Below, piece after piece: positions 1-64,000 of a DNA stretch of 64,000 bases. Source of the DNA: Bacteroidota bacterium (GTDB lineage: Bacteria; Bacteroidota; Bacteroidia; Chitinophagales; LD1). Where the stretch lies: NCBI GenBank assembly GCA_947475165.1, contig CANJLD010000016.1, positions 1 to 64,000 of the forward strand, written 5' to 3'. The position numbers and the translations under genes are program-made. Below the pieces are notes generated by a model. The model saw nothing but the letters and a program-made list of their open reading frames with translations, did no database searches and had not been told where the DNA came from. Each line of letters opens with the position of its first letter. The stretch's first letter is position 1.

Positions 1-105
1 CATATTTGGCAATTCTCTAAATTCGTGCAACCTGCCTGCCGGCTAGGCAGGTTCGTGGCCTCTCTATTTCTGCGCTGTTGTTGGTCGCCTGACCAACAAC
101 AAAAA

Positions 106-501
106 TCACTTCTTCTTCAACAACCCATTTATCTCCTTCAAAAAATCATTCTCCTGCTTCACCAAATTCTGTTTCAAATCCTCAATTACTTTATCCCGCT
201 CCGCAACCTTCGCATTCAACTCAGCTATCACCTTATCCTTCTCGGCAATTATTTGTTTCTCCCGCTCTGTTACAAGCGTTGCGGTATTAGTCCCATCCTC
301 AATCGGAAAATGCTTCCAGAAATTATACTTCAATTCATTCCCTATTTTTTGCAGCGTCTTCACATCAATGCTATCCCGCTTCGTCAGGTAAACCACATTC
401 CCTTGGCTCATATCAATATCCAAACCCAGGTCGCGCTTGGTTCTGTGTTGCTCTTCAAGAAGCTGCTCAATCTTACTTCCTACATGAAATTGATTTTCCA
501 T
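106..501 (-). CDS. Small HTH-like protein with C-terminal coiled coil
   Basis: A 131-residue protein that I do not recognise by name. Residues 1-75 look like an XRE/Cro-type DNA-binding domain: a helix with QLLEEQHRTKRDLG, then DMSQGNVVYLTKRDSID where a recognition helix would sit, and KTLQKIGNELKYNFWKHF, a common ending in such domains. Residues 80-131 are a charged heptad-rich coiled coil (REKQIIAEKDKVIAELNAKV), probably for dimerisation. This is consistent with a small transcriptional regulator. The gene starts directly beside the 21-bp repeat array at 574-888, so its promoter must lie in or next to that array. There is no partner gene on the same strand in view. Function is inferred from fold-like patterns only. 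Confidence 0.6.
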   Translation of the reverse strand: MENQFHVGSKIEQLLEEQHRTKRDLGLDIDMSQGNVVYLTKRDSIDVKTLQKIGNELKYNFWKHFPIEDGTNTATLVTEREKQIIAEKDKVIAELNAKVAERDKVIEDLKQNLVKQENDFLKEINGLLKKK

Positions 502-573
502 AATACAGTAGTTTTCTGCAAAAATATCGTCAAAAACGCGAAAAACACAAGTCTAACGCCCAAAAACTTCAAA

Positions 574-888
574 CTAGCAGCAAAGAAATTGAGACTCACA
601 GCAATGCAATCCACCCTCGCACTAATGCAATTGACGCTCACAGCAAAGCAATCGTCACTCACACTAAAGGAATCAACGCTCTCACCAAAGAAATCATCCC
701 TCGCAGCAATGGAATTGATGCACACACTAAAAAAATCAATGCTCGCACTAATGGAATCATCGCTCACACTAAAGAAATTGACACTCGCAGCAAAGAAATC
801 ATCACTCGCACTAAAGAAATTGACGCAGCCGGAACCGCGAACGACTCACTTGGAAGCGCGAACGCCATAGTTGGAACCGCAAAACACC
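574..888. repeat. Degenerate tandem array, 21-bp period (array A)
   Basis: Twelve consecutive units of exactly 21 bp run from 574 to 825, with a core like CTCRCANYAAWGNAAT followed by five variable bases. Three further 21-bp units of a different sequence (core GGAASCGCRAA) follow at 826-888 in the same phase. Units differ by several substitutions but no indel breaks the period. Both strands are largely open across it because 21 is a multiple of three. It fills most of the gene-free stretch 502-1049, whose remainder (about 890-1049) holds a short ATCCGAAATCCGCATTCCG-type repetition and a CCCCCATCGGGGG hairpin. There are no unique spacers, so it is not CRISPR. Confidence 0.85.
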
Positions 889-1049
889 TCACCAGTGCGT
901 CTTTGTATTCATTCCGCATTCCGAAATCCGAAATCCGCATTCCGCAATTCATTTCCCCCCATCGGGGGATGCTTTTGCCGTAACGCAGCCTGCCCCTTTG
1001 CGGTATAACTATTCAAGCAACATTATTTTAAAACATAAAACTTAAACAC

Positions 1050-1787
1050 ATGAACGCTTCAATCAAAACATTCTTCGCAGCTCACAAAACAACCATTATG
1101 CTTGCTTCGGCTGTATTAGTTATCGGTGCAAAATCTTTTTCGTCAATGGCAGTAAAGAACACTGAGCCGCAAATGCAAAACATGCCAAAGCAACAAATGC
1201 AAATGCAGCAGCCAAACGCGCAAATGCCACAAGGCTACAGCCAGCAAATGCCTCAACAAAACATGAACAATGAGGAGCAAGGCTTTTTTGATGGCTGGTT
1301 TGACGGAGGTAACGAAGAAGAAAACTACAATGCGTATAACAATGCTTCGGAACAAGGCTACAACGGATATGCAGGTGGCACAAACAACGGTGGCGGATAT
1401 TACAACACAAACACCGGTGGAAACTATTACAGCGGCAATACAGCTTCAGGTTATTCAACTGCCGGCACGGGTTCTGCCAGCTATTACAATCCGTCAGCTA
1501 ATCAGGTTGACTATACTTCGGGTTGGTACAAAACGCAGGCTTCGCAAGATGCACAACACGAACGCTTTACCGACTACATTCGCGATGAAACCAAATACAA
1601 CGATGCGGAAGGAAACTCTTACAAATTGACAAGCGGTTACGATAACAACTATGTAAACACTACCAACAATACTTACGTGCAAACCAACGATGCCAGCTTT
1701 GACCCTAACGCCAACAGCACTTCAACTTATACTTCGGTAACCCCAAGCGATTACTCAAGTTCATCTTCTACTTCAGGAGGCGAATAA
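1050..1787 (+). CDS. Exported low-complexity Q/N/G/Y/S-rich protein
   Basis: A 245-residue protein of unknown function. It has a hydrophobic N-terminal segment (about residues 14-34) that could be a signal peptide or membrane anchor. Residues 40-75 are Met/Gln/Pro-rich (QMQMQQPNAQMPQ), 75-90 are acidic with GFFDGWFDGG, and 95-160 are Gly/Asn/Tyr/Ser-rich with repeated NTGGNYYSGNT-like patches. The tail is Ser/Thr-rich. The composition resembles prion-like or matrix proteins. A perfect 14-bp terminator stem follows, so it is a monocistronic transcript. Despite the low complexity the frame has a plausible start and a tight terminator, so I consider it real. Confidence 0.75.
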   Translation: MNASIKTFFAAHKTTIMLASAVLVIGAKSFSSMAVKNTEPQMQNMPKQQMQMQQPNAQMPQGYSQQMPQQNMNNEEQGFFDGWFDGGNEEENYNAYNNASEQGYNGYAGGTNNGGGYYNTNTGGNYYSGNTASGYSTAGTGSASYYNPSANQVDYTSGWYKTQASQDAQHERFTDYIRDETKYNDAEGNSYKLTSGYDNNYVNTTNNTYVQTNDASFDPNANSTSTYTSVTPSDYSSSSSTSGGE

Positions 1788-1814
1788 TAAAACTTCTTCA
1801 TACCGGTTCCTTAC

Positions 1815-1848
1815 AAAACCGTCCCGCAATACTGCGGGACGGTTTTTT
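1815..1848 (+). terminator. Rho-independent terminator
   Basis: A perfect 14-bp inverted repeat (AAAACCGTCCCGCA paired with TGCGGGACGGTTTT, loop ATAC) ends in a T run. It lies 28 bp after the stop of the low-complexity protein gene. Confidence 0.9.
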
Positions 1849-1901
1849 GTTTTTCATTATGACATTCTCAAATTATCAAATTCTCACATTATCATTGCCC
1901 C

Positions 1902-2960
1902 ATGTTTTTAAACTTCTTTGACCAAAAAATTTATAACAACCCGCTTTACGATTGGTTGTTTTCGCTCGGCATTGTGGTGGCATCGGTAGTAGTTGCGCGA
2001 TTTGTTTATTGGTTCATCAGCATTTGTCTCCGTCAATATACCAGGCACACCGAAACCGAACTGGATGATTTGATTATAAAGCGGATGGACACTCCCATTG
2101 CGCTTGTGGTAGTTTTAGTAGGAATACGCTATGCGCTTAAACTGCTCACCTTTCCGCACCTGATGAACAATTATGTGCACCGCGGCTTTGTGTTGATGGT
2201 TACGCTGACGGTTACCTGGCTGTTCACCAGAATTGTGCGCGCTTCTATCGAGTTTTATTTCCGTCAATACACTACCGATGCTGAAAATAAAGCCGACAAG
2301 CAGATAATGATGGTGGCAAAGCGCGCATCCGTTATTTTGCTGTGGGCGATGGGTGCGGTGGTTGGTTTGAATAATGCAGGCTTTGATGTAGGCGCGCTGA
2401 TTGCCGGTTTGGGAATTGGAGGTTTGGCATTGGCACTTGCCGCACAGGACACGGTGAAAAATATTATTGGCGGGCTTGTGGTGTTTATGGATAAGCCATT
2501 TTACATAGGCGATGTTATCAAGGTAAAGGAAGTGGAAGGCACTGTTATTTACACCGGCATCCGCAGCACAAGAATCCGCACAGGTGCGGGAAGAGTAATT
2601 ACCATTCCGAATGCGCAGTTTACCGATAACGCTATTGAAAACATTACAGTGGAACCATCGAAAAGAATTGTCACTTACCTTTCATTGCCTTACGAAACAC
2701 CGGCAGAAAAAATTGATGAAGCAATTTTAATTCTGAAAAATATTGTAGAGCAATCGCCCGATGTGAATCATTACGACTCTATCATCTATCTCGAAAAATT
2801 TTCTCCTTCATCGGTCGACATCAACTTTACTTACTTTATTAAAAAGGGCAGCGATACACATACCACGCAAACTGATGTGAATAAAGATGTCATCAGAAAA
2901 TTCAAGTCAGCGGGGATTGAGTTTGCGTATCCAACACAAGTTTCTATTGCGAAGAAGTAA
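1902..2960 (+). CDS. MscS-family mechanosensitive channel
   Basis: A 352-residue inner-membrane protein of the small-conductance mechanosensitive channel family, which opens under membrane tension to release osmolytes. Four hydrophobic segments precede the diagnostic pore helix, GLGIGGLALALAAQDTVKN at about residue 168, followed by the beta domain with GGLVVFMDKPFYIGDVI and the GRVITIPNAQFTDNAIEN motif. The C-terminal alpha/beta domain ends near residue 350. Length fits a plain MscS/YbdG-like channel without added ligand domains. The desaturase gene starts 18 bp downstream, so the two may be co-transcribed and linked by membrane homeostasis, which is inference. Confidence 0.93.
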   Translation: MFLNFFDQKIYNNPLYDWLFSLGIVVASVVVARFVYWFISICLRQYTRHTETELDDLIIKRMDTPIALVVVLVGIRYALKLLTFPHLMNNYVHRGFVLMVTLTVTWLFTRIVRASIEFYFRQYTTDAENKADKQIMMVAKRASVILLWAMGAVVGLNNAGFDVGALIAGLGIGGLALALAAQDTVKNIIGGLVVFMDKPFYIGDVIKVKEVEGTVIYTGIRSTRIRTGAGRVITIPNAQFTDNAIENITVEPSKRIVTYLSLPYETPAEKIDEAILILKNIVEQSPDVNHYDSIIYLEKFSPSSVDINFTYFIKKGSDTHTTQTDVNKDVIRKFKSAGIEFAYPTQVSIAKK

Positions 2961-2978
2961 ATTTTAATTTCGCACTCT

Positions 2979-3962
2979 ATGCCAGCAAATTTTCATCAAG
3001 CCGAATTTGACCAACCGCATCCTGAGCGTACGCGTGCCATTCTGAAAGCGCATCCCGAAGTACGGAAGCTGATGGGCAAAAATCCATATACGGCTCTTAT
3101 ACTTTTGTTTGTTCTCTCGCTTCAAACAGGGCTTGCTTTTGCTATGGGCAAACTGGGTTTCGATTATTGGTGGTTGAGTTTAGTTACCGCATGGTGCATA
3201 GGTGCTTTTGCCAACCATTGCGGCTATGTAATTATTCACGATGCCACTCACAACCTTGTCTTCACAAGCAAAAACTGGAACAAGTTTGTAGCCATGTTTG
3301 CCGACCTTCCGAATTTGGTTCCCGGTGCTATGGGCTTTAATATTTACCATTTAAAACATCACGCACATCAGGGCGATTATCAATACGATGCGGATATTGC
3401 CAGCGACTGGGAAGCAAAATTTATCGGCAACAAATGGTATGGCAAGGCTTTTTGGCTTTTGTTTTTTCCGGTGTTTCAGGTTACGCGCCCGCCACGTTTA
3501 AAAGCCATCAAGCTTTTTAATACCTGGACATTTGTGAATTTGTTTTTCGCCATTGCTTACGATGTAGCCATTGTTTATTTCTGCGGCTGGGCAGGATTAA
3601 CTTATCTCGTTTTCTCTTTCTTCTTCTCTATAGGTTTGCATCCGTGTGGAGCGCGTTGGATTCAGGAGCATTATACTTATGAGAAGGAGCAGGAAACTGC
3701 CAGCTATTACGGGCCGGTGAATATTGTTGCCCTTAATGTCGGCTATCATAACGAGCACCACGATTTTCCTTCTATACCCTGGAACAATCTGCCAAAACTG
3801 AAAGCCATGGCACCAGAGTTTTACGACAACCTGAAATCGCATACGAGTTATGGAAAATTATTGCTCGCTTTTTTATTTGATGAACGCTATAGTTTGTTTA
3901 GTCGTGTAGAGAGAATAAAAGATGGCAAAGTGAGTTATGAGAGGGCTAAAAAGGCAGCGTAA
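2979..3962 (+). CDS. Fatty acid desaturase, sphingolipid delta-4-desaturase-like
   Basis: A 327-residue integral membrane di-iron desaturase. Three histidine boxes are intact: HDATH (87-91), HLKHH (124-128) and HNEHH (257-261). The N-terminus (DQPHPERTRAILKAHPEVRK, residues 11-30) and C-terminal half (GLHP, EHYTYEK, ETASYYGPVN, NVGYHNEHHDFPSIP, YDNL) match, from memory, the DES1/DEGS1 family of sphingolipid delta-4 desaturases and hydroxylases better than ordinary bacterial acyl-lipid desaturases. Bacteroidota do make sphingolipids, so a dihydroceramide substrate is plausible but unproven. It follows the MscS gene by 18 bp. The alternative is a generic fatty acid desaturase of the same superfamily. 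Confidence 0.88.
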   Translation: MPANFHQAEFDQPHPERTRAILKAHPEVRKLMGKNPYTALILLFVLSLQTGLAFAMGKLGFDYWWLSLVTAWCIGAFANHCGYVIIHDATHNLVFTSKNWNKFVAMFADLPNLVPGAMGFNIYHLKHHAHQGDYQYDADIASDWEAKFIGNKWYGKAFWLLFFPVFQVTRPPRLKAIKLFNTWTFVNLFFAIAYDVAIVYFCGWAGLTYLVFSFFFSIGLHPCGARWIQEHYTYEKEQETASYYGPVNIVALNVGYHNEHHDFPSIPWNNLPKLKAMAPEFYDNLKSHTSYGKLLLAFLFDERYSLFSRVERIKDGKVSYERAKKAA

Positions 3963-3995
3963 AAAATTCAAAGCGAAAAATTCAAATTACAAAGT

Positions 3996-4343
3996 ATGAA
4001 ATACCTGCTTCCCAATTTCCTGATACTCCTAATGTTCCTGATTCCCCAATCAAGCAAAGCGCAGGTTGGAGGTTACGCCACCGTTCGCGTTTTCGATTGC
4101 AATAAATCTGTTGCTTTGGGAAGCGGTTATGTAGCAGCAAAAATTTTCATTGTTTATGAAGATGGAAAAACAGAAGAGATCCCATTGCTCGGTTATAGCG
4201 ATAAAAACGAATTGGAAAATCTGAAGACAATAAACGCTACCATTAACCGATTAAAATCCAAGGGCTATTTTCTGATTGCTCAATATACTACAGGCGAGCA
4301 AGGCAATCTAATTTCGGATTATACTTTCTTGAAACAGGAGTAG
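3996..4343 (+). CDS. Small exported protein of unknown function
   Basis: A 115-residue protein with a clear signal peptide (MKYLLPNFLILLMFLIPQSSKAQ, cleavage likely after KAQ at 23). The mature part of about 92 residues has alternating beta-type hydrophobic patterns and one cysteine (FDCNKSV), and no family I recognise. The start is 33 bp after the desaturase stop, so it may share that transcript. Its stop codon abuts the stop of the convergent SDR gene with no spacing. Confidence 0.7.
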   Translation: MKYLLPNFLILLMFLIPQSSKAQVGGYATVRVFDCNKSVALGSGYVAAKIFIVYEDGKTEEIPLLGYSDKNELENLKTINATINRLKSKGYFLIAQYTTGEQGNLISDYTFLKQE

Positions 4344-5261
4344 CTATTTTCTGAAGATATCGTTAAGGGCGTTCCTTATTTTGCCAAATTTGAATTGATA
4401 GCCACCCGACAGAATTTTATCAGCGGAGCATCTTAGGCTGCCTAAAAGCATTTCACTCATTTCTCCCAAGGCAAGTTTTATTGCAAATGGAGGAGCGGGA
4501 ACCAAAACCGCTTTTGATTTTTTTGCTGTAAGAATTTCTTTCATCAAATCTTTCATTGGCAATGGGAGAGGAGCAGTTGCATTGTAAGCCCCGTTTACAC
4601 TTTCATTTTCCAAAGCGTGAATCATTATACCGCATACATCATCAACATGAATCCACGGATAATAAAGATTGCTTTTAGCAAAGTAAGAAGCCACGCCTAA
4701 GGGAATTGTTTTAGTTAGTTCAGGTAATGCTCCTCCATTTTTTGAAAGAACAATTCCAATCCGGCAACGCACTTCGCGTATTCCCAATTTCGAAAACTGT
4801 TTAGCACTTTGTTCCCACTGTTTACATACTTCAGCCAGAAAACCTTTCCCTGCTTTTCGTTCTTCAGTAACAAGTTCATCTCCACAATCGCCATAATAAC
4901 CAACAGCACTCGCACTTATGAATGTTTTTACTTCATGTTTATTATTCCTCAAGAAATCAAAAATCAGTTTCGCGCTTTTTACTCGGCTGTCAATAATTTC
5001 TTTCTTGCACTCATCGCTCCATCTTCTATCGGCAACGCCCGCACCGGCTAAGTGAATAATAGCGGAAATGCCTTCGAATGCTTTTGTATCCATCATTCCG
5101 CTGCCAATTTCCCATGTAAATTGAGCAACCGCATTTTTCTCTGGCCTGTCGTCCGCGGTCTGTCGTCCAACTGTATTTACGTCATATCCTTTTGCTAAAA
5201 GTAGCTCCGTTAGCCGTGTTCCAACTAAGCCACTTGCTCCTGTAATCAATACTTTTTCCAT
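4344..5261 (-). CDS. TIGR01777-family SDR epimerase-like protein
   Basis: An extended short-chain dehydrogenase/reductase with an N-terminal Rossmann motif (VLITGASGLVGTRL) directly after the chosen ATG. It carries AIIHLAGAGVADRRW and FISASAVGYYG, both typical of the YfcH/TIGR01777 (SulA-homologue) family, and the C-terminal DUF1731-like region (LPLPMKDLMKEI through GGYQFKFGKIRNAL). Length of about 305 residues is normal. An upstream in-frame ATG at 5330 would add 23 basic residues before the Rossmann strand and is less likely. The physiological substrate of this family is unknown; NADP binding is expected. Confidence 0.9.
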   Translation of the reverse strand: MEKVLITGASGLVGTRLTELLLAKGYDVNTVGRQTADDRPEKNAVAQFTWEIGSGMMDTKAFEGISAIIHLAGAGVADRRWSDECKKEIIDSRVKSAKLIFDFLRNNKHEVKTFISASAVGYYGDCGDELVTEERKAGKGFLAEVCKQWEQSAKQFSKLGIREVRCRIGIVLSKNGGALPELTKTIPLGVASYFAKSNLYYPWIHVDDVCGIMIHALENESVNGAYNATAPLPLPMKDLMKEILTAKKSKAVLVPAPPFAIKLALGEMSEMLLGSLRCSADKILSGGYQFKFGKIRNALNDIFRK

Positions 5262-5344
5262 CGCTCCAAGTTTTATTTTTCTTCTTACAGCTCTCGTATA
5301 TTTTTCTCTAAAGCAATATTTTAAAGCCATAGATGATTAGAAGA

Positions 5345-5390
5345 ACCTACACGAATGAATAACTTTTATTTTTGGGGAATTCGTGTAGGT
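5345..5390. promoter_or_regulatory. 12-bp inverted repeat enclosing a -7-like element
   Basis: ACCTACACGAAT at 5345-5356 and ATTCGTGTAGGT at 5379-5390 are perfect inverted repeats with a 22-bp centre. The centre contains TATTTTTG (5367-5374), which fits the Bacteroidota -7 consensus TAnnTTTG; I see no TTG at the -33 distance. The element lies between divergent genes and 32 bp before the ABC binding-protein start. It could be an operator over the promoter, or merely a dispersed intergenic repeat. Confidence 0.5.
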
Positions 5391-5421
5391 TTGTCCACCT
5401 CAAAACAAAAATCATAGAGCA

Positions 5422-7161
5422 ATGAAACATCTGTTCAACCAAAAAGTTCTCGCAATTGCAGTAGCAGCACTCGTTTTATACGGCTGCGGTAAAAAGAAAG
5501 AGAAAAATGAAGTTATCATTCACGAATTGAGTGATACTGATATGTTGAACCCAACCAATTATCAAAGTGCCGATGCGGGATATTATATCGCGCAAATGTT
5601 CCAGCCACTTTGGGGAACCAATCCAACTACTTTAAAACTTGACCCAATTCTCGCAAAAGAATTGCCGACTGAAGAATATGATTCTACCACAGGTTTGCTG
5701 AAATATACCTGCGAAATTCGCGAAGAAGCAAAGTGGGATAATGGTGAGCCTATTACAGCTAAGGATGTAATATTTTCTATCAAGCTTTATAAGGCACCGG
5801 TTATCGGCAACGAGCAATTTCGTCCTTACTTTGAGTTAATCAGCGATATTGTTACTTATCCTGATAACCCGCGCAAACTCACCATTGTTTGCAATAAGAA
5901 ATACATTCTTGCCAAATACACTTCGGGCGAGTTTTATGTAATGCCTCAATATATCTATGACCCTAAACACATCATGGATAATTTTAGTGTAAACGACATC
6001 AACACCAAGTTTGCGCATATTGAGCAAGACCAAAAAATGAAAGAGTTTGCTACTGAATACAACAGCGAAAAATATCAGCGCGACTCAGGTTACATTGTTG
6101 GTTCAGGTCCTTATGCTTTCGACCAATGGGTAACCGGTCAAAAAATTGTATTGAAGAAAAAGAAAAACTGGTGGGGAGAAAAATTCAGCAGCGAATATGC
6201 GTATCAGGCATTTCCAGATAAACTGATTTATACTACTATCAAAGACCAAACCGCTGCCCTTACAGCGTTGAAAGGAAAACACTTGGATGTGATGTATGGT
6301 ATTAAGAGCAAAGATTATGTAGAGCAATTGCTGACAAGCGAAGAGGTGAAAAAGAATTTCAATCTCAACACTCCGCTTTCTATGGCTTACACGTATTTCG
6401 GAATCAACACACGTAATCCGAAGTTTGAAGATGTGCGCACACGCGAAGCATTGGCTCACTTGACTGATGTTGGTAAAATCATTCATGTAATCGGTTACGA
6501 TTTGGGTGAGCGTGTAAATGGTCCTATCAATCCGTATAAGAAAGGCGCGTTTAACGATACCATTACTTCTTACGATTTTAATATTGAAAAAGCAAAAGCG
6601 TTATTAGCGGCTGCCGGATGGAAAGACAATAACGGAGATGGCACCATTGATAAAAAACTTAACGGACAGCAAACCGAATTCAACATTACGTTTACTTATA
6701 ATGCAGGCAACGACACACGTAGAGATGCTGCTTTAATTTTTAAAGAAGCTTGCCGTCAGGTAGGAATTAATGTAGATGTGGTTCCGCAGGAGTGGAGTAT
6801 TTATTTAGAGAATCAGAAGAAGCATGATTTTGAAATGTATTACGGGGCATGGATTGGCTCAACCACACCGGATGACCCTAAACAAATCTGGCATACTGAA
6901 TCTATCAATGGCGGAAGCAACTACGTGTATTTCGGAAATGCAGAAACCGATAAACTGATTGATGACATTCGCGGTGAACTGAATGAAGAAAAACGCAATG
7001 ACCTTTACCGCAAATTTCAGGTAAAAGTACACGATGCTGTGCCGTACATTTTTATCTGGAGTCCGAAAGAGAAAATTGCTATCAGCAAACGTTTCACTAA
7101 TACCGAAACATTTATTGTTCGCCCCGGCTTTAACGAAGCAGCATTTAGACTTGCTCAATAA
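5422..7161 (+). CDS. ABC transporter substrate-binding lipoprotein (peptide type)
   Basis: A 579-residue family 5 extracellular solute-binding protein (DppA/OppA-like). Residues 1-22 form a lipoprotein signal with lipobox LYGC (Cys22), so the protein is lipid-anchored. The body shows family hallmarks: MLNPTNYQSADAGYYIAQMFQPL near the start, AKWDNGEPITAKDVIFSIKLY, GSGPYAFDQWVTGQKIVLKKKKNWWG, and FNITFTYNAGNDTRRDAALIFKEACRQVGI. Two permease genes follow at 18 and 0 bp, making a transport operon. The ligand is probably an oligopeptide or similar, which cannot be fixed from sequence. The inverted repeat at 5345-5390 may regulate it. Confidence 0.93.
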   Translation: MKHLFNQKVLAIAVAALVLYGCGKKKEKNEVIIHELSDTDMLNPTNYQSADAGYYIAQMFQPLWGTNPTTLKLDPILAKELPTEEYDSTTGLLKYTCEIREEAKWDNGEPITAKDVIFSIKLYKAPVIGNEQFRPYFELISDIVTYPDNPRKLTIVCNKKYILAKYTSGEFYVMPQYIYDPKHIMDNFSVNDINTKFAHIEQDQKMKEFATEYNSEKYQRDSGYIVGSGPYAFDQWVTGQKIVLKKKKNWWGEKFSSEYAYQAFPDKLIYTTIKDQTAALTALKGKHLDVMYGIKSKDYVEQLLTSEEVKKNFNLNTPLSMAYTYFGINTRNPKFEDVRTREALAHLTDVGKIIHVIGYDLGERVNGPINPYKKGAFNDTITSYDFNIEKAKALLAAAGWKDNNGDGTIDKKLNGQQTEFNITFTYNAGNDTRRDAALIFKEACRQVGINVDVVPQEWSIYLENQKKHDFEMYYGAWIGSTTPDDPKQIWHTESINGGSNYVYFGNAETDKLIDDIRGELNEEKRNDLYRKFQVKVHDAVPYIFIWSPKEKIAISKRFTNTETFIVRPGFNEAAFRLAQ

Positions 7162-7179
7162 TCAGTTTAGTAAGCATTC

Positions 7180-8727
7180 ATGAAACCGGTAGAAGCAGAA
7201 GTTAAAACAGGCAAAACAGAATCAGGAAAGAAATTTTTCTTCGCAAAAATTTCCTTTCCGTTATTCGGCTATATTCTGAAACGGATTTTAATTTTTATTC
7301 CCACGCTCTTTATTATTTCGTTGCTTACGTTCATTTTAATTTCTGCTGCACCAGGCGACCCTGCTGAAACCATGTTGAACAGAACCAGTGGTGAAGGACA
7401 GGCATCTGACCGGTTAGCAACAGAGCGTTCGTATGTGGCATTGCGTCACAAACTCGGGCTGGACTTGCCGATATTTTATTTTGCTCCGACTAATCTTGCA
7501 GTAAGCGATACACTCATTCGCATTCCTATTAAGAACCATCGCGAAATGCTTGACCGGTTGACTTACCAATATGGCAACTGGGCGCAAATTGAAAACTATT
7601 ATCATCAACTCAAGTCGTTGGAGTTTGCAATTGTTTCATCAAAAAAAGATTCAACAAATGCTAACGCATTGATTGAATTGCGAAATACGGCGGCAAAATT
7701 TTTTATTCATCATGAAGATGTAGTGTTGTCTGCCTTGCTCGTTGATTTGAAAAACCAATCAAACGTTGCGGCTAATCTTACCGAAGTAAAAGCACATGCC
7801 GAAGCAGTTGCCACTGCATACGGCAAAATGAAAACCGAAGCTACTACCTGGGAAAAGTACATTCCATTAGTTCAATGGAGCGGAATGCATAATCAATATC
7901 ACCGGTGGTTGTTTGGCGAAGCAAAATGGTTCGGAACAGAAACCGACCCTACTTTAGGTAGAGGATTTATAAGGGGAGATTATGGTGTTTCGTTTACCAC
8001 CAAGCGTCCTGTAAAGAGCGTAATTTGGGATGGACTTTGGATTACCATGCTCATCAGTCTCTTGGTTATTATTATCGAGTATATTATTTCTATTCCGCTT
8101 GGAATTTCTCTCGCTGTACGCAAAGGTTCAACGTACGATTCGGGTGTAACAGTAGCTTTGTTTCTCACTTACTCGCTTCCAGTTTTCTGGATTGGAACTA
8201 TGGCTATTTTCTTTTTATGCAGTCCAGACTACATCGAAATTTTTCCTTCGTTTGGTTTGGGAGATGCTGTATGGAGCGATGGATTTTTCTATAAACTTGG
8301 CGACTTAGCTTATCACTTAACCTTGCCGTTAATTATTGCATCATACGCGAGCTTCGCATATTTATCTAGACAAATGCGCGGCTCAATGCTCACTGTACTT
8401 GGTCAGGATTACATCCGCACAGCACGCGCAAAAGGTTTGCCCGATAACAAAGTAATTTGGAAACACGCTTTCAGAAATTCGTTGTTGCCTATCATCACTA
8501 TTTTTGCTTCGTTCTTTCCTGCATTAATTGGCGGTTCTATCATTCTTGAATTTTTATTTACCATTCCGGGCTTAGGGCAAATAACTTATGCAGCAGTGCT
8601 TCAAAAAGATTATCCGATGATCTTGACCAACACTATGTTTGCAGCAATACTTACACTGGTTGGTTATTTGGTTTCCGATATTTTATATGCAGTAGTTGAC
8701 CCACGAATTTCATACTCTAAAAAATAA
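7180..8727 (+). CDS. ABC transporter permease, DppB-like, with large insertion
   Basis: A 515-residue inner-membrane permease. Transmembrane helix 1 lies at about 30-52, with ISAAPGDPAE just after it as in DppB/OppB. A hydrophilic stretch of about 200 residues (roughly 60-275), rich in helix-forming sequence, then separates it from the standard permease core. The core has five more helices and the EAA-type loop IRTARAKGLPDNKVIWKHAFRNSLLP that contacts the ATPase, and ends with VDPRISY. Typical DppB proteins have about 310-340 residues, so the insertion is the odd feature; it probably sits in the periplasm. The next gene starts on the base after the stop. Confidence 0.92.
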   Translation: MKPVEAEVKTGKTESGKKFFFAKISFPLFGYILKRILIFIPTLFIISLLTFILISAAPGDPAETMLNRTSGEGQASDRLATERSYVALRHKLGLDLPIFYFAPTNLAVSDTLIRIPIKNHREMLDRLTYQYGNWAQIENYYHQLKSLEFAIVSSKKDSTNANALIELRNTAAKFFIHHEDVVLSALLVDLKNQSNVAANLTEVKAHAEAVATAYGKMKTEATTWEKYIPLVQWSGMHNQYHRWLFGEAKWFGTETDPTLGRGFIRGDYGVSFTTKRPVKSVIWDGLWITMLISLLVIIIEYIISIPLGISLAVRKGSTYDSGVTVALFLTYSLPVFWIGTMAIFFLCSPDYIEIFPSFGLGDAVWSDGFFYKLGDLAYHLTLPLIIASYASFAYLSRQMRGSMLTVLGQDYIRTARAKGLPDNKVIWKHAFRNSLLPIITIFASFFPALIGGSIILEFLFTIPGLGQITYAAVLQKDYPMILTNTMFAAILTLVGYLVSDILYAVVDPRISYSKK

Positions 8728-10026
8728 ATGGCTGAAGCGACAACATTAAAAGCGAAGAATGAACAGGGCTATTGGGCTTTTGTAAATAAGCAATTCCGTA
8801 AAAAGAAGACGGCTGTTATTTCGCTTTATGTGGTGATGGTTCTTGCATTTGTTGCGTTGTTCGCACCGTTTCTTGCCAATGAAAAACCGCTTATTTGTAA
8901 ATATAAAGGCGAAACATATTTCCCAGTGCTGAAAGAACTGGCTGTGGGTTTTGGTATTGGAGAGTTTCAACCGCAGTTTCAGAATGTGAACTGGAAAAAT
9001 TTGCAATACGAAATGGCGGTGTTCCCACCGGTGCCGTATTTGCCTATGAACCAGGACGACAATAACATTCATTCTAAAGGCCCTTTCGATGAGCAGAACG
9101 TTCCTTCTAAGCGATGGAAACACTGGTTTGGAACTGATGAATTAGGAAGAGATGTTTTGGCAGGTATGATTCACGGAACTAAAATCGCCATGACCGTTGG
9201 AATTGTTTCCATGCTTATTGCTTCTGTGATTGGAATTTTGCTTGGCTCGCTCGCAGGTTTTTATGGCGATGAAAATTTTCAGGTGTCGCGAGTTCGGCTT
9301 TGGGGAAATTTGCTGTTTTTGTTTTTTGGATTTTTCTATGCTTTTGGTGCGCGCTCGTATGATATTACTGATGCGCTGGGCAGAGGATTGGGCGAAGGAT
9401 TTGTTCAACTCGGAATCAGCGTTCTAATTTTTACAACGGTGGTGGTTGCGGGAAATGTTTTAGTAATGCTGCTGAAAAAAATTCCATTCCTCGGAAAGCA
9501 AATTGCCGTTCCTTTCGATTTAATTATCATGCGCGTAATTGAAGTGCTGAATTCTATTCCTACGTTGTTTTTAATTCTACTTATTATTTCTATTGTGCGT
9601 AAGCCGAACTTGTATGTCATTATGGGCATTATCGGCTTAACCGGTTGGACAGGAATTGCTCGTTTCATTCGCGCTGAATTATTGAAGGTTCGTAATCTCG
9701 AATACATCGAAGCAGCGAATTCGCTTGGATATTCTAACGCGCATATTCTTTTCAAGCACGCTATTCCAAACGCTCTTTCACCGGTACTTATTTCTATTGC
9801 ATTCGGAATTGCAGGCGCAATTCTTACCGAATCTACTTTGTCTTTCCTCGGTCTCGGTCCTGCTGATACTGTTACATGGGGGCAACTTCTTTCTTACGCG
9901 CGTCAAATTCCGCAAGCGTGGTGGTTGGCAATTTTCCCGGGCTTCGCCATCTTTATTACGGTTACCACTTTCAACTTAATTGGCGATGGTTTGACTGATG
10001 CCATGGATCCGCGGTTGAAGCAATAA
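8728..10026 (+). CDS. ABC transporter permease, DppC-like, enlarged
   Basis: A 432-residue partner permease. It has the N-terminal FRKKKTAVISLYVVMVLAF segment of DppC/OppC, the HWFGTDELGRDVLAGMIHG motif at about residue 132, the EAA loop IEAANSLGYSNAHILFKHAIPNALSP, and the terminal DGLTDAMDPRLKQ. About 90 extra residues with two probable membrane spans (LLFLFFGFFYAFGA and VQLGISVLIFTTVVVAGNVL) are inserted after AGFYGDE, so it exceeds the usual length of about 300. It is translated right after the DppB-like gene. No ATP-binding subunit follows; the motor proteins must be encoded elsewhere. Confidence 0.92.
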   Translation: MAEATTLKAKNEQGYWAFVNKQFRKKKTAVISLYVVMVLAFVALFAPFLANEKPLICKYKGETYFPVLKELAVGFGIGEFQPQFQNVNWKNLQYEMAVFPPVPYLPMNQDDNNIHSKGPFDEQNVPSKRWKHWFGTDELGRDVLAGMIHGTKIAMTVGIVSMLIASVIGILLGSLAGFYGDENFQVSRVRLWGNLLFLFFGFFYAFGARSYDITDALGRGLGEGFVQLGISVLIFTTVVVAGNVLVMLLKKIPFLGKQIAVPFDLIIMRVIEVLNSIPTLFLILLIISIVRKPNLYVIMGIIGLTGWTGIARFIRAELLKVRNLEYIEAANSLGYSNAHILFKHAIPNALSPVLISIAFGIAGAILTESTLSFLGLGPADTVTWGQLLSYARQIPQAWWLAIFPGFAIFITVTTFNLIGDGLTDAMDPRLKQ

Positions 10027-10098
10027 TCCCCTAAATCCCCCTAAAGGGGACTTAACAGCCGACTGCTATTTGCCAACCTATTTCTTAGTTTTGAGCGA

Positions 10099-11538
10099 AT
10101 GAAATTTCTCTGTCATCTTCTTTTCTCTCTCGTTACACTTTCTGTCAATGCACAGTTTGTAGAAGTTTCAAATCCATCTAAGCTGCCTGCTAAATCGGGC
10201 AAGTTTAAAGTAGTAGGCAAAAATAACGATGGCATTATTGTTCGCTTGTATGGAGTAGAAGATGTGATAAACGTGTATGGAGATGAACTGAAGTTGGAAA
10301 CTACTAAAACCATCAGTTTCAAAAATCAGGATGGACCCTTGCAACATATTATGCTCAACAAAACCGGTGGAGTTATTTTTTATCTGGAGCAGGATAAAAA
10401 GCGTTCCCTGCTTTATGCGCAGCCGGTCGGTTCAAAATTTGTAGAAATAGGTAAGCCTGTATTGATTGATTCAATAGAAGACCGAAAAGATTTAGTGGCT
10501 TCTAATCTGCGCTTTAAGCAATCTATTGACCAGTCATATCTGATGATTTATTATCCGGTGTTCAGCTATACAAAAGTAGAGAGCATAAAATTTTTATGTG
10601 TTGACCATAGCTTGAATGTAATTTACAATAAGACAGTTCCGCTTAACCGCGATGAAAATGAACTTGAAGAATCAAAAGCGTTGACGGATAACAAAGGCAA
10701 TGCTTTTCTAATTCTTAAACCCGAAGCGCACACCGGTGGAACACAATACGATGTGCTGCATTTGGGCACCGGTGGAGAATTCTCCACTTATACTATAACT
10801 ACCGAGAAAGAAATTTTTGGCGAACCGGTTTTTGATATTGATAATAAGAACGGCAATTTGGTAATGACAGCTTTTTTCGATGCAAAGAAAAGCGAAGCTG
10901 AACCGGCTGCTAGTGGATTTTTATATGCCAGCTTCGACCCTGCTAATGGTACTTCGTTAAAAACCAATTACACGTATTTCCCAAAAGAATTTATTGCCGA
11001 ACTCACCGGTCGCGAAAATGTAACCAACCAAAATTTATTCACTTTCAATATCCGAAAGTCGATGCTGCGGAATGATGGCGGTGCACTCATCATTGCCGAA
11101 TCGTTTATTAAAGATTCGAGAGAAATACCGGTGCCGGTAGGAATCCAGCCGGGGTACAACAATTATCGCACCTCCGATATTTTTCAGTTTAACGACATTA
11201 TTGCTTTTTCCATTAACCCCGAAGGTAAAATGGAGTGGAGTTCGGTCATGCGGAAAAAGCAAGCGAGTGAAGATGATAACGGAACATATTCTTCGTTCTT
11301 AATTATGAATGAGAAAGAAAAACTGCGCTTTATTTATCTTGATGATATTTCTACGAGCGGAACTTTGAATGCTTATGTATTAAGCAGTGCAGGAAAATAC
11401 ACCCGCGATATTTTGTTTAATCAAGAGGATAAGGATATTATGTTATTGCCTAAAATGGGTAAACAGGTTTCGCCAAACGAGGTAGTGCTGCCGAGTTATA
11501 AAAATAATGCACTGCGCTTAGTGAAAATCACTTTCTGA
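10099..11538 (+). CDS. Exported protein of unknown function
   Basis: A 479-residue protein with a signal peptide (about residues 1-18, ending NAQ). The rest is beta-rich with repeated blade-like segments such as GGVIFYLEQDKKRSLLYAQPVG, GNAFLILKPEAH and GNLVMTAFFDAKKSEAE. That pattern would suit a beta-propeller, but I recognise no family and see no T9SS sorting tail. It follows the ABC permease gene by 72 bp, with a CCCCTAAATCCCCCTAAAGG intergenic repeat between them, so it is probably a separate transcript. Confidence 0.7.
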   Translation: MKFLCHLLFSLVTLSVNAQFVEVSNPSKLPAKSGKFKVVGKNNDGIIVRLYGVEDVINVYGDELKLETTKTISFKNQDGPLQHIMLNKTGGVIFYLEQDKKRSLLYAQPVGSKFVEIGKPVLIDSIEDRKDLVASNLRFKQSIDQSYLMIYYPVFSYTKVESIKFLCVDHSLNVIYNKTVPLNRDENELEESKALTDNKGNAFLILKPEAHTGGTQYDVLHLGTGGEFSTYTITTEKEIFGEPVFDIDNKNGNLVMTAFFDAKKSEAEPAASGFLYASFDPANGTSLKTNYTYFPKEFIAELTGRENVTNQNLFTFNIRKSMLRNDGGALIIAESFIKDSREIPVPVGIQPGYNNYRTSDIFQFNDIIAFSINPEGKMEWSSVMRKKQASEDDNGTYSSFLIMNEKEKLRFIYLDDISTSGTLNAYVLSSAGKYTRDILFNQEDKDIMLLPKMGKQVSPNEVVLPSYKNNALRLVKITF

Positions 11539-11565
11539 TGAAGCTGAAAAACAAAAGGAATGAAA

Positions 11566-11648
11566 CGTCATTGCGAGCGAAGGCTTCCGTAGCGAAGCAA
11601 TCTTGTTGTGTGATGTTGGGAATTGCTTCGCAAAGCCTCGCAATGACG
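11566..11648. repeat. REP-like palindromic intergenic element
   Basis: CGTCATTGCGAG (11566-11577) and CTCGCAATGACG (11637-11648) are perfect 12-bp inverted arms, with nested CGAAGCAAT/ATTGCTTCG arms inside. The right half recurs at 32419-32445 with two mismatches. This CGTCATTGCGAG family is a widely seen dispersed repeat in bacterial genomes, usually non-coding and able to form a hairpin. Confidence 0.8.
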
Positions 11649-11694
11649 TGGATTAACCAATTACTATTCACAATTCACCAATAACTTTTTTCCC

Positions 11695-12702
11695 TTGCTG
11701 AGTTTCTTCAAATCCAATAATCCCACCGTAGTTGTCTTCTACATTTTCTATCTGGTGTTGTTCAGGGTTTGTTTTTCGTTTATTCCAACAGATACAAGTT
11801 TTGTTTTCGAACATCGTGAGCCTTTGAGTGCTTTGCTTTTTAGTTTTCTCAAAAATTTCTCAGCCAACTATCAAATCATCAGCTTAGTGCTTGCTGGTAT
11901 TTTGTGTTTTGTGCAGGCCTTGCTCATCAATAACATTGTAAACGAGAATAAAATCCTGGCGAAGAAAAATTATTTAGCGGGAGCCTTGTTTATTCTATTT
12001 GCTTCTTTCTTTAAAGAAAGCCTGTTGCTTACTCCGGCTTCCATTGCTCTTGCATTTTTAATTCTTTGCTCAGCGCGCATTTTTTCGCTTATCAGAAAAG
12101 AGAAATCGTATGGCGATGTTTTTGATGTGGGATTTTTGATTGCACTTGCAACTTTATTTTATTTCCCGGCCGTGTTGTTTGTTTTATTTGCATACATCGG
12201 TTTAGCAACGGTGCGTCCTTTCAATTATAGGGAGTGGACGATTATCTTGCTCGGATTTTTATCTCCGCTTTTAGTGGTATTTACTTTCTATTACTGGAAC
12301 GATAAAGCAGCAGAATTATTAACTGATGTAACAAACGCACACATCAGCGGCTGGTTAGTAAGAAACACTTTTGAACTAACCGACAAAATCGTTCTTGCCG
12401 GCATGGCGATTTGCACTTTAGTTTGCTTAACGCTTCTACCGGCATCGCTTTATTCATCGCTAATTCAGGTGCGTAAATTTGCCAATACGCTTGTTGTGTT
12501 TATCGTATTGGTTTTTGTTTCTGGTTCGCTTCAGCAAACCATTCACCTAAGTCACCTTGTTTTATTGGCGTTGCCATTGGGTATAATTGCCGCTATGGTG
12601 CTGATGCAGATAAAAAGAAAACTGGTGTCGGAAGTCATCCACTTAATTTTAATTTTGCTTGTGTTAGCAGGACAGATTCTTTTGTTGTTCAATATTTTTT
12701 AA
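11695..12702 (+). CDS. Multi-pass membrane protein (DUF6427-like)
   Basis: A 335-residue integral membrane protein with about nine to ten hydrophobic segments. The start [23 protein letters not shown] is characteristic, as far as I recall, of a Bacteroidota-restricted family annotated DUF6427; its role is unknown. The start codon is TTG: no nearby ATG would keep the conserved FFKSNNP start. It precedes purQ by 50 bp on the same strand. Some genomes misname such proteins as carotenoid cleavage enzymes, for which I see no catalytic histidines. Confidence 0.75.
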
Positions 12703-12752
12703 TTGTATTTATTCCCGAATCCTATCATCTTATAAATCCTAAAAATCCCATT

Positions 12753-13475
12753 ATGAAGTTTGGCATTGTAGTTTTTCCGGGTTCTAATTGCGACAGAGAT
12801 ATGTATCATGTAGTAAAAGAAGTAATGGGCTGCGAAGCGCGTTACGTGTGGCATAAAGAAACCGACCTGAATGATTTTACTACAGATGACTGCATTATTC
12901 TGCCTGGTGGATTTAGTTATGGGGATTATCTACGCACCGGTGCCATTGCGCGTTTCTCTCCAATTATGGAAGCCGTAATTCAATTCGCCAATAATGGCGG
13001 AAAAGTTTTAGGTGTGTGCAACGGTTTTCAGATTTTATGTGAAAGCCATTTACTGCAAGGTGCCTTGCTTCGCAACGAAAGCATGAAGTATGAGTGCAAA
13101 AATATTTACCTAAAACCGCAAACAGCTAAGACCCTTATTACTTGCAAAATTGACGATGAAGCGGTGCTGAAAATTCCTATTGCGCATGGCGATGGAAGAT
13201 ACTACTGCGATAAGGAAACTTTAAAATCGCTTTACGATAACGACCAGGTTCTTTTCAAGTATTGCGATGCGGATGGTGAAATTACCGATGAAGCAAATCC
13301 GAATGGCTCATTGGATAATATTGCAGGAATCTGCAACGCGCAGAAAAATGTTTTCGGTATGATGCCTCACCCGGAGCGCGCTTCTGAAAAAGCATTGTTT
13401 AATACCGATGGAAAAATTCTGTTTGAATCGCTGGTGAGCAAAGTGTTGGAGATGACAGTGCTTTATTCCAACTAA
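12753..13475 (+). CDS. purQ: Phosphoribosylformylglycinamidine synthase subunit I
   Basis: A 240-residue class I glutamine amidotransferase that supplies ammonia to PurL in the fourth step of purine synthesis, converting FGAR to FGAM. The triad is visible: nucleophile Cys89 in GVCNGFQIL, and His206 with Glu208 in [10 protein letters not shown]. The N-terminus [15 protein letters not shown] and the [12 protein letters not shown] motif are diagnostic. The separate small subunit implies a separate PurL/PurS elsewhere. Other purine genes in the window (purN, purF) are far away, so they are not clustered. A terminator follows. Confidence 0.96.
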
Positions 13476-13493
13476 AAGTAAGAGATACCGAAT

Positions 13494-13525
13494 AAAAACC
13501 TCAACTTACTTGGTTGAGGTTTTTT
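13494..13525 (+). terminator. Rho-independent terminator after purQ
   Basis: AAAAACCTCAAC pairs with GTTGAGGTTTTT around a 7-nt loop, followed by a T-rich run. It lies 18 bp after the purQ stop and just before the DinB gene start. Confidence 0.88.
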
Positions 13526-13536
13526 ATTTTTAGAGA

Positions 13537-14019
13537 ATGACAATACAGGAACGCAACGCTCTCATTGAATCTTACGGCAACGCTTACAATCTTTTAGTTG
13601 AAGCACTGAAACAGTTCCCTAAAAAAATGTGGCAATGGAAACCCGCTCCTGAAAAATGGAGCATTCATGAAGTAATCATTCACATTACTGATAGCGAAGC
13701 AAACTCATTTGTGCGTTGCAGAAGATTTGTTGCAGAGCCGGGAAGCGGTGTTTACGGCTATGACGAAAATAAATGGGCGAAGAACCTTGATTACCATTCT
13801 CAAAATATTGAAGAATCGGTGGAGCTTTTCAAACAGCTCCGCAAAGCATCTTACGATTTAATAAAAACTGTAAACGAAAAAATGTGGCAGACAGCAACTG
13901 TTCAACATTCCGAAAACGGAGTAATGAAATTTGAGCAGTGGCTAAAGGTGTATGAAGAACATATACCGGTTCACATTCGTCAGATGCAGCGAAATTTTGA
14001 GGCGTGGAAGAATAGTTAA
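13537..14019 (+). CDS. DinB-family protein
   Basis: A 160-residue four-helix-bundle protein of the DinB/YfiT superfamily, whose members often bind a metal through three histidines and act as thiol-dependent transferases or have no known role. Matching features are FPKKMWQWKPAPEKWSIHEV, the first His segment VIIHITDSE at about 49-55, and the C-terminal EEHIPVHIRQMQRNFEAWK carrying the other two histidines. Length is normal. It follows the purQ terminator and is probably monocistronic. The substrate is unknown. Confidence 0.88.
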   Translation: MTIQERNALIESYGNAYNLLVEALKQFPKKMWQWKPAPEKWSIHEVIIHITDSEANSFVRCRRFVAEPGSGVYGYDENKWAKNLDYHSQNIEESVELFKQLRKASYDLIKTVNEKMWQTATVQHSENGVMKFEQWLKVYEEHIPVHIRQMQRNFEAWKNS

Positions 14020-14087
14020 CGCCCGTTAACGCACTTTCTGTTTGAAAGGTTATTCTTCTATTTTCGTCTGTATATAAAATTGTTTAT

Positions 14088-16139
14088 ATGAAGAAAGTTT
14101 TTGCTCCGCTTCTCTTTTTTGTTTTTCTACTCTCGTTTGTTGCATCTGCACAAATTCTTAATCCCGTAAAATGGGTATGGAAAGCAGAGCAGGTGGGTAA
14201 AGGAGAATACAAACTCATTTTTACTGCAAAGATTGATGCGAAGTGGCATACCTACTCACAATACATTGGCGAAGGTGGTCCTGTAAAAACATCTTTCACT
14301 TTCGAGAAAAATTCTGCTGTTGAGTTAATTGGAAAAACTACCGAGCGAGGAGGCAAAGTGCATGATGAACATGACCTGGTGTTTGATATGCAGTTGAAAT
14401 ATTTTGAAGAGGCATTGATTTGTGAGCAGAAAGTGAAAGTAAAAGGCGATACCAAACTGAAAGGTGTTTTAGAATTTATGGCGTGTGACGACCACCAGTG
14501 TCTTCCTCCCGATGCGTTAGATTTTGAATTTGATTTGAAGCAAGCTGGTAAGGGAATAAAAATTGAATGGGATAGTTCTCGTTCACAAATAAACTCAACA
14601 CCTGAAAAATTGAAATTTGATTCAGCTGTGCAGGCAGTCATTCAACAGGAGATAAAAAATGATTCGTTACAAACTGCGGCTGTTTCGGCTGGCAATAAAT
14701 ATGGAGAGCCGCAGTCAAACTGCGGAACAAGCGGCAAAACAGAAGATAAAAGTCTGTTCGCCATCATTGTTCTCGGTTTTTTGGGAGGATTAGTTGCGCT
14801 TATAACCCCATGTGTTTTTCCAATGATTCCGCTCACAGTTTCATTTTTTACCAAACGTAGCGAAAGCAAGACCAAAGGAAAGTTCGAGGCATTCTTTTAT
14901 GCCTTTAGCATAGTGTTTATTTATTTTCTGCTCGCAGTGCCGTTTCTCCTTTTCGATATTTCACCCGACACACTGAACGAAATCTCCACCGGAGCTCCGC
15001 TCAATGTTTTCTTCTTCGCCATCTTCGTCATTTTCGCATTTTCATTTTTCGGCTTTTACGAAATTCAACTACCAAGTTTTATTGCTAACAAAGCTGACTC
15101 GGCTTCGAATGTGGGTGGTTTGGTCGGAATATTTTTCATGGCGCTTACGCTGGCAATTGTTTCGTTCTCCTGCACCGGACCTATTATCGGTTCGCTTTTA
15201 GTTGGTGCGCTCAGTTCCTCAAGCGGCAAATTAAATTTGGTAGCTGGCATGACATCTTTCGGTTTTGCACTCGCACTTCCTTTTGGTTTGTTCGCTTTGT
15301 TTCCAGGCATGATGAAATCTCTTCCTAAATCAGGAGGTTGGTTGAATTCAGTAAAAGTGGTGCTCGGCTTTGTTGAGTTAATTTTCGCTATCAAATTTTT
15401 ATCGAATGCCGATTTAGTGGCTCACTGGGGAATTTTGAAACGGGAAGTTTTCCTTGGCTTGTGGGTGCTTTGTGGTGTAGGGTTGTTCGCTTACTTAATT
15501 GGCAAATTAAAGTTCCCACACGATTCGCCTTTGCAGAAACTGGCACCACTGAGAATTTTTTCGGCATTGCTCGCTATTTTATTTACGGTTTACACTGCTT
15601 ACGGAATTCCGGGAAACGACCTGCATTTTTTCAGCGGCTTTCCACCACCTAAATTTTACTCGATACTAAAAATTAAATCTGCCATTGAACCGATTAAAAA
15701 TGATTACGAAACTGCCCTTGCTAAAGCAAAAGCAGAAGGCAAACCATTGATGATTGACTTTACGGGACTTGCTTGTGTAAACTGCCGAAAAATGGAAGAA
15801 AATGTTTGGCCTGATTTAGAAGTAGTAAAACGTTTATCAGAAAAGTATGTGATTGTTTCACTTTTCGTAGATGATAAAGAAAAATTGCCTGATTCACTTC
15901 AATATGTTTCTAATTTTTCAGGCAAGAAGATTAAGACAATTGGCAATAAATTCAGTGAAATGCAGGCAAAATATTTTGGCGCGAATACACAACCATATTA
16001 TGTCTTGATTTCGCCCGATGAAAAATTGTTGACCAATCCACGTGGTTACACGCCTGATGTGCAGGATTATGTTTCCTTTCTTGACTGCGGATTAAGTGCT
16101 TATGAAGAAACGGTAAAGCAAACTTCGCTGTTGCGCTAA
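14088..16139 (+). CDS. DsbD-like thiol:disulfide interchange protein
   Basis: A 683-residue protein that moves electrons from cytoplasmic thioredoxin across the inner membrane to periplasmic thiol proteins. It has a signal peptide (about 1-21), an N-terminal periplasmic domain with CDDHQCLPP at about 145, an eight-helix CcdA/DsbD-type core (about 220-525) with the two transmembrane cysteines Cys242 (ITPCVFPMIP) and Cys362 (FSCTGPIIG), and a C-terminal thioredoxin-like domain with CVNC (Cys563/Cys566). The domain order matches E. coli DsbD. Bacteroidota homologues of this length are common. Confidence 0.93.
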   Translation: MKKVFAPLLFFVFLLSFVASAQILNPVKWVWKAEQVGKGEYKLIFTAKIDAKWHTYSQYIGEGGPVKTSFTFEKNSAVELIGKTTERGGKVHDEHDLVFDMQLKYFEEALICEQKVKVKGDTKLKGVLEFMACDDHQCLPPDALDFEFDLKQAGKGIKIEWDSSRSQINSTPEKLKFDSAVQAVIQQEIKNDSLQTAAVSAGNKYGEPQSNCGTSGKTEDKSLFAIIVLGFLGGLVALITPCVFPMIPLTVSFFTKRSESKTKGKFEAFFYAFSIVFIYFLLAVPFLLFDISPDTLNEISTGAPLNVFFFAIFVIFAFSFFGFYEIQLPSFIANKADSASNVGGLVGIFFMALTLAIVSFSCTGPIIGSLLVGALSSSSGKLNLVAGMTSFGFALALPFGLFALFPGMMKSLPKSGGWLNSVKVVLGFVELIFAIKFLSNADLVAHWGILKREVFLGLWVLCGVGLFAYLIGKLKFPHDSPLQKLAPLRIFSALLAILFTVYTAYGIPGNDLHFFSGFPPPKFYSILKIKSAIEPIKNDYETALAKAKAEGKPLMIDFTGLACVNCRKMEENVWPDLEVVKRLSEKYVIVSLFVDDKEKLPDSLQYVSNFSGKKIKTIGNKFSEMQAKYFGANTQPYYVLISPDEKLLTNPRGYTPDVQDYVSFLDCGLSAYEETVKQTSLLR

Positions 16140-16259
16140 AATGGCAATGGAATTGTAATTCAGCATTTGCGCTAATGCTGCCAACTTATTTTAGGGCGAG
16201 ACACCTCTTCCAAATTTCAAAAATCAATTTACCTTGCTCGCAGAAACACTGGAGCAACT

Positions 16260-17852
16260 ATGTCTGTATTTCAATCAAAAATAAATCGCAACTCCGATAG
16301 CTATCAGCGCAACCTTGCACTGATGAAAGAAAAAATTACGGAGCTTGAAGCCAAACAACAGGAAGCACTATTTCAGGGAGAGGACAAATATCTAACGCGC
16401 ACAAAAAAAGCAGGTCGTCTCTTAGCACGCGAAAGAATTGAAATGCTATTAGATGCAGATTCGCCTTTTATGGAGTTATGTCCCTTTGCCGGTTGGGGTA
16501 CCGATGGTTTCGGCACCGGTGGCACTGTAGTAGCTGGTATGGGTTTTGTAAGCGGGCGACTGTGTATGCTCAACTCAAATGTGGGTACTATTAAAGGAGG
16601 TGCAATTGATTATGCTACACTTCAAAAAGGTTTACGCATTGGCGAAATTGCTACCGAAAATCATTTGCCCATGATCAATATGGTAGAAAGCGCAGGAGCA
16701 AACCTTCCTGACCAAGCGAAAATTTTTAATTACGGTGGAGCAAATTTTCGCGGAATTACACAGCGCAGCAAACTCGGCATTCCCACTATTAGTATAGTAT
16801 TCGGTAGCAGCACAGCCGGTGGTGCTTATATACCGGGCATGAGCGACTATGTTATTATGGTGAAGAACGAAGCCAAAGTTTTCTTAGCCGGTCCGCCACT
16901 TGTAAAAATGGCAACCAACGAAGTTACCGATGAAGAAAGTTTAGGCGGAGCCAAAATGCACAGCACCGTTTCGGGCGTTTCCGATTACATGGCAGAAGAT
17001 GAATTGGACGGAATTCGAATTGCAAGAGAAATTATTTCGTATTTAAAATCAGAAACACGAAACACAAAATCAGAAATAGCCGAACCAAAGTTTGAGAAAG
17101 AAGAAATTCTTGGTGTAGTTTCTGCCGATGTCCGTATTCCTTTCGACCAGCGCGAACTTATTGCACGCATAGTTGACGGCTCTGAATTTTCTGAATTCAA
17201 ACCTGCTTACGGTAGCACACTCATAACCGGTTACGCAAAAATCAACGGCTATCAAATTGGAATAATCGCCAACAACGGAGTTTTGTTTTCAGAAGCTGCG
17301 AATAAGGGAGCACATTTTATTCAGCTTTGCAATCAGAATAACACACCGCTTTTGTTTCTGCAAAATATCACCGGTTTCATGGTTGGCAAAAAGTATGAAG
17401 AAGAAGGAATAATAAAACACGGAGCCAAACTGATTAACGCGGTAAGTAATTCTACCGTTCCTGCAATTACCATCATAACCGGTGCAAGTTATGGTGCCGG
17501 TAACTATGCTATGTGTGGCCGCGCTTACAAACCGCGTTTTCTTTTCACCTATCCGCAATCAAAAATTGCAGTAATGGGTCCCGATCAGTTAGCCGGTGTA
17601 ATGCAAACCATAGGCAGACAAGCCGCAGAGAAATCAGGAATTACTTACGATGAAGAGCAAGGAAAAGCAATGGCGGGCTACATGGTAAAAGAAGCAGAGA
17701 AGCAAAGTAATGCATGGTATGCGAGTGGACAGGTTTGGGATGACGGAGTAATTGACCCGCGCGAAACCAGGAATTATTTGAAATTCTGTTTAGAGGCAAT
17801 TCATCAAACAGAATTTGAAGGCGCTAAAGGATTTGGAGTTTTTAGAATGTAA
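16260..17852 (+). CDS. Acyl-CoA carboxylase, beta (carboxyltransferase) subunit
   Basis: A 530-residue carboxyltransferase that moves carboxyl from biotin to an acyl-CoA. The N-terminal crotonase-like half has GRLLARERIEMLLD, the oxyanion motif GGAIDY and FGSSTAGGAYIPGMSDY; the C-terminal half has the NNGVLFSEAANKGAHFI and GASYGAGNYAMCGRAY motifs. The sequence is nearer methylcrotonyl/geranyl-CoA carboxylases than acetyl-CoA carboxylase AccD. It begins a six-gene operon and the alpha subunit starts 3 bp downstream, which supports a two-subunit enzyme. Exact substrate is not decidable; leucine-derived 3-methylcrotonyl-CoA is the leading guess. Confidence 0.94.
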   Translation: MSVFQSKINRNSDSYQRNLALMKEKITELEAKQQEALFQGEDKYLTRTKKAGRLLARERIEMLLDADSPFMELCPFAGWGTDGFGTGGTVVAGMGFVSGRLCMLNSNVGTIKGGAIDYATLQKGLRIGEIATENHLPMINMVESAGANLPDQAKIFNYGGANFRGITQRSKLGIPTISIVFGSSTAGGAYIPGMSDYVIMVKNEAKVFLAGPPLVKMATNEVTDEESLGGAKMHSTVSGVSDYMAEDELDGIRIAREIISYLKSETRNTKSEIAEPKFEKEEILGVVSADVRIPFDQRELIARIVDGSEFSEFKPAYGSTLITGYAKINGYQIGIIANNGVLFSEAANKGAHFIQLCNQNNTPLLFLQNITGFMVGKKYEEEGIIKHGAKLINAVSNSTVPAITIITGASYGAGNYAMCGRAYKPRFLFTYPQSKIAVMGPDQLAGVMQTIGRQAAEKSGITYDEEQGKAMAGYMVKEAEKQSNAWYASGQVWDDGVIDPRETRNYLKFCLEAIHQTEFEGAKGFGVFRM

Positions 17853-17855
17853 GCT

Positions 17856-19829
17856 ATGAAGACAATCAAAAAAATATTAGTTGCTAATAGAGGCGAAATT
17901 GCCATTCGCGTTATGCGCACCGCGCGCGAAATGGGAATTAAAACAGTTGCTGTTTTTTCCGAAGCAGATAAAGATGCACTATTTACTACCATAGCTGATG
18001 AGGCTATTTTCATCGGTGGAAATGCTGCAAGCGAATCTTATCTTGATCAAAATAAAATTATTGACGCGGCACATAAAACAGAAGCGGATGCTATACATCC
18101 GGGCTACGGTTTTCTTTCCGAAAACGCTTCATTTGCTCAGCGTTGTGCCGATGAAGGAATTATTTTCATTGGACCTTCTGCCGATGTAATTTCAAAACTT
18201 GGTTCAAAAATTAAAGCAAAAGAAATTGCGAAGAAAGCTGGTGTTCCATGTGTGCCGGGTTATAACGGAAAAGAACAAAGTGCCGCGCGGTTAAAATATG
18301 AAGCGGAAGAAATCGGTTTCCCTGTTCTAATAAAAGCAAGTGCCGGTGGCGGAGGAAAAGGAATGCGCATTGTAAATTCTGCCGATGAATTAGAAGCCGC
18401 TTTTGATGCAGCAAAACGCGAATCTGAAAAAAGTTTTGGCGATGGAAGTTTGTTGCTCGAAAAATATTTTCCGAAAGCAAAGCATATTGAGTTCCAGATT
18501 TTTGGTGATGAGCATGGCAACCACTTGAATCTTTTTGACCGCGAGTGCTCCATGCAAAGGCGCTATCAAAAAGTAATTGAAGAAAGTCCATCGCCAAGTT
18601 TAGATGAAGATTTGCGCACCCGCATGGGCGAAGCTGCTCTGGCAATTGCTAAAGCAGTCAATTACACCAATGCCGGTACGGTTGAATTTATTTTAGATGA
18701 ACAAAAGAATTTTTATTTCCTCGAAGTAAACACGCGCTTGCAAGTAGAACATCCGGTTACAGAAATGGTAACCGGTGTTGATTTAGTGCAAATGCAAATT
18801 GCCGCAGCCATGGGAGTGGAGTTGAATATTGATTCGGAGATGCTGATGCAACGCGGTCATGCTATTGAATGTAGAATTTGTGCGGAAGACCCGGAGAACA
18901 ACTTCTTTCCTTCCACCGGTAAAATTCTTTTTACCGAAGCCCCGTTTTCTTTTTTCATTAGAACAGACACCGGTATTGAATCGGAATCTGAAGTGAGTAT
19001 GTTTTACGATTCTATGTTAGCCAAGCTGATTGTTTATGCCGAGAGCAGAACTATGGCAATACAGAAAATGGAACTCGCATTGGAGAGTTTCCCTATCCTC
19101 GGCATTACCACCAATGTTGATTTTCTGAAAGAGTTAATCCAGCATCCGAATTTTGTAGACGGAACTTTTGATACTAAACTGATTGAACGCGATTTTTCTT
19201 CGTATAAGAAATTGGTAGCACAAAGTCAATTGCACGAAACAACTATTGCTGCTATGTTATCGGAATGGGTGCTCAGAAAAAATAAGGGAGAAGTTTCTCA
19301 CTCGCTGAACGGGTGGAGAAATATTTTTTATCAGCCGCAAATTTTCGAAGTAGAGTTCGGCACCGGTAAGGTGAAATTGGAATATCAGTATAAACAGGGC
19401 GGGAAATTTGAAGTGAAGGCAGGCGAAGAAAATTATACAGTAGAATTCTTTTCGGCAGACGATAATTTATTCGTTATTGAAATTGATAATCACCGAAGCC
19501 GTTTTTATGTAGCAAAAAATGAAACAGAATATTTTATTCAGCATCCATCGGCAGGCACATTCAGAGTAAAACAAGTTCCAAGATTTACCGAACCCGGAAA
19601 TGCCGATGCCAAAGGCGGATACATTGCGCCAATGCCGGGAGAAATTGTAAAAGTGTTGGTGAAAGCTGGCGACAAAATTCAATCGGGCAAAGGTTTGCTG
19701 GTGATGAGCTCGATGAAAATGGAAACCACAATTGAAGCGCACACCGATGGGGAAGTGGAAGAAGTTTTTGTAAGCGAGAAAAATTTTGTGGAAGCGGGAA
19801 CGGTGTTGGTGAAGATGAAAACCGAATAA
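17856..19829 (+). CDS. Acyl-CoA carboxylase, alpha (biotin carboxylase/BCCP) subunit
   Basis: A 657-residue biotin-dependent subunit. The biotin carboxylase domain fills about residues 1-450 (KILVANRGEIAIRVMRT, HPGYGFLSENA, the glycine-rich ATP loop KASAGGGGKGMRI, and EVNTRLQVEHPVTEM). A linker domain follows, then a C-terminal biotinyl domain whose Lys621 sits in MSSMKMET. The usual sequence before MKM is EA; here it is SS, a variant also seen in related carboxylases. It is translationally close to both neighbours (3 and 10 bp). The same substrate uncertainty applies as for the beta subunit. Confidence 0.95.
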   Translation: MKTIKKILVANRGEIAIRVMRTAREMGIKTVAVFSEADKDALFTTIADEAIFIGGNAASESYLDQNKIIDAAHKTEADAIHPGYGFLSENASFAQRCADEGIIFIGPSADVISKLGSKIKAKEIAKKAGVPCVPGYNGKEQSAARLKYEAEEIGFPVLIKASAGGGGKGMRIVNSADELEAAFDAAKRESEKSFGDGSLLLEKYFPKAKHIEFQIFGDEHGNHLNLFDRECSMQRRYQKVIEESPSPSLDEDLRTRMGEAALAIAKAVNYTNAGTVEFILDEQKNFYFLEVNTRLQVEHPVTEMVTGVDLVQMQIAAAMGVELNIDSEMLMQRGHAIECRICAEDPENNFFPSTGKILFTEAPFSFFIRTDTGIESESEVSMFYDSMLAKLIVYAESRTMAIQKMELALESFPILGITTNVDFLKELIQHPNFVDGTFDTKLIERDFSSYKKLVAQSQLHETTIAAMLSEWVLRKNKGEVSHSLNGWRNIFYQPQIFEVEFGTGKVKLEYQYKQGGKFEVKAGEENYTVEFFSADDNLFVIEIDNHRSRFYVAKNETEYFIQHPSAGTFRVKQVPRFTEPGNADAKGGYIAPMPGEIVKVLVKAGDKIQSGKGLLVMSSMKMETTIEAHTDGEVEEVFVSEKNFVEAGTVLVKMKTE

Positions 19830-19839
19830 TCATTTCGTC

Positions 19840-22038
19840 TTGAAACAAAAAGTATTACTTCTCACTCCGCCTTTTACGCAGTTAAATACGCCTTATCCGG
19901 CTACGGCTTACCTCAAAGGTTTTCTCAACACAAAACAAATTGAATCTCATCAGGCAGATTTGGGAATAGAGGTTATTCTCAAACTTTTTTCTTCCACCGG
20001 TTTGAAGAAAATGTTTCAGCATTTAGAAACACTCGACCTTGAATTATCTGAAAATAGTTTTCGCATTTATTCTTTGCAAAATGAATACACTAATAGTATT
20101 GATGCAGTAATTCGTTTTCTGCAAAACAAAAACCCAACACTCGCTCATTCTATTTGCGACAGAACTTATCTGCCTGAAGCATCGCGCTTTTCGCAACTCG
20201 AAGATTTGGAATGGGCTTTCGGCACAATGGGGATTCAGGATAAGGCGCGTCATCTCGCTACTTTATATCTCGAAGATTTAGGTGATTTAATTAAAGAAGC
20301 GGTTGACCCGCATTTTGGTTTCAGTCGTTATGCCGAACGCTTGGGAAGAACCGCAACACACTTCGATGAAATTGAAACTTCACTGCTTGCTGAAAATTCT
20401 ATCATCACAAATTTTCTGGAAGAATTACTTCAAGAAAAAATAAAACGATGGGAGCCTACTGTTATTTGTTTATCAGTTCCTTTTCCCGGAAATCTTTTTG
20501 GTGCTTTGAAGTGCGGACAGTTCATAAAGAAAAAATATCCGGCAGTAAAAATTGTTCTGGGCGGTGGCTATGCAAACACGGAACTCAGAAGTTTACAAGA
20601 CCCGCGCGTTTTCAATTTTATTGATTACGTAAGTTTAGATGATGGCGAAGCACCAATAGAATTTCTTCTCGAACATTTAAACGGCAAGCGCAGCACAAAT
20701 GAATTGAAGCGAATTTATTTGCGCGAAAAGGGAAAGGTGGTGTATTGTAACGGAGCAAAAGAAAAAGACATTCCTCAACGCGCTACCGGTACACCTGATT
20801 ACAGTGATTTTTTGTTGGAGGAGTATCTTTCGGTGATTGAAGTAGCAAATCCTATGCACCGGTTGTGGAGCGATGGAAGATGGAACAAACTCACACTTGC
20901 TCATGGCTGCTATTGGGGCAAATGTTCTTTCTGCGATATTTCTCTTGATTACATTAAAAATTATGAACCTCTTACTGCCGAAATTCTTTGCGATAGAATT
21001 GAAGAAATAATCGCGCAGACAAATCAAAATGGATTTCATTTTGTTGATGAAGCCGCACCTCCTGCTTTGCTTCGCGATTTGGCTTTGGAGATTATCCGCA
21101 GAAAAATTACGGTCACATGGTGGACTAATATTCGTTTCGAAAAACATTTCACTTATGATTTGGCCCAACTGCTTAAAGCATCCGGTTGCATTGCAGTTGC
21201 CGGGGGATTGGAAGTGGCGAGTGACCGGTTACTTGCCATGATGAAAAAGGGAGTAACAGTTTCGCAGGTGGCAAAGGTTGCCGATGCATTTACACAAGCG
21301 GGAATTATGGTTCATGCGTATTTGATGTATGGCTTCCCAACTCAAACAGCGCAAGAAACAATTGATGCACTTGAAATGGTTCGGCAATTATTTTTTAACG
21401 AAGCATTGCAATCCGGTTTCTGGCATCGCTTTGCAATGACATCGCATAGTCCGGTGGGTTTGAATCCCGCACAATTTATGGTGCAGCGAACCGGTACGCA
21501 TTTTGGCGGCTTTGCCGATAATGATTTGTATCACGATGACCCAGACGGAGCTAATCACGATTTATATGGAGATGGATTGAGTAAATCGCTTTTCAATTTT
21601 ATGCATGGTGTTGGTTTAGATTTTCCTCTGAAAAATTGGTTTGATTTCAAAACTCCCAAAACAACTGTTGCTTCAAATTACATTGAGAATTGTTTGAATG
21701 AAATCGAAAACGAATCACCAAAGCAAAATACAGTAGTTGTTTGGCTTGGAAATATGCCGGAAGTAAATCTCTTCGAAGCAACGCAAGGCAAACAGAAAAT
21801 TGAAATGGCTGAACTGGAATTTGTCGACAAGAAAAAGGATTGGCAATTGCATCTTCCCGCAAACGAAGCAAAATGGCTAACGGAAATATTTCCTAAACTA
21901 ATTATTGCTAATCATTCTCCGGTTCTGTTTTCGGAATTACAGAAAAATTATGAAAAAGAATTTGCGACAAGCTTTAGTGATTTTACAAAATCAAAAATAT
22001 GGAATCAACTTCGCCAAAACGGACTTTTGGTTCTATGA
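19840..22038 (+). CDS. B12-binding-type radical SAM protein
   Basis: A 732-residue protein. Residues about 1-330 look like a cobalamin-binding-type N-terminal region (LLTPPFTQLNTPYPATAYLK at the start; VPFPGNLFGALKCGQFIKK and IVLGGGYANTELR further on). The radical SAM domain begins near 345 with cluster cysteines Cys357, Cys362 and Cys365 in GCYWGKCSFC, a CX4CX2C spacing instead of the standard CX3CX2C. Later come the GGLEVASDRLL and VHAYLMYGFPTQT motifs. The start is TTG, 10 bp after the carboxylase alpha gene. The reaction is unknown; it could methylate or rearrange the pathway substrate, or be a passenger in the operon. Confidence 0.85.
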   Translation: MKQKVLLLTPPFTQLNTPYPATAYLKGFLNTKQIESHQADLGIEVILKLFSSTGLKKMFQHLETLDLELSENSFRIYSLQNEYTNSIDAVIRFLQNKNPTLAHSICDRTYLPEASRFSQLEDLEWAFGTMGIQDKARHLATLYLEDLGDLIKEAVDPHFGFSRYAERLGRTATHFDEIETSLLAENSIITNFLEELLQEKIKRWEPTVICLSVPFPGNLFGALKCGQFIKKKYPAVKIVLGGGYANTELRSLQDPRVFNFIDYVSLDDGEAPIEFLLEHLNGKRSTNELKRIYLREKGKVVYCNGAKEKDIPQRATGTPDYSDFLLEEYLSVIEVANPMHRLWSDGRWNKLTLAHGCYWGKCSFCDISLDYIKNYEPLTAEILCDRIEEIIAQTNQNGFHFVDEAAPPALLRDLALEIIRRKITVTWWTNIRFEKHFTYDLAQLLKASGCIAVAGGLEVASDRLLAMMKKGVTVSQVAKVADAFTQAGIMVHAYLMYGFPTQTAQETIDALEMVRQLFFNEALQSGFWHRFAMTSHSPVGLNPAQFMVQRTGTHFGGFADNDLYHDDPDGANHDLYGDGLSKSLFNFMHGVGLDFPLKNWFDFKTPKTTVASNYIENCLNEIENESPKQNTVVVWLGNMPEVNLFEATQGKQKIEMAELEFVDKKKDWQLHLPANEAKWLTEIFPKLIIANHSPVLFSELQKNYEKEFATSFSDFTKSKIWNQLRQNGLLVL

Positions 22039-22111
22039 TTCGGCAATGATTCCAATCAATTTTATTTTCTATCAAACATTATACATTAGCACACCTTAAC
22101 GGGATAGAAAC

Positions 22112-22930
22112 ATGCTTTACACAACCGAACAACTGCTTCAAATAAAACAACAAACTTTCGCGCATTTGCTGGTGGAAGAGAAAGACCATTTGCTCACGCT
22201 CACTTTCAATCGCCCGGAAAAGAAAAATGCTTTGAATCCTGTTTTATTTAATGAACTGGCGTATGCGCTCACTTACGCAAATCATAGTCGCGATGTTTGG
22301 GCTGTTGTAATTGCTGCTAAAGGCGATGTGTTTTGTGCCGGTGCAGATTTGAAAGCATTTGCCGGTGCAAACGAAACCACAACTTCAATAGTGCCCGCGC
22401 CAAATGGTGAAATTGTTATTGGTAATATTTTTAACTCATTGCATAAACCATGTATCGCAAAAGTTCATGCACCGGTTTATGCCGGTGGATTTTTAATTGT
22501 TTGCGGATGCACACATGTGGTTGCAACAGAAAATGCAACTTTCAGCTTGCCGGAAGTAAAACGCGGACTTTATCCTTTTCAGGTAATGCAAAGTTTATTG
22601 CAGATAATGCCACCGCGCACCGTTTTAGATTTATGTATCCGCGCAAAAATTTTGAGCGCAGCGGAAGCTGAAAAAAATGGATTGGTAAGCAAAGTGGTGG
22701 AGCAGAATAAATTGGATGAAGAAGTTCAATCGCTTGTTGACGAAATTTTTCAATACTCGCCATCGGCTATTCAGTTAGGATTAGAAGCATTTGATAATTT
22801 GAAAAATATTCCGGCATCCGAAGCACATTCTTATCTGAAACAAATGCTCGGAGAATGTATTCAAACCGAAGATGCGGCAGAAGGAATGAAGGCATTTATT
22901 GAAAAACGTAAACCGGTGTGGAAAGGATAA
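22112..22930 (+). CDS. Enoyl-CoA hydratase/isomerase family protein
   Basis: A 272-residue crotonase-fold enzyme. It shows TFNRPEKKNALNPVLFNEL, the first oxyanion-hole segment CAGADLKAFAG, the second around HAPVYAGGFLIVCGC, and the LPEVKRGLYPF motif holding the catalytic acid region. In leucine or acyclic terpene breakdown a homologous enzyme hydrates the product of the biotin carboxylase, so its place after those genes fits. The canonical 3-methylglutaconyl-CoA hydratase assignment is possible but not proven. Confidence 0.9.
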   Translation: MLYTTEQLLQIKQQTFAHLLVEEKDHLLTLTFNRPEKKNALNPVLFNELAYALTYANHSRDVWAVVIAAKGDVFCAGADLKAFAGANETTTSIVPAPNGEIVIGNIFNSLHKPCIAKVHAPVYAGGFLIVCGCTHVVATENATFSLPEVKRGLYPFQVMQSLLQIMPPRTVLDLCIRAKILSAAEAEKNGLVSKVVEQNKLDEEVQSLVDEIFQYSPSAIQLGLEAFDNLKNIPASEAHSYLKQMLGECIQTEDAAEGMKAFIEKRKPVWKG

Positions 22931-22979
22931 TCCGCATCTATCTAATTACTATTTACTAACTACTAATTACTTTCTCTCA

Positions 22980-23834
22980 ATGGCAAAGAAAATTGTTATC
23001 ACTGCATCGCTCACAGGAGTTCTCGCAACGCGTGCACAGTGTCCATACATTCCATACACTCCGAAAGAAATTGCACTCGAAGGCAAACGCGCGGTTGATG
23101 CCGGTGCAAGTATTCTTCATATCCACGCTCGTCAGGATAGTGGCGCGCCAGCTTATGATATTGAAACGTATCGTCAAATAGGAGAGGAGGTTCGTTTACT
23201 TTGTCCAACTGCCATCATAAATTATAGCACCGGTGCTATTGGTCTTTCGCGCGAAGAAAGAATTCAACATATCACCGCTTTGAAACCGGACATGGCTGCA
23301 CTCAACATGGGATCAATGAACTACGGAATCTATTCTCCAAAAACAAAATCGTTTTATCACGATTTCGTTTTTCAAAATCCGTTTTCTGATATCCAGTTTT
23401 ATTTAGAGAAAATGAAAGAAGCCGGAACAGTTCCTGAAATGGAAGTGTTTGATAACGGACATATCAATAATGCGAATCCGCTAATTGATATGGGGCTTTT
23501 GCAAAAACCTTATGTGTTCAGTTTTGTAATGGGTGTGTTGGGCGGAATTCCAATTTCAACAAAAAATCTTTTGCATCAGGCAGCGAGTGTTCCGGAAGGT
23601 TCTATGTGGCAGGTAATTGGTATTGGTAGAAAGCAGTGGCAGGCAATTGCAGCCGCCATTACTATTGACGGAAATATTCGCGCGGGGCTTGAAGACAATT
23701 TTTATTTACCGGAAGGCGAAATGGCGAAGAGCAATGGTGAGTTGATTGAAGCCGCAGCAAAATTAGTTCGCATGATGGGCAGAGAGGTAGCCACCATCGA
23801 AGAAACAAGAGCGATGCTTAACAAACCACTTTAA
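22980..23834 (+). CDS. BKACE-family beta-keto acid cleavage enzyme (DUF849)
   Basis: A 284-residue TIM-barrel protein of the family founded by 3-keto-5-aminohexanoate cleavage enzyme (Kce). These enzymes use zinc and acetyl-CoA to convert a beta-keto acid to acetoacetate and a new acyl-CoA. Visible features are the N-terminal VIITASLTG-like strand (KIVITASLTGVLATRAQCPY), the metal-site HIHARQ at about 42-47, NYSTGA, PEMEVFDNGHI and SFVMGVLGGIP. The chosen ATG at 22980 begins at the conserved strand; an upstream start inside the hydratase gene adds a non-conserved leader. The substrate class cannot be read from sequence here. Confidence 0.92.
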   Translation: MAKKIVITASLTGVLATRAQCPYIPYTPKEIALEGKRAVDAGASILHIHARQDSGAPAYDIETYRQIGEEVRLLCPTAIINYSTGAIGLSREERIQHITALKPDMAALNMGSMNYGIYSPKTKSFYHDFVFQNPFSDIQFYLEKMKEAGTVPEMEVFDNGHINNANPLIDMGLLQKPYVFSFVMGVLGGIPISTKNLLHQAASVPEGSMWQVIGIGRKQWQAIAAAITIDGNIRAGLEDNFYLPEGEMAKSNGELIEAAAKLVRMMGREVATIEETRAMLNKPL

Positions 23835-23842
23835 AACTAAGA

Positions 23843-24616
23843 TTGATGTTTCAGCAAAATTTATTTCAAGATAAAGTAGCATTAGTAACTGGTGGCGGAA
23901 GCGGAATTGGTTTTGCCATCGCAACCCAATTGCTTCAACTCGGAGCAACGGTTATTATTTCTTCGCGCAAAGAAGAACGATTGAAGGCTGCTGTAGAAAA
24001 ACTTTCAGCATTTGGTAAAGTACGTTACCAAATTTGCGATACACGCGAAATTGAACGGGTAGACGCTTTAGCAAAAAGCATTTCAGATAGCGAAGGCAAA
24101 TTGGATATTCTCATCAATAATGCCGGAGGACAATTTCCTTCACCTGCTGAAGATATTTCTTTTAAAGGATGGAATGCTGTTGTCAATAACAACCTGAACG
24201 GAACTTTTTACATGACGCAAACCATGGCAAAGACTTTTTTCTTTAAACAGAAGGAAGGGAGTATTGTAAATATTATCGCCAATATTTTTCGCGGATTTCC
24301 AGGTATGGCGCACACCGGTGCAGCGCGCGCAGGAGTTGAAAATTTAACTATGACATTGGCTGTAGAGTGGAGTAAATACAATATTCAGGTCAATGCAGTT
24401 GCTCCGGGCATTATTAAAAGCACCGGCCTCGACCAATATCCGCCTGAGTTTTTAAAAGATATTGAAATAGTCATTCCTGCAAAGCGGTTAGGAACGATTG
24501 ATGAAGTGGCTTATCTCACTTTATTTCTATGCAGCCCAATGGCTCGCTTCATTACTGGCGAAACTGTTTATGTAGATGGTGGTCAGCGACTGTGGGGAGA
24601 TTTATGGAAGATGTAG
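23843..24616 (+). CDS. SDR oxidoreductase, dienoyl-CoA reductase/AtuG-like
   Basis: A 257-residue classical short-chain dehydrogenase. The cofactor motif is TGGGSGIGFAIA, with ISSRKEER after beta-2 suggesting NADP(H), and NNAGGQF after beta-4, which is typical of 2,4-dienoyl-CoA reductases and related acyl-CoA-acting SDRs. The usual catalytic Tyr-x3-Lys is replaced at the expected place (about 151-160) by a THTGAARAGVENL-like segment without Tyr or Lys, again as in dienoyl-CoA reductases. It ends VDGGQRLWGDLWKM. It starts 8 bp after the BKACE gene and ends the operon. Confidence 0.88.
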   Translation: MMFQQNLFQDKVALVTGGGSGIGFAIATQLLQLGATVIISSRKEERLKAAVEKLSAFGKVRYQICDTREIERVDALAKSISDSEGKLDILINNAGGQFPSPAEDISFKGWNAVVNNNLNGTFYMTQTMAKTFFFKQKEGSIVNIIANIFRGFPGMAHTGAARAGVENLTMTLAVEWSKYNIQVNAVAPGIIKSTGLDQYPPEFLKDIEIVIPAKRLGTIDEVAYLTLFLCSPMARFITGETVYVDGGQRLWGDLWKM

Positions 24617-24686
24617 TAGTCATGCCATGACTAAATATAGATTAGATTTTAGTTGCACATTTTAAAAATAGTCATGGTATGACTAT
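24617..24686. promoter_or_regulatory. Two related dyads between operon end and porP/sprF
   Basis: TAGTCATGCCATGACTA (24617-24633) is a perfect dyad around a single base. ATAGTCATGGTATGACTAT (24668-24686) is a second dyad with the same TAGTCAT arms. The two copies can also pair with each other as a long hairpin followed by TTTTC, so this is either a terminator for the upstream operon or a pair of operator sites for the gene starting at 24719. Confidence 0.5.
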
Positions 24687-24718
24687 TTTCTTTCCTCGAA
24701 AGAATTATTTTCATTTCT

Positions 24719-25699
24719 GTGTTTACGCCTCGCAGAATTTATCTGCTTCTTTTTTCTTCAATCATATATGTAGGTGTCAGTGCGCAGTCAGAGCCGCAGT
24801 TTACACAATACATGTTTAACCGCTATTTATTCAATCCAGCGTATGCCGGTCACGATGATGCGTTGGAAGTTTCGGCTATTCATCGTAGTCAGTATGTTTC
24901 TCTCGCAAATAGATTTATTGCAACACAGGGTTTGAATTTGAATCTTCCTATCGATGCCATCAGTTCAGGAATCGGAATTACTGCTATAAACGATTTGATT
25001 GGATTTCAACGCTCCACTTATGTAGCCTTAAATTATGCTTACCGGAAAAAATTTAAGTGGGGTAAAATGGGAATTGGTATTAGTGCAGGAATTATTCAAA
25101 CATCTATAGACGGAGATAAATTGCGCGCGCCTGAAGGAGATTATACTGGAGGAGTAAATCATAACGATAATTTTCTGCCAAATAGTTTACAGCAAGGCGT
25201 TGCTCCCGATTTATCTTTCGGCATTTATTTCAATAACGAAAAGTATTTTGCTGGGGCAAGCATCAATCATATAGCATTCTCATCGGCTTCTATTAAAAGC
25301 GAAAATGGCGGGAAAACGAAACTGAATTTCTCCCGCAATCTTTTCTTTACCGGTGGCTACGATTTTAAAATTTCGAATAAGTTCAGCATTATGCCATCGG
25401 CTTTAATAAAAACTGATTTAAAGAAAGTTCAACTCGATTTAAGTTTGACTTCTACCATTATCAACAATATCATAACAGGAATTTCGTTTAGAGGATATAC
25501 TAAAAATACTATTGATGCGTTAGCGATAGTTTTGGGTTTTAAGTATAAGGGCGTGCAATTGATATATTCGTATGATGCTAACCTTTCTTATCTAACTAAA
25601 TTCAATACCGGTTCGCATGAAATAGGTTTAAGTTATCGTTATCCGTTTAAGAAAAAAGAAAGTCGCGGTTACTTTTATCACAACCCGCGCTTTAATTAA
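24719..25699 (+). CDS. PorP/SprF-family T9SS outer-membrane protein
   Basis: A 326-residue beta-barrel protein of the PorP/SprF family, linked to type IX secretion and, in SprF's case, to export of a gliding adhesin. It has a signal peptide (ending VSAQ) and the family start SEPQFTQYMFNRYLFNPAYAG, then repeated amphipathic strands with FGIYFNNEKYFAG and FFTGGYDFKIS. The start codon is GTG. The gene lies upstream of gldKLMN, as is common in Bacteroidota, but separated by a 167-bp gap with its own promoter candidate. Several paralogues usually occur per genome, so I give no gene symbol. Confidence 0.9.
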   Translation: MFTPRRIYLLLFSSIIYVGVSAQSEPQFTQYMFNRYLFNPAYAGHDDALEVSAIHRSQYVSLANRFIATQGLNLNLPIDAISSGIGITAINDLIGFQRSTYVALNYAYRKKFKWGKMGIGISAGIIQTSIDGDKLRAPEGDYTGGVNHNDNFLPNSLQQGVAPDLSFGIYFNNEKYFAGASINHIAFSSASIKSENGGKTKLNFSRNLFFTGGYDFKISNKFSIMPSALIKTDLKKVQLDLSLTSTIINNIITGISFRGYTKNTIDALAIVLGFKYKGVQLIYSYDANLSYLTKFNTGSHEIGLSYRYPFKKKESRGYFYHNPRFN

Positions 25700-25797
25700 G
25701 TAGGTAACAAGGCAATTTTTGTATATAGTTAAACCGAAACAATGGCTGGTAGAAAACGTAATTAACATAGGGGAAAAACATTTTTTTTCGACTACTA

Positions 25798-25825
25798 TTG
25801 TAAAATCAAAAACTTATTACATTTA
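25798..25825 (+). promoter_or_regulatory. Candidate promoter for gldKLMN
   Basis: TTG at 25798-25800 and TACATTTA at 25818-25825 are 17 bp apart, close to the Bacteroidota sigma-A pattern (TTG, 17-20 bp, TAnnTTTG). It lies about 40 bp upstream of the gldK ATG in an AT-rich gap that has no gene. Confidence 0.45.
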
Positions 25826-25866
25826 CGCTCTTTAAAAAACAGGGGAAAACTATCAAAACAAAACAC

Positions 25867-27129
25867 ATGAAAAACTTACAAGGTCTTCTTAGCAAAGCTT
25901 CTCTCGCGCTTTTGCTTTTTGTTGCAGGTTGTAAAGGGGGTTACAACGGGCAACTTCTCGGAGAGCTCGATAGACCAAAATGGAATCCAATCACACCTTA
26001 CGGTATGGTGTTCATTCCATCTGGTGTGTTACACATTGGTCCGAGTGATCAAGATGTAAACGCTGCTTTGCAAGCACGTGCTAAACAAGTATCTATTGTA
26101 GGTTTCTACATGGACGATACTGAAATTACGAACAACGAGTATCGCCAGTTCATTAATTATGTGCGCGACTCTGTTGCTCATGCACTTCTTGGTGATACCA
26201 AAGAAGATGCAGATGGCAAATCAGCACTTGACTGGAATAAAAAAATTGAATGGAGCGGAAAAGAAAAGAATGAACAGTTAGAAGAAATCTATCTTCCAGA
26301 AGATGAAAGAGTATGGGGCAAGAAAGAACTTGACCTTCGTAAATTGAAATACGATTATCAGTGGTTTGATTACAAGGCGGCTTCTTTAACTAAGAACAGA
26401 GGAAAAGGAAGAACTTCTTTTATACATAAAGAAAATGTGGATGTTTATCCTGATACATTGGTTTGGGTTAGAGATTTCTCTTACTCATATAATGAGCCAA
26501 TGACTCGTAATTATTTCAATCACCCTGCATTTGATGATTACCCTGTTGTAGGTGTTACTTGGCCACAAGCAAATGCTTTCTGCTACTGGAGAACCAGACT
26601 TTGGGAAGATTACAGAACTCCACGTGGAGAGCCGTTGATGGATATCTTCCGTTTGCCTACAGAACATGAGTGGGAATATGCGGCTCGTGGTGGAAAGAAA
26701 TTAGCGCCATATCCATGGGGAGGTCCTTATGTTAGAAACTCTAAAGGTTGTATCCTTGCTAACTTTAAGCCAGGAAGAGGAAATTATCCTGAAGATGGTG
26801 GCTTCTATACTGTTCGTGCTGATGCTTACTGGCCAAACGATTACGGTTTATACTGTATGGCAGGTAACGTGGCTGAATGGACTTCATCTGCTTTCTACGA
26901 AAATTCTTACTCATTTATTCATGACCTTAATCCGGATATCCGCTACGATGCAGAAGCATCGGAGCCGGAAGCGATGAAACGCAAAGTTATCAGAGGTGGT
27001 TCATGGAAAGATATCGGTTACTATATTGAAACCGGAACCCGCCACTGGGAGTATGGTGATTCAGCAAAATCGTATGTTGGCTTCAGATGTATCACTACAT
27101 TCCTTGGAAGAGATATCACTGATAACTAA
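25867..27129 (+). CDS. gldK: T9SS lipoprotein GldK/PorK
   Basis: A 420-residue lipoprotein (lipobox FVAGC, Cys22) that forms the periplasmic/outer-membrane ring of the type IX secretion system together with GldN. The body is a formylglycine-generating-enzyme-like (sulfatase-modifying factor) domain: MVFIPSGVLHIGPSD, GFYMDDTEITNNEYRQFINY, PVVGVTWPQANAFCYWR, LPTEHEWEYAARGG, GLYCMAGNVAEWTSSAFY and the end SYVGFRC. This domain is structural here and not thought to be catalytic. It is the first gene of the gldKLMN operon. Confidence 0.96.
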   Translation: MKNLQGLLSKASLALLLFVAGCKGGYNGQLLGELDRPKWNPITPYGMVFIPSGVLHIGPSDQDVNAALQARAKQVSIVGFYMDDTEITNNEYRQFINYVRDSVAHALLGDTKEDADGKSALDWNKKIEWSGKEKNEQLEEIYLPEDERVWGKKELDLRKLKYDYQWFDYKAASLTKNRGKGRTSFIHKENVDVYPDTLVWVRDFSYSYNEPMTRNYFNHPAFDDYPVVGVTWPQANAFCYWRTRLWEDYRTPRGEPLMDIFRLPTEHEWEYAARGGKKLAPYPWGGPYVRNSKGCILANFKPGRGNYPEDGGFYTVRADAYWPNDYGLYCMAGNVAEWTSSAFYENSYSFIHDLNPDIRYDAEASEPEAMKRKVIRGGSWKDIGYYIETGTRHWEYGDSAKSYVGFRCITTFLGRDITDN

Positions 27130-27222
27130 TCATGGTCTTGTTTTTACAGGCATCAATTCAACGTTTTTATTCAAAAACTAAATATTCTTTTTTTAACCTT
27201 TAATCCTTAAAACTTAAAACAC

Positions 27223-28020
27223 ATGGCAGCAGAAAAAACGCATCCATTAACAACAAAAAACGCTCGAGTTTATCTTAATTACGCTTACTCGTTCGGAGCA
27301 GCGGTGGTTATTGCAGGGGCACTTTTTAAAATCATGCACTGGAATGGAGCTAACTATATGCTCATTGTAGGTATGGGAGCAGAAGTTATCATTTTTATTA
27401 TATCTGGTTTTGAGCCTCAGGCGGCTTTACATGCAGAGTATGAGTGGGAGAGAGTTTACCCTGAATTAGCTTCTGAAGGTCCAATCAACAAAAACCAAAA
27501 GCCATTAACTCAGCAACTTGACAAAATGTTGAGCGATGCGAAGGTAGGTCCGGATTTGATTAACAGTTTAGGTAAAGGGTTTACAAGTTTAGGCGAAAGC
27601 GTAGGTAAATTGAACGACTTAACGGATGCTACTGTTGCGGCTAACGATTTTTCTAAGAACGCTAAGAATGCATCTACTCAAATAAACACATTTGCACAAG
27701 CAGCAGCAACAGCTACTACTGCAGTTAACTCGATTGGTGCAGGTGCAGAGCATACTAAGGTTTATCATGAGCAAGTTCAAAGCATGGTGAAGAACTTATC
27801 GGCATTGAACTCTATTTATGAATTAGAACTTCAGGATTCAAACAATCACTTGAAAGCGATGAACAAGTTCTTCGGAAACTTGAACGCTGCTGCTGGTGCT
27901 CTTTCTGAAACAGCTACAGATGCTGTTAAATACAAAGACAATCTTGCGCAGTTGAATAAGAACTTAACTTCATTAAATGCAGTGTATGGCAACATGCTTT
28001 CTGCCATGAAAGCAGTTTAA
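27223..28020 (+). CDS. gldL: T9SS inner-membrane motor protein GldL/PorL
   Basis: A 265-residue inner-membrane protein that with GldM forms the proton-driven motor of the T9SS. Two transmembrane helices lie near the N-terminus, about 24-45 (YAYSFGAAVVIAGALFKIMHW) and 48-65 (NYMLIVGMGAEVIIFIISGF, ending in the conserved Glu region GAEV). The long cytoplasmic tail is helical and rich in Ala/Asn/Leu with coiled-coil character. Order and spacing within gldKLMN are canonical. Confidence 0.95.
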   Translation: MAAEKTHPLTTKNARVYLNYAYSFGAAVVIAGALFKIMHWNGANYMLIVGMGAEVIIFIISGFEPQAALHAEYEWERVYPELASEGPINKNQKPLTQQLDKMLSDAKVGPDLINSLGKGFTSLGESVGKLNDLTDATVAANDFSKNAKNASTQINTFAQAAATATTAVNSIGAGAEHTKVYHEQVQSMVKNLSALNSIYELELQDSNNHLKAMNKFFGNLNAAAGALSETATDAVKYKDNLAQLNKNLTSLNAVYGNMLSAMKAV

Positions 28021-28069
28021 TTTCTGTAGTGGAAAACATTGTTTAATCCAAAAATGAGAAACTAAGAAA

Positions 28070-29695
28070 ATGGCAGGTGGCAAATTAACCCCGCGGCAGA
28101 AAATGATTAACATGATGTACCTCGTGTTAACCGCTCTACTCGCATTGAACGTATCGCAGGAAGTATTGAACGCATTCCACTTGGTAAACGAGGGTTTGCA
28201 AACTTCCAATGGGTCGTTAGGCGAAAAAAATCAAAACATCTACAAGATGTTTGAAAAGCAAAAAGAACAAGACGCTAAAAAGGCGCAAGTTTATTACGAC
28301 AAAGCACAAAAGGCTAAAAAAATATCAGCGGATTTGTTTGCTTTAATGGAGCAATACAAAGTAGATATCATTAAAGGTGCAGGTGGTATTGATACAGTTG
28401 AATCTGATGATATTGTTGAGCGCGATAATATTGATGTAGCTACCCGTATGTTTGTGGAAGAGGGTGCAGGAGTGAAAAGAGGACAGGATTTACAAAAGAA
28501 AATTTTGGATGCGCGTAAAGATTTGTTAGCCTTAGTGGATGACAAAGACAGAGCAAATTTTAAAATGTCTTTAGATGCTCCAACTCCTAAGAAAAAAGGT
28601 GAGGAAGGCGCTAAATGGGAATACTTGACTTTTAGTCACGTTCCTGCAACTGCTGCTGTTACTATTCTATCTAAATTTCAGAATGATGTAGTAAGTTCGG
28701 AAGGTGCGGTAGTCGAGTATTTGATTAAGAAAATTGGTGAAACGGATTTCAAATTTGATGCATTGGCTGCAAAAATTATCGCTCCATCGAGCTATATTAT
28801 GCAAGGTCAGGCATACAAGGCAGACGTCTTTTTAGCAGCTTTCAACTCAACTCAACAACCGGAAGTGTTTTTGGGTTCTGTAGGCGGGTTTAAACGTAAT
28901 GCTGATGGAACTTATGACAAAAAAGATTCGCCAGATGCGCTTCCTGCAGGGTATTCTGAAAGCAGTAAGCTTAAAGCAGAAGGTGGAATGGCTAAACTCG
29001 AAAGAGGTGGTGGTTCTGTTGGTGAGCAAAAATATACCGGTATTATCCGTGTTAAGAATCCGGTAGGAGGCTATACTTTCTATCCTTTTGAAGGAGGTTA
29101 TCAAGTTGCTGCGAAAGCAGTGGTGGTTTCTCCTACTAAGATGAACGTTCTTTACATTGGAGTTGATAACCCAATGAAAATTTCGGTTCCGGGTGTTGGA
29201 GCGAACGATGTTACAGCTAACCTGCAAGGTTCTGGAACATTGAAGAAGAATCCTGATGGAACTTATACAGCTAATGTAACGGGTGTTGGAAAATGCCAGG
29301 TTGCTGTATCTGCTAAAATTGAAGGTAAGGTTCAGGCTATGGGTTCGGAAGAATTCCGTATCAAGCGTATTCCTGATCCGCAGCCTTCTTTAGGGGGTAA
29401 GTTATTTGGAGGAAATACACAGCCGGGTTCTATCAAGGCACAAAGCGGTGTGGTAGCATTGTTGAAAGATTTCGACTTTGATGCGCGCTTCAACGTAATT
29501 AGCTTCCAGATGGTATTCTCTTCGAAAGGTGAAATTTTTAAGGCTGAAACACAAGGGCCTATATTTAATGCCAATATGAAGGCTTTCTTAGACCGTGCTA
29601 AGCCGAAGGATATCATTTTCATTGACGAAATTAAAGTTGTAGGACCTGATAAGCAACCAAGAAAATTAGGTCAGATTGCATTTACTATTATCTAA
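28070..29695 (+). CDS. gldM: T9SS motor/periplasmic shaft protein GldM/PorM
   Basis: A 541-residue protein with one N-terminal transmembrane helix (RQKMINMMYLVLTALLALNV, about 8-27) that sits in the GldL bundle. A large periplasmic part of four domains reaches the GldK/GldN ring. The N-terminal motif GKLTPRQKMIN is diagnostic. Later beta-rich domains show YIGVDNPMKISVPGV and KRIPDPQPSLGG, both typical of GldM. The downstream gldN start lies 10 bp past the stop. Confidence 0.96.
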   Translation: MAGGKLTPRQKMINMMYLVLTALLALNVSQEVLNAFHLVNEGLQTSNGSLGEKNQNIYKMFEKQKEQDAKKAQVYYDKAQKAKKISADLFALMEQYKVDIIKGAGGIDTVESDDIVERDNIDVATRMFVEEGAGVKRGQDLQKKILDARKDLLALVDDKDRANFKMSLDAPTPKKKGEEGAKWEYLTFSHVPATAAVTILSKFQNDVVSSEGAVVEYLIKKIGETDFKFDALAAKIIAPSSYIMQGQAYKADVFLAAFNSTQQPEVFLGSVGGFKRNADGTYDKKDSPDALPAGYSESSKLKAEGGMAKLERGGGSVGEQKYTGIIRVKNPVGGYTFYPFEGGYQVAAKAVVVSPTKMNVLYIGVDNPMKISVPGVGANDVTANLQGSGTLKKNPDGTYTANVTGVGKCQVAVSAKIEGKVQAMGSEEFRIKRIPDPQPSLGGKLFGGNTQPGSIKAQSGVVALLKDFDFDARFNVISFQMVFSSKGEIFKAETQGPIFNANMKAFLDRAKPKDIIFIDEIKVVGPDKQPRKLGQIAFTII

Positions 29696-29705
29696 AAACA
29701 GAACC

Positions 29706-30530
29706 ATGTTTAAGAAAGGAAAATTTGTATTCGCTGCGCTTCTGCTAATGTTTGCAGGCGTTGCTTTTGCCCAAGAACCATTGGATGGTGCATGGGTAAA
29801 AACCACTACCAAAGAGAAGGATGTAATTCCTTACGACTACATTCGTGAAGCGGATGTGTTTTGGGCAAAGCGTATTTGGAGAATGATTGATGTGCGCGAG
29901 AAAATGAACTTACCGTTCAAATATCCTCAGCAGCCGTTGATTGAAATTCTTCATACTGCTGCTAAGAACGGTGAATTGACCGTTTATGACCCATCGGTAG
30001 TGGATGCAGACCAGTTTAAACAGGTAATGAGTGTAGAAGATGTGAAAAAGCTCGGAACCCGTGTAGATACAGTAATGCAGATTAACCCGATTACTTTGGA
30101 AGAAGAGCAGGTGATTCAAAAGAACGACCTTACCTGGGATAAGATTGTAAAGTATCGTGTTAAGGAAGACTGGTTTTTTGATGAAGAAACTTCGACTATG
30201 ATGTGCCGCGTTATTGGTATTGCACCTATTATGGAAGACTTTGATGCATCGGGTAACTACCGTGGAGATATGACTATGTATTGGTTGTATTACCCGGATC
30301 TTCGTCCTATTCTTGCTAAGTATGAAGTGTTTAACCCGAAGAACGATGCAGTGCGCATGAGCTGGGAAGATATTTTTGAAGCGCGTTTGTTCGAAAGCTA
30401 TATTTACAAAGAAAGCAACGTGCATGACCGTAATATTCAAGAATACGCTACCGGTATAGATGCGTTATTGGAAAGTGACCGTGTTAAATACGAGAACTTT
30501 AACTTTGAGCATGACCTTTGGAATTATTAG
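29706..30530 (+). CDS. gldN: T9SS ring protein GldN/PorN
   Basis: A 274-residue exported protein that associates with GldK in the T9SS ring. I chose the ATG at 29706 because it begins the signal peptide FKKGKFVFAALLLMFAGVAFAQ; an in-frame start at 29676 would overlap gldM and add ten residues. Family motifs are ADVFWAKRIWRMIDVREKMN, YRVKEDWFFDEETS, MYWLYYPDLRPILAKYEVFN and WEDIFEARLFESYIYKESN. It ends the operon, with a terminator 28 bp later. Confidence 0.95.
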   Translation: MFKKGKFVFAALLLMFAGVAFAQEPLDGAWVKTTTKEKDVIPYDYIREADVFWAKRIWRMIDVREKMNLPFKYPQQPLIEILHTAAKNGELTVYDPSVVDADQFKQVMSVEDVKKLGTRVDTVMQINPITLEEEQVIQKNDLTWDKIVKYRVKEDWFFDEETSTMMCRVIGIAPIMEDFDASGNYRGDMTMYWLYYPDLRPILAKYEVFNPKNDAVRMSWEDIFEARLFESYIYKESNVHDRNIQEYATGIDALLESDRVKYENFNFEHDLWNY

Positions 30531-30558
30531 AATCTATCCCTTAAGAGATAGTAAATAC

Positions 30559-30592
30559 AAAAGCCTTCCGAGATTTTCGGGAGGCTTTTTTG
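30559..30592 (+). terminator. Rho-independent terminator after gldN
   Basis: AAAAGCCTTCCGA pairs with TCGGGAGGCTTTT (one G-U) and is followed by a T run. A very similar stem occurs at 62052-62087. Confidence 0.9.
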
Positions 30593-30710
30593 TTTTTGCC
30601 TCGCCCTCAACCCCTCTCAATAATCTATCCATAGAGGCTAAGGGGCTTTGACAGCCGGTTTTTGCTTAACTTAATGGCATTGCGTATAACACCAACAACG
30701 GCAAAAATGT

Positions 30711-30941
30711 ACTTAGAGAAGGACAGTTTTGCTATCAAGGACATACAATTGACTTTCGAGGATACCAAAATGACTTTCGATGGGTTACAATTGACCTTCG
30801 AGGACACCAAAATGACTTTCGAGGGGTTATAATAGACCTTCGAGGACACCAAAATGAGTTTCGAGGGGTTACAATTGAAATTAGAGGGCTTACAATTGAG
30901 CTTAGAGAGGCTCATATTGAAATTAGAGCGGTTGATGTTGG
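30711..30941. repeat. Degenerate tandem array, 21-bp period (array B)
   Basis: Eleven consecutive 21-bp units occupy the gene-free stretch 30531-31190. The core is TTTCGAGG plus seven bases plus AATTGA or AAATGA. In the middle (30753-30878) two unit types alternate, GAGGACACCAAAATGA and GAGGGGTTACAATTGA, giving a 42-bp higher-order period. Read on the plus strand it would encode heptads such as LTFEDTKMTFEGLQ, but an in-frame TAA at about 30831 breaks that reading. After the array, 30942-31190 is AT-rich and shows nothing I can name beyond the likely mrr promoter area. Confidence 0.85.
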
Positions 30942-31190
30942 TTGCGCTCAAACAGCTTTTAGTTTACTCACTATCATATTTATTTTTCAAAGGAGTTCGT
31001 GAATCCATTTGCTCTGTTTATTTTAAAGGAAGCAAATGGATTTTTAACGCTCCACTACATAAAATTTTTAACGTCTAAATACTCAAGGGCGGAGGGAAAT
31101 ACAAACTGTGCTGCCGAAGTTTCGGAAGGCTGAAAAAGAGGGGTGTTCTTAAATGAAAAGGAAGTTTAGATTTGGCGATAAATCAACTAC

Positions 31191-32108
31191 ATGGCAAAAG
31201 AATTATCACCCTCACGTAAAGTTGCTGCAAAAGCTTTATTCAGTGCGTTTAAAGTCCTTAAAGAAAATGGTGGAAGTATGCGAGGTCTGGACGTAGTTGA
31301 AAAATTACGCAAGACAATTGAATTTAATGAATGGGAAAGCCACCGTTATGAAAAGACAGGCTACATCCGCTGGGAATCTATTCTACATTTTTTTACGATT
31401 GATTGCATTAAGGCTGGCTTCATGCAGAAAAGTAAAGGGTTGTGGACATTAACTCCGGAGGGAGAAGCTGCAATGAAGTTAGGTCAAGATGGAATGCTGC
31501 AGGCAGCGAATAAAGCTTATAGAGCATGGAGAGAAAAGACGAAACCTGATGAAGAAGATAAAGACATAGTGAGCGGTGAAGCAGAAACAAAAGAGGAAAC
31601 GTTTGAACAAAAGCAAAAAGCACTTATTGGACAGTACGAAGACCAAGCCTATAAAGGACTAAGAGATTATATTCTCAATAAAAATCCTTACGAATTTCAA
31701 GACTTGGTTGCCGCTTTACTTTCTTCGATGGGTTATTTCATTTCTTTAGTATCTCCTAAATGCAGAGATGGTGGAATTGACATTATTGCGTACACTGACC
31801 CATTGGGGACGAAGCAACCCCGAATTATTGTACAAGTGAAACACCGTCCAGATGCAAGTATTTCCTCAGACGATATTCAAAGATTAAGCGGCACAATGAA
31901 GCGTGAAACGGATGTAGGAATATTTGTGACCAGTGGTGACTTTAGCCAACCGGCAAAATCAGAGGCAAGGCTTTCAGGAAAACACATTGAGTTAATCGAC
32001 TTCAATCGTTTTATTGTGTTATGGACTCAGTACTACGACAAGATGAAAGATGAAACAAAATATATGCTGCCTTTGCATCCAATTTATTTTTTGGGAAGTA
32101 ATGAGTAG
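31191..32108 (+). CDS. mrr: Mrr-family restriction endonuclease
   Basis: A 305-residue type IV-like restriction enzyme that cleaves modified foreign DNA. Residues 1-105 form the Mrr N-terminal winged-helix domain (RKVAAKALFSAFKVLKENGG, GYIRWESILHFFTIDC, LWTLTPEGEAAM). A charged linker (115-150) leads to the Mrr catalytic domain: NPYEFQDLVAALLSSMGY, then the active-site residues Asp197 in DGGIDI and Gln215-x-Lys217 in VQVKHR, and GIFVTSGDFSQPAK. No methylase is adjacent, as expected for a modification-dependent enzyme. The zinc-ribbon gene follows 11 bp later. Confidence 0.93.
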   Translation: MAKELSPSRKVAAKALFSAFKVLKENGGSMRGLDVVEKLRKTIEFNEWESHRYEKTGYIRWESILHFFTIDCIKAGFMQKSKGLWTLTPEGEAAMKLGQDGMLQAANKAYRAWREKTKPDEEDKDIVSGEAETKEETFEQKQKALIGQYEDQAYKGLRDYILNKNPYEFQDLVAALLSSMGYFISLVSPKCRDGGIDIIAYTDPLGTKQPRIIVQVKHRPDASISSDDIQRLSGTMKRETDVGIFVTSGDFSQPAKSEARLSGKHIELIDFNRFIVLWTQYYDKMKDETKYMLPLHPIYFLGSNE

Positions 32109-32119
32109 GGAAATAAGCT

Positions 32120-32320
32120 ATGCAAGTAGAATACGACACATATAAAGAACTTGATTTTACCTGCAATAAATGCGGGTGGCAAGGTAAGGGTAGCGAATTA
32201 AGCGATGGCGATTTTAGCGAGGAACATTGTATAGGTGATTTAGATTGCCCTAAGTGCTTTGACCATATTGGCTTTTGGCAAGCACCCTTAATAGATAAAA
32301 GTAAAAAGGATAAGAAATGA
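32120..32320 (+). CDS. Small zinc-ribbon protein
   Basis: A 66-residue protein with two Cys-x2-Cys knuckles, CNKCGWQG at about 15-18 and CPKCFDHIGFW at about 43-46, separated by an acidic stretch that contains one more cysteine. This is consistent with a structural zinc ribbon. I know no function. It starts 11 bp after mrr and is probably co-transcribed, so a link to the defence enzyme is possible. Confidence 0.65.
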   Translation: MQVEYDTYKELDFTCNKCGWQGKGSELSDGDFSEEHCIGDLDCPKCFDHIGFWQAPLIDKSKKDKK

Positions 32321-32418
32321 ACCTTTGCTCGGCATCTTGTATTGGCTGTTCGGGTTAGCGCTTGGAGCGGAAATCCTTTTTTGCTTTTAGCGTAAAGAAA
32401 TCTTTTTGTAATTAGGGT

Positions 32419-32445
32419 ATTGCTTCGCGGAGCCTCGCAATGACG
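32419..32445. repeat. REP-like half element
   Basis: ATTGCTTCG plus five bases plus CCTCGCAATGACG repeats the right half of the palindrome at 11566-11648 with two mismatches. It lies in the convergent gap between the zinc-ribbon gene and the caspase-like gene. A second hairpin, CGCCTGCTTTGAGGCG, follows at about 32486. Confidence 0.7.
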
Positions 32446-32546
32446 TTTGGACGGGAGCAAAAAAGATTGCAGCGTAAAGCGCGCCCGCCTGCTTTGAGGC
32501 GGAACCCCATTATGCTTTTAGATAAGAGTGCGGATTTTGTGTTGGT

Positions 32547-34688
32547 TTAATTTTCCTGTTCAACCATGCGGTTGTAGGTTTTTATGAAGATGGCACCGAG
32601 GTTTTTGTGCGGGGGGATGTAGTCGAGGAAACGTTCGTAGGCTTTGGGGTTGGTTTTTACGGTTATTTCTAAATCGTTCCAGAGTTTTTGCCATTCTACA
32701 TCTTCGCCCCGGTTGATGTATTCGGCCATGAGTTTGAGCATGGGGTTGTTGACGAACATGGTGCCTATTTGCTTGCTGGAAATAATGCTGGCCTCGGAAG
32801 ATTTTTCGATGATGGAGGAGATGCTGTGATAGCCACCGCAGGAGCCGAGGACAAAAATTTGTGTGTCGTCTTTTATTTTCTCGATAGTTTTTGAGGCGTA
32901 GTAGCTGTGGCCGCGGTGCACGAGGACGTTGGGTTCGTAAAAATTATCGGTGAAGATTTTTTCGAGGCGCGCCTGACCGTCATATTCGTTTTTAGGCTTG
33001 TTGGCAAAAATATTTACATCGCGCCCGTGCTTTGATTTAATGATTATATAAATGCCGGAGTCGACAACCGCCCAGTTGGAATCGGTGAATGTTTTTTTGA
33101 AGGCGGAGAAAGAAGCATCGCCATCTTCATCGTCATAAAAATAAATGAGCCACCGGTTGACGCTGTCGCGCGCAAATAGTTTTGAACTACGAATGCGGTC
33201 AAATTCAGGGAGCGCATATTGTTTGGAAACGGAAGCAAACCAGTTTTGGTTGGTGAGGTTTCGCTCTACAAATAAATTGGAGAACAAGCCATAAAGTGCC
33301 ATGCCGTGAAAATCGTTTTTAGCATGGAGGCGGATGTATTCGTATTTAATGGCACCGCGCAGAATACGGAGTACGAGCGAATCGGTAATGCTTCCGAAGG
33401 CATCGGCTACCTGCACTGCCTGCGATAAATCGTTGTATTGCTCGAGACCGCTGGCGAATTTTACCATGAGGAGTTGCTGATGCAACTGGCTCATGCTGCC
33501 GAGAAACTCGCTTAGCTTGCCAAAGCCGGCACTCATTTTTATAAATGTGCGGAATTTATTATCGCCTACAGATTTCAAAAAATCGAAACCGGACTGGTCG
33601 CCCATTTTTATCATCATGCGGTTAAAGAGTCCGTTGAAGGTGGAAGTGAAAATTTCTTCTTCGCTGTAAATCATGAGGGTGTAAAGTTCCTGCGGGGTGA
33701 AATCTTCGATGGAGGCAAAGCGGAGTTCGTCCTTCTCGTTATGCAAATCGTTTATTACGCGCACAAACTTTAAGGCATATATCTGCAATTCGTCTTCGAG
33801 CGAGTGTGAGGCGAGCGGATTTTTGCGTGCGCGTATATTCAGCATTGACCTTAAATACTTTTGCGGATTGTTGCCGATGGCATCGGCTTTTTCCATGGTG
33901 AGTTTACCTTTTACGATATCGTCAAGCAGGGTAAATGCGTTTGACTTGCGGCTGTATTTTTCTTTTATCTGCAGAATGATTTTTATGGCAGTGTCGTTAC
34001 TCTTTTGGAGGGCTTTAAAAATATCGTCTTTGGGGTTGAAGTAGCGTTTTACCTTTACCGGTGCAATTTTTGCGGCTTCTTCTATTACATGCAGGGAGTA
34101 GTTGCGTGAAGCATAGCCATCGTAATTGATGAAAACCAAATCGGGGCGGTATTGCACAGCAAAAATTAAAAATGAATCGGCACAGGTTTCGTTTTTAAAA
34201 ATACCGATGGTGTTAAACGATAGCGGAATGTTTGCGGATAAGTAGCTGTAGAGTTTGTGTTGCTGAATAGCATTCAGTTCTCCGAGAATAAAACGGAATA
34301 TATTATCGAAGCGTTTTACATTGTAGATGGTCCGGTTGTTTATTCTGCGAAGGTGCAGGTAAACTGTTTCGCGAATGGGCTTGCGCTTAGCTTCATCAAA
34401 TTTCGGACTCTCCACCAATCGTTGAATAGAATCAATGAGTTTGAAGTAAACCCGCCCAGCATAAGCCGAAAGTGCGGAATCATCTAAGTCAACTTTGCCG
34501 TCTTGCTTATCGTCAAACAAATCAATCTTGTCTTGAAAGTCATCAATGTAGTAATCGCCCTTTTTTATGTTGCTTTTGGTGAGCGTGGAGTCACCGATGG
34601 CGAAAATGTTTTGTGTGAACAGTAATAGCAGTAACCACAAAAATGTTTTTTGTGTGGTGCTAAATAATTTTTGAGACTGTCTGTTCAT
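32547..34688 (-). CDS. Exported putative clan CD (caspase-like) protein, single helical module
   Basis: A 713-residue protein with a signal peptide (about 1-30), a long helical region and a C-terminal alpha/beta domain. The helical part (about 180-420) carries a module found twice in the upstream neighbour (KIAPVKVKRYF, LLDDIVKGK, ADAIGNNPQKYL). The C-terminal domain has VLVHRGHSYY with His594 and, 23 residues on, IFVLGSCGGY with Cys617. This is the His-then-Cys layout after hydrophobic strands seen in clan CD cysteine peptidases and CHAT domains. Conserved ISSKQIGTMFVNNPM and DYIPPHKNLGAIFI follow. I do not recognise the family; catalysis is inferred. Its ATG follows the upstream stop directly. 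Confidence 0.75.
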   Translation of the reverse strand: MNRQSQKLFSTTQKTFLWLLLLLFTQNIFAIGDSTLTKSNIKKGDYYIDDFQDKIDLFDDKQDGKVDLDDSALSAYAGRVYFKLIDSIQRLVESPKFDEAKRKPIRETVYLHLRRINNRTIYNVKRFDNIFRFILGELNAIQQHKLYSYLSANIPLSFNTIGIFKNETCADSFLIFAVQYRPDLVFINYDGYASRNYSLHVIEEAAKIAPVKVKRYFNPKDDIFKALQKSNDTAIKIILQIKEKYSRKSNAFTLLDDIVKGKLTMEKADAIGNNPQKYLRSMLNIRARKNPLASHSLEDELQIYALKFVRVINDLHNEKDELRFASIEDFTPQELYTLMIYSEEEIFTSTFNGLFNRMMIKMGDQSGFDFLKSVGDNKFRTFIKMSAGFGKLSEFLGSMSQLHQQLLMVKFASGLEQYNDLSQAVQVADAFGSITDSLVLRILRGAIKYEYIRLHAKNDFHGMALYGLFSNLFVERNLTNQNWFASVSKQYALPEFDRIRSSKLFARDSVNRWLIYFYDDEDGDASFSAFKKTFTDSNWAVVDSGIYIIIKSKHGRDVNIFANKPKNEYDGQARLEKIFTDNFYEPNVLVHRGHSYYASKTIEKIKDDTQIFVLGSCGGYHSISSIIEKSSEASIISSKQIGTMFVNNPMLKLMAEYINRGEDVEWQKLWNDLEITVKTNPKAYERFLDYIPPHKNLGAIFIKTYNRMVEQEN

Positions 34689-37600
34689 TTAAACACCGAG
34701 TATTTTATAGTAAGCACGAATAAAAATTGCTCCCAGATTTTTGTTAGGCGGAATGTAGTCTCCGAAATACTGATTGCCTCCAAGTTTATCGCGCATCTTC
34801 TCCCAAAAGTCATTCCACACTATATCTTTACCGTTGCGAATGTTTTCATTCAGCGCGTAAATCATTACATCGTTAACCGTTTTTGTGCCTATTTGCTTTG
34901 TGGAGATGATGTGCGCCTCGGGCGCGTTTTCTAAAGCAATAGAAAGTTTATAGAAGCCACCGCACGAGCCCACGAAAATAAGTTTAGCAGAAGATGGAAC
35001 TTTTTCGAGTGTTGACTCTGTATGAAAGCTGTGGCCGCGGTGAACAATTACCGTAGGGCTCAAATTTTTCTCTTTAAAATAAGCATCAATAGCATTGGTG
35101 CCATTTTCTTCAAACTCCGGTTTGTTTGCAAGAATTTCCACGTTCATTCCTTGCCTGGAAGAAATGCGCACGTAGCTGTTGCGGTCTTCTACATTCCATG
35201 CCCGTTGGTTTTTGTAGGTGTTGATGAAGTTGATATATGAGCTGCGGCCGTCATCATCGTTGTAGAAATACATTTGCTCTACACAGTTCTTCCCGTTATT
35301 AAAAAGCTGCGAAGATGAAAGCGATGCCACCGGTAAGATTTTAAACTGCTGCGAAATCTTTTTATACCAGGTATTTTCCGTTCGCGCATTGCCGGATATT
35401 ACGCTTGATAAAACTCCGTAAATAGAAATGCCTATTTGGTTACTATCAGCCTTTACGCGCTCGTATTCCTTTTTAATATTTGCCTGAAGAACGGTGAGCA
35501 GTTGGTCATCGTTGATGTTAGAAACCGATTCGGCAATAAGAATTATACTGGAGAGGTCGTCTTGTTCCTGCTCTAAGTTAGAAGTGTATAAAACGAATAA
35601 ATCGTTTTTTGCCTCGCCTGAAAATTTGGAGAGAAAATCTTTAATGGTTCCGAAGTTAGAGCAGAGTGAAATGAAATCGCGAAACTGATTGTAGTTGACC
35701 GATTTTAAAAATGCATCGCCATTATTAGCGGGCAGTTTTTGCATAAACCGGTTGAATAAGCCGGTGAAGGTGGAAGTGAAAACTTCATCGCGACCATACA
35801 ACATCAGAAAATACAATTCGGCAGAACCAAAACCTTCTACGGAATAAAACGGCTGTGAACTACCGGTGGCAATCTTGTCGTTTATCTCGCGGATGAAGCG
35901 CAAACTGTAGTCGCGCATTTCGCGGTCGATACTATAAGCTCCTACATATTTTGGCTGCGAAATAATTTTCACCATTGCACTGAAAAGCTTGTTCGGCTCG
36001 GTGCTGATGGCAATGGCTTCCTTCGCATCAAGATTTCGGTTCATTATATCATCGAGCAATAAATACGGCTTGCTATGGTAGCCCAGCGCATCATTTATTT
36101 CCATTATTTTTTTAACGAAAGGGTTTTTGCTGTATTGCAAAATGTAATTAACCGGATGCTTCGAATTATACAAATAGCGCTTTAACGAAAGCGGTGCATT
36201 GGTGGCGCACTGCTCGAGAATTTTTAAGCTGTAACGTTTCTGTTTGTAAGCATCAATTTTCTTGAACAATTCATCGGGCTCTTTGCGTGCTGCATAGAGC
36301 AGAATTTCTTCGGCATAATCTTTTTCTATGAACGAAGGAAAGTTTTGCAGCGTTTGCAGAATATTTTTTTTGAGCGAAATAATTGTGCGGGTGCGTACGT
36401 CTAAGTAAATTTCTATTGGTTCAACAACCGGTTCTGGTATAGGAACGGGAACAATGTCAGGTTTAGTTTCTTCTACCTTAACTTCTTCTGCAACAACAGT
36501 TGTGCTTTCGGTGGTGATGAGGAGGGGTTTGTTTTCTACCCACTCTTTCATCTTTTCCGGTTTTGCAATGCCCGGTTCTTCGCTCAGGGTATCGCTGGCA
36601 ACTGCTTTGGGCGCATGTGCTTTTGTAATTTCGTTCAGCGCACGGTCTTCCGGTTCGCTATTGGTTGCCGGGTTATCTTTTGCAAAGGTTTTAAACGGAG
36701 GGAAGAGATTTTCTTTTTCCTCAAGCGAAGAAAGAGCTAGCAGATAATCTTTCTTGTCATCATCCACCACGCTCAGTATTTTTTCGAGAATTTCGTTTTT
36801 ATCGCAATGAATAATCAGTTCTTTCAATCTCGATTTATCGAGCGATGCCAGCATGATACTGCTTACAGGAATGCCGGTTGATTGTTTCTTGAGCATTTCA
36901 ATTAATGCCTGGAATGTTTTAGTGGTAGTTTCCTTGTAGCCATAACTCAGCAATACAAACATTTCTTCGGGCGTGTATTTTTTAAATGCCGTATAATAAT
37001 AGCTCGCATTGAATGCATCCTGATTTATTTTGCGCACAGCATCGATGCAATAAATGTCCAGATAACGGTAAATAGAGAAGGTGACGTTGGCTTCGTATTT
37101 CATAGATAACTGCACCAACAAACGGAATAACTGGTCGGGATTATTGCCGATGGAGTCTGCGGCTTCAAGCGAAATGTTATTGCTTACTATTTCATCTAAC
37201 AGCAAGTAGGCGCGCGAACGTTGACCGAACCGGTTGTATATCTCAAAAGATTTTCGCACAAACAATTCTTTGCTCTGTCGCAAAATATTGCTCACTGGTC
37301 CTGCACTACTGTAATAGCGTTTGGCTGATTCCGGTGCAAGTTTTACAGCCTTCTCTAAAAGACGAAGAGCAAACTTGCGATCATCAAATTCTTCGGTGTA
37401 GCGGAAGATATCATCGGGATGGTCGGTGAGATAATCTGTAAGAAAATCTTCGGCAATTGTATCGCTTGGAATCAAACGTGTTGCCTTGATGGAGAAAGCC
37501 GAATAGCGTTTAATGTTTCGGAGCAACTCATCTTTCTGGTCCCACTCAATCATGGAAGGGTAATAGCTGAGCACAGCCAAATATGTTCCAGATTTTAAAT

Positions 37601-37943
37601 AGCTATCGGAATAATACCGGTTGACGTTGGTGAGGAAAATTTGCAACCGCTTTAAATAAAGATTGCGTCTGTCTTTATCTACATCTTGTGCCAACACAAA
37701 TTTTGTAATGCTGTCAATTAGGTTGAACAAGCGGCTGTCGGCACTTTTATAATCGTTGGCGATGCGGCTTTTTTCAAAACTAATTCGCTGGAGTAAAATG
37801 CTTTTTTCCGATTCAAATAAATCAATAGTAGAATCTGCTTGAACGCGCATGCCTGCCATCACGTTAGTAGTGAATAGAAATGCAAGAAACAAGAATGCTA
37901 TTTTTCGAAACGCGGACAATTTATTTTCTAATAGATTTGGCAA
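34689..37943 (-). CDS. Exported putative clan CD (caspase-like) protein, duplicated helical module
   Basis: A 1084-residue paralogue of the following gene. Signal peptide about 12-30. A helical module at about 162-400 recurs at about 542-780 with a constant offset of 380 residues (for example LLDEIVSNN/LLDDIMNRN and APESAKRYY/APLSLKRYL). The modules are joined by a Pro/Glu/Val linker at about 420-512. The C-terminal domain has VIVHRGHSFH (His971) and IFVGSCGGFY (Cys994), the same 23-residue spacing as in the paralogue. STKQIGTKTVNDVM and DYIPPNKNLGAIFIRAY also match. Probably periplasmic or surface-located. No T9SS sorting tail is evident. The two genes form an operon. Confidence 0.78.
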   Translation of the reverse strand: MPNLLENKLSAFRKIAFLFLAFLFTTNVMAGMRVQADSTIDLFESEKSILLQRISFEKSRIANDYKSADSRLFNLIDSITKFVLAQDVDKDRRNLYLKRLQIFLTNVNRYYSDSYLKSGTYLAVLSYYPSMIEWDQKDELLRNIKRYSAFSIKATRLIPSDTIAEDFLTDYLTDHPDDIFRYTEEFDDRKFALRLLEKAVKLAPESAKRYYSSAGPVSNILRQSKELFVRKSFEIYNRFGQRSRAYLLLDEIVSNNISLEAADSIGNNPDQLFRLLVQLSMKYEANVTFSIYRYLDIYCIDAVRKINQDAFNASYYYTAFKKYTPEEMFVLLSYGYKETTTKTFQALIEMLKKQSTGIPVSSIMLASLDKSRLKELIIHCDKNEILEKILSVVDDDKKDYLLALSSLEEKENLFPPFKTFAKDNPATNSEPEDRALNEITKAHAPKAVASDTLSEEPGIAKPEKMKEWVENKPLLITTESTTVVAEEVKVEETKPDIVPVPIPEPVVEPIEIYLDVRTRTIISLKKNILQTLQNFPSFIEKDYAEEILLYAARKEPDELFKKIDAYKQKRYSLKILEQCATNAPLSLKRYLYNSKHPVNYILQYSKNPFVKKIMEINDALGYHSKPYLLLDDIMNRNLDAKEAIAISTEPNKLFSAMVKIISQPKYVGAYSIDREMRDYSLRFIREINDKIATGSSQPFYSVEGFGSAELYFLMLYGRDEVFTSTFTGLFNRFMQKLPANNGDAFLKSVNYNQFRDFISLCSNFGTIKDFLSKFSGEAKNDLFVLYTSNLEQEQDDLSSIILIAESVSNINDDQLLTVLQANIKKEYERVKADSNQIGISIYGVLSSVISGNARTENTWYKKISQQFKILPVASLSSSQLFNNGKNCVEQMYFYNDDDGRSSYINFINTYKNQRAWNVEDRNSYVRISSRQGMNVEILANKPEFEENGTNAIDAYFKEKNLSPTVIVHRGHSFHTESTLEKVPSSAKLIFVGSCGGFYKLSIALENAPEAHIISTKQIGTKTVNDVMIYALNENIRNGKDIVWNDFWEKMRDKLGGNQYFGDYIPPNKNLGAIFIRAYYKILGV

Positions 37944-38010
37944 TACTTAAAACAGTAAATATTATACGTAACCGCCTATAAAAGGTATTTCACCATTTAA
38001 AACATTTCAC

Positions 38011-38508
38011 ATGAAACGAATTTCTGTCCTTTTTACTGCTTGCTTTTTCATAGTGGCGTTAACAGGTTGCCACTTTAAGGAAAAACGCGCTAAGGAATAT
38101 CGCGATACTGTTTTGCAAAGCGTGCAGGGAGTAATTGATAATTCGCTTGATTATGGCGATGCCGTGTTGAGTTACGAAAAGGCGCGGGCAGTTCAGGCTC
38201 ATGAAAAATATTCTGCTCTTGTAAACAGCACTCTTTTCAAAATTGACTCGTTGAAAGATTTTGAAGGCGATACCACTATGCAGTTTTTTTCAAAAGAACT
38301 ACTCGGGTTTTATAAACGCAGTTTGAATAATGAGCTTTCTCCGTTTTTGCAATCGGTAAAAGCCGAAGCATTTTCGCCCGAAGAAATGCTTGTTGCGGAT
38401 TCGCTGATGAGCAACCTGAACATGACAGAAAGCCGGTACTGGGAACGGTTTAACTGGGCGGAGAAGAAATTTTATAAGGAAGAGAATATCGAGAAGGTAG
38501 AGAAATAA
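38011..38508 (+). CDS. Lipoprotein of unknown function
   Basis: A 165-residue lipoprotein with lipobox LTGC (Cys20). The mature region is helical and charged, with DYGDAVLSYEKARAVQAHEKYSAL and an acidic C-terminal part, resembling helical-bundle proteins annotated as LIC11966-like surface proteins; that resemblance is from memory. It is divergent from the caspase-like gene pair, which starts 67 bp away, so they share a regulatory gap. Its stop abuts the stop of the convergent response regulator. Confidence 0.72.
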   Translation: MKRISVLFTACFFIVALTGCHFKEKRAKEYRDTVLQSVQGVIDNSLDYGDAVLSYEKARAVQAHEKYSALVNSTLFKIDSLKDFEGDTTMQFFSKELLGFYKRSLNNELSPFLQSVKAEAFSPEEMLVADSLMSNLNMTESRYWERFNWAEKKFYKEENIEKVEK

Positions 38509-39192
38509 CTATGCATCAAACTTATACCCAATACCCTTAATAGTTTTAAAATAATCGTCACCAATTTTTTCGCGCAGTTTGCGGATGTGAACATCAATAG
38601 TTCTATCGCCAACGATAGTATCAGTGCCCCAAACCTTACTTAGAATTTCTTCGCGTTTAAAAACTCTTCCGGGTTTTGAAACCAGTAGATTCATCAATTC
38701 AAATTCTTTGCGCGGCAACGAAATTTCTTTCCCTGCTTTAACTACTACATAACGTTCGCGGTCAATTTCAATATCGCCTACTGCAAATTTTCCGGTAGTT
38801 TCATTGGTTTCTAATCTTCTCAAAAGTGCGCGAATGCGACTTATAAAAACCCTCGGCTTAATGGGCTTGGTAATATAATCATCGGCACCCACTTCAAATC
38901 CGGCAATCTGCGAGTAATCTTCATCGCGTGCGGTAAGAAAAGTGATGATAGTATTTTTGAACTCCGGAATGTTACGCAACTCGCGGCAGGTTTCAATGCC
39001 ATCCATCTTCGGCATCATCAAATCAAGAATGATGAGATGCGGGTTCATCTTCTTCGCCATTTGAATTGCCTCTACTCCATTGTGCGCTGTGTATACCCAA
39101 AATCCTTCTTTCTCCAGATTGTACTTCATAAAATCAAGCACATCAGTTTCATCATCTACCAGTAAAATTTTAAAATCATTTACATCCATCAC
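38509..39192 (-). CDS. OmpR/PhoB-family response regulator
   Basis: A 227-residue two-component regulator. The receiver domain has the acidic pair Asp13/Asp14, phospho-acceptor Asp57 in ILDLMMPKMDG, Thr in FLTARDED and Lys in DDYITKPIKP. The C-terminal winged helix (about 130-227) shows LPRKEFELMNLLVSKPGRVFKREEIL and GDRTIDVHIRKLREKIG, the DNA-recognition helix region. Bacteroidota proteins of this sort resemble RprY/PhoP. No histidine kinase is adjacent, so its partner is unknown. Confidence 0.95.
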   Translation of the reverse strand: MMDVNDFKILLVDDETDVLDFMKYNLEKEGFWVYTAHNGVEAIQMAKKMNPHLIILDLMMPKMDGIETCRELRNIPEFKNTIITFLTARDEDYSQIAGFEVGADDYITKPIKPRVFISRIRALLRRLETNETTGKFAVGDIEIDRERYVVVKAGKEISLPRKEFELMNLLVSKPGRVFKREEILSKVWGTDTIVGDRTIDVHIRKLREKIGDDYFKTIKGIGYKFDA

Positions 39193-39336
39193 AAAATTAT
39201 TTAGGGCGAAAATAGGGCTTGAATGTTAAGTTAAGGTTAATACATTTTTAATATAGAGCAGAAAACAATTCAATCTGACGAAATACAAACTTCTTTCAGG
39301 TTTCAGATGAATACTTACATTTATTAAATACAAAAT

Positions 39337-39948
39337 ATGCCTGTTATGAAAAAGTTCATCTGCTCGGTTGCCATTATTCAATTTCTCTTTTTGGCTTTAC
39401 CTGCACAAAATATTGAAGACCTCGCCAGTTACGAAAGTGCGATGAAGCCGGGAACTGTGCTTACATACGATGTGAATGCGAGCGGTAAAAAGTACAAATA
39501 CATCATCACCATAAAAAAACTGGGCGATGAAATTGCTTTTGACTGGACGATGACTGAACCGGTAAACAAAAAAGGAAGTGTTGCTATAAGCACTAACGCT
39601 GTTTCAATGGCAGATGCTTTGTCCAATTATTTTACGGAAGGCGAATCGAAATTGGAAAAAGAGACTTCCGTATTCATTAGCCGAAAAATTTTCAATGATG
39701 TTTCTTCTACTTCTGAAGCAAGTATTAAAGTGAATGGCGCAAGCGATACAACAACTGTTTTGAGTAATACCATCAGTGAATTCAATTTTAATTTGAACGG
39801 AAATTTGGTGGCTGTGCCCGGTTGGGAATTACAGGGCGGCAGCGAAATAAAATATACGATTGATGTAATTGAGTCAACTAAGTTTCCGCTTATTGTTCGA
39901 ATGGATTTGGGTTGGACTATTCAATTGGCTGAAATAAAAAAACCATAG
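39337..39948 (+). CDS. Exported protein of unknown function
   Basis: A 203-residue protein with a signal peptide ending near LPAQ (about 23). A second ATG three codons on (39346) is an equally good start. The mature part looks like a beta-rich lipocalin- or DUF3108-like fold (MKPGTVLTYDVNASGKKYKYIITI, EIAFDWTMTEP, EIKYTIDVIESTKFPLIVRMDLGW), but I cannot assign a family. It stands alone between the response regulator and the patatin gene. Confidence 0.7.
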   Translation: MPVMKKFICSVAIIQFLFLALPAQNIEDLASYESAMKPGTVLTYDVNASGKKYKYIITIKKLGDEIAFDWTMTEPVNKKGSVAISTNAVSMADALSNYFTEGESKLEKETSVFISRKIFNDVSSTSEASIKVNGASDTTTVLSNTISEFNFNLNGNLVAVPGWELQGGSEIKYTIDVIESTKFPLIVRMDLGWTIQLAEIKKP

Positions 39949-40046
39949 TTGTATATTCCTATACACAAGCACCGGTGCTAACGTTGATTAGTGCCGTATT
40001 CCACTCGCCTGTTTTCTCTTTCTTGTAGCTCGAATTCAGTTGCTGC

Positions 40047-42281
40047 ATGCTTATATTTTTTAAAGACCTTTATTATTCTTTTCCGGTGCAACTTCTGTTG
40101 CTCTCTTTTAAGCGGCATCAGTTTCTTCTCTTCTTCTGGATTTTTTTGTTTGCAATTGTTGTAGGAAAATTTGGTGCAGGCATTGGAACACACTCGGTAC
40201 TTCTCGACCCAGAATATTTAGGCAATGTTGGTTATTTGAGTTTTGCTGTTGTAGGAATTGGTTTCGGAGCCATGTTTATTACCTGGAATGTGGTCATGTA
40301 TATTCTCAACTCGCACCGGTTCCCGTTTATGGCGAGTTTACAATATCCGCTGGGCATGTTTATTCTGAACAATGCGATTATTCCGTTGGTATTTTTCATT
40401 TCGTACTTCGCAACGGTTATTCATTTTCGGGTGAAATACGAGTATCAGGGATTTTGGCAAATCTTTTTTGAACTGCTCGGATTCTTTGCAGGCTTTGTAT
40501 TAATGCTTTTGTTAACGGCTGTTTATTTCAACTTCACCAACAAGAACACCGGTAGTATTATTGAAGAAAACAAAGAGCGGTTGTGGAAGAAAAAATCAAT
40601 GCGCAAAGTTCGGTTTAACGAAACGCTGGAGCCCGAGCAATTTAATAGAGTAGATTTTTACATCACCAATAAATTCAACATTCGACATACTCGTACGGTT
40701 GAACACTACGACCCTAAACTACATCAGCTTGTTTTTCGCAGACATCATTGGAATGCTTTCATTGCCTTTGTTTTTTCGATGGTGATTTTGGTTTGTATGG
40801 GTTTTTTTCTGGAGAATCCTTTCTTTCAGTTTCCGATAGCTGCTACTGGATTTCTGTTTGTGAGTTTGCTCATGTCCATGTTCGGAATGTTTCTGTATTG
40901 GACCGGTGGGTGGGGTTCTATGGCAATTATCATCTTTCTTTTGTTCGCTAACTATCTGACCAAATTTGATGTGTTCGGATTTCAAAGCCGCGCGTATGGC
41001 TTAAATTACAGCACAAAAGCAACTTACAATCTTGAAACGTTTCGGGAAATTTCTTCCGACTCTGCTATTGCAAATGACAAAGCATATTTCCTGCCGATTT
41101 TAGAAAACTGGTTGCACAAAAATACAGACCCGCGCCATCCGTTCAAAAAACCGAAAATGTATTTTGTGAATGTAAGCGGTGGTGGTTTGCGCGCTGCTAT
41201 GTATAGTATGGTAATGTTGCAACAGTGTGACAGCATGGCAAAGGGAAATCTGTTCGACAAAACATTTTTAATAAGCGGTGCCTCGGGTGGAATGTTTGCT
41301 ACTACTTATTTGCGCGAATTATTTTTGCAGAAGAAAAACGGTTTTCCAATTAATCTCTCTAACCAGCAATACACCGAAAATGTTTCAAAAGATGTGCTGA
41401 ACCCGATTGCACTTTCTATTTTAAGTAACGATGTGCTGATTCCCTTTCACCGGTTTTCGCTGGCAGATAAGCAATACAGTGTTGACCGGGGTTATGTTTT
41501 TGAGAAATTTTATTGCAGCAATACGGGTTTCCCGTTCGAGAAAACAATTGCCGATTATCGTTCTGATGAATACAGTGCAAAAATTCCTTTGTTAATTTAC
41601 CACACCACTATTATGAACGATTCGCGCAGGTATTATATAAGCCCGCAACCGGTTTCGTTCTTAATGCGTCCGCACGGCAAGAAAGCCCTTGACAATAAAA
41701 TGGAAATTGATGCGATTGATTTCTGTCAGTTTTTCAAAAGGCAGGCGAGCGATAGTTTGCTGGTTACTTCTGCCATGCGCATGAATTCAACTTTCCCTTT
41801 CTTTTTCCCTAATTCAGTTTTACCAAGCGAGCCTTCTACTTTTGTAATGGATGGCGGTGCTCTTGATAATTTCGGAATTGAAACTACCCTCCGGTTCTTA
41901 AATACATTCAGCGATTGGATAGATAAAAATACCAGCGGAGTGGTGATACTTCAAATTCGCGATTCGCAAAAATTTGAAGAGCCGGAAGCATCGGAACAAA
42001 AAACAGTGTTTGCACGCATAACGGACCCGCTGGGAACCGTATATACCAACATGGAAAACATGCAGGATTTTTTAACCGATTACCGGTTAGATGAAATGAG
42101 CGAAGAACTTCGCGGCAAACTTCAGTTCGTTTTGTTTGAATATACTTCGGAGAAGAAGGATGAGAAGGCTGCTATGAGTTTGCACCTTACAACGCTTGAT
42201 AAAAGTGATATTCTGAAATCGGTAAAGCGTCCGAATAATGTTCAGTCGTTTAATAAGCTGAAAGCTTTGCTGGAAGAGTAG
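40047..42281 (+). CDS. Membrane-anchored patatin-like phospholipase
   Basis: A 744-residue protein. The N-terminal 300 residues hold about seven to eight transmembrane segments (for example FLLFFWIFLFAIVVGKFGAG and AFIFSMVILVCMG-like stretches). The C-terminal domain is patatin-like: glycine-rich oxyanion loop GGGLR (378-382), nucleophile Ser413 in GASGG (G-x-S-x-G) and Asp602 in DGG complete the Ser-Asp dyad. Such enzymes hydrolyse acyl ester bonds of lipids. Because the membrane part precedes the catalytic part, the active domain is probably cytoplasmic or at the membrane face. It ends 7 bp from the convergent DinB gene. Confidence 0.87.
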   Translation: MLIFFKDLYYSFPVQLLLLSFKRHQFLLFFWIFLFAIVVGKFGAGIGTHSVLLDPEYLGNVGYLSFAVVGIGFGAMFITWNVVMYILNSHRFPFMASLQYPLGMFILNNAIIPLVFFISYFATVIHFRVKYEYQGFWQIFFELLGFFAGFVLMLLLTAVYFNFTNKNTGSIIEENKERLWKKKSMRKVRFNETLEPEQFNRVDFYITNKFNIRHTRTVEHYDPKLHQLVFRRHHWNAFIAFVFSMVILVCMGFFLENPFFQFPIAATGFLFVSLLMSMFGMFLYWTGGWGSMAIIIFLLFANYLTKFDVFGFQSRAYGLNYSTKATYNLETFREISSDSAIANDKAYFLPILENWLHKNTDPRHPFKKPKMYFVNVSGGGLRAAMYSMVMLQQCDSMAKGNLFDKTFLISGASGGMFATTYLRELFLQKKNGFPINLSNQQYTENVSKDVLNPIALSILSNDVLIPFHRFSLADKQYSVDRGYVFEKFYCSNTGFPFEKTIADYRSDEYSAKIPLLIYHTTIMNDSRRYYISPQPVSFLMRPHGKKALDNKMEIDAIDFCQFFKRQASDSLLVTSAMRMNSTFPFFFPNSVLPSEPSTFVMDGGALDNFGIETTLRFLNTFSDWIDKNTSGVVILQIRDSQKFEEPEASEQKTVFARITDPLGTVYTNMENMQDFLTDYRLDEMSEELRGKLQFVLFEYTSEKKDEKAAMSLHLTTLDKSDILKSVKRPNNVQSFNKLKALLEE

Positions 42282-42288
42282 CTCCAGT

Positions 42289-42732
42289 TTATCCAATCAA
42301 TCTCCGGTGATAATTTATTTGCCCTAAGTGATAACTTAGGTGTGTAAGCAAATGCAACAGCATGTGTTCGGTGCTTACCACTTTATCATGTTTTAAAAGA
42401 GGAAAATTCTTCTCATAATCAGCAGCAGATAATTTGCTAAACGTATTTCCTACTACTTCAATTACTTTATCAAGTTCTGCATTCAGCTTTTCCCGGGGAA
42501 TATTTTTTGAAGAAAATTCTACTTCACGCGTTCTTACATATCCGGTATTGCCGAGTGTAGCTCCTATAAAATGGTTCAGATTGCCTATTAAGTGCAAACA
42601 AAGATTTCCTGCCGAGTTGCAGATTTCATTTTTCACCACCCATAAATCAGCTTCATTTTTATATAGAGTGATTTCTTCGTTCAGTTTTAGCAAATCGCGT
42701 TCGAAGAGTTCTGGGAGTGATTGATGTAACAT
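42289..42732 (-). CDS. DinB-family protein (DUF1572-like)
   Basis: A 147-residue DinB-superfamily four-helix protein. It has NLCLHLIGNLNHFIGATLG with the first histidines at about 47-54 and the C-terminal HMLLHLLTHLSYHLGQINYHRRL, where the remaining metal-site histidines lie. Function is unknown; relatives include metal-dependent thiol transferases. It is the second DinB protein in the window (see 13537-14019), but the two are only distantly alike. Confidence 0.85.
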   Translation of the reverse strand: MLHQSLPELFERDLLKLNEEITLYKNEADLWVVKNEICNSAGNLCLHLIGNLNHFIGATLGNTGYVRTREVEFSSKNIPREKLNAELDKVIEVVGNTFSKLSAADYEKNFPLLKHDKVVSTEHMLLHLLTHLSYHLGQINYHRRLIG

Positions 42733-42842
42733 TCTGATTAATTTTATGGTGAAAGAAATAAAACTTAGATGATTTGTAGGTTGAAACTCATCTTCAAATT
42801 ACGCTTGTAAAGTTTATTTTTGGCGGCATTCAACAAGATACA

Positions 42843-43841
42843 ATGGCAATAAAAAGTTTAGTTACCGGAGGCGCAGGTTTTATTGGCGCACATGTTACCA
42901 ACGAATTGATTCAACTCGGGCATGAAGTAATTGTGTTGGATGATTTAAGTGGAGGCTTTGAAGAAAACGTAAACCCTAAAGCAAAATTTGTAAAAGGTTC
43001 TATTCTCGATAACGCACTTATCGAAAAACTCTTCGAGGAAAATAAATTCGATTATGTGTATCACTTGGCCGCTTATGCAGCTGAAGGGTTGAGCCATTTT
43101 ATCAAGCATTTCAATTACAACAACAACTTAATTGGCAGCGTTAATCTCATCAACCAGTCGATCAAGCATAAAGTGAAATGTTTTGTCTTCACTTCATCAA
43201 TTGCAGTTTACGGTGCAGGCAAGCCACCGTTGAAAGAAGATATGATTCCGGTTCCAGAAGACCCGTATGGAATTGCGAAGTATGCAGTAGAAATGGAATT
43301 GCGAGTAAGCCATGAAATGTTTGGATTGAGTTACGTGATTTTCCGTCCTCACAATGTGTATGGCGAGTATCAAAACCTTGGCGACCGGTACAGGAACGTT
43401 GTCGGAATTTTCATGAATCAGTTAATGCAAGGCAAACAGCTTTCTGTTTTTGGCGATGGCATGCAAACACGCGCTTTCAGTTACATCGGTGATATTGCTC
43501 CGCAAATTGCCAACTGTGTAAATGTTGCTGCTGCACAAAATCAAATCATAAATGTAGGTGCCGATAAAGATTATACCGTAAAGGAACTGGCAACCACCGT
43601 AATGGAAGCCATGAATCTGAAAGGAGAATTGCGTTATCTGCCTTCACGCAACGAAGTGCTACACGCTTACAGCGACCATTCTAAAGCAAAAGCAATTTTT
43701 GGCGACTCGGCCAATACATCTTTAATAGGCGGATTGAAAAAAATGGAAACCTGGGCTAAAACAACGGGTATAAAGAAAAGCGCGAAATTCGAAAACATCG
43801 AGCTTACCGAAAAGCTTCCTTCATTCTGGTTAGAAGATTAA
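42843..43841 (+). CDS. NAD-dependent sugar epimerase/dehydratase
   Basis: A 332-residue extended SDR acting on nucleotide sugars. The Rossmann motif TGGAGFIGAHV opens the protein, LDDLSGGFEENV follows beta-2 as in UDP-glucose 4-epimerases, and the catalytic Tyr-x3-Lys is YGIAK, preceded by the Ser of FTSSIAVYG. RPHNVYGEYQNLGDRYRNVVGIF and the FGDGMQTRAFSYIGD motif support a WbpP/GalE-type enzyme. It is followed 44 bp later by a glycosyltransferase, so the pair may make and transfer one sugar. Confidence 0.92.
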   Translation: MAIKSLVTGGAGFIGAHVTNELIQLGHEVIVLDDLSGGFEENVNPKAKFVKGSILDNALIEKLFEENKFDYVYHLAAYAAEGLSHFIKHFNYNNNLIGSVNLINQSIKHKVKCFVFTSSIAVYGAGKPPLKEDMIPVPEDPYGIAKYAVEMELRVSHEMFGLSYVIFRPHNVYGEYQNLGDRYRNVVGIFMNQLMQGKQLSVFGDGMQTRAFSYIGDIAPQIANCVNVAAAQNQIINVGADKDYTVKELATTVMEAMNLKGELRYLPSRNEVLHAYSDHSKAKAIFGDSANTSLIGGLKKMETWAKTTGIKKSAKFENIELTEKLPSFWLED

Positions 43842-43885
43842 TTAGTGGTGAATAGAAATAGCGAGTGGTGAGTAGTAACAGCCAA

Positions 43886-44977
43886 ATGAAGAGAGTTTTA
43901 TACATAGCCATGCACCGCAGAGACCGCTCGCCTTCTCAGCGGTTCCGGTTTGAGCAATATCTCGATTTTTTAAAGCTGAGAGGATACGAGTACGACTTTT
44001 CGTTTCTCATTTCTCCCGAAGATGACAAAATATTTTATTCGTCCGGCAATACTTTTCAGAAGGGAATAATTTTTCTCAAATGCTTTTTTAAGCGGTTGAA
44101 GGATGTTTTGAATGCAAACAACTACGACATTATTTTTATTCAGCGCGAAGCATTCATGACCGGAACTGTTTTTTTTGAAAAACAATTTTCCCGCAGCGGA
44201 GCCAAAGTCATTTTTGATTTTGATGATTCTATTTGGATGCAAAATGTATCGGAGGCTAACAAGCGTTTTAGTTTTTTGAAAGATGCTTCCAAGACTTCAA
44301 AGATTATTGCGCTCAGCGATATGATTTTTGCCGGCAATCAATATCTCGCAGATTATGCAAAGCCGTTCAACAGCAATATTCGTATTGTTCCAACTACCAT
44401 AGATACAGAGGAATATCAGCGGATGGTTTTGCCGAAAGAAGAAAAAATTTGCATTGGATGGAGCGGAAGTATCACCACCATTCAGCACTTTAAGTTTGCA
44501 GTTCCCGCTTTATTGAAAATTAGAAAGAAGTATGGCGACCGCATTAAAATAAAAGTGATTGGTGATGCCAATTACAAGAATGATAAACTGGATGTTATCA
44601 GTATGAACTGGAACAAGCAAGATGAGTTGAAAGAACTTTCAAGTTTCGATATTGGCATTATGCCACTGCCTGATGACGAATGGGCTAAAGGGAAATGCGG
44701 TTTGAAAGGTTTACAATACATGGCTCTCGAAATTCCAACTATCATGTCACCGGTGGGCGTTAACAGCGAAATAATTCAAAGCAGAGTAAACGGTTTTCTT
44801 GCCACTACTGATGATGATTACGTAAATGCAATTACCGTTTTGATTGAAGACGAAATATTGCGAAAGAAGATTGGTGCAGAAGGAAGAAAAACCGTGGTAG
44901 AGAAATTTTCAGTAAAAGCTTTGCAACAAAAATACCTCGAGTATTACAATGAGCTTACTTCAACAAAACTTCAATAG
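43886..44977 (+). CDS. Glycosyltransferase, GT4-like
   Basis: A 363-residue GT-B-fold glycosyltransferase. I chose the ATG at 43886 because the protein then starts MKRVLYIAMHRRDRSPSQRFRF; an upstream GTG adds seven residues of no apparent conservation. The C-terminal nucleotide-sugar domain shows ICIGWSGSITTIQHF, FDIGIMPLPDDEWAKGKCGLK and LQYMALEIPTIMSPVG, with the conserved Glu region. The last 23 bp overlap the convergent purN gene. The acceptor and sugar are unknown. Confidence 0.9.
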   Translation: MKRVLYIAMHRRDRSPSQRFRFEQYLDFLKLRGYEYDFSFLISPEDDKIFYSSGNTFQKGIIFLKCFFKRLKDVLNANNYDIIFIQREAFMTGTVFFEKQFSRSGAKVIFDFDDSIWMQNVSEANKRFSFLKDASKTSKIIALSDMIFAGNQYLADYAKPFNSNIRIVPTTIDTEEYQRMVLPKEEKICIGWSGSITTIQHFKFAVPALLKIRKKYGDRIKIKVIGDANYKNDKLDVISMNWNKQDELKELSSFDIGIMPLPDDEWAKGKCGLKGLQYMALEIPTIMSPVGVNSEIIQSRVNGFLATTDDDYVNAITVLIEDEILRKKIGAEGRKTVVEKFSVKALQQKYLEYYNELTSTKLQ

Positions 44978-45518
44978 TTTTTGGCAGCCATTCGTGTTCT
45001 AATTGCTGAATTTTACCCGAAACACTTTCAACGTTGTCGTTTGGTTCAACTGAAATTTTCTTCTGTAAAATCACTTCGCCCGCATCATACTTTTCATTTA
45101 CATAATGAATGGTTATTCCGGTTTCAGTTTCTCCGGCTGCTAATACAGCTTCGTGAACTTTCTTTCCATACATTCCTTTGCCGCCATGTTTTGGTAAAAG
45201 TGCAGGATGAATATTGATAATGCGCTTTGAAAATTTTTGAATGAGAAAGGCAGGAATGAGTTGAAGAAATCCTGCCAGCACAATCAAATCAATATTTAAA
45301 GAGTTCAGCAACTTGTGCATGCTTTCTTCATTGCCGAAAAAATTCTTGCTCACAATAGCCGAAATAATTTTGTGCTGGTGTGCAATTTTAATTACCCCTG
45401 CATCGGGATTATTGGTTACCACCAATACTACTTTTACTGAAGAATGATTTTTAAAGTATTCGATAATAGCCTGTGCGTTTGTTCCTTTCCCGCTGGCAAA
45501 AATGGCGATGTTCTTCAT
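44955..45518 (-). CDS. purN: Phosphoribosylglycinamide formyltransferase
   Basis: A 187-residue PurN enzyme that transfers formyl from 10-formyltetrahydrofolate to GAR in purine synthesis. It has the N-terminal FASGKGTNAQAII phosphate loop, IDLIVLAGFLQLIP, the catalytic NIHPALLPKHGGKGMYG (Asn and His) and the Asp in YDAGEVI. Length is normal. It overlaps the end of the convergent glycosyltransferase gene by 23 bp. Confidence 0.96.
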   Translation of the reverse strand: MKNIAIFASGKGTNAQAIIEYFKNHSSVKVVLVVTNNPDAGVIKIAHQHKIISAIVSKNFFGNEESMHKLLNSLNIDLIVLAGFLQLIPAFLIQKFSKRIINIHPALLPKHGGKGMYGKKVHEAVLAAGETETGITIHYVNEKYDAGEVILQKKISVEPNDNVESVSGKIQQLEHEWLPKTIEVLLK

Positions 45519-45529
45519 TTCATAAAAAT

Positions 45530-45560
45530 AATAAGAGCCCCGCTGTAGGGGGCTCTTATT
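45530..45560 (-). terminator. Terminator downstream of the PKD-protein gene
   Basis: AATAAGAGCCCC and GGGGCTCTTATT form a perfect 12-bp stem. On the minus strand it is followed by a T-rich run, and it lies 22 bp past the stop of the gene at 45582-49049 and just before purN. Confidence 0.88.
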
Positions 45561-45581
45561 TTCAACAAAAACATTTTGATA

Positions 45582-48500
45582 TTAATGAACGACTAATTTT
45601 TGTAACAGTTTGTCGTCATTATGCTTTAGGCGGATAAAGTATTCGCCTGCTCGTAATAGTTTTACCGGTAAATCATAATCTGTTCTTCCAGCAGGTAAAT
45701 CAAGTTCTTCGGGTTGCGTTACAATTCTTCCGAGCACATCAACTATATCAATAGTTACTTTGCCTGCTTTAGGAAGTATCAAGCCCAAATACGCACTTCC
45801 TCTTGCGGGATTTGGAGAAGGACCCACTACCTGCATAACTCCATTTACAGAAGCACACTGGCGGTTATTGTCAATTCTTGTTTCTGCTTCTCCATCATTT
45901 ACACTTTTTGCTTCTACACAGACATAAGAATTGGCGTTAGCTGCAGCTACTACAAAATTGGCATTGAAGAGATAATATTTCGATTCGCCCGACTGAATCA
46001 ACGTATCCCAGTTTTCACTGATAACTCCACCACTTCCAATAGTTGAATAAAATGTAACGTCTGTAATAAGGCGCGTTCCTTCGTTGTGAGCATACACAGT
46101 AACCGAAATCAAAACCGTTCCATCTGCTTGCGGGGCACTGGTTGTTTCTACATAATCTACGGCTATATCTAAATCGGTAGGAATTACCTGAATGTTTTTT
46201 GTGGCAGAATCAACACAACCAAAGTCGCTGGTTGCTGTAAGGGAAATTTCGAAAGTTCCGTTGGCAGAATAAACGTGTGAAGGGGCTATTGAATTATCTG
46301 TTGCTCCATCTCCAAAATTCCAGAAATAAGAGTTTGCATTTATACTCTGGTTATCGAATACTACATTTAATGGCGCATCTCCATACAACGGAGTAAAACT
46401 AAATGCCGCAGTAGGATTTGGTGTTACATGCACTAAATGGCTTGTAGAATCTTTACATCCGCTTTGCGAAGTAACCAACAACTTCACTGTATAATTTCCG
46501 GTGTCAACGAAAAAATGTTGTGGCACCTGGCCATTGTAATTTGTTCCCGCAATATTCCATTTCCACGTATTCGAAGTTTCATAAACTGTAGAAGCATCAA
46601 GCGGAGTATAATACTGGTCTTCGCAACTAACTAAATCAGTAAATGCTGCAGTTGGCGATTTATAAATGGTGAACGATTTGCTCACCGAATCAACACAGCC
46701 AATAGCATTTTGAATTTGGAGTGTCACTGTTTTGTTTCCAAAAGTGCCGTACTTGTGTTTGAAATTTTTCTTAGTGGAAAAGAAATTGTCACCGGTGTTC
46801 CAAAGCCATGATACTAAGGAGAGCGATGAAGTAATATCTGTAAACGAAGTAGAGTCGCCAAAGCAAACCTTTTCGAAATTGAAATCTGCTGAGAATGGCG
46901 CGAATACTTCAATGGAATCTGAAATAAAATCTGAGCAACCATTGTTGTTGGTCACTTTCAGTGATACTCCATATTTGCCCTGAGTAGGGAAAGCAAATGT
47001 CGGATTCTTGAAAAATGAAGAATCTGCATTAGTAAAATGCCATTTCCATTGAGCAATTGCGGATGATGTGGTATCACTCAAATCAATAAATTGTGTTTGC
47101 GCTAATGCACAAGAAACTTTTGCCTGAAAATGCGCCTGCGGTTTTAAGTAAACCGACAAATTTTTAGTTATTGTATTTAAACACCCTGAATCGGTATAAA
47201 CCGTAAGCGAAACTGGATAAGTTCCGCTTGTTCCAAACACATGCGTTGTATTTTGAACGCTATCCAAATCTCCGTTTCCAAAATCCCAAATCCATGACAC
47301 GAGCGCATTGCCGTTAGGTGGGATGGAAGAATCTACAAACGAAATTGTATCTGTTGCGCAAAGAGTTGGATTCGTATAATTTACTGTAGGTGCAATACCT
47401 TTAATAAATACATGAATAGTATCTTCTGCCAAGCAACCATTATTATTTTCTGCCACCACCGAATAATTTCCGGTAGTATTAATTACCGTTTCATTGGTTG
47501 TATCACCGGTTGACCAAAGAATAGAAGTAAGTGGATTTGGATAAACAAAATTCAAACGATTGCCTGAACAGAAAGAAGTATCAGCCCCTAAACTGTAATT
47601 AGGAAAATTGTCAACTGTAACCTGCACCACCGCAGAATTAAAGGTGCAGTTGAAAGCATCTTTAATAGCTACCGAATAATTGCCGGGCATTTTAATAACG
47701 ATGGATGTAGTATTTGCAACAGGTGACCAAGTAAACTGGTAACCGGTAGCCGGGTAACCTGTATTCCAAGTTAAAGAATCACCCGCACATAAAAATACGT
47801 TCTGAGGTAATTGATTGAATGCAATTTGCGGGCGAATATTGATGGTATCAGAAGAAACATAACCAAAAAAATCTGTTGCGCGCACCCAATATGTGCCAAT
47901 GGCAGTTACATTTATACTTGCGGTAGTAGCACCGGTTGACCACAAATAAGAACTAAAGCATGAAGCCGAACTTAAATTTACGTTTACGCAAAACCTATCA
48001 AAGATGGTATCAGGCCCCAAATTAACCGGTGGGGCAAATTTGTAGCGCAAATATCTTTCTGCTAATTCTCTGTCAACGCTGTCGAGCGAGTTATCGTACA
48101 TCACAATTTCAGCTATATCGCCCTGGTAGGATAGTTGTTTATTATCTGGGCGAGTTCCTATACCGCTTAATGATACCGAAGGAATAACTGAGTTTGAATG
48201 ATTGGCACTTGGTGGGCAGTTAGCAAACTCTGTACTGTTTCTGAAAATGTGATTTTTTTGAGTGGTGTAAATACTAAATCCTGGTAATTGAACACTCGGC
48301 ACCGAAGCATACAAAGCATTTGCATTTTGCAAACTGCTGTATGTTCCAAAGCCACCATTGTAATAATTTGACTCTGCACACAAGCCGCATTGCGGTCCGC
48401 CTAATACATATTGCATGTATTTAGGTGGTTGCGGCAGTTGAGTGTAATTGCGAACAATTAGTGCCGTGTACTCTGTCAAATTCAGTGTAGGGAAATCTAA

Positions 48501-49049
48501 GTAGTTGGTGTTGTTATTATTTAACCCATTAAAATGAACTACCGGTTTGCCGCACAACTGCGAAACACCGGTAACCAAGGTTGGTTTATTTACAGTATTT
48601 GTTTGCGTAGCTAATAATCCTGAAGGACTCAAATCATTCCACTGCGAAATTGCTCCGCCAGACTGCGTAACATTTTGCGCTGCATCAAGCCACATAACTA
48701 AACCACCTAACTGCGTGGGGCTGAAAATGGAAACACTACGGGAGTAAGACCATGCCTGTGCATTTCCGCCAATGGTTGCCCTTATACGCCAGTAATAAGT
48801 GCTGCCGAGCGTGAGTGTTTGCGTATAGCTTGTTACTGGTGCAGATGGTTGAAAAAGAAGGAATGAAAAAAATTCATCACTGGCAATCTGCAACTCGTAA
48901 GAAGTAGCATTATCCACTACACTCCATTTGAAGGTGATGTTTGTATTAGAGGTAACAAAGCCGTCTTTAGGAAAAACCAGACGGTATTGCTGTGCGCTTA
49001 ACACGCTAATCAATAACAAGCTAAAAAACAGAAGTAGATATTTTTTCAT
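45582..49049 (-). CDS. PKD-repeat surface protein with T9SS type A sorting domain
   Basis: A 1155-residue secreted protein. Signal peptide 1-19 (ending LSAQ); a fibronectin-III-like domain (about 20-110, with TSYELQIASDEFF); a LamG/concanavalin-like region (about 115-335, GGLVMWLDAAQNVTQSGG); Ig-like segments; then five PKD-type repeats (about 560-990, for example WIWDFGNGDLD and YFWNFGDGATD); a CARDB-like domain; and the C-terminal sorting domain (KVTIDIVDVLGRIV through KLLQKLVVH) that directs T9SS export and cell-surface attachment. Its likely roles are adhesion or binding. It is monocistronic with its own terminator. Confidence 0.92.
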   Translation of the reverse strand: MKKYLLLFFSLLLISVLSAQQYRLVFPKDGFVTSNTNITFKWSVVDNATSYELQIASDEFFSFLLFQPSAPVTSYTQTLTLGSTYYWRIRATIGGNAQAWSYSRSVSIFSPTQLGGLVMWLDAAQNVTQSGGAISQWNDLSPSGLLATQTNTVNKPTLVTGVSQLCGKPVVHFNGLNNNNTNYLDFPTLNLTEYTALIVRNYTQLPQPPKYMQYVLGGPQCGLCAESNYYNGGFGTYSSLQNANALYASVPSVQLPGFSIYTTQKNHIFRNSTEFANCPPSANHSNSVIPSVSLSGIGTRPDNKQLSYQGDIAEIVMYDNSLDSVDRELAERYLRYKFAPPVNLGPDTIFDRFCVNVNLSSASCFSSYLWSTGATTASINVTAIGTYWVRATDFFGYVSSDTINIRPQIAFNQLPQNVFLCAGDSLTWNTGYPATGYQFTWSPVANTTSIVIKMPGNYSVAIKDAFNCTFNSAVVQVTVDNFPNYSLGADTSFCSGNRLNFVYPNPLTSILWSTGDTTNETVINTTGNYSVVAENNNGCLAEDTIHVFIKGIAPTVNYTNPTLCATDTISFVDSSIPPNGNALVSWIWDFGNGDLDSVQNTTHVFGTSGTYPVSLTVYTDSGCLNTITKNLSVYLKPQAHFQAKVSCALAQTQFIDLSDTTSSAIAQWKWHFTNADSSFFKNPTFAFPTQGKYGVSLKVTNNNGCSDFISDSIEVFAPFSADFNFEKVCFGDSTSFTDITSSLSLVSWLWNTGDNFFSTKKNFKHKYGTFGNKTVTLQIQNAIGCVDSVSKSFTIYKSPTAAFTDLVSCEDQYYTPLDASTVYETSNTWKWNIAGTNYNGQVPQHFFVDTGNYTVKLLVTSQSGCKDSTSHLVHVTPNPTAAFSFTPLYGDAPLNVVFDNQSINANSYFWNFGDGATDNSIAPSHVYSANGTFEISLTATSDFGCVDSATKNIQVIPTDLDIAVDYVETTSAPQADGTVLISVTVYAHNEGTRLITDVTFYSTIGSGGVISENWDTLIQSGESKYYLFNANFVVAAANANSYVCVEAKSVNDGEAETRIDNNRQCASVNGVMQVVGPSPNPARGSAYLGLILPKAGKVTIDIVDVLGRIVTQPEELDLPAGRTDYDLPVKLLRAGEYFIRLKHNDDKLLQKLVVH

Positions 49050-49158
49050 AGATAGAATCTGCTTGTTAAATGTAATTGTTTTTCAACTTAAGCCAAACAA
49101 GTTCTAACATCTTTACAGCAGACGCGAGTAGAAAACTACACACTTATTTCAATGTTCG

Positions 49159-50292
49159 TTATGCCTTGAAAAAGATATGGATGTTTTTAGTTATGTAACC
49201 AACCTCCTGTTCAGTTAACTCAAAATACAATGGCAATCGAAGTAAAGTGTTGGAATATACATCGGCATTTGGCAACAATCTGCCATCATGTTTACTGTTA
49301 TAAAAAGGACTCTGGTGTAACGATTGGTAATGAAACGCTACACTAATCCCTTTCATTTTAAGAAATGCGGTAAGCTTATTTCGCGTATCAAGGTCTTTGC
49401 ATAAAATATAAAATATGTGCCCATTGTTCGTAGCATAATCAGGAATTGCCGGGAGTTGTATTATCCCTTCTTCCTTCAGTGGCTTTAGTTGCTGGTAGTA
49501 AGTTTCCCAAATCGTTTTTCTCCTTTCCTGTATTGTCGTAATACTTTCCAATTGCGCATAAAGAAATGCTGCAAGAATATCGGAAGGAAGAAAAGAAGAC
49601 CCAGTGTCCACCCATTCATATTTATCAATTTTTCCGCTCAAAAATTCTGAACGGTTGGTTCCCTTTTCACGAATAATTTCAGCCCGTTGCAAAAATCGTT
49701 CATCATTCACCACAATCATTCCTCCTTCTCCGCAATTAATATTTTTTGTTTCGTGGAAAGAAAAGGCTGACAAATGTCCTATACTACCAAGCGGCTTATC
49801 TTTATAAAAACCATCAAATGCCTGGGCGGCATCTTCTACTACAAACAAATTATGCTTATTAGCAATACTCATAATTGCTTCCATCTTGCAGGCAACTCCT
49901 GCGTAGTGTACTACTACTATAGCTTTTGTATGAGGAGTGATGAGTGCTTCTAATTTATCCTCATCCAAATTTGGCTCATCAGTTTTGCTGTCGGCAAAAA
50001 TAATTTTGGCACCGCGAAGCACGAAAGCATTCACAGTAGAAACAAAGGTGTAGGAAGGAACAATAACCTCATCCTCCGCTTTAATATTCAGCAACAGAGC
50101 CGTCATTTCCAGAGCATCTGTGCAAGAAGTGGTAAGCAGCACTTTTTTAAAACCGTACTTCTGTTCAAGAAGCCGATGGCATTTATTTGTAAAAAGTCCG
50201 TCACCGGCAATTTTCTTTGACTGTATTACTTGCTGAATGTATTCAGTTTCTCTGCCGGTAAAAAATGGTTTATTGAAGGGGATTTGAAGCAT
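49159..50292 (-). CDS. dTDP-4-amino-4,6-dideoxygalactose transaminase (RffA/WecE-like)
   Basis: A 377-residue PLP-dependent sugar aminotransferase of the DegT/DnrJ/EryC1/StrS family. The start IPFNKPFFTGRETEYIQQ, the SCTDALEM motif, EDAAQAFDGFY and the Schiff-base Lys183 in FHETKNINCGEGG are typical of RffA/WecE, which makes the 4-amino precursor of Fuc4NAc from dTDP-4-keto-6-deoxyglucose. The amino donor is expected to be glutamate. It is divergent from the LegB-like gene with a 263-bp gap. No rmlA/rmlB is beside it, so the dTDP sugar must come from elsewhere. Confidence 0.88.
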   Translation of the reverse strand: MLQIPFNKPFFTGRETEYIQQVIQSKKIAGDGLFTNKCHRLLEQKYGFKKVLLTTSCTDALEMTALLLNIKAEDEVIVPSYTFVSTVNAFVLRGAKIIFADSKTDEPNLDEDKLEALITPHTKAIVVVHYAGVACKMEAIMSIANKHNLFVVEDAAQAFDGFYKDKPLGSIGHLSAFSFHETKNINCGEGGMIVVNDERFLQRAEIIREKGTNRSEFLSGKIDKYEWVDTGSSFLPSDILAAFLYAQLESITTIQERRKTIWETYYQQLKPLKEEGIIQLPAIPDYATNNGHIFYILCKDLDTRNKLTAFLKMKGISVAFHYQSLHQSPFYNSKHDGRLLPNADVYSNTLLRLPLYFELTEQEVGYITKNIHIFFKA

Positions 50293-50476
50293 ACAGGCGT
50301 TAACATTAGTAATTCACTGAACATCAAATGTGAAAATATTTTCAGAACCAACTAATCACATCTAAATTTACTCCATTTAATATATAATACTTTATGTGTT
50401 ACAAATTTAGAAATGCTGCCGCCCTGCTATATAACTCTCGTTTTTTCATTTCTTTCGAATAAGGATTAAAACCTTT

Positions 50477-50484
50477 TACATTTG
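50477..50484 (+). promoter_or_regulatory. Candidate -7 element for the legB-like operon
   Basis: TACATTTG is an exact match to TAnnTTTG, 72 bp upstream of the ATG at 50556. I see no clear TTG at the -33 distance, so this is tentative. Nothing else recognisable lies in the gap 50293-50555. Confidence 0.35.
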
Positions 50485-50555
50485 CTTTATCAAGCTGTGT
50501 TCTGTGTTTGAAATTCCTGATTGGCTGAATGTTTTTTAGATAAACAATTAATATA

Positions 50556-51536
50556 ATGATACTTGTAACAGGTGCCGATGGGTTTATTGGCAGCCACTTG
50601 GTGGAAAGACTGATGGATGAAGGACACAAAGTAAGAGCTTTCGTATGCTATAATTCTTTTAATACTTGGGGATGGCTTGATTCGATTTCAAAAGAAAAGT
50701 TGAATGAAATTGAAATTTTTTCAGGAGACATTCGCGATGCTAACGGGGTAAGAACTGCGGTAAAAGGAGTGGATTCCATATATCATTTAGCTGCACTTAT
50801 TGCTATTCCTTACAGCTACCATTCGCCAGATTCGTACATTGATACCAACGTAAAAGGAACCTTAAATGTATTACAGGCTGCCAGAGATTATGGTGTAAAA
50901 AGGATTTTAGTTACCTCTACTTCTGAGGTTTATGGAACAGCTCAATTTGTTCCTATTACAGAGTTACACCCCAAACAGCCCCAATCACCCTATTCCGCTT
51001 CTAAGATTGGTGCCGACAGTATTGCCGAATCTTTTTTTCGAAGTTTTGAAACTCCAGTAACTATTGTAAGACCGTTTAACACCTATGGCCCAAGGCAATC
51101 GGCAAGAGCAGTAATACCCACTATTATAACACAATTATTAAACGGGATTGAACAAATTAAGTTAGGCGATACAACCCCCACTCGTGATTTACTTTTTGTA
51201 AAAGACACCGTAAGTGCTTTTATCGAAATTGCCAAATGCAATCAACTTGTGGGACATGAAGTCAATATTGCCACACAATCAGAAATCTCGGTTGGCAATT
51301 TGGCGCAAACATTAATTGATGCGATTAACCCTAAGGCGCAAATTGTACCCGATAATCAAAGATTACGGCCGGCAAAAAGCGAAGTTTTCAGGCTCTTTGG
51401 CTCCAACGAAAAACTTAAAAAATATACTCCGTGGCAGCAGAAATATTCCTTAAAACAAGGACTATCTGAAACCATTGAATGGTTTAAAAATCCACAAAAT
51501 TTAAAACAATACAAAGCAGACATCTACAATGTCTAA
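50556..51536 (+). CDS. NDP-GlcNAc 4,6-dehydratase, LegB-like
   Basis: A 326-residue extended SDR. It has TGADGFIGSHLVERL at the start, AFVCYNSFNTWGWLD (a LegB-type stretch), the Ser/Tyr-x3-Lys triad in TSTSEVYGTA and YSASK, and RPFNTYGPRQSARAVIPTII. These match, from memory, LegB of legionaminic acid synthesis and related UDP/GDP-N-acetylglucosamine 4,6-dehydratases that give the 4-keto-6-deoxy sugar. The LegC-like aminotransferase overlaps it by 8 bp, so the two act in sequence. The nucleotide carrier (UDP or GDP) cannot be read from the sequence. Confidence 0.9.
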   Translation: MILVTGADGFIGSHLVERLMDEGHKVRAFVCYNSFNTWGWLDSISKEKLNEIEIFSGDIRDANGVRTAVKGVDSIYHLAALIAIPYSYHSPDSYIDTNVKGTLNVLQAARDYGVKRILVTSTSEVYGTAQFVPITELHPKQPQSPYSASKIGADSIAESFFRSFETPVTIVRPFNTYGPRQSARAVIPTIITQLLNGIEQIKLGDTTPTRDLLFVKDTVSAFIEIAKCNQLVGHEVNIATQSEISVGNLAQTLIDAINPKAQIVPDNQRLRPAKSEVFRLFGSNEKLKKYTPWQQKYSLKQGLSETIEWFKNPQNLKQYKADIYNV

Positions 51537-52671
51537 ATTTCAGCCAGTAATTAACTTCATAAAGCAAGCATATCCCAAAAAGGATTTGGTTTTGCTGCAT
51601 GAACCAACATTTAGGGGCAACGAAAAAGAATATTTAGCCAATACTATAGACAGCACTTTTGTTTCTTCTGTTGGACCATACGTAGATAAATTCGAGACTA
51701 TGATGGCTGGCTTGACCAAAACCGAAAAAGCGGTGGCAGTTGTAAATGGAACAGCTGCCATACAGGTGGCTTTGCGCTTAGCCTGTGTAAAGCAGGGTGA
51801 CGAAGTAATAACACAGGCATTGACTTTTGTAGCCACTGCCAATGCTATACTATATAATGGCGCAACACCTATTTTTTTAGATGTTGATATAGATACAATG
51901 GGTTTATCGGCAACAGCAGTAGAAAATTTTTTATCTGAATATGGAGAGTTGAGAGAAGATGGCTGTTATAATAAGCTAAGTGGCAAACGCATAGCAGCCT
52001 GTTTGCCTATGCATACGTTTGGATTTCCTGTTCATTTAGATGAATTGCTGGCTGTTTGTAATAAATGGAACATTCCTTTAGTAGAAGATGCAGCCGAGTC
52101 GATTGGTAGCGAATACAAAGGCAAACCCACAGGCAGCTATGGGCTGCTAGGTGCTTTTTCGTTTAACGGGAACAAAGTTGTAACCAGCGGTGGTGGTGGA
52201 GCTATAGTTTCGAACAACGTGCAATTAGGTATCGCTGCTAAACACATTACTACTACAGCTAAAGTACCTCATGCCTATGAGTACGCCCACGATGCTTTGG
52301 GCTATAATTTCAGAATGCCCAATTTAAACGCTGCTTTAGCTTGTGCGCAGTTAGAACAACTAAGCGGGTTTCTGGACGATAAAAGATTATTGGCGGAAGA
52401 ATATCAGAGCTTCTTTAAAAGACAAGGAATACAATTTCGTACCGAACTACCCGATACTAAAGCAAATTATTGGTTAATGTGTGTCGAGTTGGAGAATAAA
52501 ATTGAACGCGATTTATTTCTTAAAACCACAAATGAAGCGAAAGTAATGACACGCCCTATTTGGCAATTGATGTTCCGATTGCCCATGTATGCTCATTGCC
52601 AAAAGGATGCACAGAAAAATGCTACTTATTTAGAAGAACGAATAGTTAATATACCAAGCAGTGTAAGGTGA
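51529..52671 (+). CDS. PLP-dependent 4-keto sugar aminotransferase, LegC-like
   Basis: A 380-residue DegT-family aminotransferase. It carries HEPTFRGNEKEYL, VGPYVDKFE, the GTAAIQVALRL loop, THG-like CLPMHTFGFPVHLDEL, EDAAESIGSEYKGKPTG and the PLP Lys216 in SFNGNKVVTSGGGG. These fit the LegC family, which aminates C4 of the keto sugar made by LegB. Its start overlaps the LegB-like stop (ATGTCTAA). An acyltransferase follows 15 bp later, completing a dehydratase-aminotransferase-acyltransferase set. Confidence 0.9.
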   Translation: MSKFQPVINFIKQAYPKKDLVLLHEPTFRGNEKEYLANTIDSTFVSSVGPYVDKFETMMAGLTKTEKAVAVVNGTAAIQVALRLACVKQGDEVITQALTFVATANAILYNGATPIFLDVDIDTMGLSATAVENFLSEYGELREDGCYNKLSGKRIAACLPMHTFGFPVHLDELLAVCNKWNIPLVEDAAESIGSEYKGKPTGSYGLLGAFSFNGNKVVTSGGGGAIVSNNVQLGIAAKHITTTAKVPHAYEYAHDALGYNFRMPNLNAALACAQLEQLSGFLDDKRLLAEEYQSFFKRQGIQFRTELPDTKANYWLMCVELENKIERDLFLKTTNEAKVMTRPIWQLMFRLPMYAHCQKDAQKNATYLEERIVNIPSSVR

Positions 52672-52686
52672 TTTTAAAAAATTACT

Positions 52687-53343
52687 ATGAAAGAGATTTA
52701 TATACTGGGATCAGGTGGATTTTCTAAGGAGGTCTTTTTTTTATTAAAAGAAATTAATAAAAGTTCCGTAGTTCCCGAATATGATTTTAAAGGATTTATT
52801 GATGTAACTACTGAGGAGAACGTATACGTAGGCAATAATTGTTACCCGATTATTAATGAAGATAAATTTGTTCAGTCATCAGAATATCAAGGTGCTTGTC
52901 TTGCTGTGGGTATTGGCAACCCCAAGGTGCTGCAGATGCTTCATTTGAAATTATCAGGCAAATACGATTTCCCTAATTTGATAAGCCCGACTGCAGTGGG
53001 TGACTGGGAATCGATTAGAATGGGACAGGGTAATATTATTACTTCGGGGTGCGTTTTCACCGTTGATATTGCTGTTGGCTCGTTTAATATTTTCAATTTA
53101 AATACAACTGTAGGCCATGATGCCATAATTGAGTCCTTCAATGTTATTAACCCGGGAGTTAATATTTCGGGTGGTGTTAAGGTAGGCAACACTAACCTTA
53201 TAGGCACAAATGCAACTATACTTCAGAACATCACGATTGGTTCAAACTCAATTTTAGGAGCTGCTTCTTTGTTAACTAAACATTTAGAATCAACCCAAGT
53301 TGCAGTTGGAGTTCCTGCTAAACCTGTTAAGTCTAATAGCTGA
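52687..53343 (+). CDS. NeuD/PglD-like sugar O/N-acyltransferase
   Basis: A 218-residue enzyme with an N-terminal small Rossmann-like domain (IYILGSGGFSKEVFFLL, about 1-85) and a C-terminal left-handed beta-helix of hexapeptide repeats (about 95-205, such as GNIITSGCVFTVDIAVGS and VKVGNTNLIGTNATI). His134 of VGHDAII is the expected general base. The family includes PglD, which acetylates the 4-amino group to give diacetylbacillosamine, and NeuD. In this context N-acetylation of the LegC product is the best guess. It ends 24 bp from the convergent flippase gene. Confidence 0.88.
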   Translation: MKEIYILGSGGFSKEVFFLLKEINKSSVVPEYDFKGFIDVTTEENVYVGNNCYPIINEDKFVQSSEYQGACLAVGIGNPKVLQMLHLKLSGKYDFPNLISPTAVGDWESIRMGQGNIITSGCVFTVDIAVGSFNIFNLNTTVGHDAIIESFNVINPGVNISGGVKVGNTNLIGTNATILQNITIGSNSILGAASLLTKHLESTQVAVGVPAKPVKSNS

Positions 53344-53367
53344 AAAAATTTAGCACCAACCCTATAC

Positions 53368-54657
53368 CTAAATTATCTTCAACCCCGTTTTGAGTTTTAT
53401 AAAAAAATAAAGGGAAAAAACTACAAAAATATAGAGCAGCGAAGTGGCCAATGCCGCACCAGTAAGCCCGAAAAAATAAACACAGACTGAAGTAGTTAAC
53501 ACATTAAATACCAAAACCACCACTACGTGTACAAGCTGCCAGTTTGGAAAACCAGCCATTGTGAGAAAAGAGCCATTAAAAATAAACATAGAGCATAAGG
53601 CCACACCTACCGTAATCAAATAGAACAATGGAACGCTTTGTAAAAAACGCTCATCGGTCATAATAAATTTAGCAAATACCGGATAAGCAAGACAGACCGC
53701 CAGAATTAATGGCAAGGAAATAAAGGCTAATTTTTTTTTGATGGTTTTGATTTGCATCTGCAAATTTTCCAAATCGCGTTTGGCCCACAGATTTGCAATA
53801 ATGGGGTTAAAATTCATGGCTATTACCTGCGGTATCATTAATAAGCCCTTGGCTACCGAAGAAGCGAGAGAATAAATTCCTAACTGACTTTCGTTTAAGA
53901 AAAAGCTGCTAATAAGAATGTCGGTTTGATTGTTCCCTTCGCTTAGCAAAGAAATTAGTGAAACTCTTGTTCCGAACTTCAGATGTTCCTTTACCCAAGG
54001 TATATCAATACTCAAAGGCAGTTTCTGTTTAAAGATTAGATACAGAACAACCCAGATAAAAATACTTGCCTCAACTATAAGGAAAGCCAATAGCACTTTG
54101 CTTAATGAAAAATTGAACAAAATAAAACCACTAATCATACTAATCAGCATAACCCATCTTATGGAATGGATTATCGAAAACAGCCGCATTTTTTGCAAAG
54201 CGTTCAGGTACGACAGGGTTACTCTGTTGAGAATAAAGAATGGCAAGCCCGGTAAAAGGAATGTGATGCAAAGTGTGGCTTTTTCGTTGTAGAGAACAAT
54301 ATCAAAACCATGAATTAAGAACAAAAGAACAGCCGTTAAAGTAGCACTGATAATAAAAGCGAGTAATAAGGCAGATGAAAAAATTTTGTTCCTTTCTTCA
54401 GCCGTTTCGCTGTATTCGGCAATATGCTTTAGCGTGGAATTGGCAATGCCTAGATCTGCAAGCAAGGTAAGCAATATGTAAACAGTAAATGCTTGGCTAA
54501 ATACGCCTAAGCCGCTAGTGCCAAATTTGTTTCCAATTAAAACATTAAGCAATAAACCACCGCAAGCCACTATTGTCTGGCTCATGAATGTCCAAGCAAT
54601 GTTTTTAGAAAAAGTAGTTTTAAATAAACCTGTTAGCGGGGCAAGTAAACTTTTCAT
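53368..54657 (-). CDS. Polysaccharide flippase (Wzx/MATE-like)
   Basis: A 429-residue membrane protein with about 12 to 14 hydrophobic segments. The start KNIAWTFMSQTIVACGGLLLNVLIGN and the segment FGTSGLGVFSQAFTVYILLTLLADLGIANSTLKHIAEY are typical of the polysaccharide_synt/Wzx family, which flips lipid-linked repeat units across the inner membrane. It is placed within the glycan cluster and precedes no ligase or polymerase in view. The transcript may include the nucleotidyltransferase upstream (88-bp gap). Confidence 0.9.
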   Translation of the reverse strand: MKSLLAPLTGLFKTTFSKNIAWTFMSQTIVACGGLLLNVLIGNKFGTSGLGVFSQAFTVYILLTLLADLGIANSTLKHIAEYSETAEERNKIFSSALLLAFIISATLTAVLLFLIHGFDIVLYNEKATLCITFLLPGLPFFILNRVTLSYLNALQKMRLFSIIHSIRWVMLISMISGFILFNFSLSKVLLAFLIVEASIFIWVVLYLIFKQKLPLSIDIPWVKEHLKFGTRVSLISLLSEGNNQTDILISSFFLNESQLGIYSLASSVAKGLLMIPQVIAMNFNPIIANLWAKRDLENLQMQIKTIKKKLAFISLPLILAVCLAYPVFAKFIMTDERFLQSVPLFYLITVGVALCSMFIFNGSFLTMAGFPNWQLVHVVVVLVFNVLTTSVCVYFFGLTGAALATSLLYIFVVFSLYFFIKLKTGLKII

Positions 54658-54745
54658 GAATATTTTACTCTCTGAATGAAAGGCAGAAATGAGTAAAAAT
54701 TATTCCTGCTGGAAATTTCCGTGAACATAAAGGACTAAATGAAAA

Positions 54746-55450
54746 CTAAGTATTCTCTTCCTTAAAATTCTCTTTATACTCTTTTTGAACCTTTTCAAAA
54801 TCATCAAATCGCCCTATGTCTAACCAGTAATCCTTGATTTCGTATTTTGTGATAGGCAAGTTTAGCTGCAACATTTTCTTTATCAATTGGTCCATTCCAA
54901 AATATTCATCATCTGGTATAAGTTCAAAAATCTCGGGCTTGAATACGTAAATACCTGCCAGTATTTTATTTCGTATATCCGGCTTTTCTTCTATTCCGGT
55001 CACAAAATCTCCTTCATAAAAAATATTTCCAAAGGCAAACGGAGTTACTATTTCTTTTATGCAAATAGTAAGCAGCGATTGCTGAGAAAAAGCTAAATCG
55101 TATAACTCCTTATAATTTATTAAGGAGATAATATCACCATTCATTACAATAAAGGGTTCGTTCAATTCTTCCTTTAGTAATTTAACCGGTCCAGCAGTGC
55201 CTAAAGGTTTTAGCTCTTTGCTTATTTTGAGCTGCACACCATACTTACTTCCGTCTCCAAAAAATTTTTCGATGTATTCACTCTTGTAATTGGTGGCCAG
55301 GTAAACTTCATTAAACCCGTATTTTTTTAAATTTTCTATTTGAATTTCCAAAACTGCCTTTTCGCCAATAGGCAAGAGAGGTTTTGGAATTATTTCTGTA
55401 AAAGGACGCAAACGATTACCCAACCCACCTGCTAAGATTACTGCCTTCAT
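54746..55450 (-). CDS. Sugar-1-phosphate nucleotidyltransferase
   Basis: A 234-residue enzyme that activates a sugar phosphate to an NDP-sugar. The signature AVILAGGLGNRLRPFTEIIPKPLLPI is complete, with PLGTAGPVKLLKEEL, VMNGDIIS (metal-binding Asp) and the FDDFEKVQ end. Its length corresponds to the catalytic domain alone, without the CBS or beta-helix domains some relatives carry. In this cluster it could supply the GDP- or UDP-amino sugar for the LegB-like enzyme, or activate another sugar; which one cannot be told. Confidence 0.92.
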   Translation of the reverse strand: MKAVILAGGLGNRLRPFTEIIPKPLLPIGEKAVLEIQIENLKKYGFNEVYLATNYKSEYIEKFFGDGSKYGVQLKISKELKPLGTAGPVKLLKEELNEPFIVMNGDIISLINYKELYDLAFSQQSLLTICIKEIVTPFAFGNIFYEGDFVTGIEEKPDIRNKILAGIYVFKPEIFELIPDDEYFGMDQLIKKMLQLNLPITKYEIKDYWLDIGRFDDFEKVQKEYKENFKEENT

Positions 55451-55535
55451 TATTTATAAATTGTATTGAGTTTAACCATCCGGAGAAGCCACTGCAAATA
55501 AAGCATAAAGAAAGTGCTTTTTTAGCCTGTATTGG

Positions 55536-56609
55536 TTATTGATATAATTCGGTCCATTTTCTTTGGACACTATCCCACGAAAACGTAGAGTAAATAATAT
55601 CGCGATTTAGCATGGCCTTACTTTTTAAGACCGGCAAATTACTCAGTGTATAACTCAATTGAGGGATTAAACCGCTTATTGAATCAACCTGGATTAGTTC
55701 AATGCCAATTTGTTTAAAAAATTTATACGGGAGCCAACTTCCGGTAATTACTGCCGCACCTGAATATACATACTCCACTAGTGCTGCGCTCAACTGGTCA
55801 GATTTTCGAAGTGAAATAAAAATATCTGTTTGCAACCTAATTAAGGCCAGTTTTTCCAAGCTTAAGTATTCAGTTAAAATTTCCACTTTGTAAGATCGTG
55901 CTAGTGTTTGTAATTGAGTTTTTAGCTCATCTGTAGCATAACCACCATACGTAAGGGGAATTACAAATTTCAACTGATACTTTCTCCCATCTTCCCACTT
56001 TAAAATTTCTTCAATAATTTTTTCATGTTGCTCAACTAAAGAAGCCGAAGAGCCGATGGTAATTACATATTCCGCTTTAGCGGGAGAGTATAAAGGTATT
56101 GCCTGTTTAATTGTATCAAGTAAACCAATTCCAAAATGCTGAACCACATATTTAGTTTCAGGAAACAAGCTGTAACAAGCGGCAAATTCTCTTTTTAGCT
56201 CAGGGTTTGAAAAAAATATTTTGTGGCATTCCCGAAAGAACAAATAGAAAGTCCCGCGTATAGGATTTACATTAAAGTCGCTGCCAAACACATAGGCGTA
56301 TATTTTTTTCCCTTTACGGTTTAGTAAAGGGTATAGCAACAAATATTCATACTTAATGAAAAAATAATGAAGGTAATCGTAATTACTAGGTATAAACCGT
56401 ATTATTAAAAAGGCATACCAAAACCTTTTTATAAAGTGAAAATATCCTCCACTATCATACTGCTTTTGAATTACTCCTGCAATACGCAGGCTTGAGTTAT
56501 TAAAATCAAAATGATCTATTTGAACTCCAAATTGAAGCAAGCGTGCTGAAAGCTGCCTTGTAAACTCATCTTCTGCACCTATTAAAAGAACCTTTCTGAA
56601 ATTATTCAT
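55536..56609 (-). CDS. Glycosyltransferase, Fuc4NAc-transferase/GT4-like
   Basis: A 357-residue GT-B-type glycosyltransferase. The N-terminal half has KVLLIGAEDEFTRQLSARLL and the basic/aromatic YAYVFGSDFN; the C-terminal half has YVITIGSSASLVEQHEKII, FVIPLTYGGYATDELK, TEYLSLEKLALIRLQTDIFI and VEYVYSGAAVITGSW. The last block resembles the WecF (TDP-Fuc4NAc transferase) pattern, which would agree with the RffA-like enzyme nearby, but similarity at this distance is weak. It may equally be an ordinary GT4 enzyme. Confidence 0.82.
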   Translation of the reverse strand: MNNFRKVLLIGAEDEFTRQLSARLLQFGVQIDHFDFNNSSLRIAGVIQKQYDSGGYFHFIKRFWYAFLIIRFIPSNYDYLHYFFIKYEYLLLYPLLNRKGKKIYAYVFGSDFNVNPIRGTFYLFFRECHKIFFSNPELKREFAACYSLFPETKYVVQHFGIGLLDTIKQAIPLYSPAKAEYVITIGSSASLVEQHEKIIEEILKWEDGRKYQLKFVIPLTYGGYATDELKTQLQTLARSYKVEILTEYLSLEKLALIRLQTDIFISLRKSDQLSAALVEYVYSGAAVITGSWLPYKFFKQIGIELIQVDSISGLIPQLSYTLSNLPVLKSKAMLNRDIIYSTFSWDSVQRKWTELYQ

Positions 56610-56833
56610 CTTGCCTTATCATTTTGTTTACGTGCATTATCAGTAGAAACACCAATTACTTGTTTTTACCCATCAAACACAATATTAAAAAACAGAAGTT
56701 TAAATAGCATGGAAGCTTTCAACCGGACGCAGAAACTAGCGATGAAGCGAAAAAATAAAAAAGAGCAAAAGAAACGACAAACTGGAGAGATACTTCGAAA
56801 TTGTAAAGCATCAAATGAAAACCAATTTAACTT

Positions 56834-57208
56834 TTAGATTCCCTTAAAAAGCAATCCGTAAACCGTCAGGTTCATTCCAAACACCGAATCAATGGGTGTG
56901 TTCCGCAATTCGCGGTTTACAAACAGCACCATATAAATAAGCCGCGCCATTATTAAAAAATTCATGATGTGGTAAGGCTTGGAATGCTCGGCACTAAAGC
57001 TCATAAAGCTTTTGCCAAAAAGCCGCTTCAGCAAATTGGTGGTAAAAGGCATAAAGCTAATGTGCTTTACATTTTTATGATATACCACCGACTGGTTTAA
57101 GTAGGGCATTACCGAGAGCAGCGAAACCTGATGGCCCCTTTCCACAAAATCGTTAGCATACCTGGCGGTGTGTACCGATTCGCTGTTAGCAATTATCAAA
57201 ATATTCAT
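56834..57208 (-). pseudogene. Truncated glycosyltransferase (N-terminal domain only)
   Basis: A 124-residue product starting MNILIIANSESVHTARYAND, a typical GT4 N-terminal domain start, with HISFMPFTTNLLKRLFG and SVFGMNLTVYGLLFKG. It stops where the inter-domain region of a GT-B enzyme should begin, so the nucleotide-sugar-binding half is missing. The following 225 bp (56610-56833) hold no continuation that I can see. The chosen ATG lies after the terminator at 57306-57340; a longer in-frame start would run into it. It is most likely a decayed gene, although a stand-alone domain is possible. Confidence 0.72.
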
Positions 57209-57305
57209 AAACCAACCCCCTTTTGCTGCTGAGCAAAATATTAAAAAATAGAAATTGAAAGAGTAAAAAGCTCCTGTTTGAACAAATTTACTGGCAACCC
57301 AAAAC

Positions 57306-57340
57306 AAAAAAGCCATCCCGATTTCTCAGTATGGCTTTTA
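57306..57340 (-). terminator. Terminator downstream of the OmpA-family gene
   Basis: AAAAGCCAT and ATGGCTTTT form a 9-bp stem around a 14-nt loop, 22 bp past the stop of the gene at 57362-59443. T-rich sequence follows on the minus strand. Confidence 0.75.
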
Positions 57341-57361
57341 ATTATCGTGTAGTAAGAATTT

Positions 57362-59443
57362 TTATTTGTTGGAACCCGCTTTCAATCCAGGGTGAGGTGC
57401 AGGTGGATTACTATCACCACCTTCGCCATCATTCGCGTAACGGAACTCAACCTTGTTCTTCATCTTCTTTTCGTAAGGTGTTCCATCAGCAGCCTTCTTG
57501 CCCCCTTGGTATTTCACCACAAACCGGTCTCTCGAAATTCCGTATTTCTCAACCATATAATCTACCGCAGCATTCGCCCGGTTCCAAGCCAACTGCTCAT
57601 TAAACTTCTGGTCATTCTTCGATTCATCGTAACCGGTCACCACCACCTTCATATCAGGGCACATTTGCATTCTTTCTGCAATCTGGTGCAGGTTACCGTA
57701 ATACTGAGGGTCTATGTAGTATTTATCATTATCAAACACCACACTCGGCAATTCAATCTTCGAACAATCAAAGTTTCCACCACCGCTGCCTTTGCGTCCT
57801 TTACCGCCCGGTCCTCCTAAGCTGTTCTCGCCATCAATACCTGCAGTATCGCAACAAGGGTTAGGCGGAATAATTGCCGCACCGTTCGAATCGATAGGGA
57901 AGCCTGGAGGGGAGAATGGCTCAGTATCTAAACAATCAATAATTCCGTCTTTATCGCTGTCAAGTGCTCTACCGTGTGTATCAACAGGACAATCTTTCTT
58001 AGTATCCGGTTCCTTATCCAACGCGTTGATTACTCCATCACCATCATCATCTTTCAGAATATCATCTTTCACACCCTTAGGATCTACATCACCCAATTTG
58101 CGGTAAGTATGGTAATTAGGGTTCAACCAATACATCGGCTCTGTTCTGTTTTTTCCAATGTGGAAGTTCAGATTAATTGAAGTGTACGAAATATTGTCGT
58201 TGCTACGAGTGAAACCATTGTGCTCATCCTGCTGCCATCTGTAACCGTCTAACAAATCGCTACCGGTAAATATCATACGCTCTTCTAAACCAATACTCAT
58301 AAACTTAGCTACGTGAAACTGAACGCCAATACCAACCGTTCCGCCCGGAATAAACTGCCAGTTCTTAATACCCGGTGCGTTGTTTTCGTGCTCGGCAAGA
58401 GATTCGTATTTGCCATCGTATAATTTATTCAGCAAGCTGAGTGCAGTCTTTCTTTTATCAAGACGTTCGTTCACATTATTGTTCTGTGCCCAAGGTTTTA
58501 CATACAAAGCCATTACTTGTGAAAAATCATACACATCACCGCTAGCATTCAAAGCATCCATGTAGGTGGTAAAGAAGAGTGCATTCACACCTCCCAATAC
58601 ATAGAAATTCACCAGATTTCTTTCTTTGTGAAAACGAACGTTTCCTAAATTAAGCACTCCTACAAAGTGCGCTTCATGCACATACGTTCTGTAGTTGTAA
58701 AAGAAAATCTTGTTCATGGTGAGTGTGTCCAACGTTTTGTTGGCCAACAAATTCGGGTTATCCCAGTAATTCACTCTTGCATCGTATGCTCCGTGTAAAG
58801 CGCGGTTGAAAGCAAGGTTACCATCCGGTTCCCAGTTTCTACCGGTCATCATCATAAAGTTATAGCCTCCGCGCAAAGAGATAGTATAACCCAATGCTTT
58901 ACGAATAGTAAATCCGGCTCCAATGTTTTGAACCAAGCCTTTAATGGCAACGTATGGTTTAACGTCACCGCTGATAAATGCAGAACCAAAGTTTACCCCA
59001 ATTTCCCACTGGTCTTTAGGCTTTGCTGGAAACACATACTGGCGATTGATATATGCCTGTTGTTGCTTCGTTTTCTTCTTATCTTTTTGATAAACGGCAG
59101 AATCTAAATCGTAACGCGGTTGCAAAGGAGTAGAGATTTCTCTCCTGCGATAGAAATTATAGTTGGTCTCGTCCATATCCGGCTTCATAAACTGAAGCTG
59201 ATTCTGACGGTCTTTACCACTCACTTTAGAAGTATCGGAAGAAGCAGATTTAGATGACTTGGCACTCTTATCATCTGACGCAGGCTTGCTGTCAGCTTTT
59301 TTGCTGTCTTTATCGCTAGTTGTCTTTGATTTTTTCGCAGGCTCTTTCTTCTTGGTAGTAGAATTGGTTTGGGCATGCGTAACCGTAGTAGCAAGCAAAA
59401 GCACAAACACCATTAGCAGCTTTGTAAATTTTCCCATAGTCAA
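57362..59443 (-). CDS. OmpA-family outer-membrane protein with TSP3 repeats
   Basis: A 693-residue envelope protein. Signal peptide about 1-24 (ending THAQ); a Lys/Ser-rich basic linker (about 25-85); a predicted beta-barrel (about 145-460) starting QWEIGVNFGSAFISGDV; calcium-binding thrombospondin type 3-like repeats (DDDGDGVINALDKEP and DSDKDGIIDCLDTEP, about 480-520); a Gly/Lys linker; and a C-terminal OmpA-like peptidoglycan-binding domain (MKVVVTGYDESKNDQKFNEQLAWNRANAAVDYMVEKYG-type, about 600-670). Such proteins tie the outer membrane to the wall. The start ATG at 59443 has a second ATG two codons later. Confidence 0.9.
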   Translation of the reverse strand: MTMGKFTKLLMVFVLLLATTVTHAQTNSTTKKKEPAKKSKTTSDKDSKKADSKPASDDKSAKSSKSASSDTSKVSGKDRQNQLQFMKPDMDETNYNFYRRREISTPLQPRYDLDSAVYQKDKKKTKQQQAYINRQYVFPAKPKDQWEIGVNFGSAFISGDVKPYVAIKGLVQNIGAGFTIRKALGYTISLRGGYNFMMMTGRNWEPDGNLAFNRALHGAYDARVNYWDNPNLLANKTLDTLTMNKIFFYNYRTYVHEAHFVGVLNLGNVRFHKERNLVNFYVLGGVNALFFTTYMDALNASGDVYDFSQVMALYVKPWAQNNNVNERLDKRKTALSLLNKLYDGKYESLAEHENNAPGIKNWQFIPGGTVGIGVQFHVAKFMSIGLEERMIFTGSDLLDGYRWQQDEHNGFTRSNDNISYTSINLNFHIGKNRTEPMYWLNPNYHTYRKLGDVDPKGVKDDILKDDDGDGVINALDKEPDTKKDCPVDTHGRALDSDKDGIIDCLDTEPFSPPGFPIDSNGAAIIPPNPCCDTAGIDGENSLGGPGGKGRKGSGGGNFDCSKIELPSVVFDNDKYYIDPQYYGNLHQIAERMQMCPDMKVVVTGYDESKNDQKFNEQLAWNRANAAVDYMVEKYGISRDRFVVKYQGGKKAADGTPYEKKMKNKVEFRYANDGEGGDSNPPAPHPGLKAGSNK

Positions 59444-59623
59444 ATCATTTATATTCTCTTAGCCTACATCGATAATTCTCCCATCCTCTGCCAAATAGTG
59501 GCTAGGTAATCACCCCAGTAGGTCGGCAAAATAAATTAAATTTTGTGAAATGCAGGAAAAAAGAAAAAAGAATACATTGGTGAAAATCAAGGGAATATTA
59601 GCGAACCAACTTAGTTACCTAAT

Positions 59624-61522
59624 TTAATACGCCCTATTGTTCTTTCCTTCCATGTAATTGATAAATGCCTTGTTGGCTACCTTATTACCTCCGGGTGTTG
59701 GATAGTTACCGGTAAAATACCAGTCGCCTAAATTTTGAGGGCAAGCAATGTGAAGGTCTTCGATAGTTTGATAGATAACCTGAACGTTGGCAAAAATTTG
59801 TTTCGGACGAACTATCTCCGATATTTTTTCTGAAATTTCTTCGGCAGTAAACAAGCCGTATAATTCTTTTACGTGATTTATTACTTCCGTAGAAGGTTTT
59901 AAATCATCTGCTTTACATTTTTCATACACCTCATCTAACTTACCGGTTAGCTTTCTGTCTTTCAATAACTCAATCAAGGCGCGGAAGGCGATGAAATCGT
60001 TCATGCGGCTCATATCAATACCATAACAGTCAGGAAAACGAATTTGAGGAGCGGATGAAACGATGATTATTTTCTTTGGATTCAACCGGTCAAGGATGGC
60101 GAGAATACTTTTTTCTAAAGTAGTACCGCGAACAATGGAATCATCAATCACAACAAGTGTATCGGTATGCGCTTTGATGGAACCGTAGGTGATGTCGTAC
60201 ACATGACTTACCATTTCATCGCGCGAAGTATCATCGGTAATAAATGTTCTTGCCTTTACATCTTTCACCGCAATTTTTTCGATGCGCGGATGTAAGGCGA
60301 GTAACCGGTCTAATTCTTCCGGTGACATATTTTTTTCGGCAAGAATTCTTTTCTGCTTGTGTTCCTTTAAATGGTTTTCCATTCCTTCCATTAATCCGTA
60401 AAAAGCTACTTCTGCTGTATTTGGAATGAAGGAGAAAACAGTGTTTTCAAAATCACCATCAATGGCTTTAAGAATTGTTGAACTTAAAAGCTCTCCTAAC
60501 TTCTTCCGCTCACTGTAAATTTCTTTATCGGTACCGCGGCTAAAATAAATTCGCTCGAAACTGCACGATTTTTTTTCCTGCGGGTCGCGGACTAAATCGT
60601 GTTTTACTCTACCGTCTTTCTTTATTACTAAAGCATGACCGGGCTTTACTTCATGAATTTTCTCGAACGGAACATTGAACGTGGTTTGAATTGCAGGACG
60701 CTCTGATGCCACTACCACTACTTCATCATCGTAATAATAATAGGCTGGGCGAATGCCGTTCGGGTCGCGGAGAACGAACGAGTCGCCATGACCGAACATA
60801 CCTGCCATAGCATAGCCTCCATCAAAATCTTTTGCGGAACGGGAAAGAATTCTGCGGACGCTAAGTTCGTTTACAATAAAATCGGTGATTTCTTTATTGC
60901 CGTAGCCCTGGTCTTTATACTTATCAAAAATCTTCTGCACTTCATCATCAAGGAAGTGGCCGATTTTTTCCATAACGGTAATGGTGTCGCTGCGTTCGCG
61001 CGGGTGCTGACCGAGGGTAATAAGCATATCAAATTGCTCTTCTACGTTGGTCATGTTGAAGTTTCCTGCAAGCGCAAGATTACGCGTCATCCAGTTGTTT
61101 TCGCGGATGAATGGATGGCAATAGCTATCTGTGTTTCTTCCGTAAGTTCCGTAACGCAAATGCCCTAAGAGCAATTCGCCAATGAAAGGACTGTTTCGTT
61201 TATACCAATCGGCTTCGGCAACAGGATTATCGAGGGGCTTTCTGTCTTTAGGAAAGGTGTCGAAAATCTGGCTGAACACATCTACAATTGGTTGATTGGA
61301 GGTGCTGCGCACGCGGTTGATGAAATGGCTCCCCGGATGCGGGTCGAGTTTGATAACGGCTGCACCGGCACCATCCTGACCGCGGTTGTGCTGCTTTTCC
61401 ATAAGCAGATACAACTTATTTAAACCGTACGCTACGGTGCGGTATTTTTCAACGTAAAATTCGATTGGTTTGAGCAGTCGGATGAGGGCTATTCCGCACT
61501 CGTGTTTTATTGGATCGCTCAT
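59624..61522 (-). CDS. purF: Amidophosphoribosyltransferase (PurF-like)
   Basis: A 632-residue class II glutamine amidotransferase/PRTase catalysing the first committed step of purine synthesis. The catalytic Cys9 in KHECGIALI becomes N-terminal only after removal of an eight-residue propeptide after Met, as in B. subtilis-type PurF. QHNRGQDGAGA, LLGHLRYGTYG and LALAGNFN mark the glutaminase domain; LVVIDDSIVRGTTLEKSI is the PRPP-binding motif. Length is about 130 residues above the usual 470-510, including an extra C-terminal extension after about 500. Bacteroidota have such long forms, sometimes besides a canonical PurF. Confidence 0.93.
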   Translation of the reverse strand: MSDPIKHECGIALIRLLKPIEFYVEKYRTVAYGLNKLYLLMEKQHNRGQDGAGAAVIKLDPHPGSHFINRVRSTSNQPIVDVFSQIFDTFPKDRKPLDNPVAEADWYKRNSPFIGELLLGHLRYGTYGRNTDSYCHPFIRENNWMTRNLALAGNFNMTNVEEQFDMLITLGQHPRERSDTITVMEKIGHFLDDEVQKIFDKYKDQGYGNKEITDFIVNELSVRRILSRSAKDFDGGYAMAGMFGHGDSFVLRDPNGIRPAYYYYDDEVVVVASERPAIQTTFNVPFEKIHEVKPGHALVIKKDGRVKHDLVRDPQEKKSCSFERIYFSRGTDKEIYSERKKLGELLSSTILKAIDGDFENTVFSFIPNTAEVAFYGLMEGMENHLKEHKQKRILAEKNMSPEELDRLLALHPRIEKIAVKDVKARTFITDDTSRDEMVSHVYDITYGSIKAHTDTLVVIDDSIVRGTTLEKSILAILDRLNPKKIIIVSSAPQIRFPDCYGIDMSRMNDFIAFRALIELLKDRKLTGKLDEVYEKCKADDLKPSTEVINHVKELYGLFTAEEISEKISEIVRPKQIFANVQVIYQTIEDLHIACPQNLGDWYFTGNYPTPGGNKVANKAFINYMEGKNNRAY

Positions 61523-61774
61523 AAAGAGGGTGCAAATGTAAATTTTAAGTTTAAAGTTTATCGGTTGTTGATGATGTGTTGGCTATTTTTTGCAGCTGGT
61601 TTTACAGAGCTTCATTTTTTGTTATTCAACATCAGTTTCAACCTTACCACAAGTTGTGCGGTACTACTTCCGCTGTTCTGAATGTTAACGTGGCGTCTCG
61701 AACAGCGGAAAGCCTCTTTCAATACACCGCTTATTTCCTTTAATAGGGCAAAAATCCTTTACGAAACAGTAAAA

Positions 61775-61915
61775 ATACAATCAGAAGTATCAATTGGAGA
61801 TACGGACGTATCTTCGGAAAATACGGATGTATCTTCTAAGAATACAGAAGTATCTGCACACGATACCGTTGTATCTTTTATGGATACAGTTACTTTATCT
61901 GATAACACAAGAAGC
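61775..61915. repeat. Degenerate tandem array, 21-bp period, with palindromic core (array C)
   Basis: Six to seven 21-bp units fill part of the gene-free stretch 61523-62103. GTAT recurs at 61787, 61808, 61829, 61850 and 61871, each exactly 21 bp apart. In four units it pairs with ATAC four bases earlier, giving palindromes such as ATACGGACGTAT and GATACCGTTGTATC. Both strands remain open through the array. The rest of the gap contains a 9-bp inverted repeat (CCGCTGTTC at 61670-61678 with GAACAGCGG at 61700-61708) and the terminator at 62052. Confidence 0.82.
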
Positions 61916-62051
61916 ACATCTGAAATAATGGGTGGGTTATCTATAGCCGCTTTCACTGGTTTTGAACGCCCGGTTGCCCAATCGAAAAGCACTTTCATTT
62001 CTTCTGAAAGAACTTTCGGGTTATTGAAATAAATCTCAAGGATTTAATAAC

Positions 62052-62087
62052 AAAAAAGCCTTCCGCAAAATTGGGAAGGCTTTTTAA
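62052..62087. terminator. Bidirectional terminator downstream of porV
   Basis: AAAAAGCCTTCC pairs with GGGAAGGCTTTTT around an 8-9-nt loop, with A and T runs on both sides. It lies 17 bp past the porV stop on the minus strand and resembles the gldN terminator. Confidence 0.88.
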
Positions 62088-62103
62088 AATTTATGTTGAA
62101 CCC

Positions 62104-63462
62104 TTATTTTGGGTCTAACTGCATTTGTTTTTCTACCGGTTTAGGTTCTTCTTCTTTTACCGGCTCTGCTGCTTTTTCTTTCTTTTCTTTTTTCTTCTTC
62201 GGCTCATCGTTTACTAACGAAACTCCTGTTTCGCTCGAAGATTTTTTTCCGCCTTTGGTAAAGTCGAATAATAAGGAGAAGCGAAGTGTATTATCTAACG
62301 GGTTACGCTGAATGGTGGTAGGAATGAGGTAAGAGAAATTCAATCCAACTACACTATACTTAACGGTTAAACCAGCCGTTAAAAACTGGCGATTCCCTTT
62401 TGTTGGATGCTCATAAAAATAACCGAAGCGAACTCCGAATTGTTTGTTGTAAAGATACTCGGCACCAATACCCCAAGTTACTTCATTGAACTCTTCAGCC
62501 GTACGGCTGCCCGCTTTGCGTTTGCCATCGCTACCAATAATACCAGGCGCATCGCCAAACGAAGTGAACATACCGGTGATTGAACTTTTTTGACGGAAAT
62601 CGTAAACCTTATTGCTGTCTACATCGGCTTGACTTGGTGTAGGAACCATGAGTTTGTTCATGTCGACATAAACACCTACGGAGTGTTTGCTTACAATTTC
62701 TAAAGTGTAGCCTACTCCCAAACCTAAATTGGTAGGGATGAAATCTTTTACAGTGCTTTGGGTATACGAAATTTTGCTTCCGATGTTTGAAATGTTTAAA
62801 CCTACTGAGAGGTCGTGCTCCATTTTATGAGCGGCATTCTCATTAAATTTTTTGTGAAAGTAAGCAGAGATGTCTCCTGAGCCGGCTACACCCGGTTTTA
62901 TTAATCCACCTTCTTGCGTAGAAGCACCGCCCGCTAAGTTAGAATAGATAACACGCAATGAAGCGGCCACGGAAAAGTTGTCGCCTAATCTGCGGGCATA
63001 GTGTCCGTCAATAGCAAACTCCTGCGGACGGAAAGTTTGGAGTTCCTGTCCGTTATAATCGGTAAAGGTGATATTGCCGAGAGAGAAATAGCGTAATGAG
63101 ATAGCAACAGTTTGCATTTTTTTTACCTTATAGTAACCGGTAAGGTTAGCGAGGTAAATATCATTGACCAATGCCTTTAACCAAGGGCTGAAGCCAACTG
63201 CAAAACCGAAATCTTTATCAATGAAAGCCATTTTTGCAGGGTTAGAATATACTGCGTTGGCATCGGCAGGAGATGCAAGGCCTACATCGCCCATTCCGCC
63301 TGCGCGTGCATCGGGGTTAATACGCAAAAACGGAACGGCAGTGGTTACTGTATTAATGCGTGCGCTTTCCTGATAGTTTACCTGCGCTTGAATAAGCTGG
63401 GCAGTAAACATAAACACACCTACGAAAGCAAACACTTTTCTTGTACGCAACAAATAATTCAT
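62104..63462 (-). CDS. porV: T9SS outer-membrane shuttle protein PorV
   Basis: A 452-residue FadL-like outer-membrane beta-barrel. PorV collects cargo from the T9SS translocon and brings it to the PorU sortase. Signal peptide about 1-26 (LIQAQ). The family marker NPDARAGGMGDVGLASPADANAVYSNPAKMAF lies at about 48-80 (shown here in part: NPDARAGGMGDVGLA), followed by GFAVGFSPWLKALV and regular strands. A basic/acidic C-terminal tail (KKKKEKKEKAAEPVKEEEPK, from about residue 420) is longer than in typical PorV. It lies 76 bp downstream of porU, the usual pairing. Confidence 0.95.
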   Translation of the reverse strand: MNYLLRTRKVFAFVGVFMFTAQLIQAQVNYQESARINTVTTAVPFLRINPDARAGGMGDVGLASPADANAVYSNPAKMAFIDKDFGFAVGFSPWLKALVNDIYLANLTGYYKVKKMQTVAISLRYFSLGNITFTDYNGQELQTFRPQEFAIDGHYARRLGDNFSVAASLRVIYSNLAGGASTQEGGLIKPGVAGSGDISAYFHKKFNENAAHKMEHDLSVGLNISNIGSKISYTQSTVKDFIPTNLGLGVGYTLEIVSKHSVGVYVDMNKLMVPTPSQADVDSNKVYDFRQKSSITGMFTSFGDAPGIIGSDGKRKAGSRTAEEFNEVTWGIGAEYLYNKQFGVRFGYFYEHPTKGNRQFLTAGLTVKYSVVGLNFSYLIPTTIQRNPLDNTLRFSLLFDFTKGGKKSSSETGVSLVNDEPKKKKEKKEKAAEPVKEEEPKPVEKQMQLDPK

Positions 63463-63538
63463 GCTGGAAAATTATTGAAATTAAATTAAACGTAGAGGTG
63501 TTACTATAGTTGCTTGTATTTTACAATGGGCGGCAAAC

Positions 63539-64000
63539 CTATCTTAAAACGACCAATTTTTCAAATTTATGTGCAGTATTTCCTTCTCCATCGCGTACTG
63601 CCAGTTTGTAAACGTATACGCCTTTGCCTATGGCATCGCCATAATCATCTAAGCCATCCCATGCAATATCATCTACGCGGTAGCCAACGCTGTGGACTTG
63701 CTGCACGATACTTTTTACCAGTTTTCCGCTTACGGTATATATCTGCACGCTTATACTTAAATCATCGCAGCACCGGTTATGCTCAAACATAAATTGTGTG
63801 CGTGTGGTAAACGGATTGGGGTAATTGTAAACGTGTGTAAGTGCAAGTTTTGCATCGTTTGCTACAATAAACTCGGTGTAATCTTCCGATGAGTTGTTAT
63901 GAATATCCCAGGCTTTTACTTTGAGCGTGTGTCTGCCTTCTGTAAGTTTTGAATACGGATATTTTACGGCTCCTTTCTTATAGTTATCTAATTCGCTTTC
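63539..64000 (-). CDS. porU: T9SS sortase PorU, 3' end (partial)
   Basis: The reading frame is open from the window edge at 64000 to the stop at 63539, giving the last 153 residues. These include TEGRHTLKVKAWDIHNNSS, NYPNPFTTRTQFMFEHNRC and GLDDYGDAIGKGVYVYKL, the characteristic end of PorU, a gingipain-like cysteine peptidase that removes sorting tails of T9SS cargo and attaches the cargo to lipopolysaccharide. The catalytic domain lies outside the window. An internal ATG at 63790 is not a real start. The neighbouring porV supports the call. Confidence 0.93.
   Translation of the reverse strand, partial: ESELDNYKKGAVKYPYSKLTEGRHTLKVKAWDIHNNSSEDYTEFIVANDAKLALTHVYNYPNPFTTRTQFMFEHNRCCDDLSISVQIYTVSGKLVKSIVQQVHSVGYRVDDIAWDGLDDYGDAIGKGVYVYKLAVRDGEGNTAHKFEKLVVLR

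Follow-up and report, generated by a model that had tools for sequence, protein, structure and literature searches.

P1 and P2, two adjoining genes on the reverse strand of the 64,000-nucleotide stretch of Bacteroidota DNA analysed here (the window), encode members of a real, conserved and undescribed family. We favour, with moderate confidence, the reading that these are unnamed exported cysteine peptidases in which a clan-CD-like (caspase/clostripain/CHAT) tail is carried on a helical domain. The original prediction of a caspase-like C-terminal domain is supported by predicted-fold matches together with conservation of its Cys and His residues, and we infer proteolysis itself.

Architecture and motifs of the paired proteins

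The short paralogue, P1 (32547-34688), is a protein of 713 residues comprising a Sec-type signal peptide assigned by eye (aa 1-30, ...NIFA/IGDS, lacking a lipobox Cys; 34599-34688), a helical domain that is all-alpha in the AlphaFold model (aa 48-490; 33219-34547), and a clan-CD-like C-terminal domain defined by the domain model and its fold matches (aa 496-713; 32550-33203). The long paralogue, P2 (34689-37943), has 1084 residues and consists of a signal peptide followed by helical copy A (36714-37826; about aa 40-410), which the P1/P2 alignment shows to be homologous to P1 82-354, a linker rich in Pro and Glu by sequence (about aa 410-515; 36399-36716), helical copy B and a clan-CD-like C-terminal domain (34692-35330). 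The two genes had been described as adjoining without an intergenic base and as encoding signal-peptide proteins of these lengths, which proved exact to the base: P2, whose start codon is TTG, ends in a TAA that touches the ATG of P1. The leaders of both proteins are of the Sec type without a lipobox, and a similar hydrophobic leader is visible by eye in nearly all intact homologues.

Common to P1 and P2 are a helical region and the 215-residue C-terminal domain, and the likeness is not due to chance, since pairwise alignment gives 36% identity across 563 residues (E 1e-116). The second helical copy of P2 lies at its N-terminus, where residues 73-347 align with P1 82-354 at 25% identity.

Both C-terminal domains carry the HRGHS and GSCGG motifs as claimed, with the putative catalytic residues 23 positions apart in each protein. 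By alignment, the P1 HRGHS motif (32904-32918) contains His591 (32916-32918) and the putative catalytic His594 (32907-32909), and its GSCGG motif (32832-32846) contains the putative nucleophile Cys617 (32838-32840); the corresponding P2 residues are His968 (35040-35042), His971 (35031-35033) and Cys994 (34962-34964). The shared KQIGT (at 639 in P1 and 1016 in P2) and DYIPPxKNLGAIFI motifs are also present. Behind the first strand of the P1 domain lies a further conserved stretch, Asp520-Glu-Asp522-Gly523 (33120-33131), whose two Asp residues and Gly are kept in 81, 79 and 81 of 82 aligned domains, respectively.

Family spread, conservation and pairing

Pfam, NCBIfam and PADLOC models and PDB sequences yielded no convincing match to the family, and profile searches against Pfam, PADLOC and PDB were empty. 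None of CHAT (PF12770), C11 (PF03415), C14 and C25 appears in the Pfam families listed at E up to 1 for 57 members or at E up to 10 for P1 and P2, and no TPR family in Pfam matches the helical part at E 10, a region that is helical in the model. The statement that no described family combines such a helical repeat with this tail stands with respect to sequence matches, but the layout itself has precedents in TPR-CHAT/Csx29 and separase.

One scan of species genomes returned 17 loci, and a C-terminal-domain profile was used for wider genome counts. Within the window's taxonomic family, 29 of 30 genomes are positive, the sole exception being a genome that is 69% complete, and there are nearly always two copies per genome, of about 700 and about 1020-1220 residues, with long and short forms in tandem. 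The proteins are carried by 78 of 199 genomes at the level of the order and by 22 of 395 at the level of the class, the latter bringing in another order, where the copies are single and short; the phylum-level search gave nothing credible beyond the same order. Its lone weak match outside the known clades, in genome G618, was rejected as spurious, being an antisense frame within an AMP-binding (acyl-CoA-synthetase-like) gene. No relative was found in the phages and viral contigs searched.

Four plasmids of Azospirillum (Alphaproteobacteria) carry a homologue annotated as hypothetical, with E values down to 4e-17. Two of these matches extend from the helical part into the domain (query 305-678 and 345-696), indicating that the whole architecture, and not the tail alone, crosses phyla. 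The plasmid proteins were left out of the positional entropy table and were assessed in a separate alignment, where overall identity is about 25% and both HRGHSY and GSCGG are retained. At three of these four loci (L125-L128) the homologue adjoins ethanolamine ammonia-lyase genes, and the helical regions of L127 and L128 contain short tandem repeats (GIGETPTRS / GTGETPARG).

Conservation was computed over 82 distinct aligned C-terminal domains. H591, R592, G593, S595, G615, S616, C617, G618, W666, Y690, P693 and N696 are invariant, and D520, G523, N647 and W670 each change once. Alignment of homologues had been proposed as a check on the putative catalytic pair; it shows Cys617 in all 82 domains, His594 in 80 and both residues in Azospirillum. 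His591 (His968 in P2), present in all 82, is the more invariant of the two His in HRGHS. His594 and Cys617 lie 23 residues apart in 81 domains and 22 apart in one. His594 is replaced by Leu at L077 and by Tyr at L079; both proteins are of the long type and sit on long branches, and their short partners retain HRGHS. These two proteins (L077:9169-12204, HRGLS; L079:5462-8266, HRGYS) keep GSCGG intact and are candidate pseudo-enzymes beside intact short partners. Where dS is measurable and finite, dN/dS is 0.04-0.13, several comparisons being saturated, and the sequences within that range indicate strong purifying selection.

In a quick tree the long forms are set apart by a branch whose SH-aLRT is 98, and this single clade points to one ancient duplication into short and long forms. 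The long/short pair is kept in several families, usually in tandem, with the stop and the next frame abutting or overlapping. An OmpR/PhoB-type response regulator, usually with a kinase, adjoins the family in many relatives; in the window the regulator gene (38509-39192, reverse strand) is separated from the P1/P2 pair by a divergent gene for a small putative lipoprotein (LTGC; 38011-38508, forward strand) that is kept in 10 loci. A kinase lies directly upstream and co-directional at L015-L018, L047 and L057; at L079 regulator and kinase are both upstream. Many sampled members of group f21 have a divergent regulator-kinase, and in the window's genome the closest kinase relative is on another contig (46% identity). 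These neighbours amount to an association between two-component systems and the family and are not proof of regulation.

Predicted fold and proposed active-site assignment

An AlphaFold2 run with 32 family members gave a pLDDT of 86 for full-length P1 and of 90.8 (pTM 0.88) for the domain alone, the motif-bearing loops being less sure, with block means of roughly 69-88. The modelled domain comprises strands at 510-517, 539-543, 547-552, 557-563, 588-592, 611-614 and 634-638 and helices at 523-533, 565-581, 595-602, 620-629 and 644-659, and in it His594 follows strand 588-592 and Cys617 follows strand 611-614, on consecutive strands as in clan CD. The order of elements, b1-a1-b2-b3-b4-a2-b5(His)-a-b6(Cys), fits that of PmC11 (PMC4357240), where His133 and Cys179 come after strands 5 and 6 (PMC4357240; PMC4850288). 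Clan CD, for which a 2025 review counts eight MEROPS families, is marked by a Gly preceding the catalytic His (PMC12445089); all 82 domains have this Gly (G593), as well as a small residue before the Cys (S616), in keeping with the clan.

In VIA-align searches with the domain model, the top match was SAVED-CHAT (PDB 8tl0; Z 10.8, 161 residues, rmsd 3.4 A) and the second was C11 iotapain (Z 8.8, 183 residues, rmsd 4.0 A), above a GTPase plateau at Z 8.2 and lower in which clostripain (7.7) and a C11 zymogen (7.6) are also found; a clear margin over the GTPases, of 2.6 Z units, is thus seen for SAVED-CHAT only. The full model matched separase (Z 8.8), Csx29 (8.1), caspase-6 (8.0), TPR-CHAT (7.8) and GTPases (up to 8.3), as well as DdvA at Z 9.6 but with an rmsd of 8.8, a loose match. 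DALI Z scores among accepted clan CD families are 7.6-9.2 (PMC4850288). Two viral clostripains occupied ranks 1-2 in the viral library BFVD (E 8.9e-5, probability 1.00), and plain Foldseek on PDB was led by small GTPases, with SAVED-CHAT at rank 8 (E 1.4e-3). By hhalign no match was significant (CHAT P 0.07, C11 0.87, C14 0.57, C25 0.4); the CHAT alignment nevertheless set Cys617 on the CHAT Cys, and the C25 alignment did not align the motifs. Comparison of the C-terminal fold with clan CD, a check put forward with the original prediction, returned several clan CD families, with the caveat that GTPases score nearly as well, and on the strength of the model we consider it probable, with rather high confidence, that the domain has a clan CD fold.

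We favour His594 as the putative base, with His591 giving structural or active-site support, because His594 comes after its strand in the model, is preceded by Gly and falls on the CHAT His in a hand alignment (..HFATHG.. vs ..VLVHRGHS..); His591 is placed inside the strand. Against this choice, His591 never changes, whereas His594 is replaced by Leu or Tyr while the Cys is kept. The specificity position of C11 peptidases is an Asp at Cys-2 (PMC4850288), which here is the invariant Gly615 instead, and a preference for basic residues at the substrate P1 position, exerted through D520/D522, is therefore only a guess.

A clan CD fold may also serve a function other than ordinary peptide hydrolysis, and we judge it unlikely that these proteins are transpeptidases/ligases or sortase-like enzymes (compare legumain ligase and PorU), or a regulated pseudo-enzyme pair. 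In legumain the same dyad is reported to support ligase activity; C25 proteins are encoded in this genome, including one near type IX secretion (T9SS) genes a short way beyond the window, and His594 has been lost from two long-type members. However, sorting genes are not a shared neighbourhood in relatives, and the short partners retain the full dyad even where the long form has lost His594.

That the domain is an unrelated alpha/beta one whose His591, His594 and Cys617 make up a metal or redox site seems more doubtful still: HxxH together with Cys could bind a metal, and the greater invariance of His591 would suit such a site, but His594 is lost in two members while His591 and the Cys stay, and G593, S616, the strand-end positions and the fold matches fit clan CD. 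A degenerate small-GTPase-like (P-loop) domain, to which the leading Foldseek matches on PDB (Arl3, FeoB and Rab, E 3.7e-4 to 1e-3) and the VIA scores would point, is very improbable and can be set aside because the P-loop is missing, GxxxxGK[ST] being replaced after the first strand by FYxDxDG with D520 and G523 each kept in 81 of 82 domains, while no GTPase family in Pfam matches, SAVED-CHAT stands above the best GTPase and clostripains outscore GTPases in BFVD.

Proposed function and the wider window

Among known systems, CHAT proteins provide the closest structural match to the modelled P1 domain; as in P1 and P2, their His-Cys domain is C-terminal and preceded by a helical or sensor part. 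In Csx29, TPR-like helices precede a caspase-fold tail, H615 and C658 are essential, and distant contacts reposition these two residues (PMC10028731). In contrast to CHAT proteins, which are cytoplasmic, P1 and P2 are exported and have no CRISPR context. Their His-Cys distance of 23 residues compares with 43 in Csx29 (PMC10028731) and 46 in PmC11 (PMC4357240), and so short a loop would leave little room for C11-type activation cleavage there. The C11 peptidases (iotapain, clostripain, PmC11), second-best by predicted fold and first in BFVD, show the same succession of secondary elements as far as the Cys strand, and iotapain, to judge by its PDB title, is also secreted and from Bacteroidota; P1 and P2 differ from them in lacking a PF03415 match and the Asp at Cys-2 and in possessing a large helical N-domain. 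Separase (C50) resembles the full model in placing a clan CD domain C-terminal to a helical superstructure, but it is eukaryotic and intracellular and no sequence relation to P1/P2 was found. The gingipain/PorU (C25) proteins are clan CD, exported, of the same phylum and present in the window's genome, but are not significantly aligned by hhalign, and P1 and P2 have no match to a T9SS sorting tail.

By the peptidase reading that we prefer, Cys617 (Cys994 in P2) would act as the nucleophile and His594 (His971) as its base, while the helical arm may bind or position a substrate or partner and gate the active site, by analogy with TPR-CHAT proteases and separase. The two proteins are presumably co-translated and may cooperate in the periplasm or at the outer membrane, where they would cut a few envelope proteins rather than degrade proteins generally; the frequent two-component neighbours would be consistent with a proteolytic step within an envelope signalling circuit. 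With two paralogues that would be co-translated, the long one occasionally lacking its His, a heteromer of unequal partners would be plausible.

A more specific proposal, which we offer tentatively and consider somewhat unlikely, is a module of regulated periplasmic proteolysis in which two co-translated clan CD peptidases form a heteromeric pair that acts on a specific envelope substrate and is wired to a two-component system, the long partner being a pseudo-protease in some lineages. If true, such a module would be new to bacteria. A further, sequence-isolated exported family, widespread in Chitinophagales and also found in Alphaproteobacteria, with a fixed ancient pair would extend clan CD to a probable housekeeping role in the envelope; its genetic association with a regulator and a kinase offers a direct route to the pathway, and the protein sizes are practical for expression.

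The window also contains a type IX secretion neighbourhood (24719-30530 and 45582-49049) with PorP/SprF, GldL, GldM and GldN, an FGE-sulfatase-domain protein in a GldK-like position and a large PKD protein that carries a Por sorting tail. Just past the end of the window lies a C25 (PorU-like) gene (G000:C16:64631-65767). A T9SS link drawn from this gldLMN/PorU neighbourhood was dropped, as relatives of P1/P2 occur without it. Between gldN and the P1/P2 pair is a gene for an Mrr-type restriction endonuclease-like protein (31191-32108, forward strand), and a match to the Flavo-1 sRNA family (32340-32490, forward strand; 47.3 bits, E 4.5e-7) lies just past the 3' end of P1. At 40047-42281 (forward strand) lies the gene for a membrane protein whose patatin-like phospholipase domain scores 26.2 bits against a Pfam cut-off of 27.7.
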